From a virus: a DNA stretch of 64,000 bases. The number at the start of each line of letters is the position of its first letter. Position 1 is the first letter of the stretch. This document shows, piece after piece, positions 1-64,000 of the stretch. The stretch covers positions 133,027 to 197,026 of the IMG/VR virus record IMGVR_UViG_3300012000_000001; one strand, written 5' to 3'. The position numbers and the translations under genes were made by a program. Under the pieces are notes generated by a model. The model saw only the letters and a program-made list of their open reading frames with translations. It was not told the origin of the DNA and ran no database searches.

Positions 1-415
1 TGCGATTAACATCTCTCATAACAGACGAATCATCAAATGCTTTACCTATAGCAATTCGGAATCTATATCTGGTAAAAATATCTAAAGTTTCAACACCGTC
101 AGTGGTCTCAATCACATCCGCTACTTTCTGCGTGATATCAAAATTAGTATGACCAATCCAAAAATTAAAAATTTTACCACTCATGGTATTGTCTGTGACA
201 GGTATCATGCCCATAGGAGTGGCTATAACTCTTACACGGTGTGCTTTATGTAATTCTTCTTTCTCTGAATCTGTTTCTTCATGACTATCGTTGTATTTAG
301 ACTTATCCGATTCCGAGTCCTCGTAGTCTCCCAAATATGGGTCATGATCAACATCTTCAATATCATCAGATCCGAATGGATCGAACCATTTTTGCCAGGA
401 TATAAGGTTGGTCAT
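1..415 (-). CDS. Partial hypothetical protein with acidic N-terminus
   Basis: Only the first 138 codons are in the window; the gene continues past base 1. The ATG at 413-415 is chosen because it is the first start after the intergenic gap at 416-506. Residues about 12-52 are strongly acidic (for example DDIEDVDHD and EETDSEKEE). They are followed by a likely folded part with beta-type segments (RVRVIATPMGMIPVT, KIFNFWIGHTNFDIT). I do not recognise the family. It heads the leftmost minus-strand run, next to the sigma-factor group, so a virion or late role is possible but unproven. Confidence 0.75.
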   Translation of the reverse strand, partial: MTNLISWQKWFDPFGSDDIEDVDHDPYLGDYEDSESDKSKYNDSHEETDSEKEELHKAHRVRVIATPMGMIPVTDNTMSGKIFNFWIGHTNFDITQKVADVIETTDGVETLDIFTRYRFRIAIGKAFDDSSVMRDVNR

Positions 416-506
416 AGTTGATACTTATTTCTTAGGTAAGAACAGACAGATATACTATACTATACACCCACAATATAGTAAGGAAAACTTGGCCAATAAA
501 CAAGAG

Positions 507-947
507 CTATTTCAGACTAAACGCTGCTCTTGGCCTGACTACGGGACCATTATCACCTAGGTTTTTTTCGAATTCGGCTTTTACTAAGCGATAGTAGGTA
601 ATTACATTATCGTAGAATAAATGCTCTTTGGTGGTCGTATCTTTTTTCTTTGTTTTATTTGTTATAGTCGTCAATAATTTCGGTTCTACTAAAGGATTGG
701 TTATATAAACTAATAACTCAGCAAATTTTTCTGCCTCAAAAGCAATTTCTGTTAATGACAAGTTCTCTAAATTTGGATGCATCATAATAATATCTACGTT
801 ATCATTTGGATGCAGGACTATGCTAAGAGTGTGGATATTATTTATTATGACATTATTATTTATTGATAGTTCCCCATCTTCTTTATGATTTGACGAGGAG
901 CGAAATAATTTTTTTAGCATTCGATGGAAATATGTTTGTATTGACAT
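507..947 (-). CDS. Hypothetical protein, 146 aa
   Basis: Unrecognised protein. It has a basic N-terminus (MLKKLFR at residues 10-16), a middle part with alternating hydrophobic residues, and the C-terminal tail GPVVRPRAAFSLK, a short Pro/Arg ending of a type often seen in phage proteins. It overlaps the end of the upstream gene by 65 bases. A start at the internal ATG (base 920) would shorten the overlap, but neither start has a good ribosome-binding site. The run 1816 to 507 (sigma factor, then two hypotheticals) reads like one operon. Confidence 0.6.
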   Translation of the reverse strand: MSIQTYFHRMLKKLFRSSSNHKEDGELSINNNVIINNIHTLSIVLHPNDNVDIIMMHPNLENLSLTEIAFEAEKFAELLVYITNPLVEPKLLTTITNKTKKKDTTTKEHLFYDNVITYYRLVKAEFEKNLGDNGPVVRPRAAFSLK

Positions 948-1236
948 CTATATTTTTTAGCACTCCGTTGATAGTTTTTATTTCATAGTTAACAAAACAT
1001 AAATAATAAATAGTTAATATGTCATCTATTTTAACATCAGTTAATTTGGGCGTAACCCCATCAGATTCTTTCAAATACCTACTCAGTAATACTGGTATAG
1101 TCTCGTCTATGTTTTGATTCACAGATATTTCAATAGACGGAAAATTGATATCATAGTCTATTGTTGAAAGTATCTGATATGTATTAAGTGATGGTATAAA
1201 TATTGGTACAATGAGACTAAGCTGTGCATTTATCAT
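883..1236 (-). CDS. Hypothetical protein, 117 aa
   Basis: Unrecognised. A longer open frame reaches 1311, but that part lies inside the sigma-factor gene. The ATG at 1234-1236 (MINAQLSLIVPIF) overlaps the sigma stop by only 20 bases and is preferred. The sequence has several beta-strand-like segments (LSLIVPIFIPSL, ILTIYYLCFVNYEIKTI) and no cysteine cluster or nucleotide-binding motif. Co-transcription with the sigma gene is likely from the overlap. Confidence 0.5.
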   Translation of the reverse strand: MINAQLSLIVPIFIPSLNTYQILSTIDYDINFPSIEISVNQNIDETIPVLLSRYLKESDGVTPKLTDVKIDDILTIYYLCFVNYEIKTINGVLKNIDVNTNIFPSNAKKIISLLVKS

Positions 1237-1816
1237 AAGATCTAATAATATCCAGTGCTCGTTTAATGTTTTGTCGAATAGCTTCTCTAGACACTCCAAA
1301 CTTTTTACCAATATAAGACAACGTATGATTTTCTAGATAATACATTTTAATTTGTATTTTTTGTTTTTCGGACAAGATACTATTATTCAGCAATTGATCT
1401 ATGTTTGTACTCAAGCACTCTGATTCTTCCTTAGCAATCAGCACATCTACTGGGTCTGCTGCCTTATTATCGGGTATAGAGGAATAAAAAGAAGAGTCAG
1501 CACCATCTTCGCTGAAGTTTAAGCTAATATTTGTATCAATATGCTTTTTATATTTATTAGTTACATAGGTTTTAATAGCCCATATAGCACATTGATTACG
1601 ATAAGAATATAGAGTTTTCTTTTGTCCGCTTTTACCAGACCTATTAGGATCAAAGCGCCAATCTGCATACATGATAGCGGTAGCAACATCTGATACCGCA
1701 TCTGTATTTTTTAACATTTCTGCCGACAGACCATTATAAAATCTTGGTCCAAATTTCGCAATCGTTTTTTTAGCTAAATTTATATACGAGTCCAAACTGT
1801 CATATGTTCTTTGCAT
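1217..1816 (-). CDS. Sigma-70-family RNA polymerase sigma factor
   Basis: A 199-aa sigma factor lacking region 1. Residues about 35-85 look like region 2: helices around DVATAIMYADWRFDPNR, then TLYSYRNQCAIWAIKTYV, where region 2.3/2.4 aromatic residues normally melt and read the -10 box. Residues about 148-195 are a clear region 4 helix-turn-helix (LSEKQKIQIKMYYLENHTL, then IGKKFGVSREAIRQNIKRAL). The compact size resembles T4 gp55 and ECF-like phage sigmas, which redirect host polymerase to late genes. It would fit the lack of TTGACA-type promoters in the left third of the window and the TATAAATA boxes at 2478 and 20881. Which promoter it reads cannot be told from sequence alone. Confidence 0.85.
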   Translation of the reverse strand: MQRTYDSLDSYINLAKKTIAKFGPRFYNGLSAEMLKNTDAVSDVATAIMYADWRFDPNRSGKSGQKKTLYSYRNQCAIWAIKTYVTNKYKKHIDTNISLNFSEDGADSSFYSSIPDNKAADPVDVLIAKEESECLSTNIDQLLNNSILSEKQKIQIKMYYLENHTLSYIGKKFGVSREAIRQNIKRALDIIRSYDKCTA

Positions 1817-1850
1817 TATGTGTCCTTTTTAGAATCCTAAAACTTGAAAA

Positions 1851-2456
1851 TTACTTAGTTAACTTTTTCCACTGATCAGAATCTGGACGGTCCTTATCTC
1901 CAGGTTTTGCTGGTCGATATTTCTTGCCCATGCGTTCTTTCTTTTTACGAATATTTTCCCATAATCCAGGTCGCTCCGCAGACTTAGTATCGGCAGCGTC
2001 TGAGACAAACATGACAAAATCGTGAATAGTACGCATGTAATCCTCAGTAATGGCGATTTTACCCTGTAACCAGCTCTCTGTCAAGTTCTCTGATACCGAT
2101 GGGTTTTCCAATGCTGCTAAAATCTCTTGAGCATGAGTCATGATGGCTCTGATAGAGCCGACGCTCATCTCATAAAAGTCTTTCTTATACTCCATCATTT
2201 CTTGCTCAATGGTTTCGACTTCCATGTCTTCTACTTCGAGAAAATCTCCGTCTTCTGCTTTAGTTTTTCGGAGTTCTTTGAGCTTTCTCTTAATCATTTC
2301 TAGTTCTAATTCATCTTCTAAATCTTCTTTGCGCTGTTCAGTAGAAGAATCCTCTGTTTCCATATCGTGTTCATATTCTCCACAGTTACCTCCACAGCCC
2401 ATGCTTGCTTTAATGCTTTCATTAAGTGAATTTAAAAGATCATGAAATCTGCTCAT
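1851..2456 (-). CDS. Acidic coiled-coil protein with basic C-terminus
   Basis: 201 aa, unrecognised. After a short N-terminus with a CGGNCG cysteine pair, residues 30-95 are highly charged and probably coiled coil (EDLEDELELEMIKRKLKELRK). A helical segment with ESWLQGKIAITEDYMRTIHDFV follows, then a basic tail (RKKKERMGKKYRPAKPGDKD). The charge pattern recalls phage head or scaffold-type proteins, but that is only an impression. A TATAAATA box sits 22-29 bases upstream of the ATG, overlapping the stop of the ferritin-like gene. Confidence 0.7.
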   Translation of the reverse strand: MSRFHDLLNSLNESIKASMGCGGNCGEYEHDMETEDSSTEQRKEDLEDELELEMIKRKLKELRKTKAEDGDFLEVEDMEVETIEQEMMEYKKDFYEMSVGSIRAIMTHAQEILAALENPSVSENLTESWLQGKIAITEDYMRTIHDFVMFVSDAADTKSAERPGLWENIRKKKERMGKKYRPAKPGDKDRPDSDQWKKLTK

Positions 2457-2477
2457 TGGTAAAACTCCTTATTCTTT

Positions 2478-2485
2478 ATTTATAC
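2478..2485 (-). promoter_or_regulatory. Possible T4-type late promoter box (TATAAATA)
   Basis: Minus-strand TATAAATA, the T4 late promoter consensus, placed so that transcription would start just before the gene beginning at 2456. There is no recognisable -35 box, as in T4 late promoters. In DNA this AT-rich the 8-mer is expected by chance several times, so position is the only support. Confidence 0.3.
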
Positions 2486-3043
2486 TAAAATGCTTAAAAA
2501 GTTTTGTAGACTCATTTGTTCTGCTTGTTTCAGATATGCTTGCATCTCTATGATGCCTTTCTCAGACCCCTGTAGCAAAGGTATCGTTATATTAGCCGTA
2601 AGTTCATCTCCAGCATTTCTAGCAGACGTTATGAGTGCTCTTTCGTTTACAGCAGCTTTAACCACCGAAGCTAATATTGCATTTAATATACCTAACATAT
2701 CATGTCTGGGCCACACTACTTGAGGAGCATTGTAGACCACTGTAGTGTCAAAAAACTCTAGCCTATTTAAAACTATTCTGGCATGGTCATGCTCTTCTTC
2801 TGCATCTTTCTTGATAATATCTGCTATTTTTTTATAGCCCCACCTATCAAGATGCTCACCTATTGCAGTAAGCATTTGTGTTTGTTCCCAGTGAATAACA
2901 AGAGCTTCTTTCAGTAATTCAATAACTGAATCTTGAGCCATATTCTTAAAGGTTTCATCTGCTACATATTCAGCAGCTTTTGTTTTTTCATGATTCATGT
3001 TCTGTTGTTCCTTAATTAATTCTTCTAAACTTTTTAAAGACAT
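2480..3043 (-). CDS. Bacterioferritin/ferritin-like protein
   Basis: A 187-aa, mostly helical protein. Residues 38-100 follow the bacterioferritin pattern closely: VIELLKEALVIHWEQTQML supplies the first iron-ligand glutamate, GEHLDRWGYKKIADIIKKD follows, then the EEEHDHARIVLNRL helix carries the ExxH metal-ligand motif. In the second half VNERALI could give the next glutamate, but the usual EExxH of helix 4 reads SEKGIIE, so the last histidine is absent. The di-iron site may therefore be incomplete. Expected roles are iron storage, iron delivery or peroxide protection in the host cytoplasm. Ferritin-like genes are uncommon in phages. Confidence 0.7.
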   Translation of the reverse strand: MSLKSLEELIKEQQNMNHEKTKAAEYVADETFKNMAQDSVIELLKEALVIHWEQTQMLTAIGEHLDRWGYKKIADIIKKDAEEEHDHARIVLNRLEFFDTTVVYNAPQVVWPRHDMLGILNAILASVVKAAVNERALITSARNAGDELTANITIPLLQGSEKGIIEMQAYLKQAEQMSLQNFLSILV

Positions 3044-3059
3044 CGTATAATTACTCCTA

Positions 3060-3596
3060 TCACCATGCTCTGCAAGACCAATATCTTGCTTTCCACTTTG
3101 GTCCCGGATTATCGCAGTTGTGTCTGGCTCTAAAACTTTTTCGTCGTTCTGGGATATTCTTCTTAATTTTCATGTTTGGATCACCAAAATTAACTTTTAC
3201 AACATTACCCTTTTCGTTTTTAACATATACGCTAAATTTTTTAGGCCCACCCGGAGTTCTAAAGGGTTTATTTAAAGTTACTTTACGACCTTGATATTCG
3301 GATGATATTGCATATAGATCGAATTCCTCTGTCAGCTCGGCAATATCTACATAATCATTATCATTTGGTATTACTAAATTTGATTTTGTTAATTCTTCGC
3401 CGTCTTCATCTTGGGTCGCATCAGAGTAATTTAAAATTTCACAGACCTGCTCTATAAGGGATGACTTTGTTTGACCAAGACAGATAGCCACTCTTTGTCC
3501 TGAGTCTGGATATTCTTTTTGCATTGTTTCATTACTCATGCAACGAGCAACAAAATCTTTAGATTTTTCATCTGAATTTGGCTTAGGAATTGGCAT
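3060..3596 (-). CDS. Conserved phage protein with Cys/Trp-rich C-terminus
   Basis: 178 aa. The N-terminus (MPIPKPNSDEKSKDFVARCM, then KEYPDSGQRVAICLGQ) matches a short segment found at the start of many phage prohead protease or portal-linked proteins. The C-terminal 75 residues (LNKPFRTPGGPKKFSVYV, VNFGDPNMKIKKNIPERRK, FRARHNCDNPGPKWKARYW) form a domain I associate with uncharacterised phage proteins. The conserved Arg, His, Cys and Trp residues suggest a nuclease-like or metal-binding fold, but no function is established. It follows the glycosyltransferase gene with only 2 bases between. Confidence 0.75.
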   Translation of the reverse strand: MPIPKPNSDEKSKDFVARCMSNETMQKEYPDSGQRVAICLGQTKSSLIEQVCEILNYSDATQDEDGEELTKSNLVIPNDNDYVDIAELTEEFDLYAISSEYQGRKVTLNKPFRTPGGPKKFSVYVKNEKGNVVKVNFGDPNMKIKKNIPERRKSFRARHNCDNPGPKWKARYWSCRAW

Positions 3597-3598
3597 AA

Positions 3599-4666
3599 TT
3601 AATTACCGTTAATATGATTTAAAATGGTTTGTGCTGTATTAGTCCAGGAAAGTTGTCTAGCTGTATTTACACCAGCATTATTATTAACTATGTTATTATT
3701 GACCATATATCGCATGTGGTCTATAAACTGGTCTTTTTCTGAAGCTCCAATTTTAGCCCAATTACCTTGGCCAACAAAAGCCTTACCATCATTAGCCTTT
3801 TCAGTATTTAGGATATCTACTAAATATGAGTTGTCCGTATTACAAAATTCAGTATGGGCAGAGTAATTAGTCGCGATAACCGGCTTGTTCATAGCCATAC
3901 ACTCTAATAGCTCCATATTCCAACCCTCTGCTCTAGAAGGAAAAATTCCACAATTAGCTTGAGAAATTAATTTTGCAATATCTGCGTGATTATTAAAACC
4001 TGAAAATATTTTTATATTATCGTGTTTATACATATTTTTCCATTGCTGTATTTCTGTCGGTGAAGAATAGGAATTTGTTGTTTCTGAAGCTAAAATCCAT
4101 AATTCTACATTATTATTATTTGGAAAAGCATTCGTAAATAATTCTAATAAAATATCATGACCTTTACGAACTTCCCATTTTCCTATGTTGATAAACACAT
4201 ATTTATCTGATGATGGTGAAACATTGTTATATTTGACCGGATCGAATAAAGACAAGTCCACCCCTAGCGGAGCCACAAATGTAGGAGTATTAACGTGATT
4301 GGATATTATATTTGCTGCCCATTTACTGGTAGCGAAAATTCCATTGGGGACTCTAAGACTATTGATTTCTATATCATTAAAAGTGTCTAATTCAAAAAAA
4401 GGAAAAGCAAAATATTTTCCACGACCAACGTGTTCTAATAAATCAAATTGGTGCCAAATTTTAAGAAAGGGCGCATTGATATCACATAAATATCTTTGCT
4501 TTAATATTTGTATTACATAGTCATGATCTGATTGAGACTCGACTGAAGGTTGTCCTATAGGAAAATAAGATATTGTATTTCCCGATGCGTTTAAAGCCTT
4601 AATTATATTAAATGAAGCAATACCGTAGCCGGTACTGTTTATGGGCGCTGCTAAGTTAATATTCAT
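3599..4666 (-). CDS. Glycosyltransferase, GT4 family (GT-B fold)
   Basis: 355 aa. The donor-binding half carries the GT4 signature: GIFPSRAEGWNMELLECMA at about residues 234-252, where the EGWN glutamate and the later E contact the nucleotide sugar, followed by NKPVIATNYSAHTEF. The central segment PLGVDLSLFDP, then YVFINIGKWEVRKGHDILLEL, is the usual start of the C-terminal Rossmann domain. It should transfer a sugar from an NDP-sugar to a glycan. It begins the sugar island and overlaps the GMP reductase gene start by one base, so the two are probably co-transcribed. Confidence 0.9.
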   Translation of the reverse strand: MNINLAAPINSTGYGIASFNIIKALNASGNTISYFPIGQPSVESQSDHDYVIQILKQRYLCDINAPFLKIWHQFDLLEHVGRGKYFAFPFFELDTFNDIEINSLRVPNGIFATSKWAANIISNHVNTPTFVAPLGVDLSLFDPVKYNNVSPSSDKYVFINIGKWEVRKGHDILLELFTNAFPNNNNVELWILASETTNSYSSPTEIQQWKNMYKHDNIKIFSGFNNHADIAKLISQANCGIFPSRAEGWNMELLECMAMNKPVIATNYSAHTEFCNTDNSYLVDILNTEKANDGKAFVGQGNWAKIGASEKDQFIDHMRYMVNNNIVNNNAGVNTARQLSWTNTAQTILNHINGN

Positions 4667-5766
4667 TAAACACCTAAAATTGGATTGTTGTTATTATGTA
4701 TTTTATTGACTTTACAGAATTGGCTGCATTTAGCCATGTATTTGATATGAGAGGCTCCTACATAGCAACAACATGAGCGGATTCCTCCCAATAACTCTTG
4801 CGTAACTTCACCGATTGTTCCTTTGTAATTAACTGTTATTTTTGTTCCTTCGGATGCTCTGTAGTCTTTTGTTCCATCTTCAAATGTGTCTTGTGAATGA
4901 TGCGTGCTCATCCCATAATACGTAAATCTGCCCTTGGTTTTTTTATCAGTTCCAACTATTGTTGAATAATCTCCGCCTAATTCCCACTCTCCTTCGCACG
5001 GCTCGCTACCAGCAAAATATCCTCCGAGCATCACAAAGTCACTACCAGCACATAAAGCCTTACATACATCTCCAACAGTTCTATGTCCTCCATCAGAACA
5101 TATTAATCCAAGCTTTTTAGCTCCGTTTTGAAGACCGTGGGCTACATAGGCATTTTCTAAACAACAGGACAATTGAGGCACTCCGCAGCCTGTCAAGAAC
5201 CTTGTAGTACAAGCTGACCCTCCTCCTATTCCGGTTTTTACAATATCAACACCACCATATATCAATAATTCCTGAGTAGATGAGGTATTCGTAACATTAC
5301 CAGCTATGATAATAGACTCAGAGAATTGATCCCTAACTTTTTTGCAATATTTTACAAACACATCCATGTGTCCATTAGGAACATCTATGCAAATATTAGG
5401 TTGTTTTCCAAGTTTGTCCTTGAGTTCTAGCAGGTGATTGAGGTCGCTTTTCTTGTATCCAATAGAGACAAAAGTATAGTCAAGATTATTAGGATGGTCG
5501 GTAAAATACTGCAACAAACTATCAACCGAATGATACTTGTGTAAACAGGCTATCATTTTTAGTTTTGCCAGTTCTTGAGCTAATCCAAATGAGCAGAAAC
5601 TCATATTCGCACACATAATGGGTATTCCCGTCCATTGTCTGGGAGAATGATAAAAATTAAATGTGCGTTCCAAATGAATTTCTGAACGACTAGTCAGTGT
5701 TGATCTTTGAGGTACTATTAAAACATCATCAAAATCAAGCTTAAGTTCATCAATAATTTTTTGCAT
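4666..5766 (-). CDS. guaC: GMP reductase (IMPDH/GMPR family)
   Basis: 366 aa TIM-barrel enzyme converting GMP to IMP with NADPH. The catalytic loop GIGGGSACTTRFLTGCGVPQ contains the catalytic cysteine. ICSDGGHRTVGDVCKALCAG and FVMLGGYFAGSEPCEGE match the phosphate-binding region. The flap DYRASEGTKITVNYKGTIGE is typical of GMP reductase rather than IMP dehydrogenase, and no CBS domains are present. It may help the phage steer purine pools, together with the phosphoribosyltransferase and deaminase further right, or feed GDP-sugar supply for the neighbouring glycosyltransferases. Confidence 0.92.
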   Translation of the reverse strand: MQKIIDELKLDFDDVLIVPQRSTLTSRSEIHLERTFNFYHSPRQWTGIPIMCANMSFCSFGLAQELAKLKMIACLHKYHSVDSLLQYFTDHPNNLDYTFVSIGYKKSDLNHLLELKDKLGKQPNICIDVPNGHMDVFVKYCKKVRDQFSESIIIAGNVTNTSSTQELLIYGGVDIVKTGIGGGSACTTRFLTGCGVPQLSCCLENAYVAHGLQNGAKKLGLICSDGGHRTVGDVCKALCAGSDFVMLGGYFAGSEPCEGEWELGGDYSTIVGTDKKTKGRFTYYGMSTHHSQDTFEDGTKDYRASEGTKITVNYKGTIGEVTQELLGGIRSCCCYVGASHIKYMAKCSQFCKVNKIHNNNNPILGV

Positions 5767-5768
5767 AG

Positions 5769-5972
5769 TTATATTTTCTTTAAAAACTCGTCTGTATTAT
5801 AACACTTCCATGTTTGATGGCTATCAAATCCACATTCGCTAACACAAATTTTGGGTCCGGTGATCATACCCCGGCCTTTAAAATGATAAAGAGCGGATAA
5901 GATTGCAGATATTGGGTCATTACAATCTATAATATATTTTATCTGACCAGATTTAACATAGTATTTGGGCAT
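5769..5972 (-). CDS. Small conserved phage protein, 67 aa
   Basis: Unrecognised small protein with a beta-alpha-beta look: KYYVKSGQIKYIIDC, DPISAILSALYHF, then a loop with two cysteines (KICVSECGF) and a Trp. It sits one base after the following gene's stop and two bases before the GMP reductase start, so it belongs to the same transcript. I see no catalytic motif. Confidence 0.7.
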   Translation of the reverse strand: MPKYYVKSGQIKYIIDCNDPISAILSALYHFKGRGMITGPKICVSECGFDSHQTWKCYNTDEFLKKI

Positions 5973-5973
5973 A

Positions 5974-6504
5974 TTAAACCGAAAAAAAATACCATCGTTT
6001 GTATGTGTCTATATTTTCGGAAGTATTAATATGAGACAGATAGTCCTTTATATCACCCCATGAAGAAAAAATGGTTTGATGAGGAATGGTGCCGAACAAC
6101 CAGTCTGGGGCATTGATTTTGCCTTGCTCCATATGAATGATTATTGGTTTTTTTTGTCGATTAGCCCAAAAAATTTCTTCATATGTGCCGCAAGGATGAA
6201 TATCTAGATTTAGATTAACTATTAAAAAATCACTAATGTCTACGAGTCTTAAATCCACCCTACGAATAACTTTCATCATTTCTGATAATTCGTCATATCG
6301 TTCTTTTTGCTTTAGTTTAGTTTTAACAACATGAGAATCTCTATCTTCCATCCCTGTGTTAGTGGGTTTTGTTATAGGATTGAAAACTACAACACCCATT
6401 TCTTCCAAAAACGGCGTAATATTATCTCTCCAAGTCGCACCCCTGTCAGCAACCCTATCCATCGCACCGGCCAAATAAACTCTTTGATTTTGGAGTCTGT
6501 TCAT
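5974..6504 (-). CDS. Nucleoside 2-deoxyribosyltransferase-like protein
   Basis: About 176 aa from the ATG at 6504 (MNRLQNQRVYLAGAMDRV). The opening YLAGAM, the middle DFLIVNLNLDIHPCGTYEEIFWA with its CGTYEE (the active-site Glu region) and the following KKPIIIH segment match the nucleoside deoxyribosyltransferase/DNPP fold, which cleaves or exchanges the base of 2'-deoxynucleosides. The open frame extends to a TTG at 6624, but that part would encode a hydrophobic segment that overlaps a separate small frame (6518-6661), so I prefer the internal ATG. A role in nucleotide salvage or modified-base supply is inferred. Confidence 0.7.
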   Translation of the reverse strand: MNRLQNQRVYLAGAMDRVADRGATWRDNITPFLEEMGVVVFNPITKPTNTGMEDRDSHVVKTKLKQKERYDELSEMMKVIRRVDLRLVDISDFLIVNLNLDIHPCGTYEEIFWANRQKKPIIIHMEQGKINAPDWLFGTIPHQTIFSSWGDIKDYLSHINTSENIDTYKRWYFFSV

Positions 6505-6517
6505 AAGTTTAGTAAAA

Positions 6518-6661
6518 TTAATTATCGGTAAATAAAAAAGTAAATAAATTTTTTGATGAATATAGCCTACTACAACTAGACCTATCACTAAGCCTATATT
6601 GACCATCGACCATACCAAATACAATTGCCAAAGCCAAGAACATTAATATAATTTCAACCAT
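6518..6661 (-). CDS. Putative small membrane protein, 47 aa
   Basis: ATG at 6659-6661 overlaps the stop of the upstream glycosyltransferase gene. The product begins MVEIILMFLALAIVFGMVDG, one likely membrane helix or signal anchor, followed by a polar tail. The frame ends 13 bases before the preferred start of the deoxyribosyltransferase gene, which makes a tidy gene order. It competes with the alternative that the downstream enzyme has an N-terminal extension in another frame. Confidence 0.4.
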   Translation of the reverse strand: MVEIILMFLALAIVFGMVDGQYRLSDRSSCSRLYSSKNLFTFLFTDN

Positions 6662-7388
6662 TTTTAAAATATCCAATATATTTTTGTCTCATACTATTTA
6701 CTTCATCAATCATTTGCTGTAGATGCTCTGGATTTGTTGACCTACCAGTAGGATTGTGATAGTAAAGGCCAACCGGGTGGTTGACCATCTTTATTCTAGC
6801 ACCTCCGACCGCACAACGCAACCACATATCTCCATCGGAAGCCGTCTTATAGTTTTCATCGAACCAACCAAATCTATCATGCAAATTCTTTTTCCATAGA
6901 GGCATACAGTGAGGACTATTGTTTAGGAATAGATTATTAAATGAGTGTGGCAAACAAGGATAGATCGAATCATATGTATTGTCTTCATATTTTTCATTAG
7001 CAATATTAGATATATAAGTGATTCCATATGCAATATCCAGTAAATCATCTCTTTCAAAAGCTTTAAGTAAAATTTCTGTACTGTGTATGTTTTTTCGATC
7101 ATCTATATTCCAGTTGCCAATTATAGGAGCTGTACATAATTGAATAGCTTTATTCCAACCAGCATACAGTCCAGGATCTGAATCTAGTCTATAATATTTG
7201 ATATTCTCATATCTTTTTACTAATGGTTCGATATATCTGTGTTCTGATTCTGGAGAATTACAATCTAAAAAAATAAATTCAATATTTTCAAAAATAGACT
7301 GTCTGAGAACATCGTATAGGTAGCCGTCAATAAATTTTTCTCCTTTATAGAGAGAACAAAATAATGAACACTTATAATTATCGGTCAT
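6654..7388 (-). CDS. Glycosyltransferase family 2 (GT-A fold)
   Basis: 244 aa. The N-terminal CSLFCSLYKGEKFIDGYL and FIFLDCNSPESE match the GT2 nucleotide-binding start. PGLYAGWNKAIQLCTAPIIG, then WNIDDRKN, supplies the DxD-like acidic pair. Later the segment DGDMWLRCAVGGARI is the acceptor-side motif (usual ED position). It overlaps the upstream glycosyltransferase gene by 11 bases. Sugar and acceptor are unknown. Confidence 0.88.
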   Translation of the reverse strand: MTDNYKCSLFCSLYKGEKFIDGYLYDVLRQSIFENIEFIFLDCNSPESEHRYIEPLVKRYENIKYYRLDSDPGLYAGWNKAIQLCTAPIIGNWNIDDRKNIHSTEILLKAFERDDLLDIAYGITYISNIANEKYEDNTYDSIYPCLPHSFNNLFLNNSPHCMPLWKKNLHDRFGWFDENYKTASDGDMWLRCAVGGARIKMVNHPVGLYYHNPTGRSTNPEHLQQMIDEVNSMRQKYIGYFKNG

Positions 7389-8031
7389 GCTTTCTTCCTT
7401 GCCAGTGGGTGCCTATTAAACCACAATGTACAGCATATACATCTGGTAGATAAATTTTTTTGTTTGGTTTATTTTGCCAGTATTTTGATACAAACATCAT
7501 ATCATGCTGTGAAACATCAATATTCTCTGGCAAAGGATATATTTTGTTTTGTAATTCGGGCATTATGATATTCTTATGAAAGAATTGAAAATACCCAAAA
7601 AAACCAATATTTTCTACGGTATTATCCCCATTAGGATAGTCCGTATGGTTATTGTAAATTTTACGCGGACAAGAGACTATGTTGCTTTCGTTAATTAACT
7701 TATCATCTAACAAAGACTTTATACGATTAATAGGATCTGTAAAAATAATATCTGCATCTGTAAATAAAATCCAATCATCATCTTGAAATCTTTCTGGATG
7801 GGTTAATAAAAATTCATTGGTTGCTGCGGCTCTATTAAGAGGGTTGTTATTTTTAAAAAATGTATCTGTTTGGTATAAAAAGATATTATTGTTTAAACAA
7901 AATTTTTCTGTATCTTTATCTGAGGTTGATGATAAAATACTTAAATTATGAATAATATCTTTATTGTAGGAGTAGACAAATTCTAGGTAATCTACAAAAT
8001 TAATACAAGTAATTATTGTATGATATTTCAT
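7378..8031 (-). CDS. Putative glycosyltransferase (GT-A type)
   Basis: 217 aa. DDDWILFTDADIIFTDPINRIK has the D-x-D metal-binding motif (DAD) of GT-A enzymes, preceded by RAAATNEFLLTHPERF. Later INMGH-type motifs of GT8 are not obvious, but CPRKIY and the HDMMFVSKYW, VYAVHCGLIGTHW end look like a substrate pocket with a final catalytic His/Asp region. It shares one base with the methyltransferase stop/start junction. A specific GT family could not be fixed by eye. Confidence 0.7.
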   Translation of the reverse strand: MKYHTIITCINFVDYLEFVYSYNKDIIHNLSILSSTSDKDTEKFCLNNNIFLYQTDTFFKNNNPLNRAAATNEFLLTHPERFQDDDWILFTDADIIFTDPINRIKSLLDDKLINESNIVSCPRKIYNNHTDYPNGDNTVENIGFFGYFQFFHKNIIMPELQNKIYPLPENIDVSQHDMMFVSKYWQNKPNKKIYLPDVYAVHCGLIGTHWQGRKHDR

Positions 8032-8606
8032 TATTTCACCTCATAGATCCAACAATATTCTTGAGTTTTAATATTGTGAACACCTAGTATTTCGTTAACA
8101 GCAGTATTAACTCCAGGCCATCCGTGATTATAGTCATGTCCAGCCAATATTCCACCCTTCTTAACTTTAGGTAGCCATGCTAATATATCTTCATGAACAC
8201 AGCTATATTCGTGACAAGCATCTATAAAAACTATATCAACAGATTCGTTCTCAAATAATTTTGATGCTTCTATTGAGTTAGATTTTATATTACGAATATA
8301 TTGGCTTACGCTTGATGTATTATTAAGATAAGTAGAGTATAGCTCACTAATATTAGTGTTAAAATGCGGGGATGATTTATCAATGTTTTCAGCTGATCCT
8401 TCCCAAGTATCTATGGCATAGAATTCTATGGTTTTATTAGAATTAGCTATCTCTACTGCCATATATGCTGTACTTTGTCCTTTATAACTGCCTATTTCTA
8501 CTATTGATCCGCCATCATTTAGTCTATGAACAAAAGATGTGTATAGCATAGGAAACGTGAACCAGTTCTCTGGAAATTTATTGCGATCATAATAAAAATG
8601 ATTTAT
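8031..8606 (-). CDS. Class I SAM methyltransferase, probably starting at an ATA codon
   Basis: SAM-binding motif I is GGSIVEIGSYKGQSTAYMA, motif post-I includes FYAIDTWEGS, and VDIVFIDACHEYSCVHEDI holds acidic residues of the active site; GILAGHDYNHGWPG follows. This is the Methyltransf_24 type that often modifies sugars or is fused to glycosyltransferases. The first ATG is at 8549, but the frame stays open upstream and encodes NHFYYDRNKFPENWFTFP, which I recognise as the normal N-terminus of this family. The only plausible initiator there is ATA at 8604-8606, placed 8 bases after a good AAGGAG and overlapping the upstream TAA. Confidence 0.75.
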   Translation of the reverse strand: MNHFYYDRNKFPENWFTFPMLYTSFVHRLNDGGSIVEIGSYKGQSTAYMAVEIANSNKTIEFYAIDTWEGSAENIDKSSPHFNTNISELYSTYLNNTSSVSQYIRNIKSNSIEASKLFENESVDIVFIDACHEYSCVHEDILAWLPKVKKGGILAGHDYNHGWPGVNTAVNEILGVHNIKTQEYCWIYEVK

Positions 8607-9376
8607 ATTATGGTCTCCTTAAATACGTTTGCGTCTAATTGATTAGAGTCAAAATTATGCCATAAAGAGTTATACAGTTCTGGCGTGAAGTGTATATTTT
8701 TAATATCACTCCAATGCTCTATAGTATAAATAGGTAATTGGTGTTTCTCTTTGAGATATCTAATATTATATGTGTTTTCTGCAATCGGTATTGCTTTTAA
8801 ATATAAGGATTCCCAAATTCTATGGGAGTCTATTCCGTTCCCGAGTGGACATACATTAAAATAAGTCTTAGCTAGTTTTGTTGTATATTCATGAAAAGAT
8901 ATATTGTTTTCAAAATATTGTGAATCTATATTTTGTAAACACAAACTTCGCTGTTTTAGATTTGTGTGTACATTAAAGTTAGCATATAATATAAACTCTT
9001 TATTATAATTAATATTGAAGGTGTTTTGTAATATATCTACATCACCGTGTGGCCATTCGATATTGGCTATACCTATTGGTATGGGAACTAATTTAGAATG
9101 AGCATAGTCAACGTTTTGAGCATACCACGTTTTTAGATAAGAATACTCTAAATAGTGTTTATGATTATGGTTGATACCATGATCACTATTGTGAGTAATT
9201 AAATTAAATTCATAATTAGGTAATTGATTACTATTAAAAAATAAATGAATATAGTCTGTTTTAACAAAAAATGTTGGACAATTATTACTTTTTACAGATT
9301 GGTTTTCTCGAAAGCCATGTTCATCTAAGACATAGTCACAGATCGATTTGAAAAAATGCCCAGTAATAAAATTCAT
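8603..9376 (-). CDS. Exostosin-like glycosyltransferase
   Basis: 257 aa. The segment YFNVCPLGNGIDSHRIWESL, then YLKAIPIAEN, near residues 165-197 matches the signature of exostosin-type (GT47-like) glycosyltransferases, where the ExLxxGxIPI stretch lines the donor site. The N-terminal half is less conserved (HLFFNSNQLPNYEFNLITHN, then KLVPIPIGIANIEWPHGD). The stop overlaps the unusual start of the methyltransferase. Likely part of the surface-glycan pathway. Confidence 0.72.
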   Translation of the reverse strand: MNFITGHFFKSICDYVLDEHGFRENQSVKSNNCPTFFVKTDYIHLFFNSNQLPNYEFNLITHNSDHGINHNHKHYLEYSYLKTWYAQNVDYAHSKLVPIPIGIANIEWPHGDVDILQNTFNINYNKEFILYANFNVHTNLKQRSLCLQNIDSQYFENNISFHEYTTKLAKTYFNVCPLGNGIDSHRIWESLYLKAIPIAENTYNIRYLKEKHQLPIYTIEHWSDIKNIHFTPELYNSLWHNFDSNQLDANVFKETII

Positions 9377-10224
9377 AGAATCTCTGCAAAATTTTTGGAA
9401 TGTATGTGGGCATTGTAAATGGGTACAAATTGATTGTTATAATGAATAAATAATTTTTTATTAATTAAATGAATATTAAATTGTGAAAAATTCACTACAC
9501 AAGTTTCATTAATAAAGCCTTTTGTATTATTGGGCTGAGTAGAGTCTAGAATATCTATTCCATATAAATATTGGCCTATGGCAGCACCGTCGAATACCCC
9601 AGCAAAGTCCTGATGCATATTTCCAAAATTGATATTTAATTGAGGATCAACCAAATCGAATGTAATAATAGGTAGATTAGTAACAACATCTCTATGTTTC
9701 TGAAAATATAATGCCAAATTTCTCATATCGTCTAGATTGTTATTTGTATAAACAAAATTTGCTATTCTATTCGAAGCAATAGTGTTTCTATACCATATGA
9801 TAGAGGGCACGCATCTAAACGAATGATCCAATACTATTGCCGTATCATATTGAGATTTTTCTAATATATCGGTAGAATTTTGCAGGTTAGAGAGGGTGGC
9901 GATGTCGTTTTCTATATGCCAAAAAGAATACAGTTTTTCTTTTCTAGCATAGTTATCTATTAAAATAAATCTGGAAGAGGTTCTGGGAAAAAATCCATCT
10001 CTAAAAGATGTATCATAATTATTAATACTATATGTTGCATATCGTTCGTCTGTTATAGAATCTAAATCTATTAAAATTACGTCGGGACTGAGTATTAGAT
10101 GATGAAACTTTGTTTCTAAGATCAGATGAACACGAAAGCCTTCTCTGTGGGCTAGGGCTATACAGTCGTTTATATGGAAAGGAAACTGTGATCCACTATG
10201 AACCAAAATTAAATCTGTAGCCAT
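9373..10224 (-). CDS. Probable glycosyltransferase-like protein
   Basis: 283 aa, not firmly assigned. The N-terminus (LILVHSGSQFPFHINDCI) looks like a Rossmann start. The stretch FAGVFDGAAIGQYLYGIDI, then an alpha/beta end with NGQ-type FIHYNNQFVPIYNAHIHSK, resembles an uncharacterised group of viral and bacterial sugar enzymes in which FDGAAIGQYLGG is conserved. It is flanked on both sides by glycosyltransferases with 4-base or zero spacing, so a glycan role is likely from context. Confidence 0.55.
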   Translation of the reverse strand: MATDLILVHSGSQFPFHINDCIALAHREGFRVHLILETKFHHLILSPDVILIDLDSITDERYATYSINNYDTSFRDGFFPRTSSRFILIDNYARKEKLYSFWHIENDIATLSNLQNSTDILEKSQYDTAIVLDHSFRCVPSIIWYRNTIASNRIANFVYTNNNLDDMRNLALYFQKHRDVVTNLPIITFDLVDPQLNINFGNMHQDFAGVFDGAAIGQYLYGIDILDSTQPNNTKGFINETCVVNFSQFNIHLINKKLFIHYNNQFVPIYNAHIHSKNFAEIL

Positions 10225-11061
10225 TTAAAACGTATCCGTTATTCGGTTGTTGAGATATAGCTTTTGATGAAAGTATTTGATATCATTAAAAAAATACAGA
10301 TTACTAGAAGACAATAAAGAATTTAATCCTATATAACGAATACTGGCATCGCCCCATCGATACATATATATGCCACCAGAATTATCAATAAAATTATAAA
10401 AGTTTTGATAATCTTCTCCTCTAAACCAATCCATATCAAAAATTTCAAAATTAGTATAAAAAACTCTGTTTTTATGAAATTGTAGGTTTTGAGATTTAAA
10501 TATGTCGTCTTTATGAATATTTTTAAAATACTGTTCACTTAGTTCCCAGAGATTACAGACTACCCCAGGATGATCATGTTGAATATTAATATAACCATAT
10601 ATAGCTTTTTCATTGTTCATTCTATCAAAAACATTATATGGTATTTCGTCTAATATAAATGAATCTGTATCTAGTCTCCATATGTATCTATATTGCATAA
10701 GTCTTGATTGCTTAAAAATTTCTCCAGCAAAAAATCTACACATATGCCTATAGCCAAGAGAAAACCCTTGAGCCGCTGGGAAGTCTGGGTGGGGAAAATA
10801 CTCTGGGATTTGTGCAATTATTTCTGATGAATAATTTGGAGTACTAAAAGTAATTGGCTCAAAATATATAGAAATATTTTGTAAACTATTCTTTAATAAA
10901 GCTAATTCTGAAAAGGGAAAATCTGGCTCATAGAAACAAATAATATCACATGAATGTTTAAGATAATAATTATTTATTAATAATGGAATAGATTTTCTAA
11001 AATTAAGAATATCTTTGCTATTATTATTAAGCAAGTAGACTATTGCTGAGGGGCATCCCAT
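10225..11061 (-). CDS. GT15-like alpha-1,2-mannosyltransferase (Kre2/Mnt1 type)
   Basis: 278 aa. It shows the GT15 landmarks in order: FSLGYRHMCRFFAGEIF, then YRYIWRLDTDSFILDEIPY (the Mn-binding region, equivalent to YYWRVEP), IYGYINIQHDHPG, FYTNFEIFDMDWFRGEDY, and GGIYMYRWGDASIRYIG followed by FNDIKYFH. In fungi this family adds mannose from GDP-mannose to O- and N-linked glycans in the Golgi. The catalytic nucleophile region (NFEI glutamate) is kept. No signal anchor is present, as expected for a cytoplasmic phage enzyme. A GT15 enzyme outside eukaryotes is unusual. Confidence 0.82.
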   Translation of the reverse strand: MGCPSAIVYLLNNNSKDILNFRKSIPLLINNYYLKHSCDIICFYEPDFPFSELALLKNSLQNISIYFEPITFSTPNYSSEIIAQIPEYFPHPDFPAAQGFSLGYRHMCRFFAGEIFKQSRLMQYRYIWRLDTDSFILDEIPYNVFDRMNNEKAIYGYINIQHDHPGVVCNLWELSEQYFKNIHKDDIFKSQNLQFHKNRVFYTNFEIFDMDWFRGEDYQNFYNFIDNSGGIYMYRWGDASIRYIGLNSLLSSSNLYFFNDIKYFHQKLYLNNRITDTF

Positions 11062-11062
11062 A

Positions 11063-11632
11063 TTATTCTCTATGTTTAGGTGGATAATTATATACTATGA
11101 CGTTGAACTGTCCCCATATGTCATTAATGAGATCAGACACGAATGGCCAATTACCACCAGCTAGTCCGCTACCAAATTTTGGACAATGTATTTCAATTTT
11201 CTCTGTTTTATTTACATAACCGGTTTTAGTAGCTATATACTGAGATAACGAATTCATAGACTTAACTAGAGCTAGATAGTTTAAAGGTCTCATGTTATTT
11301 TGACTCTTAATACCATTTTGGGCTATCATATTAACAAAAAATAACTTATGTCTAAATTTATTGTCTTCATATACTTTTAGTATTTGACTATAGCCCAAAT
11401 TATTTTTTAGAAAATGCTTACCAAGTAAATGATAGTCTTGCTTGACTGTTGGGTATTTTTCGGCGATTTGAGCTGCAAATCCTGCACCAAATAAGTCTAT
11501 ATTGTTACATACATGCGGCACAAAGACTGTACAGCCATTATTTCCGCAGGTTACGCGGTCTCTAATAACATCAAATAAGTTGTGATTTGAAGAAATATAA
11601 TTGGGTAAGGTTTTATTAATTTTGGTTGACAT
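11063..11632 (-). CDS. Macro-domain protein (ADP-ribose-1''-phosphate phosphatase/TARG-like)
   Basis: 189 aa. Characteristic macro-domain elements: HVCNNIDLFGAGFAAQIAEKYP (ADP-ribose-binding N/G-rich loop), KLFFVNMIAQNGI, and the phosphate loop CPKFGSGLAGGNW, followed by DIWGQFNVIVYNY. This set is typical of the Poa1p/TARG1 branch, which removes ADP-ribose groups or dephosphorylates ADP-ribose-1''-phosphate. In a phage it could reverse host ADP-ribosylation-based defence or recycle products of RNA-end repair. It is the first gene left of the divergent region's small hypotheticals. Confidence 0.85.
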   Translation of the reverse strand: MSTKINKTLPNYISSNHNLFDVIRDRVTCGNNGCTVFVPHVCNNIDLFGAGFAAQIAEKYPTVKQDYHLLGKHFLKNNLGYSQILKVYEDNKFRHKLFFVNMIAQNGIKSQNNMRPLNYLALVKSMNSLSQYIATKTGYVNKTEKIEIHCPKFGSGLAGGNWPFVSDLINDIWGQFNVIVYNYPPKHRE

Positions 11633-11636
11633 TATA

Positions 11637-11888
11637 TTACCTTTGAATTTTTGGCCATTTGCCCATAGGACACTCTTGATCGGCCCAGGCTAATTTATTT
11701 AAAAACTTTTTTTGTTGACTGATAAAACACCCACAAATATTACATTGACTTTTAATTTTATTAAATTCTTCGCAACCTAAGCATATATTGTGTCTATAAA
11801 GAATTTCCTGTTTGGTGCTTTTAGGAAAACCACCATAAATATGAAATAATAAAGACTTAATAAATGTTTTTAGTCTAATTAACCACAT
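11637..11888 (-). CDS. Small zinc-finger-like protein, 83 aa
   Basis: Four or more cysteines in the pattern CLGCEEFNKIKSQCNICGC, with a later CPMGKW, form a small zinc-binding knuckle seen in a widespread uncharacterised phage family. The N-terminal 25 residues are basic and hydrophobic (LIRLKTFIKSLLFHIYGG) and may touch membrane. Its start overlaps the next gene's stop by 14 bases. Function unknown. Confidence 0.7.
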   Translation of the reverse strand: MWLIRLKTFIKSLLFHIYGGFPKSTKQEILYRHNICLGCEEFNKIKSQCNICGCFISQQKKFLNKLAWADQECPMGKWPKIQR

Positions 11889-12117
11889 CTTTTTTTCTTT
11901 CTTTTATGGCAACAATATTAGATTCTTTATCTACGGTAAAAATATCTATAGGGTCTATCATCGTATCCGGAGCCACCCAATGAGTAGTGCCGTCTATTAA
12001 CGAGACACATAAGCGAGAACCATTCTGCTTATAGTCTGTGGTGACTATGTATTGTTTACCATTATATTGATAACAATCACCAATTAATAATTCTTCTATA
12101 TATTTCATATTAATCAA
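11875..12117 (-). CDS. Hypothetical protein, 80 aa, small beta-barrel-like
   Basis: Unrecognised. The pattern IGDCYQYNGKQYIVTTDY, then SRLCVSLIDGTTHWVAPDTMI suggests a small SH3-like beta barrel, as in many phage accessory proteins. The preferred start may be the second Met (residue 4). It overlaps both neighbours by a few bases. Confidence 0.6.
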   Translation of the reverse strand: MINMKYIEELLIGDCYQYNGKQYIVTTDYKQNGSRLCVSLIDGTTHWVAPDTMIDPIDIFTVDKESNIVAIKERKKDVVN

Positions 12118-12308
12118 TGATTGTAATATCTATCCCAGTCTTCCCACTCTTCGTCTTGGTAGTTCGCTTTTTTTCTTTTGATTTGATTATTAATATCTTT
12201 TGCAGAAAAATCGGAATCCTCGTAACTTTTTTTGTTACGCTTATTCTTATTTTTTTCTCTCTTAGAGCTTTTTCTGTCGTTATCGAAAAATTCGTTGTTG
12301 TGTTTCAT
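12114..12308 (-). CDS. Small charged protein, 64 aa
   Basis: Low-complexity, strongly charged protein with a basic centre (KREKNKNKRNKK) and an acidic, Trp-containing end (DEEWEDWDRYY). Probably disordered. It is the first gene of the leftward transcript that starts in the divergent region at 12309-12477. No family recognised. Confidence 0.55.
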   Translation of the reverse strand: MKHNNEFFDNDRKSSKREKNKNKRNKKSYEDSDFSAKDINNQIKRKKANYQDEEWEDWDRYYNH

Positions 12309-12340
12309 TTAAGTGATAGTCGCCAAAAGTATCTGATGGT

Positions 12341-12368
12341 ATAGTAATGCACCAAGTGGACGTGTCAA
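12341..12368 (-). promoter_or_regulatory. Sigma-70-type promoter (minus) in divergent region
   Basis: Perfect TTGACA -35 (12363-12368), 16-base spacer, weak -10 TACTAT (12341-12346). It would start transcription of the small-protein and glycosyltransferase genes to the left. Confidence 0.5.
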
Positions 12369-12393
12369 CTCTTTTTTTAGCATGGTACGCAAC

Positions 12394-12422
12394 TTGACCA
12401 ACCCTCCAGACTGGATTAATAT
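12394..12422 (+). promoter_or_regulatory. Sigma-70-type promoter (plus) in divergent region
   Basis: TTGACC (12394-12399), 17-base spacer, TAATAT (12417-12422). It lies inside the apparent 5' extension of the next plus-strand frame and so supports the later start at 12478. Confidence 0.45.
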
Positions 12423-12477
12423 TATGCAGGCCGGTGGACAATATCTATTATTCTTACTTACACCTCCTCTCTACCAC

Positions 12478-14139
12478 ATGCTTAAAACAACTATCGTTAC
12501 TGGAATATGGGATCTTGGTAGAGATTCTCTAGGTGAGGGCTGGAGTAGGTCTTTCGAACACTACAAAGATAAGTTCTCACAACTGCTACAATCTTTAAAA
12601 GATGTTCAGCTAATAGTATTTATAGACCCGAAGCATGAAGATATAGTCTGGAAATATAGATCTCCAACTAATACTGTTGTTTATCATCATTCAGCAGATA
12701 ATTTTGATAACAATTTTTTCCCATTCAGGCCACAAATAGAAAAAATAAGAACAAATGAGCAGTGGTTGTCTCAAGCTGGATGGTTAAAGGATAGTACGCA
12801 AGCTAAATTACCACTTTACAATCCGATGGTAATGAGTAAAATGTTCCTTCTGCATAATGCGAAAATATTCAATCCATTTAATAGTGAATATATGTATTGG
12901 CTAGATGGTGGAATATGCAATACTGTTCACCCTGGATATTTTAGCCATGACAACGTAATAGAAAAAATACAAAATTTAACTAAAAAGTTTCTATTTATAT
13001 GTTTCCCATATGAAACTAATAGCGAGATACATGGATTCGATATCTCTAAAATGAGAGAATATTCGAAAAATGATAATGTTAATCGGGTTGCTCGCGGTGG
13101 GTTTTTCGGTGGGCATATAGATTATATTTCTGAAGCCAATAATTTATACTACTCTCTTTTAGCGGATACCCTATCTAATGGACTAATGGGTACTGAAGAA
13201 AGTATTTTTACTATTATGACCTATTTACAACCAGAAGTATATCAATACGAAAGCATTAATGGTGATGGGTTAATTTCTACATTTTTTGAAAAAGTCAAAA
13301 ATCGTGAAACAACAATAGAGCAGGCTCAGCAAAGTAATCCTAGAAAAAAGCATACCAATAGCGATACTGTGCTCTACATTAATGCTTTTAATTCACCAGA
13401 ACAATTGCAAATGGTTTTGGATAGTTTTGAAAAATATGACAATTCATTTATTGCCCAAACTAAAAAGATATTAATTAACAATACAACAAATAATGAATTA
13501 TTTCCGCAATACGACGCTATATGCTCAAAATATTCATTTGCAGAACATATAAAAAAGGGAAATCTTGGAGTATGTAGGGCAAGACAATTTGCAGCCGAGC
13601 ATTTCGCCGATTTGGGTTCCAAATATATGATATTTTTTGAAGACGATATGTTGCTGGATTATTCTAGGGCTAAATGTGATTTTGGTTTCTGCAAACCAGC
13701 CCAAAATCTACTGCACTCTTTAATTCGTATAATGGATAATGAAGAATATGATTTTCTTAAATTTAGCTTTAGTGAGTTTTATGGACACAACGGAGAACAG
13801 TGGAGTTGGCATAATGTTCCATCTGATTTGAGGGTTAAATATTTTGGTGGAACGACTAAAAGACCTCTAACCAAGTTCACAGTGATAAAATCTTATAATG
13901 GTCTTCCATATGCTGAAGGAGAGATTTACTATTCTAACTGGCCCCATATTATAGATCAAGAAGGTAATCAAAAGCTGTTTTTAGACACTAAATGGGATAG
14001 ACCATTTGAACAAACTTGGATGAGTCACATATATACCCTAACAGTTAATGGTGTTGTTAAGCCCGCTATATTACTAGCTAGTCCAATTACACATAATAGA
14101 GTACATTTTTATGAAGCGACAGAACGTAAAGAAAACTAA
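12478..14139 (+). CDS. Two-domain glycosyltransferase-like protein (HtrL/YibB + GT2-like)
   Basis: 553 aa from the ATG at 12478. The frame is open back to 12382, but the N-terminal family motif MLKTTIVTGIWDLGR begins at 12478 and a promoter lies upstream of it. Domain 1 (residues about 1-290) resembles the HtrL/YibB family (YNPMVMSKMFLL, MYWLDGGICNTVHP). Domain 2 (about 320-553) looks like a GT-A transferase: LYINAFNSPEQLQMVLDSF, then GNLGVCRARQFAAEHF and FFEDDMLL with a DD metal motif. First gene of the plus-strand sugar block; its end overlaps the next gene by 29 bases. Confidence 0.75.
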   Translation: MLKTTIVTGIWDLGRDSLGEGWSRSFEHYKDKFSQLLQSLKDVQLIVFIDPKHEDIVWKYRSPTNTVVYHHSADNFDNNFFPFRPQIEKIRTNEQWLSQAGWLKDSTQAKLPLYNPMVMSKMFLLHNAKIFNPFNSEYMYWLDGGICNTVHPGYFSHDNVIEKIQNLTKKFLFICFPYETNSEIHGFDISKMREYSKNDNVNRVARGGFFGGHIDYISEANNLYYSLLADTLSNGLMGTEESIFTIMTYLQPEVYQYESINGDGLISTFFEKVKNRETTIEQAQQSNPRKKHTNSDTVLYINAFNSPEQLQMVLDSFEKYDNSFIAQTKKILINNTTNNELFPQYDAICSKYSFAEHIKKGNLGVCRARQFAAEHFADLGSKYMIFFEDDMLLDYSRAKCDFGFCKPAQNLLHSLIRIMDNEEYDFLKFSFSEFYGHNGEQWSWHNVPSDLRVKYFGGTTKRPLTKFTVIKSYNGLPYAEGEIYYSNWPHIIDQEGNQKLFLDTKWDRPFEQTWMSHIYTLTVNGVVKPAILLASPITHNRVHFYEATERKEN

Positions 14140-15424
14140 GGTTATCAAACCGAAGTCCAAATTAAATAACCAAGAAACTATATTTGTGCAAATAGCGGCT
14201 TATAGAGACCCTCAACTATTACCGACTCTAAGGGATTTATTTAACAAAGCCAAATATCCACAAAATATTACCGTGGGCATATGCTGGCAACATTGTTCTT
14301 CCGATGAGTGGGACACACTTGAAGAGTTTCGTGATGATCCAAGAGTTAAAATTATTGATATAGATTATAAAACTAGCCAAGGAGTATGTTGGGCTAGAAA
14401 TTTAGTTCAGTCTTTATACAATAATGAAACATATACATTACAATTAGACAGCCATCATAGGTTTGTACAAAATTGGGATGCCACACTTATAGATATGCTA
14501 AAATATCTACAAAATAAGGGTCACCAAAAACCATTAATCACAGCCTATATACCAAGTTTTGATCCAGATAATGACCCAGCAAGCAGGGTACAAGAACCAT
14601 GGAAAATGAACTTTGATAGGTTCATACCAGAAGGAGCGGTTTTCTTTCTTCCTGCATCATTTGATGAGTGGGATGATAAAACGCAACCTCTACCAGCTAG
14701 ATTTTATAGTGCCCATTTTGCCTTTAGTGTTGGCGCTTTTTGTACAGAAGTTCCACATGATCCAGAATATTACTTTCATGGAGAGGAAATAAGCATAGCT
14801 GCTAGAGCATATACTCATGGATATGATCTTTTTCATCCTCATAAAGTGGTGTGTTGGCACGAATATACGCGAAAAGGTAGAACAAAACAATGGGATGATG
14901 ATAAGAAATGGTTTGAGAAAAATAATCTTTGTCATCTTAAAAATCGTAAATTGTTTGAAATGGATGGAGAAAAAAGAGATATAGATTTTGGAAAATATGG
15001 ATTCGGTTCAGTGAGAACTTTAAGAGACTATGAAAAATATAGCGGCTTATCCTTTGGAAAAAGAGCAATCCAAAAAAGAGTTCAGGAACATAAAGCTCCC
15101 CCAGATCCAGAAACCTCAAATTTATCAGACGAAGAATTTGATAAAAAATTAATGAAAATTTTCAAACATTGTATAGATATTCAGTACGGACAAGTTCCAG
15201 AAAATGATTATGATTTTTGGGCCGTTGCTTTTAAAGATCAAAACGGAGTAGATATTTATCGGCAAGATGCTGATAAAGATGAAATATTGCGAATGAAGAA
15301 TGATCCCGATGGTTATTGTAAAGTATGGAGAGAATTTCAAACAGAAATTAAGCCATCTAGCTGGATTGTTTGGCCACATAGTATTAGTAAAGGATGGGCT
15401 GATCCAATTATTGGTGGCCTATAA
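14111..15424 (+). CDS. GlcNAc-transferase-like glycosyltransferase (PF11397 type)
   Basis: 437 aa. TIFVQIAAYRDPQLLPTLRD, GVCWARNLVQSLYN, YTLQLDSHHRFVQNWD and FYFHGEEISIAARAYTHGYD match the Skp1-type GlcNAc-transferase family (GT60, PF11397). The DSH motif is the metal site and HGEE the acceptor/catalytic region. In eukaryotes it adds GlcNAc to hydroxyproline; bacterial and viral members act on unknown acceptors. The last 130 residues form an extra alpha/beta region with no family I recognise. Such an enzyme beside Thr/Pro-rich proteins (20.7-24.4 kb) could point to virion glycosylation. Confidence 0.8.
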   Translation: MKRQNVKKTKVIKPKSKLNNQETIFVQIAAYRDPQLLPTLRDLFNKAKYPQNITVGICWQHCSSDEWDTLEEFRDDPRVKIIDIDYKTSQGVCWARNLVQSLYNNETYTLQLDSHHRFVQNWDATLIDMLKYLQNKGHQKPLITAYIPSFDPDNDPASRVQEPWKMNFDRFIPEGAVFFLPASFDEWDDKTQPLPARFYSAHFAFSVGAFCTEVPHDPEYYFHGEEISIAARAYTHGYDLFHPHKVVCWHEYTRKGRTKQWDDDKKWFEKNNLCHLKNRKLFEMDGEKRDIDFGKYGFGSVRTLRDYEKYSGLSFGKRAIQKRVQEHKAPPDPETSNLSDEEFDKKLMKIFKHCIDIQYGQVPENDYDFWAVAFKDQNGVDIYRQDADKDEILRMKNDPDGYCKVWREFQTEIKPSSWIVWPHSISKGWADPIIGGL

Positions 15425-15430
15425 TAGACT

Positions 15431-16210
15431 ATGATACTATGGCATAACAAGCCTCTGTGCTCGGCTGGTTTTGTTATTAATTTAGCTTCAAGACCAGACA
15501 GAAAAGCATCAGCCATTAAGGAACTAGAACAATCTGGTATTAGTGGATTTGAATTCTATAATGCTACAACCTTATCGGATCCAGACTGGCAAGCGTATGG
15601 ATGTACTCAAAGTCATCTAGATTTGTTTAAAATACAAATAGAAAATAATATTGATTATTTATTAATATTAGAAGATGATATACATACATCTTATACTTAT
15701 AGCACGCTTAATAAGATTACAAAAATAGATAAACAAATTAAGTATGCTCATAATTGTATTGATAGCTTTCATCATCTGAAACCCGATTTGCTATGGCTTG
15801 GCTCCAGAGTGGAACAAGATGTAGATTATTATGATGACTATATATCTTTTTCTAATAAAACTTTAACAGCCCATGCGTATATCAGTTCTTTGTCGTTGGC
15901 AAAGTTCTGTGTTGAAAACTTTAAATATAACGAGCATGGTCACCTGTCTTATAGATATCCTATAGACTTTTTCTTATCACAACTTAAAATTAAAACAGAT
16001 CATCAAATTATCAACAATATAAATAATAAAGCATTTGTCACCAATAATCTAGTTACTTCAGTTAGCAACTGTTTAATTTTTAATCAAAAACCCGGCTATT
16101 CTAATATTATTCATAAAGATATTGATTATGGGATATGGATAGCTGGTTGCCATGAACACTATTGTTTTAATCCGTTAAAAAATAAGATTAATTACCATGA
16201 ATACATTTGA
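15431..16210 (+). CDS. Glycosyltransferase family 25 (LPS-type)
   Basis: 259 aa. FVINLASRPDRKASAIKELE, FEFYNATTLSDPDWQAYGCT, GCTQSHLDLFKIQIENN and LLILEDDIHTSYTY are the ordered motifs of GT25 galactosyl/glucosyltransferases (EDD being the metal-binding motif). The C-terminal half is less conserved. Start ATG 15431, 6 bases after the previous stop; the stop overlaps the next gene by 14 bases. Confidence 0.85.
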   Translation: MILWHNKPLCSAGFVINLASRPDRKASAIKELEQSGISGFEFYNATTLSDPDWQAYGCTQSHLDLFKIQIENNIDYLLILEDDIHTSYTYSTLNKITKIDKQIKYAHNCIDSFHHLKPDLLWLGSRVEQDVDYYDDYISFSNKTLTAHAYISSLSLAKFCVENFKYNEHGHLSYRYPIDFFLSQLKIKTDHQIINNINNKAFVTNNLVTSVSNCLIFNQKPGYSNIIHKDIDYGIWIAGCHEHYCFNPLKNKINYHEYI

Positions 16211-16892
16211 TATTATTAAACATTGGGATGATAATTTAGTACAGTCTCATATTATGTCTGAATTAAATTATCTTATAAATTACTTTAAAAAGAGAAGCAC
16301 GACTAACATCAGATATTTGGATATTGGAGCCAATTGTGGAAGATATTGGAATGTTTTATCTCAGCATTTTACCGTTGATTATGCTATAATGGTCGAACCC
16401 TCAACAGAACTCCACAAGTATTTGTTGCATAAATTTAGAGATACTAATTTTTCTATATATAATTTTGTACTATCTGATCACGATAGTATGGTTAGTCTAG
16501 CAGATATTGATTTTAGTTTTTATACACAATTAGACAATAATATTAATTTAGGATTATCTAAATCTTACTTATCAGATAATAATAATAAAACACAATTATC
16601 AGCTGAAAATTTCTTTAATGACTATATATATTTTAATAATATTTATAAATTAGATCTCATTAAAATAGACACAGAAAATCGTGACTACCACATATTGAAA
16701 TCAATGACAAATGTACTCTCTAAATTAGAATCTAAACCTATAATTTGTTTTGAAAACAATTATCATAACGACATGACACAAGACGAGGCTCAGGCTATAT
16801 TAAACAATTTTACTAGTATCAATTTATATGAGCCAATTAATATTGCAGATATCAACTGGAGTAGTGTATTTTTATGCCCAATTCAAGCTTAA
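16197..16892 (+). CDS. FkbM-family methyltransferase
   Basis: 231 aa. Motif I is YLDIGANCGRYWNVLSQHF; AIMVEPSTELHKYL is the acidic SAM-ribose contact; IYNFVLSDHDSMVSL follows. LDLIKIDTENRDYHILKSM, then KPIICFENNYHN, completes the FkbM pattern (IKIDxEGxExxxLxG, where G is replaced here by N/R). Such enzymes usually O-methylate sugars. It sits in the middle of the plus-strand glycan operon. Confidence 0.85.
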   Translation: MNTFDIIKHWDDNLVQSHIMSELNYLINYFKKRSTTNIRYLDIGANCGRYWNVLSQHFTVDYAIMVEPSTELHKYLLHKFRDTNFSIYNFVLSDHDSMVSLADIDFSFYTQLDNNINLGLSKSYLSDNNNKTQLSAENFFNDYIYFNNIYKLDLIKIDTENRDYHILKSMTNVLSKLESKPIICFENNYHNDMTQDEAQAILNNFTSINLYEPINIADINWSSVFLCPIQA

Positions 16893-17578
16893 TATTACTT
16901 AATAGTATTTTATACAATTTTAAAATTAATAAAAAATATTGGACTTATGATAACTTAACTGGAGAAGACTATGATACTAGACGATCTAAGCCAGCTCCAT
17001 ACATAAGAACAGCAATAAATATAGCTAAATTATTAAATATGACAACAGTAGTCGAAATAGGCTCAACTAGATTTGCTGTAACTCAACCATGCGTTGATTA
17101 TTTTGATGATACTAATTCAGACCCATATATTTCGCCACCTTGTTGCTGCGATGGTCATGCTACTTATTTTTGGGCTAGGGCAGGCTTTATAACTCATACG
17201 GTGGACATAGACACCAACTGTTTAAATGGTGTGCAGTGGTCATACGGAAATTTAAACCAACCACAACCATCAAATCTAAAATTACATATTCCAGAGGACG
17301 GTATATCGTTTTTGAATAATTTTTCAGATAAAATAGATGTATTATATCTAGACGGATGGGATAAAGGAACTATGAATTATGCAGAAAAGCATTTGGAGGC
17401 TTTCCAAGCAGCTAAAAATAAATTATCTAATATTCATTTAATTCTTATAGATGATACAGATTATCTTACTAAAGAGGGGGGGAAAGACCAGCTGTTATCT
17501 CCATTTTTAATTGAACAAAATTATTATTTATTGTTTAATGGCAGACAAACTCTTTTTATCAATAGGTTTCCAACATGA
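16874..17578 (+). CDS. Methyltransferase-like (Rossmann) protein
   Basis: 234 aa. TVVEIGSTRFAVTQPC corresponds to SAM motif I without the usual GxGxG. GFITHTVDIDTNCL gives the acidic motif II, and KIDVLYLDGWDKGTMNYAE, then HLILIDDTDYLTKEGGKDQ, resembles the DxD region of Methyltransf_24 enzymes. A CCCCDGHAT loop is unusual. Overlaps the upstream gene by 19 bases and the downstream one by 4. Confidence 0.65.
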   Translation: MPNSSLILLNSILYNFKINKKYWTYDNLTGEDYDTRRSKPAPYIRTAINIAKLLNMTTVVEIGSTRFAVTQPCVDYFDDTNSDPYISPPCCCDGHATYFWARAGFITHTVDIDTNCLNGVQWSYGNLNQPQPSNLKLHIPEDGISFLNNFSDKIDVLYLDGWDKGTMNYAEKHLEAFQAAKNKLSNIHLILIDDTDYLTKEGGKDQLLSPFLIEQNYYLLFNGRQTLFINRFPT

Positions 17579-18345
17579 ATATTATTGTAACTTTAACAAC
17601 CGTACCCAATAGACTACTAGAGCATCATGGTTCTTGTTCAGCCAGATTAGCCATAACCACATTATTGGAACAGTCTTATCAGTCGTATGAGGTCCACTTT
17701 AATATTCCACTATATTATCGTAATAACCCAATTATTTTACCCGAATGGATCGATGAGTATGCTAAAAAATATAATCATCTAAAAGTTTTTAGAACCGATG
17801 ACTATGGTCCCATTACTAAAATATTCCCAACCCTAGAGAGGGTTACTGATCTAGAAACCATGATTATTGTTGCCGACGATGATTTGTATTATATGGACGG
17901 TATGATATCCTCCCATGTAGAAGCCAGATCTAGATATCCTGAAGCCGCTTTGGGTTTTGCTGGATTATCCTCAATAGACGGATCGTGCCATTTCTGTACA
18001 ACTATACAAAAGGACACAAGAGTTAAAATTTTAGAAGGATACAAAACAGTATCGTATTTAAGAAAATTTTTCGACACAGAAGAACTTAAGAGTCAGTTTA
18101 TGGACAAGTCTTGGAGAGATGACGAGACATTATCTGCTTACATGGGATATAAGAATATTCCAAAAATAGTTCTTGCTTACTCAGGAGATACGGACTATAA
18201 TCCTAGAGTAGAGTCTTTTCCTGTGATTGGTCATGTTCCTACACAACAGGGTGGTTGCCATGTATTTAGAAATTGTGATGAAGCACAAAAGAGATCAGAT
18301 GATAATATACAAAAATTTTATAAGCTTGGTTATCTAGAAAGATAA
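17575..18345 (+). CDS. Putative glycosyltransferase
   Basis: 256 aa. IIVTLTTVPNRL at the N-terminus, GPITKIFPTLERV, and MIIVADDDLYYMDGMISSH with a triple-Asp motif are typical of a GT-A group found in phages, plants and giant viruses. AYMGYKNIPKIVLAY could be part of the acceptor domain. It closes the run of glycan genes. Confidence 0.75.
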   Translation: MNIIVTLTTVPNRLLEHHGSCSARLAITTLLEQSYQSYEVHFNIPLYYRNNPIILPEWIDEYAKKYNHLKVFRTDDYGPITKIFPTLERVTDLETMIIVADDDLYYMDGMISSHVEARSRYPEAALGFAGLSSIDGSCHFCTTIQKDTRVKILEGYKTVSYLRKFFDTEELKSQFMDKSWRDDETLSAYMGYKNIPKIVLAYSGDTDYNPRVESFPVIGHVPTQQGGCHVFRNCDEAQKRSDDNIQKFYKLGYLER

Positions 18346-18349
18346 TATC

Positions 18350-18733
18350 ATGAAGTATGTAGCCGTAATACTAGTATTGGGATTATTTGTTTGTAAAAAT
18401 TCTGCTAATGCCCAGCAGTGGCCTAATCCAGAAAATGCCAGACTAACTAATACCATGACAAATTTTATGAACCAGTTTGGCGGAGGAGGACTCCCGATTC
18501 CTGTTCCAGTGCCTGTGGACTATAATTATTACTCTGACTATCAAAATGGATACCAACAGCATCTTCAAAATAGCGTGACACAAGTTGAAGTATATTTTAG
18601 ACGCAGACAATTTAATATGTATTATCGACAATTAGAAGAGTTGCAGAAACAAGAGATCAAAGATCTAAAAAGATCTAAGCAACTAACTATTCCGGAACTT
18701 AATCGTATTTTTAATAGAGAGTCATCATTTTAG
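18350..18733 (+). CDS. Exported protein, 127 aa
   Basis: Begins with a clear signal peptide (MKYVAVILVLGLFVCKNSANA, cleavage likely after ANA). The mature part is Gln/Asn/Tyr-rich with PIPVPVPVDYNYYSDY and a charged coiled C-terminus (YYRQLEELQKQEIKDLKRSK). Unrecognised. It overlaps the convergent subtilisin gene by four bases, marking the end of the plus-strand block. Confidence 0.7.
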   Translation: MKYVAVILVLGLFVCKNSANAQQWPNPENARLTNTMTNFMNQFGGGGLPIPVPVPVDYNYYSDYQNGYQQHLQNSVTQVEVYFRRRQFNMYYRQLEELQKQEIKDLKRSKQLTIPELNRIFNRESSF

Positions 18734-19662
18734 AATACGGGATTGATAATACCATAGCCCTCAAATTTTCTAATTCCTTTATATCTAGAATCTTTTAGAG
18801 ATATAGTATTTTGCTTGAAAGCATCAATATAGTCTTCAAATGTATTTAGTTTATATTTTTTGTGTTTAAGATTATAACTTAGTAATAATGCAGCACAACC
18901 AACAGCAAACGGATTGCTCATACTTGTGCCGCTCATGCTTGCATATCTATTTCCTGGCACACATCCGATAATATCATGACCCGGAGCCAGAAAGTCCAGA
19001 TCTTCACCACTGCAAGTAAAAGATGTGCGATTTAAATTTTCGTCTATAGCCCCAATAGATATAGTATTTTTATATTTAGCAGGGTACATTATCTCAGAGT
19101 TTTCTCCACTGTTCCCAGCCGCACAAAAAACTATACAACCTTTACTATTAGCATAGCTAATTGCGTTTTCTATAGACTTGGCTGGATTTGGAGAACCTAA
19201 ACTCATAGTAATAAAATTTACTCCATCATAGTCAGCCGCCCAATAAATTGCATCAGCTACGGCACTCATAGATCCAGATCCATCATCTCCCAGAGCTTTT
19301 ACTGGTACGATTTTTGCAGCGGGTGCCACACCAACCATTCCGAATCCATTATCTGATGCTGCTATTGTGGATGATACGTGAGTACCGTGACCCGCACCGT
19401 CTATTGGGTCTCTTCCACTATTAACAAAGTTTTTACCGGGTAATAAATTATCTACCAAGTCTTTGTGCTTAAGGTCGCAGCCAGTGTCTATTACTGCCAC
19501 GATAACCCCATCACCCTTACTTTTACTCCATAATTTTGGAATATTAAATTTCTTTAATTCCCATCCTTCTGATTGAGAATCGTCAACAGATAAACCATAT
19601 ACATCTTCTTTAATATATGGTAATAAGCTAATATTGTCTTTATTAAATCTTTTTCTTATCAT
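18730..19662 (-). CDS. Subtilisin-family serine protease (intracellular type)
   Basis: 310 aa. The catalytic triad is complete: Asp in VIVAVIDTGCDLKHKDL, His in GAGHGTHVSSTIAA, Ser in SGTSMSNPFAVGCAAL, plus the oxyanion Asn in FCAAGNSGE. There is no signal peptide. The N-terminus carries ISLLPYIKEDV, matching the LIPY-type inhibitory propeptide motif of bacterial intracellular subtilisins. The start is the ATG at 19660-19662 with AAGGA upstream and an ATGA overlap with the trypsin gene; the open frame runs 13 codons further. It may mature virion proteins or act on host proteins. Confidence 0.9.
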   Translation of the reverse strand: MIRKRFNKDNISLLPYIKEDVYGLSVDDSQSEGWELKKFNIPKLWSKSKGDGVIVAVIDTGCDLKHKDLVDNLLPGKNFVNSGRDPIDGAGHGTHVSSTIAASDNGFGMVGVAPAAKIVPVKALGDDGSGSMSAVADAIYWAADYDGVNFITMSLGSPNPAKSIENAISYANSKGCIVFCAAGNSGENSEIMYPAKYKNTISIGAIDENLNRTSFTCSGEDLDFLAPGHDIIGCVPGNRYASMSGTSMSNPFAVGCAALLLSYNLKHKKYKLNTFEDYIDAFKQNTISLKDSRYKGIRKFEGYGIINPVF

Positions 19663-20414
19663 TTTGATTCCTTGATAGTAGAAATGGTGTTTGTAATCCA
19701 TTCAACATGATCACTAATTCTGGTATGGCCACTAAATGTTCCATAGGCCGATTTTATCATCCCCTTGTCATGTATAACACAAGAGTTTATGCCTGCTAGT
19801 TTATTTCCGATAAATAAGCCGCCCCCGCTATCACCACTAGCAATACAATATTCTAATTCTGTTCTGTTTGTTCTAGAAGGGGAACACACCAACAATCCCC
19901 TATCTATAGAGTCTATAGTATTAGAACCGGCTCTTAGTTTATCGTCCAGTTTATTAACGCCCACCAAAAAATTTCCAGTAGCGCCATATCCAGCTATGGA
20001 ACATATTTTTCCTACCTCGTTTTTATTGGTATATAATTCAGGATACCATTCCAAACCTATATCGTCTTCTAAAATGCATATAGCAATATCATAATATCCA
20101 AATTGGTCCATTTTATAATTAGGATGGACTATGATTTTTGATACATTAATTGTTTTGCTATTGATAGTCGCTCTACAGGTTCCCACATCTTGCACAATAT
20201 GCGCGGCTGTTATTATAACATTAGATTGGTGTGCTATTCCAGAACCAAAATAAGGCTTGGTATCAGGAGTGGTACCATGCACTTTAGCAATATATACAAA
20301 TTTTGATCCGTACTCTATATGCTTAGAGTCTGGGGTATTGGGGTCTATCGTGCCCGAAAAACCTACGACACAAGCCAACGACAACGCTATAAATATAACT
20401 ACTTTTTGTATCAT
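19659..20414 (-). CDS. Secreted trypsin-like serine protease
   Basis: 251 aa. Signal peptide MIQKVVIFIALSLACVVGFSG, then an S1-type domain with His in NVIITAAHIVQD, Asp in YDIAICILEDDI and Ser in CIASGDSGGGLFI. Cysteines suggest disulfides and export. It overlaps the HNH gene upstream by 92 bases but the signal peptide makes the start convincing. Co-transcription with the subtilisin gene makes a two-protease unit. Confidence 0.88.
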   Translation of the reverse strand: MIQKVVIFIALSLACVVGFSGTIDPNTPDSKHIEYGSKFVYIAKVHGTTPDTKPYFGSGIAHQSNVIITAAHIVQDVGTCRATINSKTINVSKIIVHPNYKMDQFGYYDIAICILEDDIGLEWYPELYTNKNEVGKICSIAGYGATGNFLVGVNKLDDKLRAGSNTIDSIDRGLLVCSPSRTNRTELEYCIASGDSGGGLFIGNKLAGINSCVIHDKGMIKSAYGTFSGHTRISDHVEWITNTISTIKESK

Positions 20415-20718
20415 TTTGAACTTTTAAGTTATATGGTCTATTTCGTACCTTAGTATAATACACCCTTGCATCATCAACAACTGTTGTATTCCAACTAGTA
20501 TAGTCCATCAAGTGACCAAATACTAAATGACACTTGGTACACAAAGTAATTAAATTTGCGGGATCTAATTCTCTTTCTGGATTTATATGAAACGGCTCTA
20601 TATGATGAACCTCTAGTTTTTGTGACGTTCCGCACGCAGCGCACAGTGGTTGTTGTTCAAGATGTTTTTTTCTACACGATGACCATTGAGATGATCTATC
20701 AGATAATATTTGCCACAT
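20323..20718 (-). CDS. HNH endonuclease
   Basis: 131 aa. CAACGTSQKLEVHHIEPFH, then LDPANLITLCTKCHLVFGH is a complete HNH (beta-beta-alpha metal) nuclease with two zinc-binding CxxC pairs. The last 30 residues overlap the signal-peptide region of the trypsin gene, suggesting the HNH gene was inserted there or extended. Likely a free-standing homing endonuclease. Confidence 0.82.
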   Translation of the reverse strand: MWQILSDRSSQWSSCRKKHLEQQPLCAACGTSQKLEVHHIEPFHINPERELDPANLITLCTKCHLVFGHLMDYTSWNTTVVDDARVYYTKVRNRPYNLKVQNDTKSSYIYSVVVGLCRRFFGHDRPQYPRL

Positions 20719-20724
20719 ATGACC

Positions 20725-20868
20725 TTAACCACCCCCTCCGCCGCCTCCGCTCAGTATGGTTCTGCTTGGTGTTATAGTAACAGTTGGAGTAACTGTTGGT
20801 GTTGGGGTCACACTAGTAAGGGGTTTTTGAGTAGGTACTGGACAGCAATTAATATTAATTATAGTCAT
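20725..20868 (-). CDS. Small Thr-Pro-repeat protein with poly-Gly tail, 47 aa
   Basis: ATG at 20866-20868. The product is MTIININCCPVP, then Thr-Pro repeats (TPTPTVTPTVTITP), ending in seven glycines. The same CC plus TPT pattern occurs in the two large neighbours. The frame is real by composition, but a function is not clear; it may be a display or linker-type peptide. Confidence 0.55.
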   Translation of the reverse strand: MTIININCCPVPTQKPLTSVTPTPTVTPTVTITPSRTILSGGGGGGG

Positions 20869-20880
20869 TATAATACCTTT

Positions 20881-20888
20881 TATTTATA
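20881..20888 (-). promoter_or_regulatory. Possible T4-type late promoter box (TATAAATA)
   Basis: Minus-strand TATAAATA in the 24-base gap between the adhesin-like gene and the small Thr-Pro protein. The same caveat about chance in AT-rich DNA applies as at 2478. Confidence 0.3.
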
Positions 20889-20892
20889 AATT

Positions 20893-22389
20893 TCAAATGA
20901 TTGAAGGGATAGGTGTTGGCGTGGGAGTTGGTGTAGGTGTTGGTGATGGCGAAATTGCAGTAGCATTATTATTACATAATTTTACAACCACATTATCTAT
21001 AGCCGCCCCAACAACGCCACAATCCGTACAGGTGCTTTCAAATTTTACAAGTGTAATCGTACTATCTGCTGTAAAAACAAGAGTTTTAGTAACCCAGCCC
21101 ATAGACTCATATGTTCCAAATGTAGTAGACGATGGATCGAAAGAATAATCTTTTGTAATTGTTGACGAACCAATAATCGATAATCTGCATGTTTTTACGA
21201 TATTTTTTTCTGTAATATTATGTGCAGCCAAATTAAAAGTTACTGAATATGTGCTTCCAATAATTGTATTAATACTTTGTTGAATATATCCTGCACTTAA
21301 AGCATTCAAATCTATCCATTTATTAACAGGCTGAGTATCATCATATTGTGAAAGTGAATGAATATCCACATTAGATATAGTCCAATAATCTAATGCCCCA
21401 ACTGGGGATGTTCCAACATCTGGAGCAGATCCTGGCGTTCCAGACTCAAAATCTCCATTTAAAACCAAATTGGTTGAACCCTCATCATCAATACAAACAC
21501 AAACATTAAAATGTCCAGTATTATCTTGAGGCTGCGGATCATAAAAGAATAAATATAGTTTGCCTGTTTCGTTTGCTATAGCACTATAAGATGATCCAAC
21601 AAAAAATACCGTACCAGATTCACCAATACGGCCAAGCAAACTAACATAAGGAAATCCAGAAAGTGGATCATTGCCTGTTCCTGGTATTCCATCAGGACCA
21701 TATGCTCCAGGATGATCTGACCATCCTACATTAATATTGCCATCAGCCGATATTGTTAATAGAGATCCAGCATTTACTTGTATATTTGTATTTAGTGCAT
21801 TGGCTGAACTATTATGAGTAGGTCCTAAAACTTTGGGAGAAGGACATATAAAACCACCAACGACAATATCGTTAGGCATACAAAGGGCTAACACTATATT
21901 ATTAGCTGGATCTTTGATCGTAACTCTTCCGATGCCGTTATGGCAATCTGATAAATTACATTCTAGTCGTAATGTAGTAGACTGACTGCTAAGAATATGT
22001 TCATTAATTGTAAATACTGTTTCTCTATACCTCCCATCAGGAAAATTATTTAAATTTGCTTCGCCTATCAAATTGTTGTCAATATAAAAATTAAAAATAG
22101 CCCTATTACATGAGTGACCAGCAGAACAATTGACCGGATCATATGATACAATTGCGGTGTATCCATACAGATCAACACCTTCCCCTAAACAAATATCTGG
22201 CACTGGCGTAGGAGGTGGTGGGGGTGGGGGCGGTAATGGAATATCTATGATATTAGATTTGTCACAACAGCCGCTGCCTCCAATACGCAACTGAATACTA
22301 GAAGCCCTAGATCCTCCTGGAGACAATATACTACCAGGAACATATAATTTAATTATTTTTTTGTCGCAATTAATTAGGGGAGTTGTCAT
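20893..22389 (-). CDS. Adhesin/tail-fibre-like protein with lectin-like and DUF642-like domains
   Basis: 498 aa from the ATG at 22387-22389, which overlaps the upstream stop as ATGA. After a Pro-rich linker ([14 protein letters not shown]) there is a beta-rich domain, then residues about 225-315 resembling the PA-IL galactose-lectin fold ([47 protein letters not shown]). Residues about 325-480 follow, resembling DUF642/choice-of-anchor C ([34 protein letters not shown]). It ends with a [12 protein letters not shown] tail. This points to a carbohydrate-binding surface or fibre protein. Confidence 0.75.
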
Positions 22390-24416
22390 GGTATTATATC
22401 TCCAAAACACGTTGAATTAATAGAATATGAATATCCCGGATTAACTGTGTCGCAATCTATAGCAGATACTGGTAGTGGGTTCCATGAATTACTATTATTT
22501 AATGAATATTCAATAGAACAACAACATTCGCTATTCTTCTCTACCTGCAATTCTACAATTATACCATTATTAATAAGAGCGCCGTCAATAAATCCATCAC
22601 AAATTATAATTTCATTACACGACTCCCAGCAGTACTCCTCCGTAAAACTAGACCAAGCACTATCTAATGCAGACTCTTGGCAATAGTTTAAAGAAATAGT
22701 TTTGATTCTAAATTTAACATAGCCGTTGGAACATTCTTGAGAGGCTGCTATATTGTCTGGTCTAGGTCCCAATAGACTTGTTAAAGAAAAATTGTATGAA
22801 TTAATAAGAGTATTGAATATACAAACCTGATCTAATAATTGTCCATTATGGTCTACCGCTTGAATCATATAGCCTGTAGCGCAGCTTTGATTATTTGGAG
22901 AAGATAATCCTGACCATGACCAATTCAAAGAGACTAATGTATCATTTGCGCCAGCCACCCCATCATCAAAACACGCACAACCAGATTCTACAATAGTAGG
23001 AGGAGATAACTGACAATTCACAGACGGTGTTGGTGTTGGTGTGCTTGAAGGTGACGGTGTGCAACAATTACAATTATTGGTATCTCCATCAAATACCCAT
23101 ACTGGAGGCACATCACACTGACAAGCAGTAGATGTTCCTGAAATATTTAGACCATTAACACAAGATATATTGGCGGTAGCTGTCCATTTATTAGCGCATG
23201 ATGATGATCCCGTATATGGTACGCTGGGATCACATGTTACTGCCATAAAATATGTGTCGCCACATGATAATGTTCCACTACTAGTCCAATAATTAGGCAT
23301 GACTTTAGTGAAGAATAAATCTAATGTTATCGTTCTACTCATATTACTACAGTTTAATACAAATGTAGTCAAACCATTCCAATCACAACATGTTCTGGGC
23401 GAAATAGATGGTGTTGGAGTACTAGTGGCAGTTGGTGTTGGTTTAGGAGTTTGGGTTTTAGTTACTGTGGGTGTTGGACTAGATGTTGGTGTTGGAGTAC
23501 AGCAACTACAATTAGAAAAATCTGCAATAAAACTCCAAATAGGAGGAGCATTACACTGACATACTTCTCTAACCCCTGTAATTATTAAGCCAGTAGCGCA
23601 TGACATTGTGAGTGAAAAAGACCACTTATTGATACACGAGTTTGCTCCAGCGTATCTAATATCTGGATTACAAGTTATTGTAGACGTAAAAGTGTCTCCA
23701 CAATTTAATGTCCCGTTTGCAGTCCATGTAGATGGTCCCGTCTTTGTATACTGCACTGGTAATATTAAATTATTACAGGTTTCTCCAAACTGAATAAATG
23801 TATTACCATCCCATTCACAACAAGTTTGTCTCGACGGGGTAGGTGTTATAGTTGCTGTTGGCGTTGCTGTTGGAGTTATTGTATTTGTCGGAGTGGTTGT
23901 TGGTGTGGATGTTTTGGTTGGGGTGATAGTATTTGTTGGAGTAACAGTAATAGTTGGTGTTACTGTTGGTGTTTTTGTTTGTGTAGGAGTTACAGTTGGT
24001 GTTTGAGTCTTAGTAGCAGTTATGCTTGGTGTTGGAGTTGGTGTTCTTGTACTAGTAACTGTCATTGTTGGAGTGACAGTAGGAGTACTAGTTATGGTCG
24101 GTGTGACAGTAGGAGTTCTAGTTACTGTTGGGGTTTGTGTTTTTGTAGGTGTTCTAGTTGGTGTTCTTGTAGGGGTTTTTGTAGGGGTTTTAGTTATAGT
24201 CGGAGTTATTGATGGAGTGATTGTAGGAGTAGGTGTAGGTGTTTTTTTAGGAGTTTTAGTAGGTGTAGGCGTTTTGGTTAAAGTTCTAGTTGGTGTAGGA
24301 GTGACCAAAGAACGATCAATTATAATACATGTTTCATCCGACCTAATTTTAGGCGGTTTAGGCGTAGGACTTGGTGTTCTTGTGGGTGTTGGAGATGGAG
24401 GTATTATCTTTGACAT
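22386..24416 (-). CDS. Large Thr-Pro-repeat surface protein with duplicated Cys-rich domain
   Basis: 676 aa. Residues about 1-200 are almost pure (T/S)-P repeats (TPTRTPTPTK-like). Two homologous cysteine-rich domains of about 110 aa follow, each opening with TCC(E/D)W(D/N)G and closing with CQC, PP(I/V)W, C(S/N)CCTP. Each shares the elements [20 protein letters not shown] or [21 protein letters not shown] final beta-rich, Cys-rich domain completes it. The repeats resemble mucin-like or linker regions and would be good O-glycosylation acceptors for the glycosyltransferases encoded nearby. Probably a virion surface or fibre component. Confidence 0.7.
23830..24412 (-). repeat. Thr-Pro codon repeat tract
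   Basis: About 580 bases of imperfect 6-base units, mostly ACT/ACA/ACC-CCT/CCA with interspersed GTT, AAA, AGA or ATA codons, encode the N-terminal Thr-Pro region. Such tracts expand and contract easily by slippage. The complementary frame reads as Gly-Val repeats and is not a gene. Confidence 0.8.
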
Positions 24417-24434
24417 ATTATAATCTGTTCTAAC

Positions 24435-25436
24435 TTAAAGCACTTTAGCGGCAATAAGACATCCTTTAGATACAGCGTGCAATGGATCCGCAGCATGTTT
24501 AAATTCTTTAATTGGTAATGGAAACTCATTATCAATTAATTTTTGTTTAAAATATTCAATATATCCTTTGGCTTGAGATGTTCCTCCCGCCACAACAATC
24601 GTCAATGGTTCTTTAAATTTGGGAAGAGACTTATGATTACTTAATGCTGATGATAACTGTTTAGTAGTATAGTCTATTAATCTATCATAATAAGAAGCAA
24701 CTGCTGCTAATATAGGGTTGTCATTATGTTCACCCACAGAAAAGTTTCCGCCCTCTTTTTCTGCTTGTACAACACTGTCCGGCTCTCCTGTAGCAACTGC
24801 ACTCATTCTATCAACCCAGTCTCCAGATTTAGTTGTTGAAAATACAACAGTTGGCTCACCGTTTAACATAACGCACACATTAGTCATTCCCGCCCCACAA
24901 CTGATGCCTATGCCAGTATAATCGTTATCATCTAATTCAGCATAACACAGAGCCTCTGCTTCATTAACAGACCTAGCAGAATACCCACAACTATTTAAAA
25001 TGGTTTTTACAACATCTTCATGATAGCTGACATCAAAGTCTTCATCTTCTTGGTCTACTGGTTGTGCAGGTACGCAGAATACTATTTTTTCATTAGGCTC
25101 AGATGCTTGTCCGACTACTTCCTTTAAAATAAAAGCGAGCACTCTTTTTGCATCTTTTTCTTTGGCAGAAACTACGCCCTTAAACATTGGTCTTTTTGCC
25201 GTGTCATTTCTTTCGATGGCTTTTTCTATGGCGTCTTGACCTAAAATAATAAATGAACCGTCTGTGTCTTTTATAAAAGTTTTACCAGTCAATCCTTTTT
25301 CTATCATCTTTGTTGCAACTGGTGTTGAGGGCTTAATAATATAAAAAGCGTCTCTGAAATCTTTATATTGCACTTTATCATTATTGTCTTCTGATAATAC
25401 TATAAAGCTTGTTCCTACGTCAAGACCCTTTGCCAT
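24435..25436 (-). CDS. Actin/ParM/MreB-like ATPase
   Basis: 333 aa. The phosphate-1 loop is AKGLDVGTSFIVLS at the N-terminus. YSARSVNEAEALCYAEL corresponds to the connect-1 helix, TGIGISCGAGMTNVCVM to phosphate-2, and TIVVAGGTSQAKGYIEYF to the adenosine motif of the actin/Hsp70 superfamily. Length and insertions fit bacterial actin-like proteins more than Hsp70. Phage actin-like filaments could position genomes or replication centres. It is followed 3 bases upstream by a single-pass membrane protein gene that might anchor it. Confidence 0.82.
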   Translation of the reverse strand: MAKGLDVGTSFIVLSEDNNDKVQYKDFRDAFYIIKPSTPVATKMIEKGLTGKTFIKDTDGSFIILGQDAIEKAIERNDTAKRPMFKGVVSAKEKDAKRVLAFILKEVVGQASEPNEKIVFCVPAQPVDQEDEDFDVSYHEDVVKTILNSCGYSARSVNEAEALCYAELDDNDYTGIGISCGAGMTNVCVMLNGEPTVVFSTTKSGDWVDRMSAVATGEPDSVVQAEKEGGNFSVGEHNDNPILAAVASYYDRLIDYTTKQLSSALSNHKSLPKFKEPLTIVVAGGTSQAKGYIEYFKQKLIDNEFPLPIKEFKHAADPLHAVSKGCLIAAKVL

Positions 25437-25439
25437 AAT

Positions 25440-25757
25440 TTACCTCTTTAAATTTTGTAATTTATTAACAGACAAAGAAATATTCTCATCTGTTTGCTGA
25501 ACTTTTCCAAATTCTTGGTATTTTTTTTCGATCCCATCTGTGTTAATATCCGTAACAAATTTTCTATCGTCTATAATAATTTTATTTTGTGGTTGTTCAT
25601 TATTAGTATGGTTCTTATTATTTTTAATAACTGACTGGGCCCCAAAAATAGTCTGACTATTACTAGTATGCAGTCTGCCAATGATATAGCCAATACCACA
25701 ACTAATAATATTTAATACGGTCAAAATTATGATCAAAATATATATCATTTCAGACAT
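25440..25757 (-). CDS. Single-pass membrane protein, 105 aa
   Basis: N-terminal membrane helix (MIYILIIILTVLNIISCGIG) followed by about 75 polar residues (NNKNHTNNEQPQNK, then a charged C-terminus). No family recognised. The 3-base spacing to the actin-like gene suggests the two work together, for example as a membrane tether. Confidence 0.6.
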   Translation of the reverse strand: MSEMIYILIIILTVLNIISCGIGYIIGRLHTSNSQTIFGAQSVIKNNKNHTNNEQPQNKIIIDDRKFVTDINTDGIEKKYQEFGKVQQTDENISLSVNKLQNLKR

Positions 25758-25792
25758 AAGCCTACAGCCTCCTACCAGATTTACACCATAGA

Positions 25793-25825
25793 CTAAAAGA
25801 AAAAAGGAGCGATTACTCGCTCCTT
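25793..25825 (-). terminator. Rho-independent terminator after ruvB
   Basis: Eight-base stem AAGGAGCG with CGCTCCTT (25804-25825), loop of six, followed on the minus strand by TTTTTTCTTTT. It lies 39 bases after the RuvB stop and separates that operon from the actin-like unit. Confidence 0.85.
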
Positions 25826-25863
25826 AGCTTAAATAAATGTCGTGTAATGAAGAAAGAAATGGT

Positions 25864-26754
25864 CTAGATAGAGCCTATAACCCTGCCCTTTTGGGTTCTT
25901 ACAACATACCCTTTACGCACTAGAAATGGCTCAATACTATTTTCAATAGTGTCTAAAGCAATCCCGGTCATTGCCGAAATAGACTTTAGACCCAAAGGAT
26001 TGCCCTTGCTCCGCTTTAGTGCATCAATATACATTCTATCATATAGATCAAGACCCTTACCGTCGATACCTTGGATCGTAAAAATCTCATCAACAGTAGC
26101 ATCTGCCGTATGACAAGCCATATAGTTTTTGTACCAGGCCAGTCTAGCATTTAAGATTCTTGGTGTGCCTTTGCTTCTTTTAGCAATCTCCAACAGATCA
26201 TCGTCTGTAATATCAATACCTAGCTTAGTGGCGATCAATCTTGCTACTTTAGCTAGATCATCATCACTATAAAAAGACAAATGCTCCTTAATTGTAAAAC
26301 GATCATAAAATGGCTGACTTAAACTACCACCGCTTGTTGTTGCGCCAATGAGCGTAAACATTGGTAGATCAATATGTTCTGGTTCATCTTCCATAGTAAT
26401 ATGCAGAACAAAGTCTTCCATAATCGGATATAGAAATTCTTCAACAATTTTTGGAAGTCTATGAATTTCATCAATAAACAATACCGACCGTGCAGTAACA
26501 CCCATAATATATGGTAGAATACTTTTTACATTACGAATGTTTGCAGCATTGAGCGTTCGCAGATCAACACCCATTTCATTCGCTATAGCACTGGCTATGG
26601 TTGTTTTACCAAGCCCAGGAGGCCCATCAATTAAAACATGCGGCAATACACCACCAGACATTTTACAGCCTGTGGCTGAAATTCGCAGCCTATCGATAAC
26701 GTCTTTTTGTCCGATAATTTCATCAAAAGTGGTTGGTCGTGAAATATTAGCCAT
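25864..26754 (-). CDS. ruvB: RuvB-like Holliday junction branch-migration helicase
   Basis: 296 aa. Walker A GPPGLGKTTIASAIA, Walker B SVLFIDEIHRLP, sensor 1 FTLIGATTSGGSLSQPFYDRF with the arginine finger region, and sensor 2 KGTPRILNARLAWY are all in RuvB order. The C-terminal winged helix ends TQKGRVIGSI (RuvB proteins typically end in TPRGR). RuvB pumps DNA through Holliday junctions with RuvA. It is slightly short (bacterial RuvB is about 330-340 aa), lacking mainly the N-terminal extension. No RuvA or RuvC is seen, but the adjacent gene may supply the RuvA contact domain. Confidence 0.9.
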   Translation of the reverse strand: MANISRPTTFDEIIGQKDVIDRLRISATGCKMSGGVLPHVLIDGPPGLGKTTIASAIANEMGVDLRTLNAANIRNVKSILPYIMGVTARSVLFIDEIHRLPKIVEEFLYPIMEDFVLHITMEDEPEHIDLPMFTLIGATTSGGSLSQPFYDRFTIKEHLSFYSDDDLAKVARLIATKLGIDITDDDLLEIAKRSKGTPRILNARLAWYKNYMACHTADATVDEIFTIQGIDGKGLDLYDRMYIDALKRSKGNPLGLKSISAMTGIALDTIENSIEPFLVRKGYVVRTQKGRVIGSI

Positions 26755-26757
26755 GAT

Positions 26758-27159
26758 TTACATTCCTCCAAAAATTTTCATTGCGTCTTTTACCAAAATT
26801 ACAGGATCATTACATTCCGTTATGTTATGAACCTTGTTTATAAGATCAACTGCTTCTTGTTTTGAGAAGCCATAATGTTCTAATATTTTGTATGCCCTAT
26901 TTAAGTATTGTGGACTAGAATCTGATTGTTTTTCTGTTGTCGGTATGGCAATTGGTTGGCTTTTTTTAGCGTAAATAGATTTAATATTTTCTATACGACG
27001 TATTCTATATATATTACCACAATCGCATACCCATTTAAAGTTCTTAACCTGTACTTGATTCAAGAAGAGCCAATGCTCTGCTTCGCACTCTGTGTTAGTG
27101 CATTTATATTTAAACTGTGCATCTAGACTAATCGGTTTCAGGCTTTTCTGTTTTGTCAT
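26758..27159 (-). CDS. Zinc-ribbon protein with RuvA domain III-like C-terminus
   Basis: 133 aa. N-terminal half has a zinc-ribbon-like pattern (KYKCTNTECEAEHWLF, then KWVCDCGNIYRI). The C-terminal 50 residues (YLNRAYKILEHYGFSKQEAV, then CNDPVILVKDAMKIFG) look like RuvA domain III, the small helical domain that grips RuvB. It ends 3 bases before the ruvB start. I infer a phage adaptor that loads or stimulates RuvB in place of RuvA; the similarity is by eye and weak. Confidence 0.6.
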   Translation of the reverse strand: MTKQKSLKPISLDAQFKYKCTNTECEAEHWLFLNQVQVKNFKWVCDCGNIYRIRRIENIKSIYAKKSQPIAIPTTEKQSDSSPQYLNRAYKILEHYGFSKQEAVDLINKVHNITECNDPVILVKDAMKIFGGM

Positions 27160-27559
27160 TTTGTTCCTTTAACCAAAAAATAAAATCGCCAACCTCGGCA
27201 TCATACCCACTCTCCAGTATACCCTTGTTGACCAGATGATGCAAGATGTTGCTAACCATTCTAGAATTTAATGCCTCAATTATAGTATACAAGATTTCAT
27301 CATTAATATAGTATTTAACCATTTCATTTGGTTTGCGTTTTTGTTTTGTGTGTTCCTGTACTATTAGTAATGATTCATTGTATGGTAATGCTTGTTCCAT
27401 TTCTTCTAATTCTTCGTTAGATATATTGTATAATGTAGAATCTAATAGGTGAGCTGGTTTAACATCAGTATTTTCCTCTCCAAAAAAACGAAATACTAGT
27501 TTTCTAGCACTATTTACAAAATCTTCTATATTATTAATTTCATACCATGATTTGCTCAT
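27128..27559 (-). CDS. Hypothetical protein, paralogue of the gene at 47828
   Basis: 143 aa, helical, with a possible winged-helix end: YYINDEILYTIIEALNSRMV, then LHHLVNKGILESGYDAEVGD and FIFWL. The same layout occurs in the protein encoded at 47828-48232 (HIINEEVFNDIFNDL, LAKLAAKGYVECAWD, MVFWL). It overlaps the zinc-ribbon gene by 32 bases. Function unknown; the pair suggests a small DNA- or protein-binding family. Confidence 0.6.
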   Translation of the reverse strand: MSKSWYEINNIEDFVNSARKLVFRFFGEENTDVKPAHLLDSTLYNISNEELEEMEQALPYNESLLIVQEHTKQKRKPNEMVKYYINDEILYTIIEALNSRMVSNILHHLVNKGILESGYDAEVGDFIFWLKEQNDKTEKPETD

Positions 27560-27569
27560 TTTTATACTA

Positions 27570-28001
27570 TTAATTCAATATGTCGAATAGCCCCTTATAG
27601 TATGTTGGTTGTCTTAAAAAGTGTGTAGCATGAGTTTGAATATGCTTTTTATACATTTGATCTATCGGATTAGAAACAAAATATTTATATTTCCAAACTT
27701 CAGAACCTTGATAGTTATTCCCCAAATACTGGAAAGCATTACCTTTACCAGTACTGGAGAAGTAACTATTCACAGGAAACGACATATCTTTATTTGAACC
27801 AAAAAACCCAGTCTTTGGTGAAATATACCATACATTTGAGGTATATTCAACTATATCATTTAGAGCATCTTGTAGCCATTTACCCCAAGTATCCCAAGCA
27901 TTAGGATCAAACTTGAAGTAATGTTTATACTTGTTCTCTAAATCATCCTGACTATCATCATAGTCATGATCATCATCATAGTTGTCATATTCTTCGTGCA
28001 T
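27570..28001 (-). CDS. Hypothetical protein with acidic N-terminus, 143 aa
   Basis: Residues 1-25 are almost all Asp/Glu/Tyr/His (EEYDNYDDDHDYDDSQDD). The rest is aromatic-rich (KFDPNAWDTWGKWLQDAL, SNVWYISPKTGFFGSN). No family recognised. Part of the same leftward run as the ruvB genes. Confidence 0.6.
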   Translation of the reverse strand: MHEEYDNYDDDHDYDDSQDDLENKYKHYFKFDPNAWDTWGKWLQDALNDIVEYTSNVWYISPKTGFFGSNKDMSFPVNSYFSSTGKGNAFQYLGNNYQGSEVWKYKYFVSNPIDQMYKKHIQTHATHFLRQPTYYKGLFDILN

Positions 28002-28006
28002 AGAAT

Positions 28007-28258
28007 TTACCTATAAAATCTATTTTGAGGAACTCCATTACGGGGACGACCTCTATTACCTTTAAATCCTAGTCTCCTTATTATATTTCTAATAGTCTGC
28101 CCACTAAGGTAATACTTTTTACCATAGAAGGAGTTTTCTTCAAAATAATAGTAAAGACTTTTTGCCGACCCTAATTCACCCATTAGTTCAATAAACTTTT
28201 TCTTTGCTTCTTCATTAGTCAATAAAAACTGCAAAAGAGGATTAGTGTGTCTACCCAT
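28007..28258 (-). CDS. Small putative DNA-binding protein, 83 aa
   Basis: The C-terminal half reads like a helix-turn-helix plus AT-hook-type tail (LSGQTIRNIIRRLGFKGNRG, then RPRNG). The start has a good AAGGAG site. Unrecognised family; nucleic-acid binding is inferred from the basic Arg/Gly content. Confidence 0.55.
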   Translation of the reverse strand: MGRHTNPLLQFLLTNEEAKKKFIELMGELGSAKSLYYYFEENSFYGKKYYLSGQTIRNIIRRLGFKGNRGRPRNGVPQNRFYR

Positions 28259-28279
28259 TTGTTTTCTCCTTATATGGTT

Positions 28280-28316
28280 GTGTCAAAGGGTATAGATGAT
28301 TCCATACCCCTGACAC
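28280..28316 (-). terminator. Stable intergenic hairpin after primase gene
   Basis: Nested inverted repeat: GTGTCA (28280-28285) pairs with TGACAC (28311-28316), and inside it GGGTAT pairs with ATACCC. It lies 8 bases after the primase-like gene's stop and 22 bases upstream of the next ATG. It lacks a long T-tract, so it could be a weak terminator or a processing/regulatory hairpin. Confidence 0.55.
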
Positions 28317-28323
28317 AGAACCC

Positions 28324-29505
28324 TCATCCAATACAAAACTTATCACTAATTTGAGAAGCAAGGTCTTTAGCAGCATTAGAGAGGAATCTGTTGTTACTAA
28401 AGTAGAGCGGTGTTGAGACTTGATTAAGGAACTCCACGACCGTCTTTAAAAGTTTGGTCTGCTGACCATCAAGGCTCATATCCTCGTCAGGCAGAGCATC
28501 CTGTACATCCATAGACCCATCCCCATCGTCTACGAGCGTATCATCGTCAACCGGATGAACTGGCATAGGATCACCATAAGCCTTTTGACCATAGCGACCA
28601 GAAGCATATCCATATACAGCTTTAGTAGCTAGATCTTCCGTACTATTGGTATATGTTTCAGGATTTAAAGCCCTCATCTGATTCAGAATGTTCGTTGCAA
28701 CATTAACTGATACTGGAACTCCGGTGGTATCAGACTGCTTATAAGCCTTAGCATAACCCTTATACCATTCATCACTGCACTTCTCAGGAATAATCTGGAG
28801 AGTAGCAGGTTGACCAGTAAGAGCAGACTTTAGATCAGCAACATTAATTGGTTGACCAGTGCTACCGGGAAGCAGACTCGTAAAATAAGGAGCCTTCTTC
28901 TCCCACTCCTTACGCCACCAAGTATAAGGAACACGATAAATCTGATTTGGCTTGATAGCTCGCGGATCACCACCAAAGTAGTTTACCAGTTTTTTCTGTA
29001 AGCCATTCCAGAAAGTCTTGTTCGATCCAACAATATTTCTTGAAGCATCATCGAAAATCCAGTAACACTGATAACCATTACGAGTATCAACTACCCAGCT
29101 AGGCTTAACAGGAAACTCATTGATCTTCTTAAGAAACTTTTTCTTGTGCTGCATAACAACGCTGGGCTTAAAATAAGTACCATCAGCATTTCTGCCAGCA
29201 TCCATATCACAGAAACAGCAAGTAAATTGCTTGATAGCATAAAGCTTGCGACCACCATTTACATAGAAGTAAGCATCAGAATGATTATTTACATTAGCAT
29301 CAAGCGTCTCATTAAGATCATTAGTATGATTCATACTACTAATCTTCTTACGAGGATTACCATTATAAACGAAAATGTTGCTTTGATTAAAAGAACCAAG
29401 AAATGCAGACCTCTCATGTGCATACTTATTTGCATAGACATTATTGTTCTTATCAAACGGGTTGAAACCAAGATTATCGTTAAACATATTTTTTCCTTTT
29501 CCCAC
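28324..29505 (-). CDS. AEP primase/RepB-like protein
   Basis: 393 aa. The core (residues about 90-215) resembles the archaeo-eukaryotic primase/PrimPol fold of RepB-type primases. FTCCFCDMDAGRNADG carries the DxD metal pair, PSWVVDTRNGYQCYWIFDD is the motif that normally reads GYHxYW, and NYFGGDPRAIKPNQIYRVPY gives the third acidic/R-V-P segment. The usual histidine is replaced by Gln, so primase activity is uncertain. The C-terminal 120 residues are acidic and unrecognised. No helicase domain is attached. Confidence 0.6.
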   Translation of the reverse strand: MGKGKNMFNDNLGFNPFDKNNNVYANKYAHERSAFLGSFNQSNIFVYNGNPRKKISSMNHTNDLNETLDANVNNHSDAYFYVNGGRKLYAIKQFTCCFCDMDAGRNADGTYFKPSVVMQHKKKFLKKINEFPVKPSWVVDTRNGYQCYWIFDDASRNIVGSNKTFWNGLQKKLVNYFGGDPRAIKPNQIYRVPYTWWRKEWEKKAPYFTSLLPGSTGQPINVADLKSALTGQPATLQIIPEKCSDEWYKGYAKAYKQSDTTGVPVSVNVATNILNQMRALNPETYTNSTEDLATKAVYGYASGRYGQKAYGDPMPVHPVDDDTLVDDGDGSMDVQDALPDEDMSLDGQQTKLLKTVVEFLNQVSTPLYFSNNRFLSNAAKDLASQISDKFCIG

Positions 29506-29568
29506 TACTTACTACCTACACAAATGATATTGGGACAGTAAACACTACCATCAAAAGCAATATCTAAA

Positions 29569-29625
29569 AGATGGTGTTGGAATCGAACCAACCTATAACT
29601 AGTATCCGCCCAGCGGCCCACCTTC
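29569..29625 (-). other. tRNA-like element (T-arm with shortened body)
   Basis: The RNA has a canonical T-arm (GTTGG, TTCGATT, CCAAC) closed by an acceptor-like helix (GAAGGTG with CACCATC, 6 of 7 pairs). Between them there are only about 32 bases, with a CCGC-TGG-GCGG hairpin, too few for D and anticodon arms. It may be a degenerate tRNA or a tRNA mimic. No anticodon can be assigned. Confidence 0.35.
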
Positions 29626-29631
29626 ATCCTA

Positions 29632-29649
29632 GTGCCTATTGCTAGGCAC
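29632..29649 (-). terminator. GNRA-capped hairpin after rIIB
   Basis: Perfect 7-bp stem GTGCCTA/TAGGCAC with a GCAA tetraloop on the minus strand, 11 bases past the rIIB stop. No T-tract follows, so it may protect or process the transcript end rather than terminate it. Confidence 0.5.
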
Positions 29650-29659
29650 AAATCCTCAA

Positions 29660-30508
29660 TCAATAATCTTGATCTGGATCGTATTCCTCATCTTCATCTT
29701 CATATTGATCCCAGTAAGCATCGTCATACTCATCATAAAGATCTTCTTCCTCATCATAGTATTCATCTTCATTGAATTCACTCTTATAAAGAGGCTTAAG
29801 CAATTCTCCTTGATATTCACCAACTACCTCATACTTACAAGTACGAAGTTTTTCATGGTTACAATCGCTTGGAACACTAACAACATCTTTTGGATGAATC
29901 TTAACAATCACAATACGATCACCAGCATCAGCATTGCCATAACCAGCAACGTAGTTCAATGCACCAGCATGAAGTCCTTGTGAACAACCGACCGAACGAT
30001 TGTCATCCACTTTTGCCCTTTGCATTTCGCAAATCTTGCCAACATGATTGTCAAACTTACCAGCATACTTATCCATATAGTCTGACCTAACAGCCTTATA
30101 CGCAAGGAAACAACCATCCTCAGTAATCGGAAGCAGTTCATGCTCCAAGAAATCATACAGTTCCTTTTGACTCTGCATACTTGGATTTTCCATAAGATTA
30201 TTCAGGAAATTAACAAGAGGCTGAAACGGCAGTCCCTTGCTCATAAACTCCAGAATACGCTTACTGATACTACCATGAACTTCTTCATTTTGATAATAAA
30301 CCTTACCATTCTTAACCTCTACCAGACCATCACTAAAATTAGAAACAGCCTTCTCAATATCAACCAGTTCTGCCAATTCATCATTTGTGGCAGTTGGAAG
30401 AGCCTCAAGAATCAGTCTGTAATTAATATGATCTGGAAGAACCTGATGCGCCTTATTATTAATAATCAGCGTCAAGTTACCATCAACCCACATAAAAGGA
30501 ACACTCAT
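29660..30508 (-). CDS. rIIB: rIIB-like protein
   Basis: 282 aa. Residues about 40-235 follow T4 rIIB: VDIEKAVSNFSDGLVEVKNG, VYYQNEEVHGSISKRILEFM, FLEHELLPITEDGCFLAYKA, KVDDNRSVGCSQGLHAGAL and VKIHPKDVVSVPSDCNHEKL, then RTCKYEVV. T4 rIIB's N-terminal helix-turn-helix region is absent, and the last 45 residues are a very acidic tail (EDEYYDEEEDLYDEYDD). The rII proteins are membrane-associated and block superinfection- or RexAB-type exclusion in T4. It directly follows rIIA. Confidence 0.88.
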   Translation of the reverse strand: MSVPFMWVDGNLTLIINNKAHQVLPDHINYRLILEALPTATNDELAELVDIEKAVSNFSDGLVEVKNGKVYYQNEEVHGSISKRILEFMSKGLPFQPLVNFLNNLMENPSMQSQKELYDFLEHELLPITEDGCFLAYKAVRSDYMDKYAGKFDNHVGKICEMQRAKVDDNRSVGCSQGLHAGALNYVAGYGNADAGDRIVIVKIHPKDVVSVPSDCNHEKLRTCKYEVVGEYQGELLKPLYKSEFNEDEYYDEEEDLYDEYDDAYWDQYEDEDEEYDPDQDY

Positions 30509-30533
30509 TTTAAATCTCCTATATCCTGTGAAA

Positions 30534-33203
30534 TTAAATCAAATTACCCAAAGTTTGTCTAAACGTAACCACACCTGCCTCACCACCCAAATTTGTATAC
30601 CAATCACCCTTGCTTCGATAAGAATCATCAAAAGTCTTCAAAGGATTACTACTAGAGATTCTTCTGATGTTCCCGTCGTTTGCGTTGCTACCAACAATAT
30701 ACTTGAGTATCGGACTCTTGTCAACCTCGACTTTAAGAGTTTTTCTGATATCGGACATTTTTGGCAAATTGTCTACGACAGAACCTACTGTACTAGTCTT
30801 ATTAAGACTTTCGGTAATTGGATTAGTATTCTGTTCATCATCATAAAGATTATTTAGCGTTGAGTTCATAGAATTTAGAGAAATATGACTTTCTCTAATC
30901 TTGTCTGGATCGATACCATTAAGATTATATCTCGCAAGAATAGTCGCTATTTTTGCAAAATACTCGTCTTTATTCAGTCTTGGAATATCGAAAGTTACTC
31001 TATGAATTGTTACGGCAAAAAACTCAATGAGTAGCCATTGATCTATTGTTTCACACATAACCTTATTAGAGATATACTTATCGTAATCCAAGCCGAACAA
31101 ATTAATAATATGATACATAATCTGACTATCTGATGATGCTGTACTGTAGTAGTAGTTGTCCGACCTGCCTTCCTTACTACCATATTGTGTACCACAGTAC
31201 TCTATAATATTCTTATAGATAGATACTTGGTCATTAAGCTTATTTAGCATTTTTGTAGCACACTTTTGAAACCAGTCATTGAAAGATACCAGATTGACCC
31301 CATCCTTTTTGAGTTTTTCAACAGCATTTTGCTTGATTGCAAAAATCTTTTGATCATTAAAAAGTTTAGTTCCAAGAACCGTCTTATCGTTTTGAGCCAA
31401 GGAAACAATTTTATTAATCTTAGGATATCCTGCAACAGAGCCGTATCTAAGAATCGGGACATAAATGATTTCATTCTCTTCGTCTTCAATATAGGACATT
31501 AGATCGTCTGACAACTCATTAAGCAAATAGGAGTCATTGATATCATTACCACCAAGTGCTTTGCACTCTTTGTCGGCACCAAGATTCTTGATGGCAAAGA
31601 TTTCATCCTTACTAATGGTTCCAGAAGAACCCCTACTCTTACGAGTACCAGTAGAGAGCAGACTACGATAGGTAGAAACATTAACTACGTTAGTTTCTCC
31701 ACCAATATGCTTGATAAGATTTTCAAAACCTTCAGTAGAATCCTCTGGAGTATCGCTATCAATCATTAGATATGCAAAACAATCATTTTGATTGCAATAC
31801 TTTGTGACAATCTTTTTTGCTGTTTCTGCACCCTTAACATCACATCTGAAAAATACCATTTTACCGGACTTCTTTTCTGAAGACCAATAATATGCTGGTT
31901 TACCCTGTAGTGTTTCATGATGAATCTTATCGGTAAGATAAATCATTCTGCGAGAACGATATCCTGCGGTTCTCCAGTTAAAGACATACAACTGCTTATT
32001 TTTCTTGAACTTATATTCAAGATCCTTACCACTACTCAATTCATGGACAATACCATCTGGATCGGTCCACGATGCACCGGCAGTCCATCCTCCAGCAAGA
32101 TCACTCAGATTATAATATGTGGTATATGCATCAACAAGATTTGTGCAAGACTCAAGTTTCTTACTCATGTCTTCCTTAAGAGAAAGATAAATATGCTGAG
32201 TTTTTTCCTTGAGAGTCTTTATGACTTGCTTAGTATATTGCAAACCTTCTCTTGAAACATCCATTTCCAATTCACCAATACCGAAATGAATTTCAAGATA
32301 TAGGCCGGACCCCAAAATCTCTCTGACTAGATGCTTCCAGTTATCAACATCGGCTTTCTTAAATGCACGATTCCATCTCTGGATATTATCATTATCGATA
32401 TCTTTTTCTTCTCCAACAATCTTATTAGCATCGATGGGATATGCAATATTACCCATGATAGCCACAAGTCCGCTACCGGGGCCATTATAAGCACTTGGGT
32501 ACTGATTATTATTACTAGATACTCTACCAATACGCCAACCCTCACCATCAATAACAACATTGGTATGAGAGTAGGAGTGATCAGAAATACTATCGTCAGT
32601 ACCACCATCAATAATCGGCTTCATCTTAAAATAGTGGAAAATGCGCTTACTCTTGATGGTAAACTCATGAAAATCATGTTGCTTAACAGCGAAACTAATC
32701 TCCAAACCGTTTGGTTCAGACGTATCGGTAATACCAAACAGATTCAGACTAGGCACACCACTTTCATCCATAGCAGCAATATAAGAATACTTTTTGCCAT
32801 TATGATACGATGTCGTACTAAAACTCTTTGTATAAGCAAATGGACTCTTGCTCCCCAAGCCCAAACATCCGACAAAATCATTGCTATCATTTTTATTGGA
32901 TGCACCATACGTTGTATACAGTTCTTCCATATCTTTTTGGCTAAGACCGGTGCCATAATCACGCACAGTAAAAGACGGGGAAGCCTGAGTAGGCAGACTA
33001 ATCTTAAAAGGATTTTTGTTACCGGCAGCGATATGAGCATCATAAGCATTAGTAGAAAGCTCACGAATAACTGCCATTACCTTATCAGAGTACAAAGAAT
33101 CTGAAAGGATCTTAAACATTTTGCTTGTTTGAGCAATAGTAAACTGATTTGTGCTATCCAAACCGCGACTGTGAATCTCAACCGTTCTATCTGCCAACTT
33201 CAT
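30534..33203 (-). CDS. rIIA: rIIA-like protein (GHKL ATPase)
   Basis: 889 aa. The N-terminal GHKL ATPase has RELSTNAYDAHIAAGN (N-box), FTVRDYGTGLSQKDMEELY (G1 box) and GCLGLGSKSPFAYTKSF (G2/lid), as in T4 rIIA. It is longer than T4 rIIA (about 725 aa), with a large C-terminal region of unknown fold. A perfect-consensus sigma-70 promoter lies 44 bases upstream, so it should be an early gene. With rIIB it probably counters host exclusion systems. Confidence 0.9.
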   Translation of the reverse strand: MKLADRTVEIHSRGLDSTNQFTIAQTSKMFKILSDSLYSDKVMAVIRELSTNAYDAHIAAGNKNPFKISLPTQASPSFTVRDYGTGLSQKDMEELYTTYGASNKNDSNDFVGCLGLGSKSPFAYTKSFSTTSYHNGKKYSYIAAMDESGVPSLNLFGITDTSEPNGLEISFAVKQHDFHEFTIKSKRIFHYFKMKPIIDGGTDDSISDHSYSHTNVVIDGEGWRIGRVSSNNNQYPSAYNGPGSGLVAIMGNIAYPIDANKIVGEEKDIDNDNIQRWNRAFKKADVDNWKHLVREILGSGLYLEIHFGIGELEMDVSREGLQYTKQVIKTLKEKTQHIYLSLKEDMSKKLESCTNLVDAYTTYYNLSDLAGGWTAGASWTDPDGIVHELSSGKDLEYKFKKNKQLYVFNWRTAGYRSRRMIYLTDKIHHETLQGKPAYYWSSEKKSGKMVFFRCDVKGAETAKKIVTKYCNQNDCFAYLMIDSDTPEDSTEGFENLIKHIGGETNVVNVSTYRSLLSTGTRKSRGSSGTISKDEIFAIKNLGADKECKALGGNDINDSYLLNELSDDLMSYIEDEENEIIYVPILRYGSVAGYPKINKIVSLAQNDKTVLGTKLFNDQKIFAIKQNAVEKLKKDGVNLVSFNDWFQKCATKMLNKLNDQVSIYKNIIEYCGTQYGSKEGRSDNYYYSTASSDSQIMYHIINLFGLDYDKYISNKVMCETIDQWLLIEFFAVTIHRVTFDIPRLNKDEYFAKIATILARYNLNGIDPDKIRESHISLNSMNSTLNNLYDDEQNTNPITESLNKTSTVGSVVDNLPKMSDIRKTLKVEVDKSPILKYIVGSNANDGNIRRISSSNPLKTFDDSYRSKGDWYTNLGGEAGVVTFRQTLGNLI

Positions 33204-33246
33204 TATTCTTCTCCAAAAGTGTCGTTATCGAACCTGTGATGTTCGT

Positions 33247-33275
33247 ATTATAACATCGGCAATCAGTGCTGTCAA
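33247..33275 (-). promoter_or_regulatory. Perfect-consensus sigma-70 promoter for rIIA
   Basis: TTGACA (33270-33275), 17-base spacer, TATAAT (33247-33252) on the minus strand. The leader of about 37 bases includes a short CGAAC/GTTCG stem. Confidence 0.9.
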
Positions 33276-33278
33276 GCC

Positions 33279-33515
33279 TTAATTATTTTTCTCAACTGTC
33301 GTTATGGCAACATAGCCACAATAGATGGGTATCAATCCTATATACCATACCGGAATTCCTATTGAACAAAACCAGATACCCGAAATAAAAGATATAGTAG
33401 ATAATATATAAACTATAATTTTTGGAAATTTTATTTTTGCTAGTATAATTGTTATCGGACCAATCAAAATAATAAATATCAGAATGATAGATACTAATAA
33501 AGCTAAACTAGCCAT
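33279..33515 (-). CDS. Small membrane protein, 78 aa
   Basis: Two to three membrane helices (LALLVSIILIFIILIGPITI, VYILSTISFISGIWF, VWYIGLIPIYCGYVAI). Unrecognised. Its stop lies just ahead of the rIIA promoter, and its start overlaps the next gene's stop. Confidence 0.65.
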   Translation of the reverse strand: MASLALLVSIILIFIILIGPITIILAKIKFPKIIVYILSTISFISGIWFCSIGIPVWYIGLIPIYCGYVAITTVEKNN

Positions 33516-33814
33516 TATTCATCATCCGAGTCATAATTATCATATTCTTCCGGCTCGTAATCTTCGTCGTAAGGACTCCATTCTGTATTATATTTTTCTT
33601 GTTCTTCATCCTGATATTCTTCTAGTATTTCGGCAGCATCCATGATAACTTCTAGTTGTTGAATCTTTTCTATCAATAGACTCATTTTAGCGTCTAAACT
33701 TTTTATTGCTTTTTTGATATCTCCAATATCTTTTGATAGATGACTGTCTACTCTATGAATTTCTTGATTGGATTTTGCGATTTGCTTTAGAATATTATCA
33801 AAATCTTTTGACAT
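33515..33814 (-). CDS. Acidic coiled-coil protein, 99 aa
   Basis: Residues 1-65 are heptad-like (DNILKQIAKSNQEIHRV, LDAKMSLLIEKIQQLEVI); the C-terminus is very acidic and Tyr-rich (EYQDEEQEKY, DEDYEPEEYDNYDSDDE). It probably forms a dimer or trimer. Family unknown. Confidence 0.6.
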   Translation of the reverse strand: MSKDFDNILKQIAKSNQEIHRVDSHLSKDIGDIKKAIKSLDAKMSLLIEKIQQLEVIMDAAEILEEYQDEEQEKYNTEWSPYDEDYEPEEYDNYDSDDE

Positions 33815-33826
33815 CCATTGTACCCA

Positions 33827-34147
33827 TTATAATTTTTTGTATTCTTTGATATCTCCGTTTTCAGCAATTTTCTTATCTTCATACTGACTACCAACACGAC
33901 GATAAAATTCTTGCTTTATATTCTCTAATACACCAGTTATCATAGCAATTTTACTGTATGATACCGGCATCATTAACTGCCCTAAAATACGACTAAAAGT
34001 ATAGTTAATATCCCCTACTATTTGTAGGAATTCTTCATTTGAGAGAGTAGATGTTGAGTCCTTATTCAAGTTAGACTTTAAGCATACCACCATATCCTCT
34101 ATACAGTTGTCTAAATTTTGTCGATTATCTTCACTAATATATGGCAT
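33827..34147 (-). CDS. Conserved phage/bacterial protein, 106 aa
   Basis: The ATG at 34147 has a GAGGA site 5 bases upstream and the product begins MPYISEDNRQNLDNCIEDMV. GDINYTFSRILGQL and ENIKQEFYRRVGSQYEDKKI, then ENGD, are the conserved blocks of a widespread uncharacterised family. A longer frame to 34222 is rejected because it overlaps the next gene. Function unknown. Confidence 0.75.
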   Translation of the reverse strand: MPYISEDNRQNLDNCIEDMVVCLKSNLNKDSTSTLSNEEFLQIVGDINYTFSRILGQLMMPVSYSKIAMITGVLENIKQEFYRRVGSQYEDKKIAENGDIKEYKKL

Positions 34148-34148
34148 T

Positions 34149-34676
34149 TTAATCCTCGCATTTACATAGGTATTTGTTACAGTAGGTACATTTTGGGCCT
34201 GGGTCTGGATTACCCCACGCATTACTATAACCGTTAAAACTCTCTTTGCCAGTGTCTATACATACCAATTTTTTAGATCGCCCCCTCTTGACAAAGCCGA
34301 TATTATACCAATGACAATCCCAAAATTTTAACTTTGTTTTTGCTGTTATGTTCTCTACTAAGTCTTGTAGTAGTATCATTGTTTTTCTGGTATGATTAAC
34401 TGGCAGTGCTTTTTCTGTAACATATCCCCATGAGCTTTTTTCATTAGTGAAAGATAACCATGAAACTGGAGAATAATCTAATTTACAAATCTTCCCATAT
34501 ACATTGGGGGCAAAACCATATTTAGCCAATACTTGTTGGTATTCTAATGCTTCTTTTGCTTTCTTTTTTGAACAAAACTGCTTGAATACTATATTATCAT
34601 AACCAACTAAACTGGCTACGTTACAATATCCCCCTTCATAGTAGTCTTTAGATATGTCTATTAATAGATTATCCAT
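34149..34676 (-). CDS. Protein-kinase-like phage protein with zinc knuckle
   Basis: 175 aa. A minimal kinase-like fold is suggested by a VFKQF lysine, an E-containing helix (KEALEYQQVLAKYGFAPNV), a hinge (SWGYVTEKAL), a catalytic-loop-like FWDCHWYNIGFVKRG and a DFG-like LVCIDTG. It resembles small LPS/aminoglycoside-kinase-like proteins common in phages. The C-terminus has CTYCNKYLCKC, a zinc knuckle. Substrate unknown; it could phosphorylate a small molecule or be inactive. Confidence 0.6.
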   Translation of the reverse strand: MDNLLIDISKDYYEGGYCNVASLVGYDNIVFKQFCSKKKAKEALEYQQVLAKYGFAPNVYGKICKLDYSPVSWLSFTNEKSSWGYVTEKALPVNHTRKTMILLQDLVENITAKTKLKFWDCHWYNIGFVKRGRSKKLVCIDTGKESFNGYSNAWGNPDPGPKCTYCNKYLCKCED

Positions 34677-34678
34677 GA

Positions 34679-34996
34679 TTAATATGATATAATTTGAGGG
34701 ATTTCCCCGGTAATATTATACAAGAATTCTTTGGCCTTATCTAAGGAGTAGAACTCTCCTAAAAAGATAACTGAATATCTATCATCGTATTCATATCTCT
34801 TGCCATATATTTGGTAGAATGGCTCATCAAGAGCCTCTTCTTCTGTATCTAGAAATTGTTCGGCACTTTTAATTTGGTCTATAAATGTACCGCCTTCGTA
34901 ATCTGGAAATTCTCTTACAGTTACTAGTTCAAAATATTCTATCGGAGATTTTGGATTAGTATTTCTAATCAAACCATTACACAGAGTATTAGTCAT
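34679..34996 (-). CDS. Hypothetical protein, 105 aa
   Basis: Unrecognised alpha/beta protein: FELVTVREFPDYEGGTFIDQ, then YSVIFLGEFYSLDKAKEFLY, a pattern seen in small phage proteins. Acidic overall. Tightly packed between neighbours (8-base overlap upstream). Confidence 0.6.
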   Translation of the reverse strand: MTNTLCNGLIRNTNPKSPIEYFELVTVREFPDYEGGTFIDQIKSAEQFLDTEEEALDEPFYQIYGKRYEYDDRYSVIFLGEFYSLDKAKEFLYNITGEIPQIISY

Positions 34997-35297
34997 TGGT
35001 TTTCCTATATAGTGGAACTACTGTAGTTTGATCAACATAAGGATTATTTTGAATTCTAAGATCGAATAAATCCCCACGATCATTTATCCTAGCCCAAGCG
35101 ACAGGACTAGCAAAATTTTGCCCTCTCAGTTTTTTGAGTTCATCCTTTGCATTATTTACCCAAAACAGATCAGCACCGGATGCCCAAGCAAAATCAATGA
35201 TAGACTCAAGAGGATCAGCATTTTTATCCATATAGCCTGCCAGTTCTATAAAAGTCTTTCGTATACTATCTTCCCAATTTTCATATTCTTCGATCAT
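34989..35297 (-). CDS. Hypothetical protein, 102 aa
   Basis: N-terminal helices (DSIRKTFIELAGYMDKNADP) and a C-terminal beta region (ASPVAWARINDRGDLFDLRI, YVDQTTVVPLY). The segment AWARINDRGDLFDLR resembles small phage proteins linked to nucleotide metabolism, but I cannot name a family. Confidence 0.6.
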   Translation of the reverse strand: MIEEYENWEDSIRKTFIELAGYMDKNADPLESIIDFAWASGADLFWVNNAKDELKKLRGQNFASPVAWARINDRGDLFDLRIQNNPYVDQTTVVPLYRKTND

Positions 35298-35520
35298 TTT
35301 GTAGTTTCGCTACTTTTTCTTCCAGAATCCTGACTCGCTCATAGATATCATAATTAGCTAATGGTAGTAAATCTTTTGCTGGGGTTTTACCATCGCCAAT
35401 TCTAGTGTCCCATATTTGTTGGATAGGATCTTTTTCGTATAGAAATACTTCTCCCGGTCTAGGAATATATTCAGAGCCGTGTTTAGCTTTTCCAATACCA
35501 AAATATGCGGTCATGCTCAA
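35281..35520 (-). CDS. Small virion-like protein with tropism-determinant-type motif, 79 aa
   Basis: RPGEVFLYEKDPIQQIWDT, then RIGDGKTPAKDL matches the short GE..L..D....(V/I)GDG.T...L motif at the N-terminus of phage fibre proteins and Mtd-type receptor binders. The end is a short coiled coil (VRILEEKVAKLQN). It is stand-alone here, without a receptor-binding domain. Confidence 0.6.
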   Translation of the reverse strand: MSMTAYFGIGKAKHGSEYIPRPGEVFLYEKDPIQQIWDTRIGDGKTPAKDLLPLANYDIYERVRILEEKVAKLQNDRRI

Positions 35521-35732
35521 ACAAATCCTATGCGAGTCTTTTCGCTCATAGTAACTTCAATTTCATTTTCATGAAACCGTTTACTGTCGTGAGAGCGACC
35601 GTTCCACCAAGAACATTCATAGGTTACATGATTGTTTCCGCGAATACATACAGCAGAAATCACACCATAAACATCTTCTGCCAACTTAACCTTACTTCCA
35701 ATCTTAAATGTTTCCAGAGAATTTTTAGTCAT
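35517..35732 (-). CDS. Small SH3/KOW-like protein, 71 aa
   Basis: FKIGSKVKLAEDVYGVISAV, then NNHVTYECSWWNGRSHDSKR fits a small beta-barrel protein family common in phages and plasmids. No known function. Overlaps the downstream gene start by four bases. Confidence 0.65.
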   Translation of the reverse strand: MTKNSLETFKIGSKVKLAEDVYGVISAVCIRGNNHVTYECSWWNGRSHDSKRFHENEIEVTMSEKTRIGFV

Positions 35733-35743
35733 ATATTTCCTTA

Positions 35744-35944
35744 TTAAGTTAATCCAGCTTCTTCTGAAGCATCATAATATCCAGTATCGTATCCTTGACC
35801 ATGACCAACAGTATAAGCTGCCATGAGCCACTTTATAATCTCGTCAGTTGTGTTTTCTGCAACATCAAGCTTTATATCACCTATAATTCGATCTATTCTT
35901 GGACCGAATTTTTCATCTTGATATAACCATTTGTCGAATGTCAT
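35744..35944 (-). CDS. Hypothetical protein, 66 aa
   Basis: The ATG at 35942-35944 overlaps the HNH stop as ATGA, so I prefer it to the longer frame starting at 35977. The product MTFDKWLYQDEKFG, then TTDEIIKWLMAAYTVGHGQG ends in a Gly/Tyr-rich helix. Unrecognised. Confidence 0.6.
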   Translation of the reverse strand: MTFDKWLYQDEKFGPRIDRIIGDIKLDVAENTTDEIIKWLMAAYTVGHGQGYDTGYYDASEEAGLT

Positions 35945-36411
35945 AAGATTTCTTTTCTGTGAAGTTTCATATGGCAATTAGCACACAATAGTATACATTT
36001 CTTGATTTCTTTTAATATTGTTATCCAAGCTTTATGCCAATTACTACATAAGTTGAATTTTTTTGTATTTGGGTTTTTATGATGAAAAGTTAAAACATCA
36101 TGGTCACAATTTCCACAATTATTGCATTTACCCCCAAGAATATTTATAGCTTTCGCTCTTTGATTGCCTCTTCTTTTAAAGGTTCTACAAGTAGGACAAA
36201 CATTATTTTTTGTCCATTTGAAATCTCTACTACATTCAGTGCAATGTTTTTTACTATTTTTATTTCTTTGTGGAAGATGCAGTCTTTTTGTATTGCGTTT
36301 ACCAAATGGCGAACATCCTAGACAATATATTCTTTTATTTATGTTTCTTTCTATTCCATCAATTACAACACGATTTTTAAATTTTTTTGAACACTTTAAG
36401 CATTTTTTCAT
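35941..36411 (-). CDS. HNH endonuclease with zinc ribbons
   Basis: 156 aa. Two CxxC-type ribbons (KKCLKCSKKF, HCTECSRDF, VCPTCRTF) and a third (KCNNCGNCDHDVLTFHHKNP) lead into the HNH core ending LLCANCHMKLHRKE. It is likely a free-standing homing endonuclease, different from the family at 39857/43799/50142. It is placed between the tRNA-Leu gene and small phage genes. Confidence 0.82.
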   Translation of the reverse strand: MKKCLKCSKKFKNRVVIDGIERNINKRIYCLGCSPFGKRNTKRLHLPQRNKNSKKHCTECSRDFKWTKNNVCPTCRTFKRRGNQRAKAINILGGKCNNCGNCDHDVLTFHHKNPNTKKFNLCSNWHKAWITILKEIKKCILLCANCHMKLHRKEIL

Positions 36412-36485
36412 CTTTCCATCTCCTGAATGTAGTCTAATTATGATTTACACCGAAAATGAAAATATCTACCATTTATCCTACATAG

Positions 36486-36570
36486 TGCCGGGGGCGGGAT
36501 TCGAACCCGCAGCGTTTCTAATGTGGGGGATTTTAAGTCCCCTGTGTTTCGCCAATTTCACCACCCCGGC
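36486..36570 (-). tRNA. tRNA-Leu (anticodon UAA)
   Basis: 85-nt class II tRNA. Acceptor GCCGGGG pairs with CCCCGGC, discriminator A, no encoded CCA. Anticodon stem GGGGA/TCCCC with loop CTTAAAA, giving UAA; long variable arm; T-arm GCGGG-TTCGAAT-CCCGC. It reads UUA codons, which are very frequent in this AT-rich genome. Confidence 0.95.
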
Positions 36571-36669
36571 ATGATACCCCTGATTACCCAAACTAGTGAC
36601 TTGAGGTTGATTATTGAATGTTGTAGCCTCATAGTTTAGTTTGAGTAGCAGGGATACTTTGGATTTAAA

Positions 36670-36954
36670 TCAGCCGTTGCTATGAGCAGCCCTGAGTTTC
36701 TGTACGATCTCAGCCATAGCCTCAACATTATCCACGGTCTTAGTAGGCTTCTTTCGCTCCATCTCAGGAAGCGTAATGCCCTTTTCGGCAAGAGCCTTCT
36801 TTGTACGCGAATAACGAGCCATCGTACTCGCAACCTTCTGACCAGTCTTTGACGCAATTTCAGCATAAGTCTTGCTGGAAAAAACAGCCTCAAGGAACTG
36901 CTCATCACTGCAACGAACTCTAGTCTGCTTATCTGTAGTAGAAACTTCAGCCAT
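36670..36954 (-). CDS. Putative DNA-binding regulator, 94 aa
   Basis: The ATG at 36952-36954 follows a GGAGG site. The segment CSDEQFLEAVFSSKTYAEIA, then SKTGQKVASTMARYSRTKKA looks like a helix-turn-helix of the resolvase/sigma-4 type, followed by a basic linker. It has its own strong promoter (37032-37060) and a hairpin leader, so it may be an early transcriptional regulator. Confidence 0.65.
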   Translation of the reverse strand: MAEVSTTDKQTRVRCSDEQFLEAVFSSKTYAEIASKTGQKVASTMARYSRTKKALAEKGITLPEMERKKPTKTVDNVEAMAEIVQKLRAAHSNG

Positions 36955-36986
36955 AATCAACCTCCAAATCATATCCAAGTTAGTGT

Positions 36987-37020
36987 CACTGTCGAACCCC
37001 ACGCGGGATTCATGTCACAG
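36987..37020 (-). promoter_or_regulatory. Leader RNA hairpin
   Basis: The 5' leader of the putative regulator gene folds into a strong hairpin: GAATCCC pairs with GGGGTTC across a 4-base loop (36994-37011), with CTGT/ACAG pairing at its base. It lies between the transcription start and the GGAGG site, so it could protect the RNA or modulate translation. Confidence 0.5.
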
Positions 37021-37031
37021 TTGACTCTTTC

Positions 37032-37060
37032 ATTCTACAACACTGTATCGGCTATGTCAA
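37032..37060 (-). promoter_or_regulatory. Sigma-70 promoter
   Basis: TTGACA (37055-37060), 17-base spacer, TAGAAT (37032-37037), upstream of the 94-aa regulator gene. Confidence 0.85.
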
Positions 37061-37112
37061 CTAGCGTCCTTGAAATTTTTTTTGATTCCTGTTCTGGTGC
37101 TGAACCTTGCAA

Positions 37113-37958
37113 CTAGTCAACAAATATTCCTTGAAATTCCTTTAACAAAAATTCGCGGAGTTCCTTAGCATCTTTGTGGTTTCTTAAATGTTCTAGCAAC
37201 TTATCCTGTTCTGCAAACGGGAATTTTTCCTGTCCTTTAAAAAAAATTCTTTCTGATTTAATCAAATAATATTGAATAGCATTTTTAAATTGTATATTTT
37301 TATCCCAATACTCAGTATCGTTATTTTTAACGGCCAATGCTAATGCTGTGCAGTAAATGCCAAACTCTAATGCTCCAGATACGCAGTCTGATTTTTCAGT
37401 TCCTATCCCCATCTCGCTATCATCCACAGCACTTTCAGCGCCAGCAATATATGCTGACCATTCATCTATGGGATATGTAGGAACATCATCCCAATGTCCC
37501 AGTTGTTTTACAAAATAAAGATTATATCTATAGCCCCTTAAAATAGTTGGAATATATGGAACAATGTCTCTCATATGAATAGATGGATTGAGGACAACTA
37601 TCCCCTTGCCGTCACCCGCATAAAAACCATTAACATTTTTTTTGAGCAATTTTTTATAAGAATTTCTTAATTCACTATTGATACCATGTACAGTCTCATG
37701 GGCAGATGTACTTCGTCCATGAATATCTTCAAAAGATTTTTCTTTAGAATAAGATAATATTTGATTATATGTCAAGGTATCAGGCAGTATCTCTCTATAT
37801 TTTTCTAAATCCACTAGAACTAAACCAACAGAGATAACTCTTGTGCTAGATTTTACAGTGTAAGATACGTTAAAAGTATGGAAACGGCCCTCTGCCATAG
37901 ATACACACGGCATTAAACATAAAAACAACACCACGATTTTAATTAATTGGTTGATCAT
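37113..37958 (-). CDS. Secreted zincin metallopeptidase-like protein
   Basis: 281 aa with signal peptide (MINQLIKIVVLFLCLMPCVS, then MAEG). HETVHGINSELRN contains the zinc motif HExxH, and a downstream acidic ligand could be the Glu of DEWSAYIAGAESA, as in gluzincins. The family is not one I can name. The gene overlaps the thioredoxin gene's stop as ATGA, so both may act in the periplasm. Confidence 0.65.
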   Translation of the reverse strand: MINQLIKIVVLFLCLMPCVSMAEGRFHTFNVSYTVKSSTRVISVGLVLVDLEKYREILPDTLTYNQILSYSKEKSFEDIHGRSTSAHETVHGINSELRNSYKKLLKKNVNGFYAGDGKGIVVLNPSIHMRDIVPYIPTILRGYRYNLYFVKQLGHWDDVPTYPIDEWSAYIAGAESAVDDSEMGIGTEKSDCVSGALEFGIYCTALALAVKNNDTEYWDKNIQFKNAIQYYLIKSERIFFKGQEKFPFAEQDKLLEHLRNHKDAKELREFLLKEFQGIFVD

Positions 37959-38419
37959 GGTAAATTACCATTCAACCAAGTTTCGTAGTCTGGGCGTTTG
38001 TATCCGCTTTTTCGTGCGGACTCAGCTCCATCTGTCAAAATTACAGAAGTAGGCAATCCTTTAATTTTATATTTATTTACCAGTTCTTTTTGTTTATCAG
38101 TATCTAAAAAACAAACAATATATTGTTTTAAAAGATCAATGTTCTTTGAATCTTTTTTAAGGTCTTTGCAATAAGGACACCACGAAGCACCAAAAATTAA
38201 AACTATTGGTTTTTTAACTTTTTTACTTAATGCTATGGCTTTGTCATATTCATCGTATAGCACATAGTCGATAACCACAGGAACTTCTGGCTGCGGTTTC
38301 GGAATAATATTTGGTACAACTACTGGAACTGTTGGTGCTGGTATTGGCTTTGTATTATTGATATAATATGCAACTAAAGACATACCAACCATTAGTATCA
38401 ATTGATCTATTTTTTTCAT
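37955..38419 (-). CDS. Membrane-anchored thioredoxin-like protein
   Basis: 154 aa. N-terminal anchor (QLILMVGMSLVAYYI), a Pro/Val-rich linker, then a thioredoxin fold with the redox motif ASWCPYCKDL and the cis-proline IKGLPTSVIL. It probably faces the periplasm and reduces or forms disulfides. The Cys-rich adhesins at 20.9-24.4 kb could be targets, but that is speculative. Confidence 0.82.
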   Translation of the reverse strand: MKKIDQLILMVGMSLVAYYINNTKPIPAPTVPVVVPNIIPKPQPEVPVVIDYVLYDEYDKAIALSKKVKKPIVLIFGASWCPYCKDLKKDSKNIDLLKQYIVCFLDTDKQKELVNKYKIKGLPTSVILTDGAESARKSGYKRPDYETWLNGNLP

Positions 38420-38489
38420 TGATACTTTTCCTTTGATGAAGAGGAGAAAATAATTTAGTCATTATATTTTACACCAAGTTGGTAATAAT

Positions 38490-38675
38490 TTATTGATCCT
38501 CTGATGGTAAGATAATGGCTAATAATATATATATCCACAGCAATAAGCTGCCAGTAAAAATAGCCCCTAAAATAAACAATAATCTGACTATAACAACATC
38601 TAGGCCCAATGCTTTAGAAAGGCCACAGCAAACTCCAAATAATTTACCCTTAGAGGACTTTATTAATTTAGACAT
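38490..38675 (-). CDS. PspC-domain membrane protein
   Basis: 61 aa. KLFGVCCGLSKALGLDVVIV, then RLLFILGAIFTG and LLWIYILLAIILPSED is the whole PspC domain (phage-shock/stress protein C). PspC senses membrane stress in bacteria. Its presence in a phage genome is unusual; it might dampen host envelope-stress signalling. Confidence 0.85.
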   Translation of the reverse strand: MSKLIKSSKGKLFGVCCGLSKALGLDVVIVRLLFILGAIFTGSLLLWIYILLAIILPSEDQ

Positions 38676-38676
38676 T

Positions 38677-38799
38677 CTAGTTTCTCTCTTGCGTGAGTAT
38701 TGTTATGTTGGATATAAGATTCTCAATAGTGGACGGATTGTATCCAGATACTAGATAGGAGTTATATAGTCCTAAAACCGGAATAAGTTCATTGATCAT
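38677..38799 (-). CDS. Short protein, 40 aa
   Basis: ATG at 38797-38799 after AAAGGA; stop TAG one base before the PspC start. Product MINELIPVLGLYNSYLVSGY, then helical. Supported only by the good ribosome-binding site and neat packing. Confidence 0.4.
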   Translation of the reverse strand: MINELIPVLGLYNSYLVSGYNPSTIENLISNITILTQERN

Positions 38800-38818
38800 A
38801 TGGAGTCCTTTTGGTAGA

Positions 38819-39085
38819 TTAAGACACTGTTACCTTTAATATAATACAGTCATCCTGATCACAAGCAATATTTTGAATGCTTACTATCCTCCCTTTGCCC
38901 AAGAAAGAATCACCAACAACCAGAAAAGGTCCGCCTTGCATATTGGCGGAGGTAATACAAGACTCATCAAACTGACAACCAAATCTCACCCAATCGCACT
39001 GACCCTCTAAAAAATATTCTTTTTCGCTAATTTGTGTAATTATTATTTGATTTTTACCCTTAACAGATCGGGAACACTGGCTCAT
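38819..39085 (-). CDS. Hypothetical protein, 88 aa
   Basis: Cys-containing beta-rich protein (EGQCDWVRFGCQFDESCITS, then GPFLVVGDSFLGKGRIVSI). Unrecognised. It overlaps the next gene by 26 bases. Confidence 0.55.
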   Translation of the reverse strand: MSQCSRSVKGKNQIIITQISEKEYFLEGQCDWVRFGCQFDESCITSANMQGGPFLVVGDSFLGKGRIVSIQNIACDQDDCIILKVTVS

Positions 39086-39278
39086 TCACAGCCTCGCTAT
39101 CAATCGCATAACCTTCTTTATTTTCTGACGCTAGGCTATTAAAAACGTCTTTTAGTCTTGTGTTTTCTTCTTCAAGCTTACGCATTATTAACTCTGCTTC
39201 ATTTAAAGCCTTTTGCAGATATCTGATTCGATTAATAAACTCTCCGGCCATATATTCGTTAGCAGTTTTTACTACCAT
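39060..39278 (-). CDS. Coiled-coil protein, 72 aa
   Basis: The central region is an obvious coiled coil (FINRIRYLQKALNEAELIMR, then KLEEENTRLKDVF). A TATAAATA string lies upstream at 39319-39326, though such strings are common in this DNA. Function unknown. Confidence 0.6.
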   Translation of the reverse strand: MVVKTANEYMAGEFINRIRYLQKALNEAELIMRKLEEENTRLKDVFNSLASENKEGYAIDSEAVNEPVFPIC

Positions 39279-39331
39279 AGGTTGGCCTCCATATTACTGG
39301 CGAAGGTTGAGAATAGAATATTTATACACCT

Positions 39332-39616
39332 TTAGCGGTCTAAATTTATCATATTCAAAAAACTTTTAAGATCTTTTAGTTGTTTATGGTCCATCATTAT
39401 CTGATCAGCATAAGGTTTTTTATGCCACAAAACCTGCCAGCAATATCGCAGTCTCTGCCATAATGACATCTTGTATCTAAATGCTACGTCTGTTTGATAA
39501 ATGGCAACGTCAGCCATTTTCCATTCATGGTCATATTCAATCATTAAAATCTCACTACGACAACCACAAGGCATAAATAATGTTTTATTATTGTTTAGGT
39601 CGCTTACAATTCCCAT
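39332..39616 (-). CDS. Conserved phage protein, 94 aa
   Basis: MPCGCRSEILMIEYDHEWK, then ADVAIYQTDVAFRYKMSLWQ and WHKKPYADQIMMDHKQLKDL form a family I have seen in phage genomes: a small beta protein with a CxC pair and a C-terminal helix. Function unknown. Confidence 0.65.
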   Translation of the reverse strand: MGIVSDLNNNKTLFMPCGCRSEILMIEYDHEWKMADVAIYQTDVAFRYKMSLWQRLRYCWQVLWHKKPYADQIMMDHKQLKDLKSFLNMINLDR

Positions 39617-39681
39617 GTTTAAAAATCCTGTCGTAATTTTTAGCCCAGGTTTTATTGTCTACCGATTTTGATCTTGGCTTA

Positions 39682-39879
39682 TCACCCTTCCCATTCTGAC
39701 TCATCTTCTACCTCATCAGTACCATAATGAAATTCATTTTTTTTTAAAATATAAGTTCTACCGGAATCACCAAAGATTTCATATAAATAAGTGTCATCAC
39801 CTTGTGTCATCATTTTATTGAGCCAACCTTTTTCTTGTGTTTCCAACACGGTGACTCTATGAAATCTCATTGGACTCAT
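39682..39879 (-). CDS. Hypothetical protein, 65 aa
   Basis: Beta-rich product (RFHRVTVLETQEKGWLNKMM, then TYLYEIFGDSGRTYILKKNE) with an acidic tail. Its start lies inside the end of the HNH gene (23-base overlap), so the HNH insertion may have changed its original 5' end. Confidence 0.55.
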   Translation of the reverse strand: MSPMRFHRVTVLETQEKGWLNKMMTQGDDTYLYEIFGDSGRTYILKKNEFHYGTDEVEDESEWEG

Positions 39880-40501
39880 GATTATATCTGCCAGATTTTT
39901 TCAAATTATCTATTGCCCATAGCGGTTGTAAATTGGTATAGTGAAAGCAAATTTTTTGTTGTTTTATATCAGTTAAATCAAAACTACAGCATGGCTTGAT
40001 ATGATCTATATGCCACTGCCCATAATTGTCCCAATTCATACCGTCTGAAAACTGTCTCTCTAAGTATAGTTTCAAGTCCTCCCAAGAGCAACCCAATAAA
40101 TTATACGAAATGCTATTTTTCGATCCTCTAGACAAAGCCATTCTGATACGATTACTAATGACAGTTCTTAATCTGAAATTAATATTTCCTTTACGTTTTT
40201 CTCTTCGTTTTTTATTAATTTTGTCTCTATATTTTTCTCGATATTTTTTAGCATTTATAGCAACTTTGTCTAGATTGTCTTGTCCCCATTGTTTTCTGTT
40301 TTCGTTTAATCGTTCTTTATATTTAGATCTATATTCTTGTTGTTGTTTTTGAATTTTCCTTTTATTCTTTTGTCTCCTTATAGCATTATATTCTTTTTGA
40401 CAAGATTTGCAATAAGGAGATTTTCCATCTTTTGATGCTTTCTGATTATGAAAATTAATAGGATCTTGTTTTTTGTTACATTTTATACATTGTTTTTTCA
40501 T
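39857..40501 (-). CDS. HNH homing endonuclease (family A, copy 1)
   Basis: 214 aa from the ATG at 40499-40501. N-terminal zinc ribbon (CIKCNKKQDPINFHN, then YCKSCQKEY), a very basic helical middle (RREKRKG), and an HNH core with WHIDHIKPCCSFDL and ICFHYTNLQPLWAIDN. It is closely related to the genes at 43799 and 50142, which share NWDNYGQW and HIKPC. The endonuclease gene is preceded by a hairpin that can mask its ribosome-binding site. Confidence 0.88.
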   Translation of the reverse strand: MKKQCIKCNKKQDPINFHNQKASKDGKSPYCKSCQKEYNAIRRQKNKRKIQKQQQEYRSKYKERLNENRKQWGQDNLDKVAINAKKYREKYRDKINKKRREKRKGNINFRLRTVISNRIRMALSRGSKNSISYNLLGCSWEDLKLYLERQFSDGMNWDNYGQWHIDHIKPCCSFDLTDIKQQKICFHYTNLQPLWAIDNLKKSGRYNHESNEIS

Positions 40502-40502
40502 A

Positions 40503-40531
40503 GTGTATACCTTTTCGCTTATTGTATACAC
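40503..40531 (-). promoter_or_regulatory. Hairpin over the HNH ribosome-binding site
   Basis: Perfect 8-bp inverted repeat: GTGTATAC (40503-40510) and GTATACAC (40524-40531), loop 13. The AAAAGG ribosome-binding site sits at the loop/stem border and the ATG follows directly. Such hairpins keep T4 homing-endonuclease genes silent on read-through transcripts. Confidence 0.6.
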
Positions 40532-40543
40532 CAGAAAGTAGAA

Positions 40544-41239
40544 TTAATCTTCAAAAACGTATGACCAGTATCTACTGTCAGACTTACCTTGTAAAGCATC
40601 CCAATAAATACATCTGGCTATATAGCAAGGAACGCCAATCTTTCCGCAGTTAATACTCCAGTGTTGTTCAGCCTTTCTGTATTGACCAAAGCCTTTGTTG
40701 CTACCATAGGTCAAATGCTCCATACCATATAGTCGCAACATATGGACATCCAAACAAACTGCCTTACATTCTAGAGGATGAATTTGCTCCAAAGTAAATG
40801 CCACTTTGGCGGAACCTAGTCCCGTGATTTTATTGACAATCTCATTCCTCTTTTTAATATGATATTTCTTAGTAGTCAAATAAAAGTCCGTAGGCTTTGC
40901 CCAAAACTGGTCTTTGAAAGCCCACAGATATTTGGTACGATTGTTGTACAATCCTACTCCAGAGTTTTTAAGTTTTTCTCTCAGAAGTTCTTTGTCATTG
41001 ACCCACTCTTCATAATTTTTAATTGCTTCGTAGCCACGAACATTACCTTTCCAACTAGTATGCACAGACATGAAACTAAAGAGATACCTTCTAAAGATAT
41101 CGGCAGTATTTTGCGGTCGCACACTCTCCCAATAGTCTTTATAAGCAACTACCTTATCTTTTGGAAAGTTTCTAAAAAACTCGTCGGCCTTGCTGGTACT
41201 CATAACAATCGGCTTTTTCTCAATAACTATGTCTGTCAT
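40544..41239 (-). CDS. HhH-GPD DNA glycosylase-like protein
   Basis: 231 aa. INKITGLGSAKVAFTLEQ-like text (KITGLGSAKVAFTLEQ) is a helix-hairpin-helix, and CKAVCLDVHMLRLYG has the catalytic-type Asp of the GPD loop, as in Nth/MutY/OGG enzymes. No FeS cluster cysteines at the end. It probably excises a damaged or foreign base. A strong promoter lies upstream (41278-41306). Confidence 0.7.
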   Translation of the reverse strand: MTDIVIEKKPIVMSTSKADEFFRNFPKDKVVAYKDYWESVRPQNTADIFRRYLFSFMSVHTSWKGNVRGYEAIKNYEEWVNDKELLREKLKNSGVGLYNNRTKYLWAFKDQFWAKPTDFYLTTKKYHIKKRNEIVNKITGLGSAKVAFTLEQIHPLECKAVCLDVHMLRLYGMEHLTYGSNKGFGQYRKAEQHWSINCGKIGVPCYIARCIYWDALQGKSDSRYWSYVFED

Positions 41240-41277
41240 AGTGTCCTCAAAAGGTTTGTTTCAAAGTGTATGCTGCG

Positions 41278-41306
41278 ATTCTACACTAGAGGTATCGACT
41301 TGTCAA
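41278..41306 (-). promoter_or_regulatory. Sigma-70 promoter
   Basis: TTGACA (41301-41306), 17-base spacer, TAGAAT (41278-41283), reading into the DNA-glycosylase-like gene. Confidence 0.85.
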
Positions 41307-41374
41307 GACCTGTATCTTTAAACCGTTCCAGCAGCCCCATGTAAAACTTAACAATATTTCCAATAATCTACTTT

Positions 41375-42136
41375 TTATTCTAGTTGAAATTTTATCATCA
41401 AGTCTCTTTGTTCTTTTGTATTTTTCCAATCCCCAGGCTTAATATATTTTTCTAAATCTAACTTGATTTCATCTATATAAACCGATGCTGAAAGTTTTTT
41501 AATCATTTTCATATGAGACACAAGATTAGTCACATGAAGTTTTTTTATTTTATTGGAAAGCACAGAACAAACCGGACCCAAAGTACCCACCCCACTCAAA
41601 CATAAATTACTAGCACCTAAAATAATACCCAAATCAGTTGCAAAATCATTTGATTCTATTTTAATATTTCTATTTTTTATAAGCTCATCTATAATAGGAT
41701 TATTATTATTTTCATAAATAACAATTGTTTCTTTATATTGATCTATTATTTTTAAAAAATAATTCAAAGGATTTTGAATATAATAACTATTAATTCTTGC
41801 TGTATCAAATATATCTCCAGATCTTATATGAACTACTAAAGTTTCTTCATTAATATTTTTTATATTAATTTGTTTAAGATTTAATTTTATAATATTTTGT
41901 ATAATATCAAATTTTTCTTCTGGGGTAGCTGTAGCAGGACCATAAAAAAAATTATGATTTTGAATAATTTCAGAATATTTTATATGATTATTAAATATAA
42001 ACCTATTTATAAGTGGGTGATCTGATGATTCAAAAACAAAATTGTTTTTTTTACAATACTGTATAGCATTACATAATTGAAATACATTATTTCCAAATCT
42101 TCCGCACCATTTTGATAACATTATTTTTTTACTCAT
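41375..42136 (-). CDS. GT11-like fucosyltransferase
   Basis: 253 aa. GRFGNNVFQLCNAIQYCKKN near the N-terminus and LVVHIRSGDIFDT (the HxRxGD motif that binds GDP-fucose) mark the alpha-1,2/alpha-1,6-fucosyltransferase superfamily. The end (ASNLCLSGVGTLGPVCSVLS) matches the third motif. It sits alone among DNA-repair genes, far from the main sugar island, suggesting separate acquisition. Confidence 0.75.
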   Translation of the reverse strand: MSKKIMLSKWCGRFGNNVFQLCNAIQYCKKNNFVFESSDHPLINRFIFNNHIKYSEIIQNHNFFYGPATATPEEKFDIIQNIIKLNLKQINIKNINEETLVVHIRSGDIFDTARINSYYIQNPLNYFLKIIDQYKETIVIYENNNNPIIDELIKNRNIKIESNDFATDLGIILGASNLCLSGVGTLGPVCSVLSNKIKKLHVTNLVSHMKMIKKLSASVYIDEIKLDLEKYIKPGDWKNTKEQRDLMIKFQLE

Positions 42137-42149
42137 AATGTATTTAATT

Positions 42150-43451
42150 TTATATGTCTCTAATATTAGAGTATAAATATTTAAATGTAGGAAAACGTAA
42201 ACTTATACCACCATCTTGGTTTTCACTCTCGCTAAAATACTGTACAGTTATGATTTTACCAAGAATCTTTTTAGGGTGTTTATAAAAGTCTTTTCTTTGG
42301 TCTATTGTAAAACCACTACCTACTCTAACATCATAACCTTTATGTTTAATTGTTACGCAACTTAGCATAGTTTCTTCTGTCTCTTGACCATCCTTAACAT
42401 ATCTAAATGGTCCCATTTCAACATCGACTACTTCATATTCATCGTCGTTGAAACTCTTATATTTCAATAGGTCTTTGCTACGCTTACCTTTATACGGTTC
42501 ATCTGCACGGAGCATCAATCCTTCCCAATTATATTCTTTAGCCTTGCCCGTCCATTCAGCAAAGTGGTCATCATTTTTAATCAATTCTTGACCAAGAACG
42601 CTAAGACAAACACAAGAATTGTTCTGCATAACAGTTCTGAGATTATTATATCTATGGGTATATGTCTTTGCAGAATCCCCCTTTTTGCTATAAAATTCAT
42701 CGTGGCTAATCATATCAAAAATTTTAAATGAAGGATTAGGAATGGTATGATCCTTCTTTTTAAGTTGCTTCATAATGCCTTGAAAATCTTCATTGCCATC
42801 ATCATCAAGCAAACAAAGTTCACCATCAAATACTACATTAGTAATGTTAAGAGCCTTAATACCATCCCTAACGACGCCAAGAGTATCAAATTCCTTTCCC
42901 GTGCGGGAATAGAAGGTAGTATTGCCATGACCATCAATAATCCCAATACATCTAGCACCATCAATCTTTCTGCTAACATACCAACCATCCTCCCAGTTTA
43001 CAATGCTTGGATTATATTTATCAGCCAGAGCAACGCTAAACTCTGGAATATGGTCGGGAATAGCCTTATTGATCAGCTTATCTCCAGCACGGGTTTTCAA
43101 ATCTTTATCAATAATGCAGTGGATAAGCTCTTCAAATTCTGGGTGACTGTCAATAAAAGTATTGACTGCTCCAATAGCATCATGCCCTGTAATTTCTCGA
43201 TTCTTCAAAGCGTCTAGCAAATCAAAAATAGTCTTATAAAACTTTCCTCTCAAAGTAAACTTCTTTTTAAGGTTGTCACTGGTTACATTATACTGCCAGA
43301 GAGGATGATAGGTGTAAAGTAGAATCTTTTTAATAAAATTAGCTCCACTATCATTAGAAGAAACATAGTCCTCAATAATGTTAACCTTATCAATTGTACT
43401 ACTAGTAGCTTTCAGATCACGAACAAAATTAGACAGATGCTCAAACGACAT
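42150..43451 (-). CDS. ATP-dependent DNA ligase
   Basis: 433 aa from the ATG at 43449-43451 (GGAG upstream). The adenylation lysine is in VSRKIDGARCIGI (KxDGxR). FDGELCLLD, FKIFDMI, WEGLMLRADEPYKGKRSKDL and LLKYK cover motifs III-V, and an OB-fold follows (VTIKHKGYDVRVGSGFTIDQ, ISLRFPTF). It seals nicks during phage replication and repair. Promoter directly upstream. Confidence 0.93.
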   Translation of the reverse strand: MSFEHLSNFVRDLKATSSTIDKVNIIEDYVSSNDSGANFIKKILLYTYHPLWQYNVTSDNLKKKFTLRGKFYKTIFDLLDALKNREITGHDAIGAVNTFIDSHPEFEELIHCIIDKDLKTRAGDKLINKAIPDHIPEFSVALADKYNPSIVNWEDGWYVSRKIDGARCIGIIDGHGNTTFYSRTGKEFDTLGVVRDGIKALNITNVVFDGELCLLDDDGNEDFQGIMKQLKKKDHTIPNPSFKIFDMISHDEFYSKKGDSAKTYTHRYNNLRTVMQNNSCVCLSVLGQELIKNDDHFAEWTGKAKEYNWEGLMLRADEPYKGKRSKDLLKYKSFNDDEYEVVDVEMGPFRYVKDGQETEETMLSCVTIKHKGYDVRVGSGFTIDQRKDFYKHPKKILGKIITVQYFSESENQDGGISLRFPTFKYLYSNIRDI

Positions 43452-43476
43452 TTTTAATTTCTCCTGTGTTTGTCCA

Positions 43477-43505
43477 AGTATAGCGTAGAAGGATCGCTTT
43501 GTCAA
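43477..43505 (-). promoter_or_regulatory. Sigma-70 promoter for DNA ligase
   Basis: TTGACA (43500-43505), 17-base spacer, TATACT (43477-43482). The -35 overlaps the stop codon of the upstream membrane-protein gene, showing how tightly the genome is packed. Confidence 0.88.
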
Positions 43506-43717
43506 GTATCGTCTGTTCGTTTTTGTTTCTTGAATACGATTGCTAAAAGAGCTACTAAATCACTGCCAGTAGTTTGAAACCAACAAGGAAACACAGCATG
43601 AACTATTAAACATAATCCAGCTACTAAACATACTGCCCCATGCATCCAAGCGAAATGAAAATGCTGCCAATATGTCATATTGTTTTCTATTAGATGTTCT
43701 TTAATCTTGTTTTTCAT
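43502..43717 (-). CDS. Small membrane protein (DUF6356-like), 71 aa
   Basis: MTYWQHFHFAWMHGAVCLVA, then GLCLIVHAVFPCWFQTTGSD resembles the DUF6356 family, small proteins with one membrane helix and conserved His/Cys residues. Role unknown. It lies between the convergent HNH gene and the ligase promoter. Confidence 0.7.
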   Translation of the reverse strand: MKNKIKEHLIENNMTYWQHFHFAWMHGAVCLVAGLCLIVHAVFPCWFQTTGSDLVALLAIVFKKQKRTDDT

Positions 43718-43798
43718 ATTGTTTTTACCTTTGCCTTGAAAGAAAATAATTTTATTATATTACAGGTATAGGACATCTTTTTTTTATAAGGAATTAAT

Positions 43799-44413
43799 AT
43801 GGCTAAAAAGTATTGCTGGTATTGTGATAAAAATCTAGACACTTCTTTATACCATAGGTCTAAAAGTAGTTCAGACGGTTTTCAAGGTATGTGTAAAGAC
43901 TGTCATAAATCATATAGGAAAAATTGGTTGTCTAAAAATAAAATAGAGTATACAAAAAAATGTAAAGAGTGGGCAACAAAAAATAAACAGAAAAAATATT
44001 TAACTCAAAAAGAATGGAGAACCAATAATAGAGAATATTTTCGTGAGCATCAAAGAAAATACAAGGCATTGAAGCGAAAAAATGATCCTATTTTTAGAAT
44101 AACAGGAAATTTAAGAGTTAGGTTAAGAAAGACAGTTAAAGGTATAAATAAAAGTAAAAAAACAATGGAATTATTAGGATGTAGCATAGAGGAATTTAAA
44201 GAGCATATTAAGAAAAAATTTAAAAAGGGAATGACTTGGAATAATTATGGTAAATGGGAACTGGATCATATTAAACCTTGTTATAGTTTTAATTTAATAG
44301 ATTTAGAACAACAGAAAATCTGTTTTCATTATACTAATATTCAACCCTTGTGGAAAAAAGAACATAGAGAAAAGACTACGAATGATACTAGAAAATATCT
44401 TTACGATTTCTAG
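43799..44413 (+). CDS. HNH homing endonuclease (family A, copy 2)
   Basis: 204 aa on the plus strand against the local gene direction. YCWYCDKNLDTSLYH and CKDCHKSYRKNW form the zinc ribbon, followed by basic helices and the HNH core WELDHIKPCYSFNL, ICFHYTNIQPLWKK. AAGGA precedes the ATG. Its end overlaps the convergent endonuclease VII gene by 26 bases. Paralogue of 39857 and 50142. Confidence 0.87.
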   Translation: MAKKYCWYCDKNLDTSLYHRSKSSSDGFQGMCKDCHKSYRKNWLSKNKIEYTKKCKEWATKNKQKKYLTQKEWRTNNREYFREHQRKYKALKRKNDPIFRITGNLRVRLRKTVKGINKSKKTMELLGCSIEEFKEHIKKKFKKGMTWNNYGKWELDHIKPCYSFNLIDLEQQKICFHYTNIQPLWKKEHREKTTNDTRKYLYDF

Positions 44414-44741
44414 ACATAATTAAATAGTTAACCGCTTTAATTATAGAGCTTAAATCATCTCCTAATTTACCTAAGCCGGTATTACATCTGGTACAAAGCC
44501 ATCCTCTAAAAGAATCATCACTATGGTCATGGTCTAATGCCCATTGGAAAGGAATTTTACCGCAACATTCACAAACTTCTGGTTTAGGAGGAGCCTTTTT
44601 ATGTAATTTGCTTCTAATTTTAGAATGTTTTTTAACACATTTCCTACATCTACTATCTAGATTGTCTTTGTACATACTGTGCTTGGGAAAACTTGCTAGG
44701 TTTTTACGTTTCCCACAATATGAACAGACTTTACGGCCCAT
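44388..44741 (-). CDS. Recombination endonuclease VII-like protein
   Basis: 117 aa. VCSYCGKRKNLASFP and CRKCVKKHSK give the zinc site. WALDHDHSDDSFRGWLCTRC, then NTGLGKLGDD is the His-Me nuclease core of T4 gp49, which resolves Holliday junctions and branched DNA before packaging. It is shorter than T4 gp49 (157 aa), lacking the C-terminal dimer part. The start codon shares one base with the DUF1501 stop. Confidence 0.88.
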   Translation of the reverse strand: MGRKVCSYCGKRKNLASFPKHSMYKDNLDSRCRKCVKKHSKIRSKLHKKAPPKPEVCECCGKIPFQWALDHDHSDDSFRGWLCTRCNTGLGKLGDDLSSIIKAVNYLIMSRNRKDIF

Positions 44742-45985
44742 TAGAATAATTCTTTGATAGTCTTACCGCTATTTGCAATTTTCATTGGGCGACCATTTTT
44801 AGCAGTAAATGTTGTTTCTAGTGAGATACCCATAGACTTTAAAACGCTTGCCATTAAATCTTGAGAAGTATATGGTTCTGTGATAACTTCTTTTCCGTCA
44901 CTACTAGTTTCTCCAACAACCAGTCCTTTATTAAAAGAACCTCCACCAACCACAACACTCCAACTTCTAGCCCAATGATCTCTCCCACCATTACCATTAA
45001 TGTTTGGAGTACGACCAAATTCTCCCATCCAAATAATAGTAGTATCTTCCAAGCGACCACGATCATGTAAGTCACTAATCAAGGCACTCATTGCCTTATC
45101 CAATTCTGGCAGTTTTTGGTTTTGTAGAGTGGGGAATATATCCTGATGATTATCCCAACCACCAAGATCAACCTCAATAAATGGAACACCCATCTCTACT
45201 AATCGTCTTGCCATTAAACATCCTCGACCAAATCCAGTATTACCATATCTGTCTTGAACTTCTTTCGGTTCTTTAGACACTTTAAATACTTCCATCTGAG
45301 AACTAGTCATGAGTTTGACTGTTTTAGTCAAAAGCTTAGAGTGGTCAGAAGCATAGTCTCCACGCTTTTCGTTCACAAATTTATCTTCAATAGTTTTAAG
45401 CATACGCAATCTTTGATCTAGTCTAGTTTGGTCTATACCCATATCAAGATCACGAACAGTTCCGTTTGAATTAACGACAAATGGTGAATAAGCCGTACCT
45501 AAAAATCCAGCACCAACACTAGGTCCGCCAATACTAACAAACGGAGGAATATCTAGTTGAGGAATAGTTGAAATCAATTCATGAGAAATAACAGAACCAT
45601 AACTAGGATATTCAATATTAGGATTAGGAACATATCCTGTATGCATATAATATCGACCTCTCATGTGGTCTGCTTCTCTTGTACTCATTGATCGTACAAT
45701 ATTCATGTGGTGCATTTGTTGTGCCATGAGAGGTAAGTGTTCACATATTTGAACTCCATCAGCACTAGTAGATATTGGTTTAAAAACTCCACCAGTAGCA
45801 GTACCGGGCTTTAAATCCCACAAATCAATAGTGCTTGGGCCTCCACCCATCCATAAAAGAATAGAACTCTTATTTTTCTTTTTTAAGTCAATAGCATTTG
45901 CCAGAATACTATCTGTAAAGAATAAAGAAGATGCTGACAATGATGAAATTGCAGCACAGTGGTTTAAAAAATGTCTACGGTTCAT
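44741..45985 (-). CDS. DUF1501 protein with Tat signal
   Basis: 414 aa. NRRHFLNHCAAISSLSASSL is a twin-arginine signal, so it is exported folded. ILLWMGGGPSTIDLWDLKPG, ADHMRGRYYMHTGY, FIEVDLGGWDNHQDIFPTLQ and TTIIWMGEFGRTPNINGNGG, then RDHW are the signature blocks of DUF1501, a sulfatase/alkaline-phosphatase-fold family very abundant in Planctomycetes. It might act on surface polysaccharides. Full length, with metal-ligand Asp/His residues kept; probably captured from the host lineage. Confidence 0.92.
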   Translation of the reverse strand: MNRRHFLNHCAAISSLSASSLFFTDSILANAIDLKKKNKSSILLWMGGGPSTIDLWDLKPGTATGGVFKPISTSADGVQICEHLPLMAQQMHHMNIVRSMSTREADHMRGRYYMHTGYVPNPNIEYPSYGSVISHELISTIPQLDIPPFVSIGGPSVGAGFLGTAYSPFVVNSNGTVRDLDMGIDQTRLDQRLRMLKTIEDKFVNEKRGDYASDHSKLLTKTVKLMTSSQMEVFKVSKEPKEVQDRYGNTGFGRGCLMARRLVEMGVPFIEVDLGGWDNHQDIFPTLQNQKLPELDKAMSALISDLHDRGRLEDTTIIWMGEFGRTPNINGNGGRDHWARSWSVVVGGGSFNKGLVVGETSSDGKEVITEPYTSQDLMASVLKSMGISLETTFTAKNGRPMKIANSGKTIKELF

Positions 45986-46006
45986 ATTAAATCTCTTTAA
46001 AGTTAG

Positions 46007-46356
46007 TGGAGGCGAGGGAAGTCGAATCCCTGTCCTATCGTTAGATCATTATATCTTCTACAAGTTTAGGATATTCATAAATTTTAAGAAAGACTAAAGA
46101 ACAAACAACATTCATCTTTCCGTACCAACTAATCTCAGACTAGAACCCGTTGGCAATCCTAGCAGCCGAAGGATTTTACGTCGATTTTTCGGGCGCTACC
46201 TTCATCGCTCCCTAAAACCGTCACTGCTTAATTAAGCAGCGAGAGCTAACTGTGTTTCGCCAGTTAAAGCGTTTAATCGACTTTTAAAGTGGCCGGTCGA
46301 TCAACCACTACTTGCAAATATAAATCACTTAGCGTAGTCGATACCATTACGCCCCC
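46007..46356 (-). ncRNA. ssrA: tmRNA (ssrA)
   Basis: 350-nt tmRNA. The acceptor stem GGGGGCG pairs with CGCCTCC; discriminator A; the CCA is not encoded. The 5' tRNA-like start has GGTATCGAC and the T-arm GACAGGGATTCGACTTCCCT. An internal frame ends in GETQLALAA then TAA at 46232-46234 (TAATTAA), the usual ALAA degradation tag. The resume codon is probably GCT at 46268-46270 (tag ALTGETQLALAA) but is not certain. It frees stalled ribosomes; a phage copy could adjust tag or rescue during infection. Confidence 0.92.
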
Positions 46357-46371
46357 ATATTTTATATACTC

Positions 46372-46614
46372 CTAAGTCATTCTTTCACGAGCCATTTTTC
46401 TAAGCATTTCTTTCAAAAGATCATTTATTTCTTTATCCGATAATGGTGGTTTCACTATTTCATCTGGTTTGATAAATAAGCCTCTAGCGGGACCAGCTTC
46501 TAATTTTTGAATTTGATATACTAGTTTCTTGTTACTTTCTATTAGGCATATATTGAATCCGATAGAACACAATAAAAGACCTATAATTATAGCTGTTAAA
46601 GGATGAATTTTCAT
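46372..46614 (-). CDS. Small membrane protein, 80 aa
   Basis: N-terminal membrane helix (LTAIIIGLLLCSIGFNICLI), then a charged helical tail (EINDLLKEMLRKMARERM). It lies between the tmRNA and the SpoU methylase genes, overlapping the latter by 4 bases. Unknown. Confidence 0.6.
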   Translation of the reverse strand: MKIHPLTAIIIGLLLCSIGFNICLIESNKKLVYQIQKLEAGPARGLFIKPDEIVKPPLSDKEINDLLKEMLRKMARERMT

Positions 46615-47150
46615 TTTTGATTTCTTTTGTTGATGTAGTTTCTGTATACACTCATAACTACACCACTAGTTGTTCCAACATTGAGAGAACGAACGCTACC
46701 GTGATTAGGGATAGTGAGGATAATATCACACCCATCCAGAATGGTATTTGATAATCCATTATTTTCTTCTCCAAAAAGAAATATAGGTTCAACAATATTG
46801 TCAAATCTATAATCAAACAAATCAACTGTTTTGTAACTATACTCGGGAATATTGTTTTCAATACCAATAATAGTCCTACCAGAGCATTGTGAAATAAAAG
46901 ATGATTCATCATGATAATGTATCATAGGAGTATAATGATATGTTCCTACGCTTCCTCTTTTATCCCATCTCTTCTTACCGACATAGTGTACGTCTCTGAA
47001 TCCAAAAAAATTAGCATTACGAACCATTGTAGACAGATTAAAATCCCCACCAATATTAATCATACCAACACTAGCATCAATAGTATTAGCAACACAATAC
47101 TGTCTGATATCTGGAACGCTCAAATTCTTCAGATTGTCCAAAACATTCAT
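46611..47150 (-). CDS. SpoU-family RNA 2'-O-methyltransferase
   Basis: 179 aa. The SPOUT motifs are clear: NLSTMVRNANFFG (motif 1, N and R), PIFLFGEENNGLS (motif 2, the SAM-binding GEE/xG) and IPNHGSVRSLNVGTTSGVVM (motif 3, knot). It methylates a ribose in tRNA or rRNA. Its closeness to the tmRNA gene suggests a translation-support module. Confidence 0.88.
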   Translation of the reverse strand: MNVLDNLKNLSVPDIRQYCVANTIDASVGMINIGGDFNLSTMVRNANFFGFRDVHYVGKKRWDKRGSVGTYHYTPMIHYHDESSFISQCSGRTIIGIENNIPEYSYKTVDLFDYRFDNIVEPIFLFGEENNGLSNTILDGCDIILTIPNHGSVRSLNVGTTSGVVMSVYRNYINKRNQK

Positions 47151-47668
47151 AATTTCTTCATTATCTCCTTAGAGACCAATTCTGCACTATCAAAATTTCT
47201 TGGAATGGTTGTGTAATCGATGTAAAATTCATCAAGAAAATTCAGAATTCTTTCATCGATATTTTTAGCAACATTAACGCTAGATAGTCTACCGACCTCA
47301 TCATATTCATCTTCTTGTCTAGCAATGTAGTAATTTATGTTCTTAAATCTATTGAAAATGTCTATCACTGCTTGAGAAAAAGAAGAAGGATACTTATCTG
47401 CCTTATAAAATAAGCTCAAACAAATAGGAGAATCAGTTACTATAACATCTACTTGGTCTACTAGCATTTCTAGACTATACAATTGTTTCCCAAAAACATA
47501 AGGCTGGCATTGTAGAGTAGAATGTCTATTTTCCCATGTTAGTGTTTTGGCATATTCGGTAACAAGTTCACAGTTCACCCTATTTTGTTTCAGATGAAAG
47601 AATGTTCCTGATGCCAATGTGCTTTTACCAACACCGGGACCGCCAAAAAAATTAACTATTAGTGTCAT
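47147..47668 (-). CDS. P-loop NTPase (NadR/AAA_28-like kinase)
   Basis: 173 aa. Walker A NFFGGPGVGKSTLASGTF; VIVTDSPICLSLFY is the Walker B-like TDS motif; YYIARQEDEYDEVGR is the lid-type segment found in phage AAA_28 and NadR-like kinases that phosphorylate nucleosides or nicotinamide riboside. Exact substrate unknown. Confidence 0.8.
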   Translation of the reverse strand: MTLIVNFFGGPGVGKSTLASGTFFHLKQNRVNCELVTEYAKTLTWENRHSTLQCQPYVFGKQLYSLEMLVDQVDVIVTDSPICLSLFYKADKYPSSFSQAVIDIFNRFKNINYYIARQEDEYDEVGRLSSVNVAKNIDERILNFLDEFYIDYTTIPRNFDSAELVSKEIMKKL

Positions 47669-47822
47669 TTTGATTTAGTAGTATTGATAATTCCTTAATA
47701 TATCCTTCAAGCTTTAATGCAATTTCCCCACAACTTCTACAAACATCAGAGTGTAGGTATTCTTTAAGATCGTCTATTTGTTCTTTGATGTAAATAATTT
47801 TTTCTTTATGAAGTTCTACCAT
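47652..47822 (-). CDS. Small coiled-coil protein with Cys pair, 56 aa
   Basis: ATG 47820-47822. MVELHKEKIIYIKEQIDDLK, then HSDVCRSCGEIALKLEGY with a CxxC pair. Its end overlaps the kinase start by 17 bases. Credible by composition and packing. Confidence 0.5.
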   Translation of the reverse strand: MVELHKEKIIYIKEQIDDLKEYLHSDVCRSCGEIALKLEGYIKELSILLNQNDTNS

Positions 47823-47827
47823 TATTT

Positions 47828-48232
47828 CTAAAACGAAGGTTTATTTGGAACTGATGTTTGACTCTTATCTGACAGCCAAAACACCATTTCATTTTGATCG
47901 TTGTCCCATGCACACTCAACATAGCCTTTTGCTGCTAATTTTGCCAGACCAACACCATACAACCATTCACTAAGATCATTAAAAATATCGTTAAAAACTT
48001 CTTCATTGATTATATGATACCCATCATCATCTTGACCAAGACTATGTTGTTCTATCAACTCAATAACCTGATTCAAACTAATAAATTCATCAAGGTTTTC
48101 AGAATAATCTTCTGCAAAAGAGGATGCCACATTTTCTCTGATTGTCGTAGCAAATCCTGTCATATCCAAAACACTATAATTTTCCACGATATTGCTCCAA
48201 TTAGAAATACTTTTTAACCCCACTGCCATCAT
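47828..48232 (-). CDS. Hypothetical protein, paralogue of the gene at 27128
   Basis: 134 aa. The C-terminal half (HIINEEVFNDIFNDLSEWL, LAKLAAKGYVECAWDNDQNE, MVFWL) aligns with the protein at 27128-27559 and looks like a winged helix. The N-terminal half is different. Function unknown. Confidence 0.6.
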   Translation of the reverse strand: MMAVGLKSISNWSNIVENYSVLDMTGFATTIRENVASSFAEDYSENLDEFISLNQVIELIEQHSLGQDDDGYHIINEEVFNDIFNDLSEWLYGVGLAKLAAKGYVECAWDNDQNEMVFWLSDKSQTSVPNKPSF

Positions 48233-48482
48233 CTTTATTTTTACACCGTTCTGTCAATTTGTCAATAGTGTCCTGTAAACTGTATTCTCCTCTACTTAGC
48301 CACTTTTGATGCTCATAAAGAGCTGTGGTGATCTGTGGAATATAAAACTGAATAGCTATTTCAAATTCCTCTGGAAAATAGGTTTTAAGAACACGCTCTA
48401 TATGAAACAGAGAATCTACGATTTGATCTCTGTAGTCTGTCAGTTTGTTTAGCTGATGTTTTTGTTCATCTGTTAGGGACAT
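48201..48482 (-). CDS. Hypothetical helical protein, 93 aa
   Basis: Mostly helical (LTDEQKHQLNKLTDYRDQIV, FEIAIQFYIPQITTALYEHQ). Unrecognised. Overlaps the paralogue gene by 32 bases. Confidence 0.6.
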   Translation of the reverse strand: MSLTDEQKHQLNKLTDYRDQIVDSLFHIERVLKTYFPEEFEIAIQFYIPQITTALYEHQKWLSRGEYSLQDTIDKLTERCKNKDDGSGVKKYF

Positions 48483-48889
48483 TAAACGGTCTCCGTTTTT
48501 GGCTTGAGTTTCATAAGCTTATGTTTAATCTTCCAAACCCCAGTTTCCTTATTCTGGATATCCGCACCCATATAAATGTGTGCAAATCCACTATGCTTGT
48601 CCAGACCCCAGGCTTTAATACCATCCTTGTCAATACTCTCAACAATAAAACGACCCCTGTATCCCATAGGAATAAACTCTCCGCGAGAAACAAAATACGG
48701 ACCACCAGCTACGCGGATTCTGTCACCCCTGACAAGTTCCTTCCAATTAACATCACGAATAATCTTAGTATTTTTAGCCTCTTTGCTTTTAGCTTTAAAA
48801 ACAAAAGGAGTATTGCACTTCTTACACATATAAGCACGCGGCCCAGTTGTAGTGCCGCACTTTTCACAAGTCTTTTGACCCTTAGCCAT
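48482..48889 (-). CDS. Zinc-ribbon protein with SH3-like domain
   Basis: 135 aa. An N-terminal zinc ribbon (KTCEKCGTTTGPRAYMCKKC) is followed by a beta-barrel-like part (RGDRIRVAGGPYFVSRGEFI, YRGRFIVESIDKDGIKAWGL). Found in phages as an uncharacterised family, possibly nucleic-acid binding. First gene after a strong promoter. Confidence 0.7.
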   Translation of the reverse strand: MAKGQKTCEKCGTTTGPRAYMCKKCNTPFVFKAKSKEAKNTKIIRDVNWKELVRGDRIRVAGGPYFVSRGEFIPMGYRGRFIVESIDKDGIKAWGLDKHSGFAHIYMGADIQNKETGVWKIKHKLMKLKPKTETV

Positions 48890-48925
48890 TGTTCTTCTCC
48901 TCTGATTGGTAGTTGATACTCTCTA

Positions 48926-48953
48926 AGTATAGCACACTAATCGGCATTGTCAA
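48926..48953 (-). promoter_or_regulatory. Sigma-70 promoter
   Basis: TTGACA (48948-48953), 16-base spacer, TATACT (48926-48931), 37 bases upstream of the zinc-ribbon gene. Confidence 0.85.
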
Positions 48954-48973
48954 GCGGGACTCTTTAAGAATTT

Positions 48974-49378
48974 TCAGAGATAACCGTCCTTTTCTGCCTC
49001 TTTATCCGAGAGTGTTTTGATCCAAGCCGGAATAATTTCACCATTATCTAGCTTTCTTTGTTTACGCAGAGTTCCTTTTTCTCCACTATATTCGCATATA
49101 GAGTAGCTCATAGTTTCTGCCATATCTATAGCCCCCCTCATATACTCATCTGCACCATAACAATATGCTCTTAATCCTCCAAATTTTTCTTTAATTTGTG
49201 ACCACCAGAAAAAATCAATATCTTTTCCTTGTCTAAGATTATAGTCTAATCTATTCTGAATAGTATTACATAGTTTATCTAAAAGATCATACCAACCATC
49301 ACCACACTCAATATATTTGAGGTTTTTAAATTGGATTGAATATTTTTCTATTAACTTATTGCTTAGTTCTTGATTCAT
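48974..49378 (-). CDS. Conserved phage protein, 134 aa
   Basis: CGDGWYDLLDKLCNTIQNRL, then WWSQIKEKFGGLRAYCYGAD and CEYSGEKGTLR, ending in W and SDKEAEKDGYL, follows a widespread phage family with the KEKFGGLR signature. Function unknown. The ATG at 49376-49378 is chosen because it begins MNQELSNKLIEKYS and limits overlap. Confidence 0.68.
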   Translation of the reverse strand: MNQELSNKLIEKYSIQFKNLKYIECGDGWYDLLDKLCNTIQNRLDYNLRQGKDIDFFWWSQIKEKFGGLRAYCYGADEYMRGAIDMAETMSYSICEYSGEKGTLRKQRKLDNGEIIPAWIKTLSDKEAEKDGYL

Positions 49379-49604
49379 TGTCTTTACCCAGTGCCTTACT
49401 AGACCAGTCAAGAGTATTTTTTGTAGGATTAGTATATAAGGAATTCCATTCACTTATTAGTTCTACTTCAATTTCTTCGCAATTAATATCATAATCTACA
49501 AACTCGCCATCGTTTTTATAAACCCTAAAAAAATAACGCTTTGTAAATGGACTATAAAGAATAAATCCTTTAGTTCCTTTTGCTGTTTTTTCGTTGGTTT
49601 TCAT
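49356..49604 (-). CDS. Hypothetical protein, 82 aa
   Basis: FILYSPFTKRYFFRVYKNDG, then DYDINCEEIEVELISEW resembles a small phage family (KRYFFRVY motif). Unknown function; overlaps on both sides. Confidence 0.6.
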   Translation of the reverse strand: MKTNEKTAKGTKGFILYSPFTKRYFFRVYKNDGEFVDYDINCEEIEVELISEWNSLYTNPTKNTLDWSSKALGKDNESRTKQ

Positions 49605-49827
49605 CTTTTTGATCTATATCTGGTATAATTTCTAGTTTACCGGGAGAATAGTGACAAAAATAGCTAGAACTAATACGTTTCTTAATCAAAGTCTCTTCTT
49701 CAACTTGAACATAGATATTTATACGATATCTGTTTTCGTACACATTAATAATTCGTGTCATCAAATAGTGTTTTGGCTTCTCAATCTGCTTAAAAAGGAG
49801 ACTCTCTATCTCTATTTCATTCATCAA
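49570..49827 (-). CDS. Hypothetical protein, 85 aa
   Basis: Beta-rich middle (YLMTRIINVYENRYRINIYV) and a basic tail. Unrecognised. It overlaps the 82-aa gene by 35 bases and its ATGA junction with the upstream gene suggests coupling. Confidence 0.55.
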   Translation of the reverse strand: MMNEIEIESLLFKQIEKPKHYLMTRIINVYENRYRINIYVQVEEETLIKKRISSSYFCHYSPGKLEIIPDIDQKDENQRKNSKRN

Positions 49828-50057
49828 GAGTTACCTCCATCATTTTCTGCAAAAATACTTTCAATGTTTGTAGCCAACACTGTCCTATCATTACCTATGT
49901 GATTTGAAATTACCCAAGTATCACAACTCAATTCTTCTCCTGTTGAAGCATCGTGAATCATTACTGGACTATTCCAGTCAAATTTACCAAAATTATCAAG
50001 GCCATTAGCTTGGGCATGAAGATAATTATAAAGATCAAGCCATGTCATTTTATTCAT
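49824..50057 (-). CDS. Conserved phage protein, 77 aa
   Basis: MTWLDLYNYLHAQANGLDNF, then WNSPVMIHDASTGEELSCDT matches a small family common in phages (MTW..L...L, W..PV..HD..TGE). Unknown role. First gene after a promoter. Confidence 0.68.
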   Translation of the reverse strand: MNKMTWLDLYNYLHAQANGLDNFGKFDWNSPVMIHDASTGEELSCDTWVISNHIGNDRTVLATNIESIFAENDGGNS

Positions 50058-50105
50058 CTAGCCTCCTTAAAATGTCGGTTTTGTGGGTATAGTCGGTGTA
50101 TGGTA

Positions 50106-50133
50106 AGTATACAGGATAGTTTGTTAAAGTCAA
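50106..50133 (-). promoter_or_regulatory. Sigma-70 promoter
   Basis: TTGACT (50128-50133), 16-base spacer, TATACT (50106-50111). The divergent HNH gene begins 9 bases beyond the -35 box, as if inserted immediately upstream of this promoter. Confidence 0.8.
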
Positions 50134-50141
50134 GGTGCTGC

Positions 50142-50804
50142 ATGAAAATATGCGTTAAATGTAAGATTAAAAAAGAACTCAATGAGTTTAGTAACAATAA
50201 GACCAAAAAAGATGGCAAGTGTGTTTATTGTCGTAGTTGCTATGCTTCGGTAAATAAAGAATGGAGACAAAATAATCCAGATAAAGATCGAAAAATTCAT
50301 AAAAAATGGGGAAAAAATAATATACATAAAATAAGAAAATCTAGATTAAAATCATATTATAAACACAAAGAAAAAATGAATAAATACGCTAGAGAATATA
50401 AACAAAAAAATAAAGATAAATTAAGAATTAAAGCTAGAGAATATTCAAAAAATAAATATGTCATAGATATAAATTATCGTTTAAGAGTTATACTTCGTGG
50501 TAGATTATGGAAAGCTATTTCAAGGGAAAGTAAAAAATCCAGTGCTTTAGATTTACTTGGTTGTAGTATCGACGAACTTAAAATGTATTTAGAGCAAAAA
50601 TTTATTGATGGTATGAATTGGGAAAATTACGGACAATGGCATATTGATCATATCAAACCATGTTGTAGTTTCGATTTAACTGATTTTGAACAGCAGAAAG
50701 AATGTTTTCATTATAGTAATCTACAGCCATTATGGGCCAAAGATAATATTACTAAAAATGGAAAATTTATCTTGCCCGACGATTTACCCGATCACACCTT
50801 CTAA
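50142..50804 (+). CDS. HNH homing endonuclease (family A, copy 3)
   Basis: 220 aa. ICVKCKIKKELNEFSNN and YCRSCYASVNKEW zinc ribbon, basic helices, then WHIDHIKPCCSFDL and CFHYSNLQPLWAKDN. ATG 50142 is chosen because upstream codons of the open frame run through the opposite gene and promoter. Plus-strand orientation against neighbours and close similarity to copies 1 and 2 mark it as mobile. Confidence 0.88.
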   Translation: MKICVKCKIKKELNEFSNNKTKKDGKCVYCRSCYASVNKEWRQNNPDKDRKIHKKWGKNNIHKIRKSRLKSYYKHKEKMNKYAREYKQKNKDKLRIKAREYSKNKYVIDINYRLRVILRGRLWKAISRESKKSSALDLLGCSIDELKMYLEQKFIDGMNWENYGQWHIDHIKPCCSFDLTDFEQQKECFHYSNLQPLWAKDNITKNGKFILPDDLPDHTF

Positions 50805-50985
50805 TTGATTCTTTATTATTTGCTGGAACCATAACAAGTTCTGGTGCTGTTTTGTGAGAATACGATAAAAATCCAACCGCTCTTTGTTCAGTAGAACAAT
50901 CAATACAAACAATAGGACGATTATATTCAGTCAAAAATTCCACTCGTCCTTCTGGAATCATACTTTTGCAATAATTGCAGACCAT
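50767..50985 (-). CDS. Small zinc-ribbon protein, 72 aa
   Basis: MVCNYCKSMIPEGRVEFLTE, then IVCIDCSTEQRAVGF has two CxxC pairs. The ATG at 50983-50985 has GGAG upstream; a GTG at 51033 would lie inside the promoter and is rejected. It overlaps the convergent HNH gene end by 38 bases. Function unknown. Confidence 0.68.
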   Translation of the reverse strand: MVCNYCKSMIPEGRVEFLTEYNRPIVCIDCSTEQRAVGFLSYSHKTAPELVMVPANNKESIRRCDRVNRRAR

Positions 50986-51021
50986 ATCAAACTCCGATGG
51001 GTGAGGATGCCAAGAGTCCTC

Positions 51022-51050
51022 TTTATAACACACTATCGGCGTTCTGTCAA
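51022..51050 (-). promoter_or_regulatory. Sigma-70 promoter
   Basis: TTGACA (51045-51050), 17-base spacer, TATAAA (51022-51027), serving the zinc-ribbon gene. Confidence 0.82.
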
Positions 51051-51065
51051 CTGTTCTTTAAAGTT

Positions 51066-51809
51066 TTACGTCCATAGGTGGCGACGAATTTTAATCAGTT
51101 CCACCATCATATCCTCATCCTCTTGATCATAAGCTTCTTCTATCTTGACAAGTTTCATATAGTATTTATGTCCATTCTTGGGGGCTTTAAAGTCATTTAG
51201 TTCCATATTATCGTATATTGGTCCCCAACCACTTTTTTCCATTGGGCTAAGTCTATTAGGTCTTTTATATTTCCACCACTCATATAGCATTTGAACTTTA
51301 CGAGCAGATTTTGCCTGTTCGCTCAAAACCCTTTTACCGTTTTCATTTTTTGTTTTCAGATTTTTTGCCCACTTAAAATAATCATAAGCAGCCTCAACAC
51401 ATCGACCATTCTTAAATTTGTATTTTTCTTTATCTTTCCATGTCATTTGATCTGCTAATTCAATTTCTACAAAATCAACAAGCTCATTAAATAATCCATG
51501 CATTAGTCGATAGTCAAATTCATACCAGTGTCCTGGTTTTAATCCTGTTTTTAGATAATGAGTTTTATCTATCCATCTATTACGAACATAGATCTTAATT
51601 TCTCTATAAACATCATACGGAAAATATATTGTGTTTTGTAGCCATTTTAGAAATTTTTCTGTAAACCAATACCTAATAGGTTTTCTTTTCTTCAGATCAT
51701 TATAATAGTCATCCCATGCATCCCATTCTAAAGCAAGGGGTTTCTGTTCTCCTCTAATCCAGTCAGCAAATTTACTAGATGACCAATAATGAATTCTTGT
51801 TCTTAGCAT
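51066..51809 (-). CDS. Conserved phage protein, 247 aa
   Basis: MLRTRIHYWSSSKFADWIRG, KWLQNTIYFPYDVYREIKIY, WIDKTHYLKTGLKPGHWYEF and MHGLFNELVDFVEIE match a widespread, well conserved phage family of unknown function. Start ATG 51809 has AGGA upstream. The richness in Trp/Tyr and conserved H/D residues suggests an enzyme, but none is known to me. Confidence 0.75.
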   Translation of the reverse strand: MLRTRIHYWSSSKFADWIRGEQKPLALEWDAWDDYYNDLKKRKPIRYWFTEKFLKWLQNTIYFPYDVYREIKIYVRNRWIDKTHYLKTGLKPGHWYEFDYRLMHGLFNELVDFVEIELADQMTWKDKEKYKFKNGRCVEAAYDYFKWAKNLKTKNENGKRVLSEQAKSARKVQMLYEWWKYKRPNRLSPMEKSGWGPIYDNMELNDFKAPKNGHKYYMKLVKIEEAYDQEDEDMMVELIKIRRHLWT

Positions 51810-52275
51810 AAAACTTTCCTTTGGCATACTTAAAAAAATAATCACTATCTATTGTTATTTGATCACCGTCACTATCTTCAAAATTATTGTCGCCCACACT
51901 CCAGTAAATATCATTCAAACCAACTGCATTTAAAATTTTAGCACAATTAACGCAAGGCTTACTAAGCCTCATTCTTCCATCTCTTCCAATTCGTACAACA
52001 ACAATGCTCCAATCAACACCAATGGTATTATAGCGATCAAGTAATTGAGAAATAAGATGAGACTCAGCATGATTATATGGAAATTCCTTATAGGTTTGTA
52101 TATTAAATCTTTGACCCATTCTAAATGCCTTAGCATTAACCTTAATCGGGTTGTTTTGGCTGAGACAAATTGGTCTGTTGCCATCAAATGCTATTGCAAA
52201 ATGATACCTTCTTTGATACAGATTAGGAATAAAGCGCTCGTAAGAAAGTTTAATCGCTGTTTTTAGAATCTTCAT
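51775..52275 (-). CDS. Cytidine/deoxycytidylate deaminase-fold protein
   Basis: 166 aa. FPYNHAESHLISQLLDRY contains the zinc/active-site HAE motif and RLSKPCVNCAKILNAVGL the PCxxC motif of the CDA superfamily. It could deaminate dCMP, or act on a base in tRNA or DNA. Fits with ThyX nearby in pyrimidine supply. Confidence 0.8.
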   Translation of the reverse strand: MKILKTAIKLSYERFIPNLYQRRYHFAIAFDGNRPICLSQNNPIKVNAKAFRMGQRFNIQTYKEFPYNHAESHLISQLLDRYNTIGVDWSIVVVRIGRDGRMRLSKPCVNCAKILNAVGLNDIYWSVGDNNFEDSDGDQITIDSDYFFKYAKGKFYAKNKNSLLVI

Positions 52276-52462
52276 TTGCGGCTTTATCCAAAGTTTCGTT
52301 TATTTTGTCCAAATCAATAGGCTTGTATACTGAATCGTTGTCTGGTCTAATATAGACATCATCATGCATCGCTTCTGGATACAATCCTCTTAATGGTAGT
52401 TGTTTAACCTGTTTTGCTTTTGGTGTTGATGGATCTAGTGGAATTTTTTGTGGTTCTTTCAT
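52250..52462 (-). CDS. Hypothetical protein, 70 aa
   Basis: Likely disordered, Pro- and charge-rich (EPQKIPLDPSTPKAKQVKQL, then IRPDNDSVYKPIDLD). Unrecognised. Confidence 0.55.
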   Translation of the reverse strand: MKEPQKIPLDPSTPKAKQVKQLPLRGLYPEAMHDDVYIRPDNDSVYKPIDLDKINETLDKAANEDSKNSD

Positions 52463-52474
52463 AGAATAAATCCT

Positions 52475-52621
52475 TTATTTAGATGCTAACATATACAATC
52501 CAATATTAGCAAAAGCATATCCTAAATATGCTATAAGCATACCAGTATTCCCTTTGTATCCTTGTTCAAATGCTACATAGGCATATACGCAGCCAGTAAA
52601 AGCAATTAACCATGCACTCAT
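52475..52621 (-). CDS. Small membrane protein, 48 aa
   Basis: MSAWLIAFTGCVYAYVAFEQ, then GYKGNTGMLIAYLGYAFANI and GLYML: two short membrane helices. I recognise this as a recurrent phage membrane peptide. Stop TAA 52475-52477. Confidence 0.65.
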   Translation of the reverse strand: MSAWLIAFTGCVYAYVAFEQGYKGNTGMLIAYLGYAFANIGLYMLASK

Positions 52622-52622
52622 A

Positions 52623-52769
52623 TTAGTTTTTCTCTATTGGAATATATCGAACCCCATCCTCAGTAACCTGTTCCTTACCAATAGTAATCTTTTTATCTTC
52701 TTTAAGCAAGTTGATTACCGCTTGAGTATTTACATTATCATCGATTACAATAGATCCAATTTGGCCCAT
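52623..52769 (-). CDS. Small protein, 48 aa
   Basis: MGQIGSIVIDDNVNTQAVIN, then a charged segment and VTEDGVRYIPIEKN. A GGAG site lies 7 bases upstream of the ATG. Unrecognised but well supported as a gene. Confidence 0.6.
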   Translation of the reverse strand: MGQIGSIVIDDNVNTQAVINLLKEDKKITIGKEQVTEDGVRYIPIEKN

Positions 52770-52780
52770 AATTAATCTCC

Positions 52781-53698
52781 TTACTTAGTTGAAAGTGTAG
52801 TTAAAAGTTTATTGTATTCAGCGATTGCTAAGTCTTTAGCCTTAAGTTCCATATCTATATCAAATTCTAGACCATAATTATCGAAAGTTTGTTCAGGATA
52901 ATCTGCATGGGCGCGTGGATTATTTCCGGGGCGACTTTCACTATAATGAAAAAGTGGTCTTGTTTGCCAAGTATCATAGCACATATTAATTGCTTCTACC
53001 TCAGTAGTATTATTTGAATGACACTTATGATGCAAATAGTCGAAGCAAATTGGTATGCGGGTAATTGGATGAAAAATATCTACAAGTTCTCGTACACTCC
53101 AGCAATTAAGCTTATCATCATTTTCAATAGTGAGTCTAGCCTGACAATTTGTATCAAGTCTTTTAAAGTTTTGATAAAATCGGTGTGAAATTTCTTCTCT
53201 TGTTCCATTGTTGTTATGAACATGAAGATTCATTGGTGATCTAGTATCTGCTGGAAGTCCAATTCTGTCAAAGAAACTACTGTAGAAGTTGAGTTCTGTG
53301 ATGGTTTTTTCAACAACTTTTTCGGAGAGACTAGCCAAACTGTTAAATTCACTTGGATGAGCAGAAACACGAACGCTAGTAGAGGAAATAGTTTCCGCAA
53401 TATTATCAAACTCATCTTGTATTTCATCGTGATTAGGTAAATCCTCTAAACTAACATTCGCTTCATCGTAAGTAATAAGCGGAAATATATCGCTACTAAC
53501 GCGATAAACATAGTTGTTATCTGCACAAAACTGTATAGTCTTATTGGTAACAACAAGATTATTGAGAATACGAGATCCAAGAATATCGAGTGCTTCTTCT
53601 CTAGGCAAAGAACTAAAACGCTTATAGGTCATAGTTTGATGACCAAAACCTTGATCTTTCAAGGTGAGAGAAATACAACACAATCCAAGTTTATTCAT
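52781..53698 (-). CDS. uvsE: UV-damage endonuclease (UvdE/UvsE)
   Basis: 305 aa from the ATG at 53696-53698 (GGAGG upstream). MNKLGLCCISLTLKDQGFGH, RVSSDIFPLITY, SVRVSAHPSEFNSLAS, MNLHVHNN, ARLTIENDDKLNCWSVRELV and CFDYLHHKCH follow UVDE order with the metal-binding His/Glu/Asp residues. It nicks DNA 5' of UV photoproducts. Early expression is expected from the perfect promoter upstream. Confidence 0.92.
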   Translation of the reverse strand: MNKLGLCCISLTLKDQGFGHQTMTYKRFSSLPREEALDILGSRILNNLVVTNKTIQFCADNNYVYRVSSDIFPLITYDEANVSLEDLPNHDEIQDEFDNIAETISSTSVRVSAHPSEFNSLASLSEKVVEKTITELNFYSSFFDRIGLPADTRSPMNLHVHNNNGTREEISHRFYQNFKRLDTNCQARLTIENDDKLNCWSVRELVDIFHPITRIPICFDYLHHKCHSNNTTEVEAINMCYDTWQTRPLFHYSESRPGNNPRAHADYPEQTFDNYGLEFDIDMELKAKDLAIAEYNKLLTTLSTK

Positions 53699-53716
53699 AA
53701 AGCCTCCGTTGGTTCG

Positions 53717-53745
53717 ATTATATCCTAGTATCGTCAGATTGTCAA
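53717..53745 (-). promoter_or_regulatory. Perfect-consensus sigma-70 promoter for uvsE
   Basis: TTGACA (53740-53745), 17-base spacer, TATAAT (53717-53722). It is followed by a GGAGG site and the uvsE ATG. Confidence 0.9.
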
Positions 53746-53759
53746 CCGGCACTTTAGAA

Positions 53760-54365
53760 TTATTCGTACTCAACCAACAATGCTTGTCTAATTGAATCGG
53801 TAAGATTACTACGATCCAAATAAAAAGACAGATCAGAATTAAAAACATTAGGCATATGATCGAGAACTCTTTCTGAGTAAATTGGTCTTTTTGGCCTTAA
53901 TCTTAATTCTCTATTAAGATGATAACTCCATAAGTAGGCATTAACAGCTCTCATATATTTATCTGTATCGAATTCTTCTATGGGACAGTTTTTAACAATT
54001 TTCAAAACCCTTTTTTCGCAATCATGTTCTATTTCCAATATATCGTGTAGACTCCTATCAAGTTGTTCATCTGAGAATACAGAGTCTTTATTAGAAATCC
54101 AATCAAATAATATATCGTATGTTTCAGTACTTTTATCCCATAATTTACGATCAGTTTTCCATTGTAAGAAATGACAATATTCATGAATTAATATTTCAAA
54201 TCCCATGTGATGTTTCATGGCAACAACAAATTCTTCTTGCCCTTCATCTGTACCAAACCATCCACCATACCCGTCGATATGTTCTTTTTGATGTAAATGT
54301 ACAGAGAAACCATAAGATAAAAGTTCTCTTACAACTTTGATTGTGAAATTTTGTTTAGTTTCCAT
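53760..54365 (-). CDS. HExxH metallopeptidase-like protein
   Basis: 201 aa. FEILIHEYCHFLQW has the zinc motif HExxH. A later conserved E-rich helix (ILEIEHDCEKRVLKIV) could supply the third ligand. No signal peptide. Seen in phages as an uncharacterised family; cytoplasmic target unknown. Confidence 0.68.
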   Translation of the reverse strand: METKQNFTIKVVRELLSYGFSVHLHQKEHIDGYGGWFGTDEGQEEFVVAMKHHMGFEILIHEYCHFLQWKTDRKLWDKSTETYDILFDWISNKDSVFSDEQLDRSLHDILEIEHDCEKRVLKIVKNCPIEEFDTDKYMRAVNAYLWSYHLNRELRLRPKRPIYSERVLDHMPNVFNSDLSFYLDRSNLTDSIRQALLVEYE

Positions 54366-54367
54366 AA

Positions 54368-54547
54368 CTATATTTGTTCTATTGAATAGATTTTAACAAC
54401 TTTTCTATTTGGATTAGGATGTTCATGCTGATATTTATGGGCAGCTTCTTCTTTAGATAATGCCGATATTGTTTCATTTACAAGTAGAGTTTGTTTATGG
54501 TCATCAAATGTATTATATACTTGTGCGGATATGCTATATTTATTCAT
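54368..54547 (-). CDS. Small protein, 59 aa
   Basis: ATG within the last codons of thyX (8-base overlap). MNKYSISAQVYNTFDDHKQT, then LVNETISALSKEEAAHKYQH looks like a small beta-alpha fold. Unrecognised. Confidence 0.55.
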   Translation of the reverse strand: MNKYSISAQVYNTFDDHKQTLLVNETISALSKEEAAHKYQHEHPNPNRKVVKIYSIEQI

Positions 54548-55181
54548 GGTTCCACCCTAAAGCCTCAGATGTAGTAGGAAATTGTTCAGCAAAAATACTC
54601 TTGCATTGATTAGCGATATTCATATGTTCTTTTTGTGTACCATGACCTGAACGTAATTCTATATAATGAATCCAACTACGAACAGTTCCACTCATATAAA
54701 GTCTGGTAGGAGTGGCTAGAGGTAATACAAATCTAGCACATTCTTTAGCGATACCGTCCGCTATCATACCGTCATAAATAGCCTTAGACTTTGCAAAATG
54801 TTCACGAATTTTACTATTCCATTTGACTTTAATCTCATCAGATATATTATCAATACTATTTTGACGATTTTTAGTATCTTGTCTCCTAAGTTCAAATAAT
54901 GGAATATCTTCTGCCAATAATGTTGTATCGGCATATCTTTGTGAGAACTCTTGAAAATTAAAACTTCTATGTCTAAGAATTTGAGCGGCTATTCCTCTTG
55001 TTGTATTTACTTCAAGACTCATGTTAGCCATTTCAAATATTGACCAGTGTTTATTTTTAATGCAATAAGCCAATAACTTGGCATAATTATCTGAATCTTG
55101 GTTATTAGGATTGCTTACTCTCGCACAATAACTCATTAGTTTTTCAGCATCTGGAGTAACGCTTATTAATTTTACACTCAT
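54540..55181 (-). CDS. thyX: FAD-dependent thymidylate synthase ThyX
   Basis: 213 aa. RHRSFNFQEFSQRYAD is the ThyX signature (RHRxxSxNxxSxRY type, here with FNFQEF). GIAKECARFVLPLATPTRLY and RSWIHYIELRSGHGTQKEHM complete the active site. It makes dTMP from dUMP with methylene-tetrahydrofolate and NADPH, supporting phage DNA synthesis. Confidence 0.95.
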   Translation of the reverse strand: MSVKLISVTPDAEKLMSYCARVSNPNNQDSDNYAKLLAYCIKNKHWSIFEMANMSLEVNTTRGIAAQILRHRSFNFQEFSQRYADTTLLAEDIPLFELRRQDTKNRQNSIDNISDEIKVKWNSKIREHFAKSKAIYDGMIADGIAKECARFVLPLATPTRLYMSGTVRSWIHYIELRSGHGTQKEHMNIANQCKSIFAEQFPTTSEALGWNHE

Positions 55182-55423
55182 ATTTGATCCTCTGTATATG
55201 ATATTTCAAACTCTTCTATTGGGCAAAGTTCAGTACGCCAAGAACCATTTCTTAATCCAAAACCTAAAATTTTGCCTGATTTTTCCCAAATTTTATATTC
55301 GTCTACAGACATTCTTTTGAACGGCTTATTTTTAGCATTGTATCCATCCATATACGCCTCAAAAACTTCTGTACCAGCATCAAACCATTCATTTGGTTTT
55401 GATATCAACTTGACATATATCAT
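55178..55423 (-). CDS. Hypothetical protein, 81 aa
   Basis: Alpha/beta protein (YVKLISKPNEWFDAGTEVFE, then LGFGLRNGSWRTELCPIEEF). Overlaps thyX start by four bases, probably coupled. Unrecognised, but the beta-rich form is common in phage accessory proteins. Confidence 0.6.
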   Translation of the reverse strand: MIYVKLISKPNEWFDAGTEVFEAYMDGYNAKNKPFKRMSVDEYKIWEKSGKILGFGLRNGSWRTELCPIEEFEISYTEDQI

Positions 55424-55920
55424 CGTTCAAACCTATTGGTTTTTGTTTCCCACCAAAACGATACCATGTGTTCATCCCCATTAAAGTATATTGGACAAAA
55501 GTCTGGTTTAAAAATACTATTAAGATCACATGCTACACAAGTGAAGAAGGTATCTCTTCTTTTAATAAAGCCGTAGTCTGATATTTTCTTTTCTATTCTT
55601 TTGAAGTTATTGCCACTTAAACAACCGCTGTCAACAACAATAAATTTAGTATACGGGTCTAGTTGATCTGGATGAATGATGGGTTCAAACTCATTTTTGT
55701 ATGGAATATTTACTGGCTCTATATCTATAGGTTCATTTTTGACAGATAATTTATGAGCCATTAATTGTGCCATCAAGCCAGAATATTCATAGCTTAATTG
55801 TAGAATAGCTATTTTATCAAGCTCAAAATCAAATAAGCCATTTTCTCTGATATGGTCGCATATTTTGTCTATACATTTGGTTTCCCATTCTCTATCAATA
55901 TAAAGACTTTTAAGAGCCAT
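55420..55920 (-). CDS. PRTase-fold-like protein, 166 aa
   Basis: The segment KFIVVDSGCLSGNNFKRIEK resembles a degenerate PRPP-binding loop (VVDxxxxTG), preceded by a helix IAILQLSYEYSGLMAQLMAH and followed by Cys-containing strands (DTFFTCVACDLNSIFKPDFC). Some phages carry such uncharacterised proteins. Enzyme activity is uncertain because the acidic pair is missing. Confidence 0.5.
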   Translation of the reverse strand: MALKSLYIDREWETKCIDKICDHIRENGLFDFELDKIAILQLSYEYSGLMAQLMAHKLSVKNEPIDIEPVNIPYKNEFEPIIHPDQLDPYTKFIVVDSGCLSGNNFKRIEKKISDYGFIKRRDTFFTCVACDLNSIFKPDFCPIYFNGDEHMVSFWWETKTNRFER

Positions 55921-56176
55921 AATCGGTTACCGTAAATTTAGTATACTCTTTTTCTTCTTTAAATTTTGTCTGATGTTCAACCCACTTGTTATCTGTCATA
56001 TGATTAAATATGGCTGTGGCGACTTTGCTCACGCTTGGAGCAACTCCAGTAGCATGAATATCGCTTTCTTTACTCCAATAATATTGTGTAGGTTGTTCTT
56101 TTTCTTCGTCGCCTTTATCCTTAATAATAGAGTACCCGTGAGCCTTTGCCCACTTCTTAATTTCACTGATTGTCAC
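55910..56176 (-). CDS. Hypothetical protein, 88 aa
   Basis: N-terminal helix (ISEIKKWAKAHGYSIIKDKG) of the kind found in Lsr2/H-NS-like C-terminal domains (xxIRxWAxxxGxxVxxRG), then YYWSKESDIHATGVAPSVSK. DNA binding is possible but not shown. Confidence 0.55.
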   Translation of the reverse strand: MTISEIKKWAKAHGYSIIKDKGDEEKEQPTQYYWSKESDIHATGVAPSVSKVATAIFNHMTDNKWVEHQTKFKEEKEYTKFTVTDYGS

Positions 56177-56458
56177 TTAGCAACTCCTGTTATCGGATGA
56201 TTTGAGTGGTTTATTAGAATATTGTCTGGTTTTAGGATCATAAAACTGATCTGATTTTTCATAGCGCTTCCATGCTTCACTATGTTTTAGGGCTATTATC
56301 TGTTTTTCTTGCTGATTAATTCTTTCTTGTTGATATTCTATAAGCCTATACAGCTCTATAATATAGTCTAAAACTGGCTGACCCTTATACTCAGACAGCA
56401 CCTTATTAACTTTATTTATGTTAACCGGATCATACTTAAAGGTTCCATCCCAACTCAT
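56177..56458 (-). CDS. Coiled-coil protein, 93 aa
   Basis: IIELYRLIEYQQERINQQEK, then QIIALKHSEAWKRYEKSDQF is a clear coiled coil. Unknown. Its stop is directly next to the previous gene's start. Confidence 0.6.
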   Translation of the reverse strand: MSWDGTFKYDPVNINKVNKVLSEYKGQPVLDYIIELYRLIEYQQERINQQEKQIIALKHSEAWKRYEKSDQFYDPKTRQYSNKPLKSSDNRSC

Positions 56459-56814
56459 TTTTGCATCATCTCCTCAAAGGATATATGTTTTTTGTATTCA
56501 AACCCGTGACAAAAAGCTGTTTTGTATATTTCTTTCATGGTCTCTATATGGTCAAATGTATCAACAAAATCTTTATTTTCTTTGGCCCAATTTACCCAGG
56601 CTTTTTCATCATCGCTTTCGCCATATAAGTCCTCCAGATACAAATCTTTATAGTCATATTCTGCTTTGTGTGACGAGGTATTGGTTGTGGTAAAAATAAT
56701 TTTATAAGTATTATGAGCGGCTGTTTTATTAATAGATATTATTGTCAATGGCTCCATAAAGCAATTATATACCTTATCTCCAACTTTGAGATGGTCAGCT
56801 AAATCTAGTCTCAT
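56455..56814 (-). CDS. Hypothetical protein, 119 aa
   Basis: Start ATG 56814 has GGAG seven bases upstream; the longer frame to 56901 lies within the next gene. KVGDKVYNCFMEPLTIISIN, then beta strands, resembles small SH3-like phage proteins, with a helical C-terminus. Unrecognised. Confidence 0.58.
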   Translation of the reverse strand: MRLDLADHLKVGDKVYNCFMEPLTIISINKTAAHNTYKIIFTTTNTSSHKAEYDYKDLYLEDLYGESDDEKAWVNWAKENKDFVDTFDHIETMKEIYKTAFCHGFEYKKHISFEEMMQK

Positions 56815-57427
56815 AATGATGCTCCGAATATTTATTATAGTAATCAAATGTTTTATCAAGAATCTTTTTAGGCACAGTTTGTGTAACTTCCTCATCACCA
56901 TCTAAAATATAAGATTGTAGTTCATCATAAAGCATATATCTACAATATCCTTTTGATAGGAGCGTTGACAAACTATGTTTGATTTTTTCTAAATTTTGAT
57001 CGAATAGGGCATTAATTGATTTTTTATAGTCTTCAGAATAATAATATAGTGCATGATTTAATTCGTGATTCAGCACACCATCATCATTAGCCCCTATAAT
57101 ATAGAACGGCTTAGAGTTGTTCTTATAAGAAAAGAACGATAAGAGAGCTTTTTCTTCATCTATTAGAGGGTCAAACACCCCCTGTTTAAACGGCTCTAGA
57201 ACGATGCTAGGAAAGTTAAATCCACGCCAATCGGACTCATATGTAAACGCTCCGTACATTTCTGAATACCAGTGTTTATACGAGCCAAGGGTAAAAATCT
57301 TTCCACGAAATTGATCGTTTGGACTTTCATAATACTCTTGAAATCTAAGAAATGATCTAGCCAATTCCTCATTAGAGTCGGCACTAATACAAAAAGAGTT
57401 ATACTGTGTTTTGTTAATAGATAACAC
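56795..57427 (-). CDS. HExxH metallopeptidase-like protein, uncertain start
   Basis: About 210 aa. GVLNHELNHALYYYSEDYKK contains HExxH. ELARSFLRFQEYYESPNDQF and KIFTLGSYKHWYSEMYGAFT, then DWRGFNFPS, are features of a phage family I have seen but cannot name. There is no in-frame ATG near the expected start. GTG at 57425-57427 lies 8 bases after AGGA and begins the conserved VLSINKTQYNSF; TTG at 57494-57496 is the alternative. A strong promoter lies at 57537-57565. Confidence 0.65.
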   Translation of the reverse strand: MLSINKTQYNSFCISADSNEELARSFLRFQEYYESPNDQFRGKIFTLGSYKHWYSEMYGAFTYESDWRGFNFPSIVLEPFKQGVFDPLIDEEKALLSFFSYKNNSKPFYIIGANDDGVLNHELNHALYYYSEDYKKSINALFDQNLEKIKHSLSTLLSKGYCRYMLYDELQSYILDGDEEVTQTVPKKILDKTFDYYNKYSEHHYETRFS

Positions 57428-57536
57428 TATGAAAATCCTAGATAGAACATTAGATAGACAATCATGCAGAGAAGAATCTCTATAATCCAAGACCAATCAA
57501 ACCTATTGTCTGCCATCCAAACCCTATTTTTACTGC

Positions 57537-57565
57537 ATTATACTCAACGAGACCTGTTGAGTCAA
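57537..57565 (-). promoter_or_regulatory. Sigma-70 promoter
   Basis: TTGACT (57560-57565), 17-base spacer, TATAAT (57537-57542), upstream of the HExxH gene. Confidence 0.85.
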
Positions 57566-57575
57566 TAGGGCAACG

Positions 57576-57962
57576 CTATTCTTCGTCCTCGCACTCTAAT
57601 TGTCCTACCGGCTTATTGGGGTGAGCAAACAAAGAAATCCTACCATCTTTAAATGTAATCTTATATAAATAAATAGTAACAACACTAGGATCTTGTTCTA
57701 GTTTTTTAACCAACTGCTCTGCTTCATATTCGCTCAGTCTGGTTTTATATTTTGGTAGATATTCTTTATACTTTTTACCCATGCTATAGTATGTATAGTA
57801 CATTCTACCATTACATTCACTATCTATTGTAGTTCTTATAATCATTGTGGGTTTTAATGTATCTAATATTGTCCTTTGATAGTTACTATAAATATAATAC
57901 CCCTCAAACCTCTTATAGTGTAAATGACTTATTTTTTCTATATTATCAAGCTTGTTTTTCAT
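57576..57962 (-). CDS. Hypothetical protein, 128 aa
   Basis: Tyr-rich alpha/beta protein (HLHYKRFEGYYIYSNYQRTI, LSEYEAEQLVKKLEQDPSVV, YLYKITFKDGRISLFAH). Its ATGA overlap with the stop of the interrupted gene upstream suggests translational coupling. Unrecognised. Confidence 0.6.
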   Translation of the reverse strand: MKNKLDNIEKISHLHYKRFEGYYIYSNYQRTILDTLKPTMIIRTTIDSECNGRMYYTYYSMGKKYKEYLPKYKTRLSEYEAEQLVKKLEQDPSVVTIYLYKITFKDGRISLFAHPNKPVGQLECEDEE

Positions 57963-58237
57963 TGATTCCCCAGAAATGGATCAGCATTATCTGGATAAGA
58001 ACAAGACCCCAAATATTCCTCTCTTTTTTGTCTCATCCATCCAAGAGTATCTCCAAAACAATTTTCACAGAGATGAATCTCAAATTTTTGACCATCTCTA
58101 CCGCTATTATAGCCCCACATTGCTTCTAGTGTAGCGTTCTCATGATTATGGTAAAAATCGTCTGTGCAAATTTTGTGGCAAATATCACAAATAGTTTGGT
58201 CAAGAACTTTTACGGTTTTCTTTTTTTATGTTCTCAT
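57959..58237 (-). pseudogene. Conserved phage zinc-type gene with in-frame stop at codon 4
   Basis: The ATG at 58235-58237 forms a normal TGATG overlap with the upstream stop, but its fourth codon is TAA (58226-58228), directly before a run of seven A. After the stop the frame stays open for 89 codons and encodes a convincing protein: KKKTVKVLDQTICDICHKIC, EAMWGYNSGRDGQKFEIHLC, ENCF, GWMRQKREEY. Removing one A would instead join the frame to an ATG at 58244. It could be a nonsense or indel mutant, a sequence error, or a recoded gene. Confidence 0.65.
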
Positions 58238-58626
58238 CACCATTCATTCCTATATGTTCCTGGTTCCAATATTGGTTCATATGGCTTATATGTCCAATCT
58301 AAATTGAGTAGATCATTGGATATTTCAGATGTTACGAAACCTTCTGAAACATAACCAGCAATCGCACCAGCACCTATACCAGAACAATACCAATCCATAT
58401 AATCTCCGGTACGATGCTCATAGAGGTCATGTCTTGTATCATCTTTAATTAGATCAGATACTATGCCACCAGCATATCTCCAAGAACAAGTCCATTCTTG
58501 GTCATCTTTCATAAAAATATTATTACATAATGCCGCGTATAAATTTTGGGCATATACATTGTTGACTGTACATTTATAACTAATCCAATCAGTCTTTAAC
58601 AAATCTCCTTCTAAATTAGCTTTCAT
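58237..58626 (-). CDS. Conserved phage protein, 129 aa
   Basis: NVYAQNLYAALCNNIFMKDD, WTCSWRYAGGIVSDL, DYMDWYCSGIGAGAI and YVSEGFVTSEISNDLLNLDW match a phage family with conserved Trp/Cys residues and unknown function. Confidence 0.72.
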   Translation of the reverse strand: MKANLEGDLLKTDWISYKCTVNNVYAQNLYAALCNNIFMKDDQEWTCSWRYAGGIVSDLIKDDTRHDLYEHRTGDYMDWYCSGIGAGAIAGYVSEGFVTSEISNDLLNLDWTYKPYEPILEPGTYRNEW

Positions 58627-58811
58627 GATTTAATGATGTTCCTAATAATTTTTCTAATTACCAAATCAATATCGTTATTGTGTTCTTCTTCTTTAAGAAT
58701 TTGAGATAACAAGGTACTATTCTGAGGTAGCTGAATAACTTTCAATACATTTCTGCCATAATCAGTAATGATTTTCTCAAATATCTTTTCTTTTTGGTTT
58801 TCGGTTTCCAT
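58623..58811 (-). CDS. Hypothetical helical protein, 62 aa
   Basis: Charged, helical (ETENQKEKIFEKIITDYGRN, IDLVIRKIIRNIIKS). Overlaps upstream by 35 bases and downstream by 4. Unrecognised. Confidence 0.5.
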   Translation of the reverse strand: METENQKEKIFEKIITDYGRNVLKVIQLPQNSTLLSQILKEEEHNNDIDLVIRKIIRNIIKS

Positions 58812-59019
58812 ATTTACTCCTTAATAGGTCAACTATTTGTCCAGCAGTAAATGGTACAGTATTTCCACCAAGATAGTATTCTCCAGTCAAGTATATCATA
58901 TCATCCAGAAGTTTTTCGCTGTTGTAAAGTCTGGCCCACTTCGGTTTATACTCATTTTGCATATAACTCCAAACATCATTATAGAATACAGCAATCAGTT
59001 TTTGAGCTTTTTTATTCAT
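58777..59019 (-). CDS. Hypothetical protein, 80 aa
   Basis: Helical N-terminus (KLIAVFYNDVWSYMQNEYKP) and FTAGQIVDLLRSKYGNRKPK, a possible helix-turn-helix end. Unrecognised. Confidence 0.55.
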   Translation of the reverse strand: MNKKAQKLIAVFYNDVWSYMQNEYKPKWARLYNSEKLLDDMIYLTGEYYLGGNTVPFTAGQIVDLLRSKYGNRKPKRKDI

Positions 59020-59249
59020 GCTTCAAGCTCCTTACTAGGAGCAGAATATCCATCAAGCTGAAAGACCTGTATAAAAGTATCAAATAATGCTCTTTCATGA
59101 GCTTCTATAAGAATAGCTAATCCTTCTATAGCACCAACAATTTCATCTGTGGTCAAATCATGCTCCAGAATACTGGAAGACAAATCTCTCAGATGATCTG
59201 CAAAAATAGATGTTTTAATGATTTTATTTTCAAGGTCAAAACGATCCAT
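59016..59249 (-). CDS. Hypothetical helical protein, 77 aa
   Basis: ATG 59247-59249 follows AGGAGC and begins MDRFDLENKIIKTSIFADHL. Helical, acidic (LTTDEIVGAIEGLAILIEAH). The longer frame to 59294 is rejected because it reaches into the promoter. Unknown. Confidence 0.62.
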   Translation of the reverse strand: MDRFDLENKIIKTSIFADHLRDLSSSILEHDLTTDEIVGAIEGLAILIEAHERALFDTFIQVFQLDGYSAPSKELEA

Positions 59250-59284
59250 AGTTACTGCTCCTGTTTGGGATGAAGTCAACCAAT

Positions 59285-59313
59285 AGCATATCATAGCATC
59301 GTCGTTTTGTCAA
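59285..59313 (-). promoter_or_regulatory. Sigma-70 promoter
   Basis: TTGACA (59308-59313), 17-base spacer, TATGCT (59285-59290), serving the run 59249 down to 57576. Confidence 0.82.
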
Positions 59314-59320
59314 CACACTC

Positions 59321-59356
59321 TTTAAAAAATAAACAGCCCCGACAGTCGCCGGGGCT
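59321..59356 (-). terminator. Rho-independent terminator after hsp20
   Basis: Seven-base stem AGCCCCG/CGGGGCT (59335-59341 with 59350-59356), loop of 8, followed on the minus strand by GTTTATTTTTT. It lies 26 bases after the hsp20 stop and just ahead of the next promoter. Confidence 0.92.
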
Positions 59357-59382
59357 ATTTACTTAGTGATTTTTAACTTATA

Positions 59383-59874
59383 TTACTCAGTAATTTTTAA
59401 TTTTCTGGTTTTACTATCGGGTTTTTCTGTTTTGTTTAACAACTGAAAAGAAATAGTTAAGATACCATCTTTCAATGAAGAAACAGGATCTTTATCGCTT
59501 AAATCTGATGGAAGTCTTATAATTCGTCTAAATTCTTGACCGCTCAATTCTTTAATCTGATACTGTTCATTTTTTGCCATATAACTTTCATGCAAAAAAC
59601 CTCCGACAGTCAATAATTTCCCCTGATCATCTTCGCTCAATTCAACAATCAAATCATCCAATTTAACACCCGGAACAGTATACTGTAATATCAAATGAGT
59701 ATCTGTTCTTATAGCATCCATCAAAGGATAGCCTCGTCCTTTTTTACTTAATCCTGCAAAAAAATCATGACCAAAAATACTATTCATTGCTTGATCTAGT
59801 TCTTTGCTAACCTCAGAAAATAAATCAACTCTACGAGGAGCTAAATAACCGTTTCTAGAAATAGAAAGATTCAT
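59383..59874 (-). CDS. Small heat-shock protein (Hsp20/alpha-crystallin)
   Basis: 163 aa. The alpha-crystallin domain spans about 50-160: AIRTDTHLILQYTVPGVKLD, KLLTVGGFLHES, FRRIIRLPSDL and VSSLKDGILTISFQLLNKTE (the G-x-L motif is present as GILTI). GGAGG precedes the ATG. It is a single-gene unit between a promoter and a terminator. Phage Hsp20 proteins are known in cyanophages and may hold unfolded proteins during heavy virion synthesis. Confidence 0.92.
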   Translation of the reverse strand: MNLSISRNGYLAPRRVDLFSEVSKELDQAMNSIFGHDFFAGLSKKGRGYPLMDAIRTDTHLILQYTVPGVKLDDLIVELSEDDQGKLLTVGGFLHESYMAKNEQYQIKELSGQEFRRIIRLPSDLSDKDPVSSLKDGILTISFQLLNKTEKPDSKTRKLKITE

Positions 59875-59963
59875 GATAACCTCCGTTACAAACTATAGAC
59901 ATAGCTTAACTGTTAAAATTGGCCCATTATTATGGCACCAATAGATTCACGCGAATCTAGTAT

Positions 59964-59991
59964 ATCTTAGATTGTATCTTTGTTGTGTCAA
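59964..59991 (-). promoter_or_regulatory. Probable sigma-70 promoter for hsp20
   Basis: TTGACA (59986-59991), 16-base spacer, weak -10 TAAGAT (59964-59969). The -35 overlaps the stop codon of the upstream small membrane protein. An 80-90-base leader follows. Confidence 0.55.
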
Positions 59992-60167
59992 GTCCAAAAA
60001 TCTCTGCGATTGATCTCTTTATTCTCACCAGATTTTACTGAAAGATTATTGCCCCATAACAATAGAAAAATTCCAAAAACAACATAGTAATTTGAATGGT
60101 AGCCAACAATAGCGGCTCCCACAAAACCTAAAAGTAATCCCAATATACTAGATATTAGTTTGCTCAT
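59988..60167 (-). CDS. Small membrane protein, 59 aa
   Basis: ATG 60165-60167. MSKLISSILGLLLGFVGAAI, then YYVVFGIFLLLWGN: two membrane helices and a polar tail. It overlaps the next gene's stop (ATG and stop within 4 bases). Unrecognised. Confidence 0.6.
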   Translation of the reverse strand: MSKLISSILGLLLGFVGAAIVGYHSNYYVVFGIFLLLWGNNLSVKSGENKEINRRDFWT

Positions 60168-60364
60168 ACCACTTCCTCATTGATATGTTTTTGTAGCATA
60201 ATTGTTTCCATCATAGATGATAAAGATGATATTTCAGCAGTGCTTAGTTCTAGATTTAATGACTCTCCATTTGGTTTTACGATTGTAAAAAATACAATAT
60301 CTTTGTTCAGATTATCTGACCGTATAGATATTTTATGGTTATCTGTTGTTAGTATAGATGGCAT
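60164..60364 (-). CDS. Hypothetical protein, 66 aa
   Basis: Beta-rich then helical (TDNHKISIRSDNLNKDIVFF, LSTAEISSLSSMMETIMLQK). Unrecognised. Confidence 0.55.
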   Translation of the reverse strand: MPSILTTDNHKISIRSDNLNKDIVFFTIVKPNGESLNLELSTAEISSLSSMMETIMLQKHINEEVV

Positions 60365-60470
60365 ATAACTCCTCTAATCTTTTTTCTAGATGCTTTATGT
60401 TTTGTTTGATCAGAATTATTTCTTTCATAATGGCTGATGATCCATAATATAATTCTTTGTTTGATTCCAT
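60339..60470 (-). CDS. Short helical protein, 43 aa
   Basis: ATG 60468-60470. MESNKELYYGSSAIMKEIIL, then KQNIKHLEKRLEELYAIYTN, a probable coiled coil. Its end overlaps the 66-aa gene by 26 bases. Supported by packing only. Confidence 0.42.
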   Translation of the reverse strand: MESNKELYYGSSAIMKEIILIKQNIKHLEKRLEELYAIYTNNR

Positions 60471-60510
60471 AATTTTGTCGTATATATTTGCTATGTTTTT
60501 GCTGATTAAT

Positions 60511-60708
60511 TTACCAGTGACGAATTGTGTTAGCTATAATAAATCCGCATGTGATGAAGTTTACCAAAATAATAGTAAGTTTAACCCAAAATGCCGTCCA
60601 TGCTTCAATTTGAGTTAGTATAGGAATGTTTGGAGCATCATAGTCATCTTGTCCTACTCTATGATCTATTGCTCTAGCTAGTATAAGTATTGGACGATAT
60701 AGTTTCAT
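60511..60708 (-). CDS. Small membrane protein, 65 aa
   Basis: One C-terminal membrane helix (FWVKLTIILVNFITCGFIIA). N-terminus MKLYRPILILARAIDHRVGQ is basic. The start overlaps the phosphoribosyltransferase stop (ATGA-like). Unrecognised. Confidence 0.6.
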   Translation of the reverse strand: MKLYRPILILARAIDHRVGQDDYDAPNIPILTQIEAWTAFWVKLTIILVNFITCGFIIANTIRHW

Positions 60709-61169
60709 TTAGTTTCCCATGGAAAAAGTATCCATCTTTGGTCTTTGTTTCTATCTATAGTAATACTTTTATAATGAACACGAAAATCCTGAGATCTATT
60801 AAAAATTAGTGCGCATGTACGAGCATGTTTAAATCCATAAATCCTTAATTCATCTAGAATACTATGAAAAGTTTTTCCACTATCGCAAATATCATCGACA
60901 ATCAGAATATTACTATCTCTATTTAGTTCATTAACTTCATATAGTCTCACTTTATTGTCATCACTATCTCGTAACTGACAACTCATCATAATTAAGGGTT
61001 TATTGAATCGATGACTCAGAGCTATTGCGGGGATTAAACCCCCTCGTTTTACTCCAACTATATAGTCTGGAATCCAATTATCGGTAAGAAGCTGATGTTC
61101 CAAATTGTTTACATGAATATCAAAATCTTGCCATGAACATACTATTTTTTCTTGAGTTAGTGTTTTCAT
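60705..61169 (-). CDS. Purine phosphoribosyltransferase-like enzyme
   Basis: 154 aa from the ATG at 61169. DYIVGVKRGGLIPAIALSHR is the GxxRGG pyrophosphate loop, and NILIVDDICDSGKTFHSILD the PRPP motif (VDDICDSG). It resembles xanthine/guanine/hypoxanthine phosphoribosyltransferases that turn bases into nucleotides. The in-frame GTG at 61223 would overlap the metallophosphoesterase gene and is rejected. Confidence 0.85.
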   Translation of the reverse strand: MKTLTQEKIVCSWQDFDIHVNNLEHQLLTDNWIPDYIVGVKRGGLIPAIALSHRFNKPLIMMSCQLRDSDDNKVRLYEVNELNRDSNILIVDDICDSGKTFHSILDELRIYGFKHARTCALIFNRSQDFRVHYKSITIDRNKDQRWILFPWETK

Positions 61170-61174
61170 TTTAA

Positions 61175-61754
61175 TTACGATATTTTCTGATTGAATAGTT
61201 TTTGTAGTTCTGTAAAACTCCACGGTTGTCCGAATGGTTTATTATAGTTGATAGTGTTATCCACACCAACATCTAAAGTTAATCTATTTGACGATCTATC
61301 TTCATGATCTAGTCTGGAATGTACATGACCATATAAATGATAGCTACCTTTATGGCTTGACGGCCAAGAACGATGAGGATAATGGCTTAAAAAGATTTTT
61401 TTGTTACAATATGTGATTTCTTTAACGTCATATAATGAGGTAAAGCCATTCATATCAGTAGTAATTTCATTTATGTAATAATCTGTACGTTTGTCATGAT
61501 TACCAAAAATTAAATGCACATTTCTACAATTTATATGAACCCTATAATCTAGTGGTTTTTTGCCCTTGAAACAAAAATCTCCAAGTATGTATAGAGTATC
61601 ATCATGCTTTACAACTGTGTTTATGTTGTCAAATATGGTTTTATTCATATGATGAGCATCAGTAAACGGACGATTACAATGTTTAATTATATTATAATGA
61701 CCTTAGTTAGCCCGAAGGCTAACCAAAGTGAGTATCAGATATAAAATATATCAT
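61175..61754 (-). CDS. Metallophosphoesterase read through a 22-nt ribosomal bypass
   Basis: Translation starts at the ATG at 61752-61754 and gives MIYFISDTHFG, ending at the GGT codon 61722-61724. TAG follows, then a hairpin, then a second GGT (61700-61702) after which the family sequence continues in another frame: HYNIIKHCNRPFTDAHHMNK, and onward to YILGDFCFKG, IFGNHDKR, LSHYPH and YHLYGHVHS. The joined product is 185 aa, the normal size of this calcineurin-like phosphoesterase family, with metal ligands D7, H9, the GD, GNH and GHVH motifs. Starting at the first later ATG (61648) would lose DTH. Bypassing is inferred from structure, not shown. Confidence 0.85.
61700..61724 (-). promoter_or_regulatory. 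Translational bypass (byp) element
   Basis: Take-off codon GGT (61722-61724), stop TAG right after it, a 7-bp plus G-U stem capped by TTCG (GTTAGCC, TTCG, GGCTAAC, 61706-61723), then TAA and landing codon GGT (61700-61702). The skipped stretch is 22 nt including the landing codon, so the frame changes. Identical take-off and landing codons, the immediate stop and the UUCG hairpin that includes the take-off codon are the hallmarks of T4 gene 60. From memory the core TAGCCTTCGGGCTA equals that of T4; this should be checked. Confidence 0.85.
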
Positions 61755-61758
61755 AATA

Positions 61759-62610
61759 TCACTTATTATTTTTCCTTTCGTATCTTTGTCCATCTTTATA
61801 TGCTGAAATTAGATTTCTGCAAAGTTCTTGCTCTGCCCAGTTTCCTGTATAAGATTCAATCTTATCAAACAACTCGTCTATTGTCAAGTGGTCAGCATCA
61901 ACGTATCTTGTTTTCTTTTTGCTTATATTCTGTCTAGCAGTTAATATTTGACAGTTTGATGGGTGTCTAAGTATTTCTGGAAAAATACCAAGATCAAATC
62001 CAGTTTTTCTGGATAGCATATGATCTCGTACTACTCCAGAAATATTATTTACATTATGAAACACACCATGCTTTGCAAGCAATTTGATTTGTTTTTTATC
62101 TGTTATTAAATCAAACATTCTTTCTATCCAATCAGCTTCTTTATAATAGATTTCAAAATCACTTTTATCTTGCAAAGGAATCCAGTATCCTGAAGATTCC
62201 ATTTTTTGTCTGTGTTTAATTCTGTATTCTTCTGTCCATTTTGCTCTAGATTTTTCTCCAATAATTTTCTTTGATTGTGCTGAATGAGGTCTAGAATATG
62301 ATTCTGAGCTTCTGTGTCCATGACAAGCTTTTATTCTTTCTGGACTGAATTTTTTCCCCCTATTTGCTGTTCCAGCTTTGTATCTAAATTCATCTGTGAT
62401 TTTTGATTTTATTAATTTGGATTGTTTATTTTTTCGTTGTTTGGACCATCTTTTATCAAAGTTAGGATTATTTACTCCAATCATTGAAGATTTCATATTT
62501 ATTGCATGACATTTTTTGCTACAACAAGTCGATTTGCCCTTGGTCTGTGAAACATATCTAGTAAAAATTTTATGACATACTGGACATTCAAATGTGAGAT
62601 TTTTAGACAT
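61759..62610 (-). CDS. HNH homing endonuclease of the bypass cassette
   Basis: 283 aa from the ATG at 62608-62610 with AAAGGAG upstream. N-terminal zinc finger (FECPVCHKIFTRYVSQ, CCSKKCHAINM), a repeated NUMOD-like basic middle (KFSPERIKACHG, RPHSAQSKKIIGEKSRAKWT), and a C-terminal HNH-type region with HGVFHNVNNISGVVRDHMLS, RKTGFDLGIFPEILRHPSNC and QILTARQNISKKKTR. This matches free-standing HNH homing endonucleases with DNA-reading repeats. It sits exactly between the two copies of the metallophosphoesterase 5' end, 4 bases before the second copy. Confidence 0.85.
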   Translation of the reverse strand: MSKNLTFECPVCHKIFTRYVSQTKGKSTCCSKKCHAINMKSSMIGVNNPNFDKRWSKQRKNKQSKLIKSKITDEFRYKAGTANRGKKFSPERIKACHGHRSSESYSRPHSAQSKKIIGEKSRAKWTEEYRIKHRQKMESSGYWIPLQDKSDFEIYYKEADWIERMFDLITDKKQIKLLAKHGVFHNVNNISGVVRDHMLSRKTGFDLGIFPEILRHPSNCQILTARQNISKKKTRYVDADHLTIDELFDKIESYTGNWAEQELCRNLISAYKDGQRYERKNNK

Positions 62611-62650
62611 ATTATGTAACTCCTTTAAAATACAATACACCAAAACTGAT

Positions 62651-62689
62651 TTAATGCCCAAAATGAGTATCGCTAGTAAAGTATATCAT
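62651..62689 (-). pseudogene. 5' remnant of the metallophosphoesterase gene
   Basis: ATG 62687-62689 overlaps the upstream stop as ATGA and reads MIYFTSDTHFGH, then TAA. This is the family N-terminus and differs from the downstream copy (MIYFISDTHFG) by scattered, mostly silent changes. The gene was cut here by the HNH cassette. It gives the uninterrupted form of the site (DTHFGH without the hairpin). Confidence 0.85.
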
Positions 62690-63060
62690 GATTTATAGTC
62701 AGGATTATGTAATCCATGCGGTATGTAATCTCCTGATTCTTCATAATATTTATATGTTGTATTCATTTCTTCTTTATGCCATTTGGATACAGTTTCTAAA
62801 GCTTCATCTAGCGTATTAAAACAATGTGTTCTATGAGGTCCAAATACATATGAACCTATACATACTGCTGTGATAGGAAGCTCGCAATTAGGATCTTCCC
62901 AATAATTACCAAACTCTAAACTAATATGACCTTCTCCACTTTTACATCCGCAATCTTTGCAGTTGTCAAAATAATGGTCATACGCCTCTTTTAAAAGACG
63001 ACGAATCTTGAGAAGCTTTTCTTTATTTGTCATTTGATCTGGCTTTTTCTTTTGTTTCAT
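62686..63060 (-). CDS. Conserved phage protein, 124 aa
   Basis: YFDNCKDCGCKSGEGHISLE, ITAVCIGSYVFGPHRTHCFN and LDEALETVSKWHKEEM belong to a conserved phage family with metal-ligand-like Cys/His residues. AGGA precedes the ATG at 63060. Its stop is the original upstream neighbour of the metallophosphoesterase start. Confidence 0.7.
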   Translation of the reverse strand: MKQKKKPDQMTNKEKLLKIRRLLKEAYDHYFDNCKDCGCKSGEGHISLEFGNYWEDPNCELPITAVCIGSYVFGPHRTHCFNTLDEALETVSKWHKEEMNTTYKYYEESGDYIPHGLHNPDYKS

Positions 63061-63532
63061 ACTCTTCCTGAGTTAAGTATTTCTGTTTTTCCATATCAAA
63101 ACTTGAGAATGTTCCCATACCCATACAATGTCCACAAACTACTTTTCCCATTTTCGGGCCAGCAGCGCCATATTCTTGGAGCAAAATTTTATAGTGATTA
63201 TTAACGCTTTCACAATAGTCATAATGCTCACCGTATGGTAGTTTAACACACTTTGGGCATCTGTCAACCTTTAGATGTTTGTTAAGGTATAATGCCATTT
63301 TAGCATCAAACATAATTTTATTAACATCTTCTTCTCTTTCTCCAGTACCTTTGCAATACAAACATTTGATGAAGATTTCTTTGTGTTTCTCATTATAAGA
63401 TTGTAGTCTTTGTGCTTTAAGATAGTCATATAGGTTATACTTATCCCAAGGTAGTAGTGGAGAGAACACTACTATTATAAGCGCTAAAGAGAATAATACT
63501 ATAAGAGTATCTACAATTTCTTTTTTATTCAT
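63023..63532 (-). CDS. Membrane-anchored DnaJ-type zinc-finger protein
   Basis: 169 aa. N-terminal anchor (DTLIVLFSLALIIVVFSPLL). Then cysteine motifs CLYCKGTGER, CPKC and CGHCMGMGTF, the CxxCxGxG type of DnaJ zinc fingers. No J-domain. It may bind unfolded protein or act in redox; function unknown. Confidence 0.65.
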   Translation of the reverse strand: MNKKEIVDTLIVLFSLALIIVVFSPLLPWDKYNLYDYLKAQRLQSYNEKHKEIFIKCLYCKGTGEREEDVNKIMFDAKMALYLNKHLKVDRCPKCVKLPYGEHYDYCESVNNHYKILLQEYGAAGPKMGKVVCGHCMGMGTFSSFDMEKQKYLTQEEYETKEKARSNDK

Positions 63533-63693
63533 GAAAGTAACTCTATTAGTTTACAAATTCCTAAACCCAATAATCCTACTGTAGTAATTAATCCTACAAC
63601 AGTAAGTATAAGGAAAAAATTAACAGTAAATTTAACAAACTTTTTAACCATTGGATCATTTTCTATGATTTTTTTTAGATCAGGTTCAGACAT
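63529..63693 (-). CDS. Small membrane protein, 54 aa
   Basis: ATG 63691-63693, ATGA overlap with the next gene's start. MSEPDLKKIIENDPMVKKFV, then FFLILTVVGLITTVGLLGLG gives one membrane helix. Unrecognised. Confidence 0.6.
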   Translation of the reverse strand: MSEPDLKKIIENDPMVKKFVKFTVNFFLILTVVGLITTVGLLGLGICKLIELLS

Positions 63694-63931
63694 AATCAAA
63701 GCACTCTACTTTCTTTATTTGACTTGTTCTATTAACTACTTCTACATCTTGAATATATTCCTTAGCTTTTTCTATAGTATAGAACTTTAATATGGTTTTA
63801 GGTGGAGAAAATTCTGGAGCGCCGCCTCTATAAGCCCACATATAACTCCAGAATAACCAGCCTTTCTTTAGTATCTGATACCATTCATGTCCATTACCAT
63901 CTACAAATTTACAGATTTTGTATTTACTCAT
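63686..63931 (-). CDS. Conserved phage protein, 81 aa
   Basis: YKICKFVDGNGHEWYQILKK, then GWLFWSYMWAYRGGAPEFSP and FYTIEKAKEYIQD resembles a small family of phage proteins with a DUF-type beta-alpha fold. Unknown role. Confidence 0.62.
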   Translation of the reverse strand: MSKYKICKFVDGNGHEWYQILKKGWLFWSYMWAYRGGAPEFSPPKTILKFYTIEKAKEYIQDVEVVNRTSQIKKVECFDYV

Positions 63932-64000
63932 AGTCCTTGCAACCTATTAATTGAATCTCTTTAGATTTTTCTTCTTCTATAAGTCTTTTAATAGTAGCCT
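63924..64000 (-). CDS. Partial gene at right edge
   Basis: The last 25 codons of a minus-strand gene (ending IQLIGCKDYE, TAA at 63924-63926), whose 5' part lies beyond base 64000. The stop overlaps the next ATG by a few bases. Charged helix; no family can be told. Confidence 0.6.
   Translation of the reverse strand, partial: ATIKRLIEEEKSKEIQLIGCKDYE

What the first reader, a model, noticed from the sequence alone, without database searches (positions are those of the whole stretch)
61175..61754. T4-gene-60-like translational bypass element in a metallophosphoesterase gene
Seen: the gene starts MIYFISDTHFG, its GGT codon is followed at once by TAG, and a UUCG-capped 7-bp hairpin holds the take-off codon and the stop. 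A second GGT precedes HYNIIKHCNRPF, the family continuation in another frame. The conserved residues on both sides of the gap can be joined only by skipping 22 nt. Known: T4 gene 60 uses matched Gly codons, an immediate stop and a UUCG hairpin to hop 50 nt. Inferred: ribosomes hop here too. Two things differ from T4. The gap is less than half as long, and take-off is at codon 11, so no long nascent-peptide signal can exist in the exit tunnel. This would be a rare natural phage bypass outside T4-type gene 60.
Basis: partly seen in the sequence, partly recalled or inferred. Interest (0 to 1): 0.97.

Follow-up and report, generated by a model that had tools for sequence, protein, structure and literature searches.

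The report
Phage gene-drive cassette using ribosome hops
In this phage a selfish DNA-cutting gene sits inside a phosphoesterase gene and carries a replacement gene start with 22 extra letters in the cutter's presumed target; conservation in related phages indicates that ribosomes jump over the insert, and sister cassettes solve the same problem with jumps of 5, 6, 7, 10 or 26 letters or a one-letter shift.

Summary
The minus-strand metallophosphoesterase (MPE) gene (ATG 61754) has GGT, TAG and a 22-nt gap in a UUCG hairpin, ends the gap with a second GGT, and continues in another frame. The ORF directly upstream (62610-61759) is a NUMOD3/HNH-type homing endonuclease inserted inside the MPE gene: an MPE 5' remnant (MIYFTSDTHFGH*, 62689-62651) lies before it and a second, recoded 5' end after it. 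L007 gives a matching empty site for relative L006. Seven more contigs carry the 22-nt gap, two with a UGCG loop, which keeps the UNCG rule. Homologous cassettes in other phages alter the same D-x-H-x-G-H codons with inserts of 26, 10, 7, 6, 5 or 1 nt. Every insert longer than 1 nt starts with a stop codon directly after the take-off codon. The MPE body stays under purifying selection (omega 0.04-0.17), including the codons just after the gap. Hop alleles have a 5' hairpin abutting take-off. The endonuclease is not MobA-like, and no long nascent peptide is possible. Best reading: recoding serves as the cassette's immunity tag. It works like T4 gene 60 and arose separately. Bypass itself is inferred, not measured.

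The parts
62651..62689 (-). Remnant of the resident MPE 5' end, MIYFTSDTHFGH*, cut off by the cassette
   Evidence: same arrangement in L006, L109, L111, L112, L113, L120, L122, L124, L125
61759..62610 (-). Homing endonuclease, 283 aa: N-terminal Cys motifs, NUMOD3-type region, HNH-like C-terminal half (GVVRDHMLSRKTGF..FP..LRHPSNC..T..N..K)
   Evidence: NUMOD3 in 5 of 6 family members (the window copy has no Pfam hit itself); invariant VRDH, R, F, FP, RH, N, N, K positions
61726..61764 (-). Predicted 5' stem-loop, AAGTGATAT.../...ATACTCACTT, 3' arm ending one base before the take-off codon; encloses the second start codon
   Evidence: z -2.2; 5' arm kept in L022, L054, L095, L096, which lack the endonuclease
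61722..61754 (-). Second, cassette-borne MPE 5' end, MIYFISDTHFG, ending in take-off codon GGT
   Evidence: identical between window and L006
61700..61721 (-). 22-nt non-coding gap, TAG at once, landing GGT at 61702-61700
   Evidence: conserved in 8 contigs
61705..61724 (-). Take-off hairpin GGTTAGCC-TTCG-GGCTAACT containing take-off codon and stop
   Evidence: all 8 pairs kept in 8 sequences, GC/GU changes at the two outer pairs; loop TGCG in L183 and L192
61175..61699 (-). MPE body read after landing (HYNIIKHCNRPF..., 174 aa)
   Evidence: (phrog_547 6e-32)

Best explanation
A free-standing HNH-type homing endonuclease has inserted into the phage MPE gene directly after the codons of its metal-binding motif D-x-H-x-G-H, which is its presumed target. 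With it the cassette brings a second copy of the MPE 5' end that keeps the gene whole. That copy would rebuild the target, so it carries an insertion inside the motif codons, and the ribosome skips the insertion: Gly-tRNA leaves GGT in front of TAG, the mRNA slides 22 nt, and the tRNA re-pairs with the second GGT. A UNCG hairpin holding take-off codon and stop, and a 5' hairpin that can zip up behind the ribosome, replace the long nascent peptide used by T4. Shown by sequence: anatomy, empty site, conservation, selection, repeated parallel solutions. Inferred: that bypass happens, its efficiency, the cleavage site, and the immunity role.
For: Endonuclease lies between a cut-off and a recoded MPE 5' end in the window and relatives. 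L007 is the empty site of L006. 29 recoded contig alleles with inserts of 1, 5, 6, 7, 10, 22, 26 nt, all in the same motif, each with an open MPE body downstream (the L111 contig ends after 33 codons). Hop cassettes found through the endonuclease alone (L122, L124, L125, L130, L136, L150) have a stop directly after take-off in 6 of 6 (chance about 1e-8). Take-off and landing codons encode the same amino acid in most hop types (GGT/GGT twice, GGT/GGA, ACT/ACT, CTT/CTA, TCA/TCG). omega 0.04-0.17 in recoded against 0.06-0.12 in intact pairs; first 28 codons after the gap 0.05-0.09 where computable. The 68-nt element differs at 2 sites between window and L006 while endonuclease and body are 75% and 79% identical. 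Upstream fold z: hop alleles lower than intact controls, U = 0, p = 3e-5. All three stop codons end long ORFs in the window.
Against: No protein, ribosome-profiling or cleavage data. TCC/GCT (L150) and CAT/TAT (L122, L124) are poor take-off/landing matches. L154 carries an endonuclease next to an intact motif, though its endonuclease has an internal duplication. L113, L131 and L152 avoid the motif by substitution alone. The 5' hairpin encloses the start codon in several alleles and might act on initiation. In several alleles the upstream region is not unusual against windows of the same gene. In L006 a +1 shift is not excluded by stops.
Confidence: 0.86

Rival explanations
1. The cassette kills the full-length protein; a shorter product starts at the internal ATG 61648, or after re-initiation behind the stop.
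For: The body is open from 61648 with ATG; a stop followed by a later ATG allows re-initiation in principle.
Against: The product would lack the D-x-H ligands. Codons between the gap and the internal ATG are under purifying selection. Start codon and SDTH codons are kept in frame in front of the stop in nearly all cassettes. The record has no second MPE copy.
Confidence: 0.06
2. Ordinary frameshifting or stop readthrough, not a hop.
For: The 1-nt alleles (TTT C/T GGN) need only a +1 shift; L006 has no stop in the +1 frame of the gap; the 6-nt alleles are in frame.
Against: In the window the +1 frame meets TAA before landing. Inserts of 22 and 26 nt put the body in different frames relative to the same take-off codon and hairpin. 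Readthrough of the 6-nt alleles would add two residues inside D-x-H. TGA ends other ORFs in L125, L126 and L136.
Confidence: 0.05
3. The extra bases are removed from DNA or RNA, or are assembly errors.
For: No tool result supports it; reads and RNA were not available.
Against: Eight contigs, most from different metagenomes, carry the 22-nt gap with diverged flanks; no Rfam intron or ribozyme in the region; inserts of 1-26 nt fit no known splicing element.
Confidence: 0.01
4. Bypass is real, but the inserts are only tolerated scars of endonuclease insertion and do not protect against cleavage.
For: Cleavage was not tested; free-standing homing endonucleases can cut far from their insertion site (PMC2988022); several alleles keep the insert without an endonuclease.
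Against: Inserts of unrelated sequence recur within the same few motif codons, and non-shifting cassettes L113, L131 and L152 alter the same codons by substitution.
Confidence: 0.15

Closest known systems
Phage T4 gene 60 50-nt bypass with mobA (PMC5009743 citing its ref. 158; PMC11194080; T4 record)
   Same: Gly take-off with UAG at once, matching landing codon, hairpin with identical 14 nt TAGCCTTCGGGCTA, a 5' stem-loop, an HNH homing endonuclease splitting the host gene upstream, bypass sequence proposed to protect against cleavage
   Different: MPE instead of topoisomerase; gap 22 nt (1-26 in sisters) instead of 50; take-off at codon 11, no KKYK-type nascent peptide; endonuclease of another HNH family; many alternative hops at one site
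Synthetic stop-hops: matched codons flanking a stop (PMC5009743, section 42)
   Same: L125 (CTT TGA CTA) and L136 (TCA TGA TCG) have that layout
   Different: Here natural, carried by phage cassettes, with an upstream hairpin
Programmed +1 frameshifting as in prfB (own knowledge)
   Same: 1-nt alleles need +1 at TTT; L125 contains CTTTGACTA, as I recall the E. coli prfB shift site
   Different: No autoregulation; the shift repairs an insertion carried by a mobile cassette
Magnusiomyces capitatus mitochondrial bypass elements (PMC5009743)
   Same: Inserts that would inactivate the gene are skipped by ribosomes
   Different: Bacterial phage, one fixed site, tied to an endonuclease

Membership tests
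[quoted passage not shown]
   GGT TAG ... GGT
T4 gene 60-type bypass | Take-off hairpin holding take-off codon and stop | tested here: met
   UNCG loop kept (UUCG or UGCG)
T4 gene 60-type bypass | 5' stem-loop upstream of take-off | tested here: met
   predicted; its function is not tested
T4 gene 60-type bypass | Long nascent-peptide signal (KKYK about 30 aa before take-off) | tested here: not met
   at most 17-19 open codons upstream in L095, L096, L183, L192 and 12 in L186
T4 gene 60-type bypass | 50-nt gap in a topoisomerase gene | tested here: not met
   22-nt gap in an MPE gene
T4 gene 60-type bypass | Linked endonuclease of the MobA family | tested here: not met
   profile of this endonuclease family finds nothing in T4 1-9000 or in L044, which has a different HNH ORF upstream of its gene 60
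T4 gene 60-type bypass | Bypass measured in protein | not testable with these tools
   needs mass spectrometry or reporters
Free-standing HNH homing endonuclease | HNH-like catalytic motif and NUMOD DNA-binding motif | tested here: met
   NUMOD3 in 5 of 6 members, absent by Pfam in the window copy itself
Free-standing HNH homing endonuclease | Empty site in close relatives | tested here: met
   L007 against L006
Free-standing HNH homing endonuclease | Cuts the empty site, spares the occupied allele | not testable with these tools
   needs a nicking assay
Calcineurin-like metallophosphoesterase | D-x-H...GD...GNH...H...GHxH motifs in one protein | tested here: met
   only in the joined protein; phrog_547, PDB 1xm7

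The most novel reading that the evidence does not exclude
A widespread family of phage homing-endonuclease cassettes marks its own allele by breaking the reading frame of the target gene and relies on programmed recoding (+1 shift or hops of 5, 6, 7, 10, 22, 26 nt) to restore the protein. The hops are driven by short RNA hairpins without a long nascent peptide, so ribosome hopping has evolved repeatedly in nature as a selfish-element immunity tag.
Probability: 0.72. Interest if true: 0.97.

Novelty: new variant of a known kind. Interest (0 to 1): 0.95.

Why it matters
T4 gene 60 is the classic phage bypass, and the 2016 review states that shorter counterparts with matching landing codons were long presumed to exist elsewhere (PMC5009743). 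This family supplies a series of natural candidates with gaps from 1 to 26 nt at one site in homologous genes. That makes the minimal requirements for ribosome hopping testable by comparison, including whether hopping works without a long nascent peptide. It also gives a general reason for such elements: a homing endonuclease must make its own allele uncuttable, and when its target is codons for catalytic residues, an insertion that ribosomes skip keeps the protein unchanged.

Tried and rejected
Single +1 or -1 frameshift in the window: excluded by TAA at 61705-61703 or by the wrong frame. Reassigned stop codons: TAA, TGA and TAG all end long ORFs. Intron or known RNA element: Rfam gives only a chance miRNA match. 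Direct descent from the T4 cassette: the 14-nt identity is mostly forced by stop pairing plus a UNCG loop, and the endonucleases differ. Most of the other GGNTAGCCTTCGGGCTA matches in viral contigs are unrelated hairpins. A scan with the window endonuclease alone found none; alignments were needed. GTDB genome contigs: none. Cultured phages: only distant endonuclease relatives next to other genes. AlphaFold model of the endonuclease too poor to use (pLDDT 55). A 'last paired base' measure does not separate hop from control. Covariation of the take-off stem is uninformative beyond GC/GU. No held paper found that describes these cassettes.

Full report
OBSERVATION. On the minus strand the MPE gene reads ATG (61754) ATA TAT TTT ATA TCT GAT ACT CAC TTT GGT (61724-61722) TAG, then 22 nt to the end of a second GGT (61702-61700), then CAT TAT AAT..., open to 61175. 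The hairpin GGTTAGCC-TTCG-GGCTAACT holds take-off codon and stop. The region folds far better than shuffles (z -4.5), and the hairpin is unique in the 197-kb viral record. Searching phage records with the joined protein instead of the truncated one doubles the matched records from 712 to 1429, with alignments starting at residue 1-2; PDB 1xm7 aligns MMYFISDTHFYHENII to the joined start. The Pfam score does not improve. The record has no second MPE copy.

RELATIVES. Twelve close relatives of the MPE were fetched (a thirteenth locus covers only the C-terminal half). Eleven read DTHFGH without a gap; L006 has the same 22-nt gap and the same upstream ORF. A pattern scan found the gap in L022, L054, L095, L096 and again L006, and a second scan in L183 and L192 with loop TGCG in place of TTCG, so the UNCG loop rule is kept. 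L027 has a 26-nt gap, GGT to GGA, in a distant MPE, which puts the body in a different frame.

THE CASSETTE. The ORF in front of the gap (62610-61759) is a homing endonuclease with N-terminal Cys motifs, NUMOD3-type region and HNH-like core. In front of it lies a cut-off MPE 5' end, MIYFTSDTHFGH* (62689-62651), so the endonuclease sits inside the MPE gene just after the D-x-H-x-G-H codons, and the gene start used now is a second copy behind it. L006 has the same layout, and L007 shows the uninterrupted site with the same left flank up to GGACA(C/T). Remnant starts of window and L006 differ at 8 of 36 bases by direct comparison, yet their second starts are identical, as expected if the second start travels with the cassette.

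A SERIES OF SOLUTIONS. Scans with endonuclease alignments and patterns gave homologous cassettes in other phages; all recoded sites were checked in one script. Written take-off|gap|resume: GGT|22|CAT (window, L006, L022, L054, L095, L096, L183, L192); GGT|26|CAT (L027); CAT|TAGATGCTAT|TTC (L124); CAT|TAGCTAT|TTT (L122); CTT|TGACTA|CAT (L125, L126, L128); TCA|TGATCG|CAC (L136); ACT|TAACT|CAT (L130); TCC|TAGCT|CAC (L150); GGT|TAGGT|CAT (L186); TTT|T|GGG (L109); TTT|C|GGN or TCG (L111, L120, L138, L141, L161, L164, L166, L168, L169, L170). The inserts fall in the same few codons of the metal-binding motif. In the six hop cassettes found through the endonuclease alone, the stop follows take-off directly in six of six. 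L113, L131 and L152 change the motif codons by substitution without a shift; L154 has an intact motif next to an internally duplicated endonuclease. Endonuclease lineage and recoding type do not track each other: L168 (+1) groups with L125 and L126 (6-nt hop), and L130 (5-nt hop) is sister to L131 (no shift), both well supported. Several alleles keep the gap with no endonuclease directly upstream (L054, L095, L096, L183, L192, L186, L161), much as T4 keeps its bypass with a defective mobA.

SELECTION AND RNA. Body omega is 0.04-0.17 in recoded pairs and 0.06-0.12 in intact pairs; the first 28 codons after the gap, in front of the internal ATG 61648, give 0.05-0.09 where dS could be computed. 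This argues for translation from the gap onward. Between window and L006 the 68-nt element has 2 differences, while the endonuclease gene is 75% and the body 79% identical. The 63 nt ending at take-off fold better than shuffles in hop alleles (mean z -2.3), not in +1 alleles (-0.4) or intact genes (+0.4); rank test on 11 hop representatives against 7 intact genes p = 3e-5. In L122, L124, L130, L136 and L150 the stem is long and its 3' arm reaches or adjoins the take-off codon. T4 also has a 5' stem-loop, proposed to drive sliding by zipping behind the ribosome (PMC5009743). Caveats: the hairpin encloses the start codon in several alleles, and against other windows of the same gene only some are extreme.

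MECHANISM. Inferred steps: the ribosome pauses at take-off with a stop in the A site, the UNCG hairpin hinders the A site, peptidyl-tRNA lets go, the 5' hairpin zips and pulls the mRNA, and the tRNA re-pairs at the landing codon. At most 17-19 open codons precede the gap in four of the 22-nt alleles and 12 in L186, so the T4 KKYK signal (PMC11194080) has no counterpart. Role, inferred: the second start would recreate the target, and the insert breaks it, as proposed for T4 mobA and gene 60 (PMC5009743).

COMPARISON. It works like T4 gene 60 but is not a member of that family: gene, gap length, nascent peptide and endonuclease differ. The 14 identical bases TAGCCTTCGGGCTA are mostly forced by the stop, its pairing and the UNCG loop; convergence is the simpler reading. 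T4-like L044 has another HNH ORF upstream of its gene 60.

LIMITS. All evidence is sequence; no bypass, cleavage or protein was measured. Pattern scans favoured TAG and TTTCGG alleles, so the mix of types is biased. Two kinds of landing pair are poor (TCC/GCT, CAT/TAT). The L124 start codon is uncertain: its ATG at the expected place is in another frame, and an in-frame ATG lies farther upstream.

Noticed in passing
L125, L126, L128, just after the endonuclease stop (about 3340-3480): The 6-nt hop site reads CTTTGACTA, as I recall the E. coli prfB frameshift site, but a +1 shift there does not lead into the MPE frame.
   Followed up: partly
L124, start of the second MPE copy: A perfect 16-bp inverted repeat (CTAATGAGTGTCGGAT / ATCCGACACTCATTAG) spans start region, take-off codon and stop; the nearest ATG is in another frame, so the start codon is unclear.
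   Followed up: partly
many viral contigs, e.g. L016, L025, L063: A recurrent hairpin CTCACTTTCTCAATTGGGTAGCCTTCGGGCTACCC in front of various genes, unrelated to the MPE cassettes; probably a shared phage terminator or processing element.
   Followed up: no
L144-L147: A relative of the endonuclease lies directly before a nucleotidyltransferase-like gene (GRFQVHELHDGH) with no visible frame break, so the family has other targets.
   Followed up: no
window 20323-20718 (-), 35941-36411 (-), 39857-40531 (-), 43799-44413 (+), 44388-44741 (-), 49953-50804 (+): Several more HNH-like ORFs; this phage appears rich in homing endonucleases.
   Followed up: no
L122: The endonuclease ORF of this cassette is itself broken by a frameshift while the 7-nt hop allele of the MPE stays open.
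   Followed up: no
L160 (Campylobacter phage vB_CjeM_WX1): A distant relative of the endonuclease sits between two pieces of ribonucleotide reductase alpha subunit; the joint was not checked for recoding.
   Followed up: no
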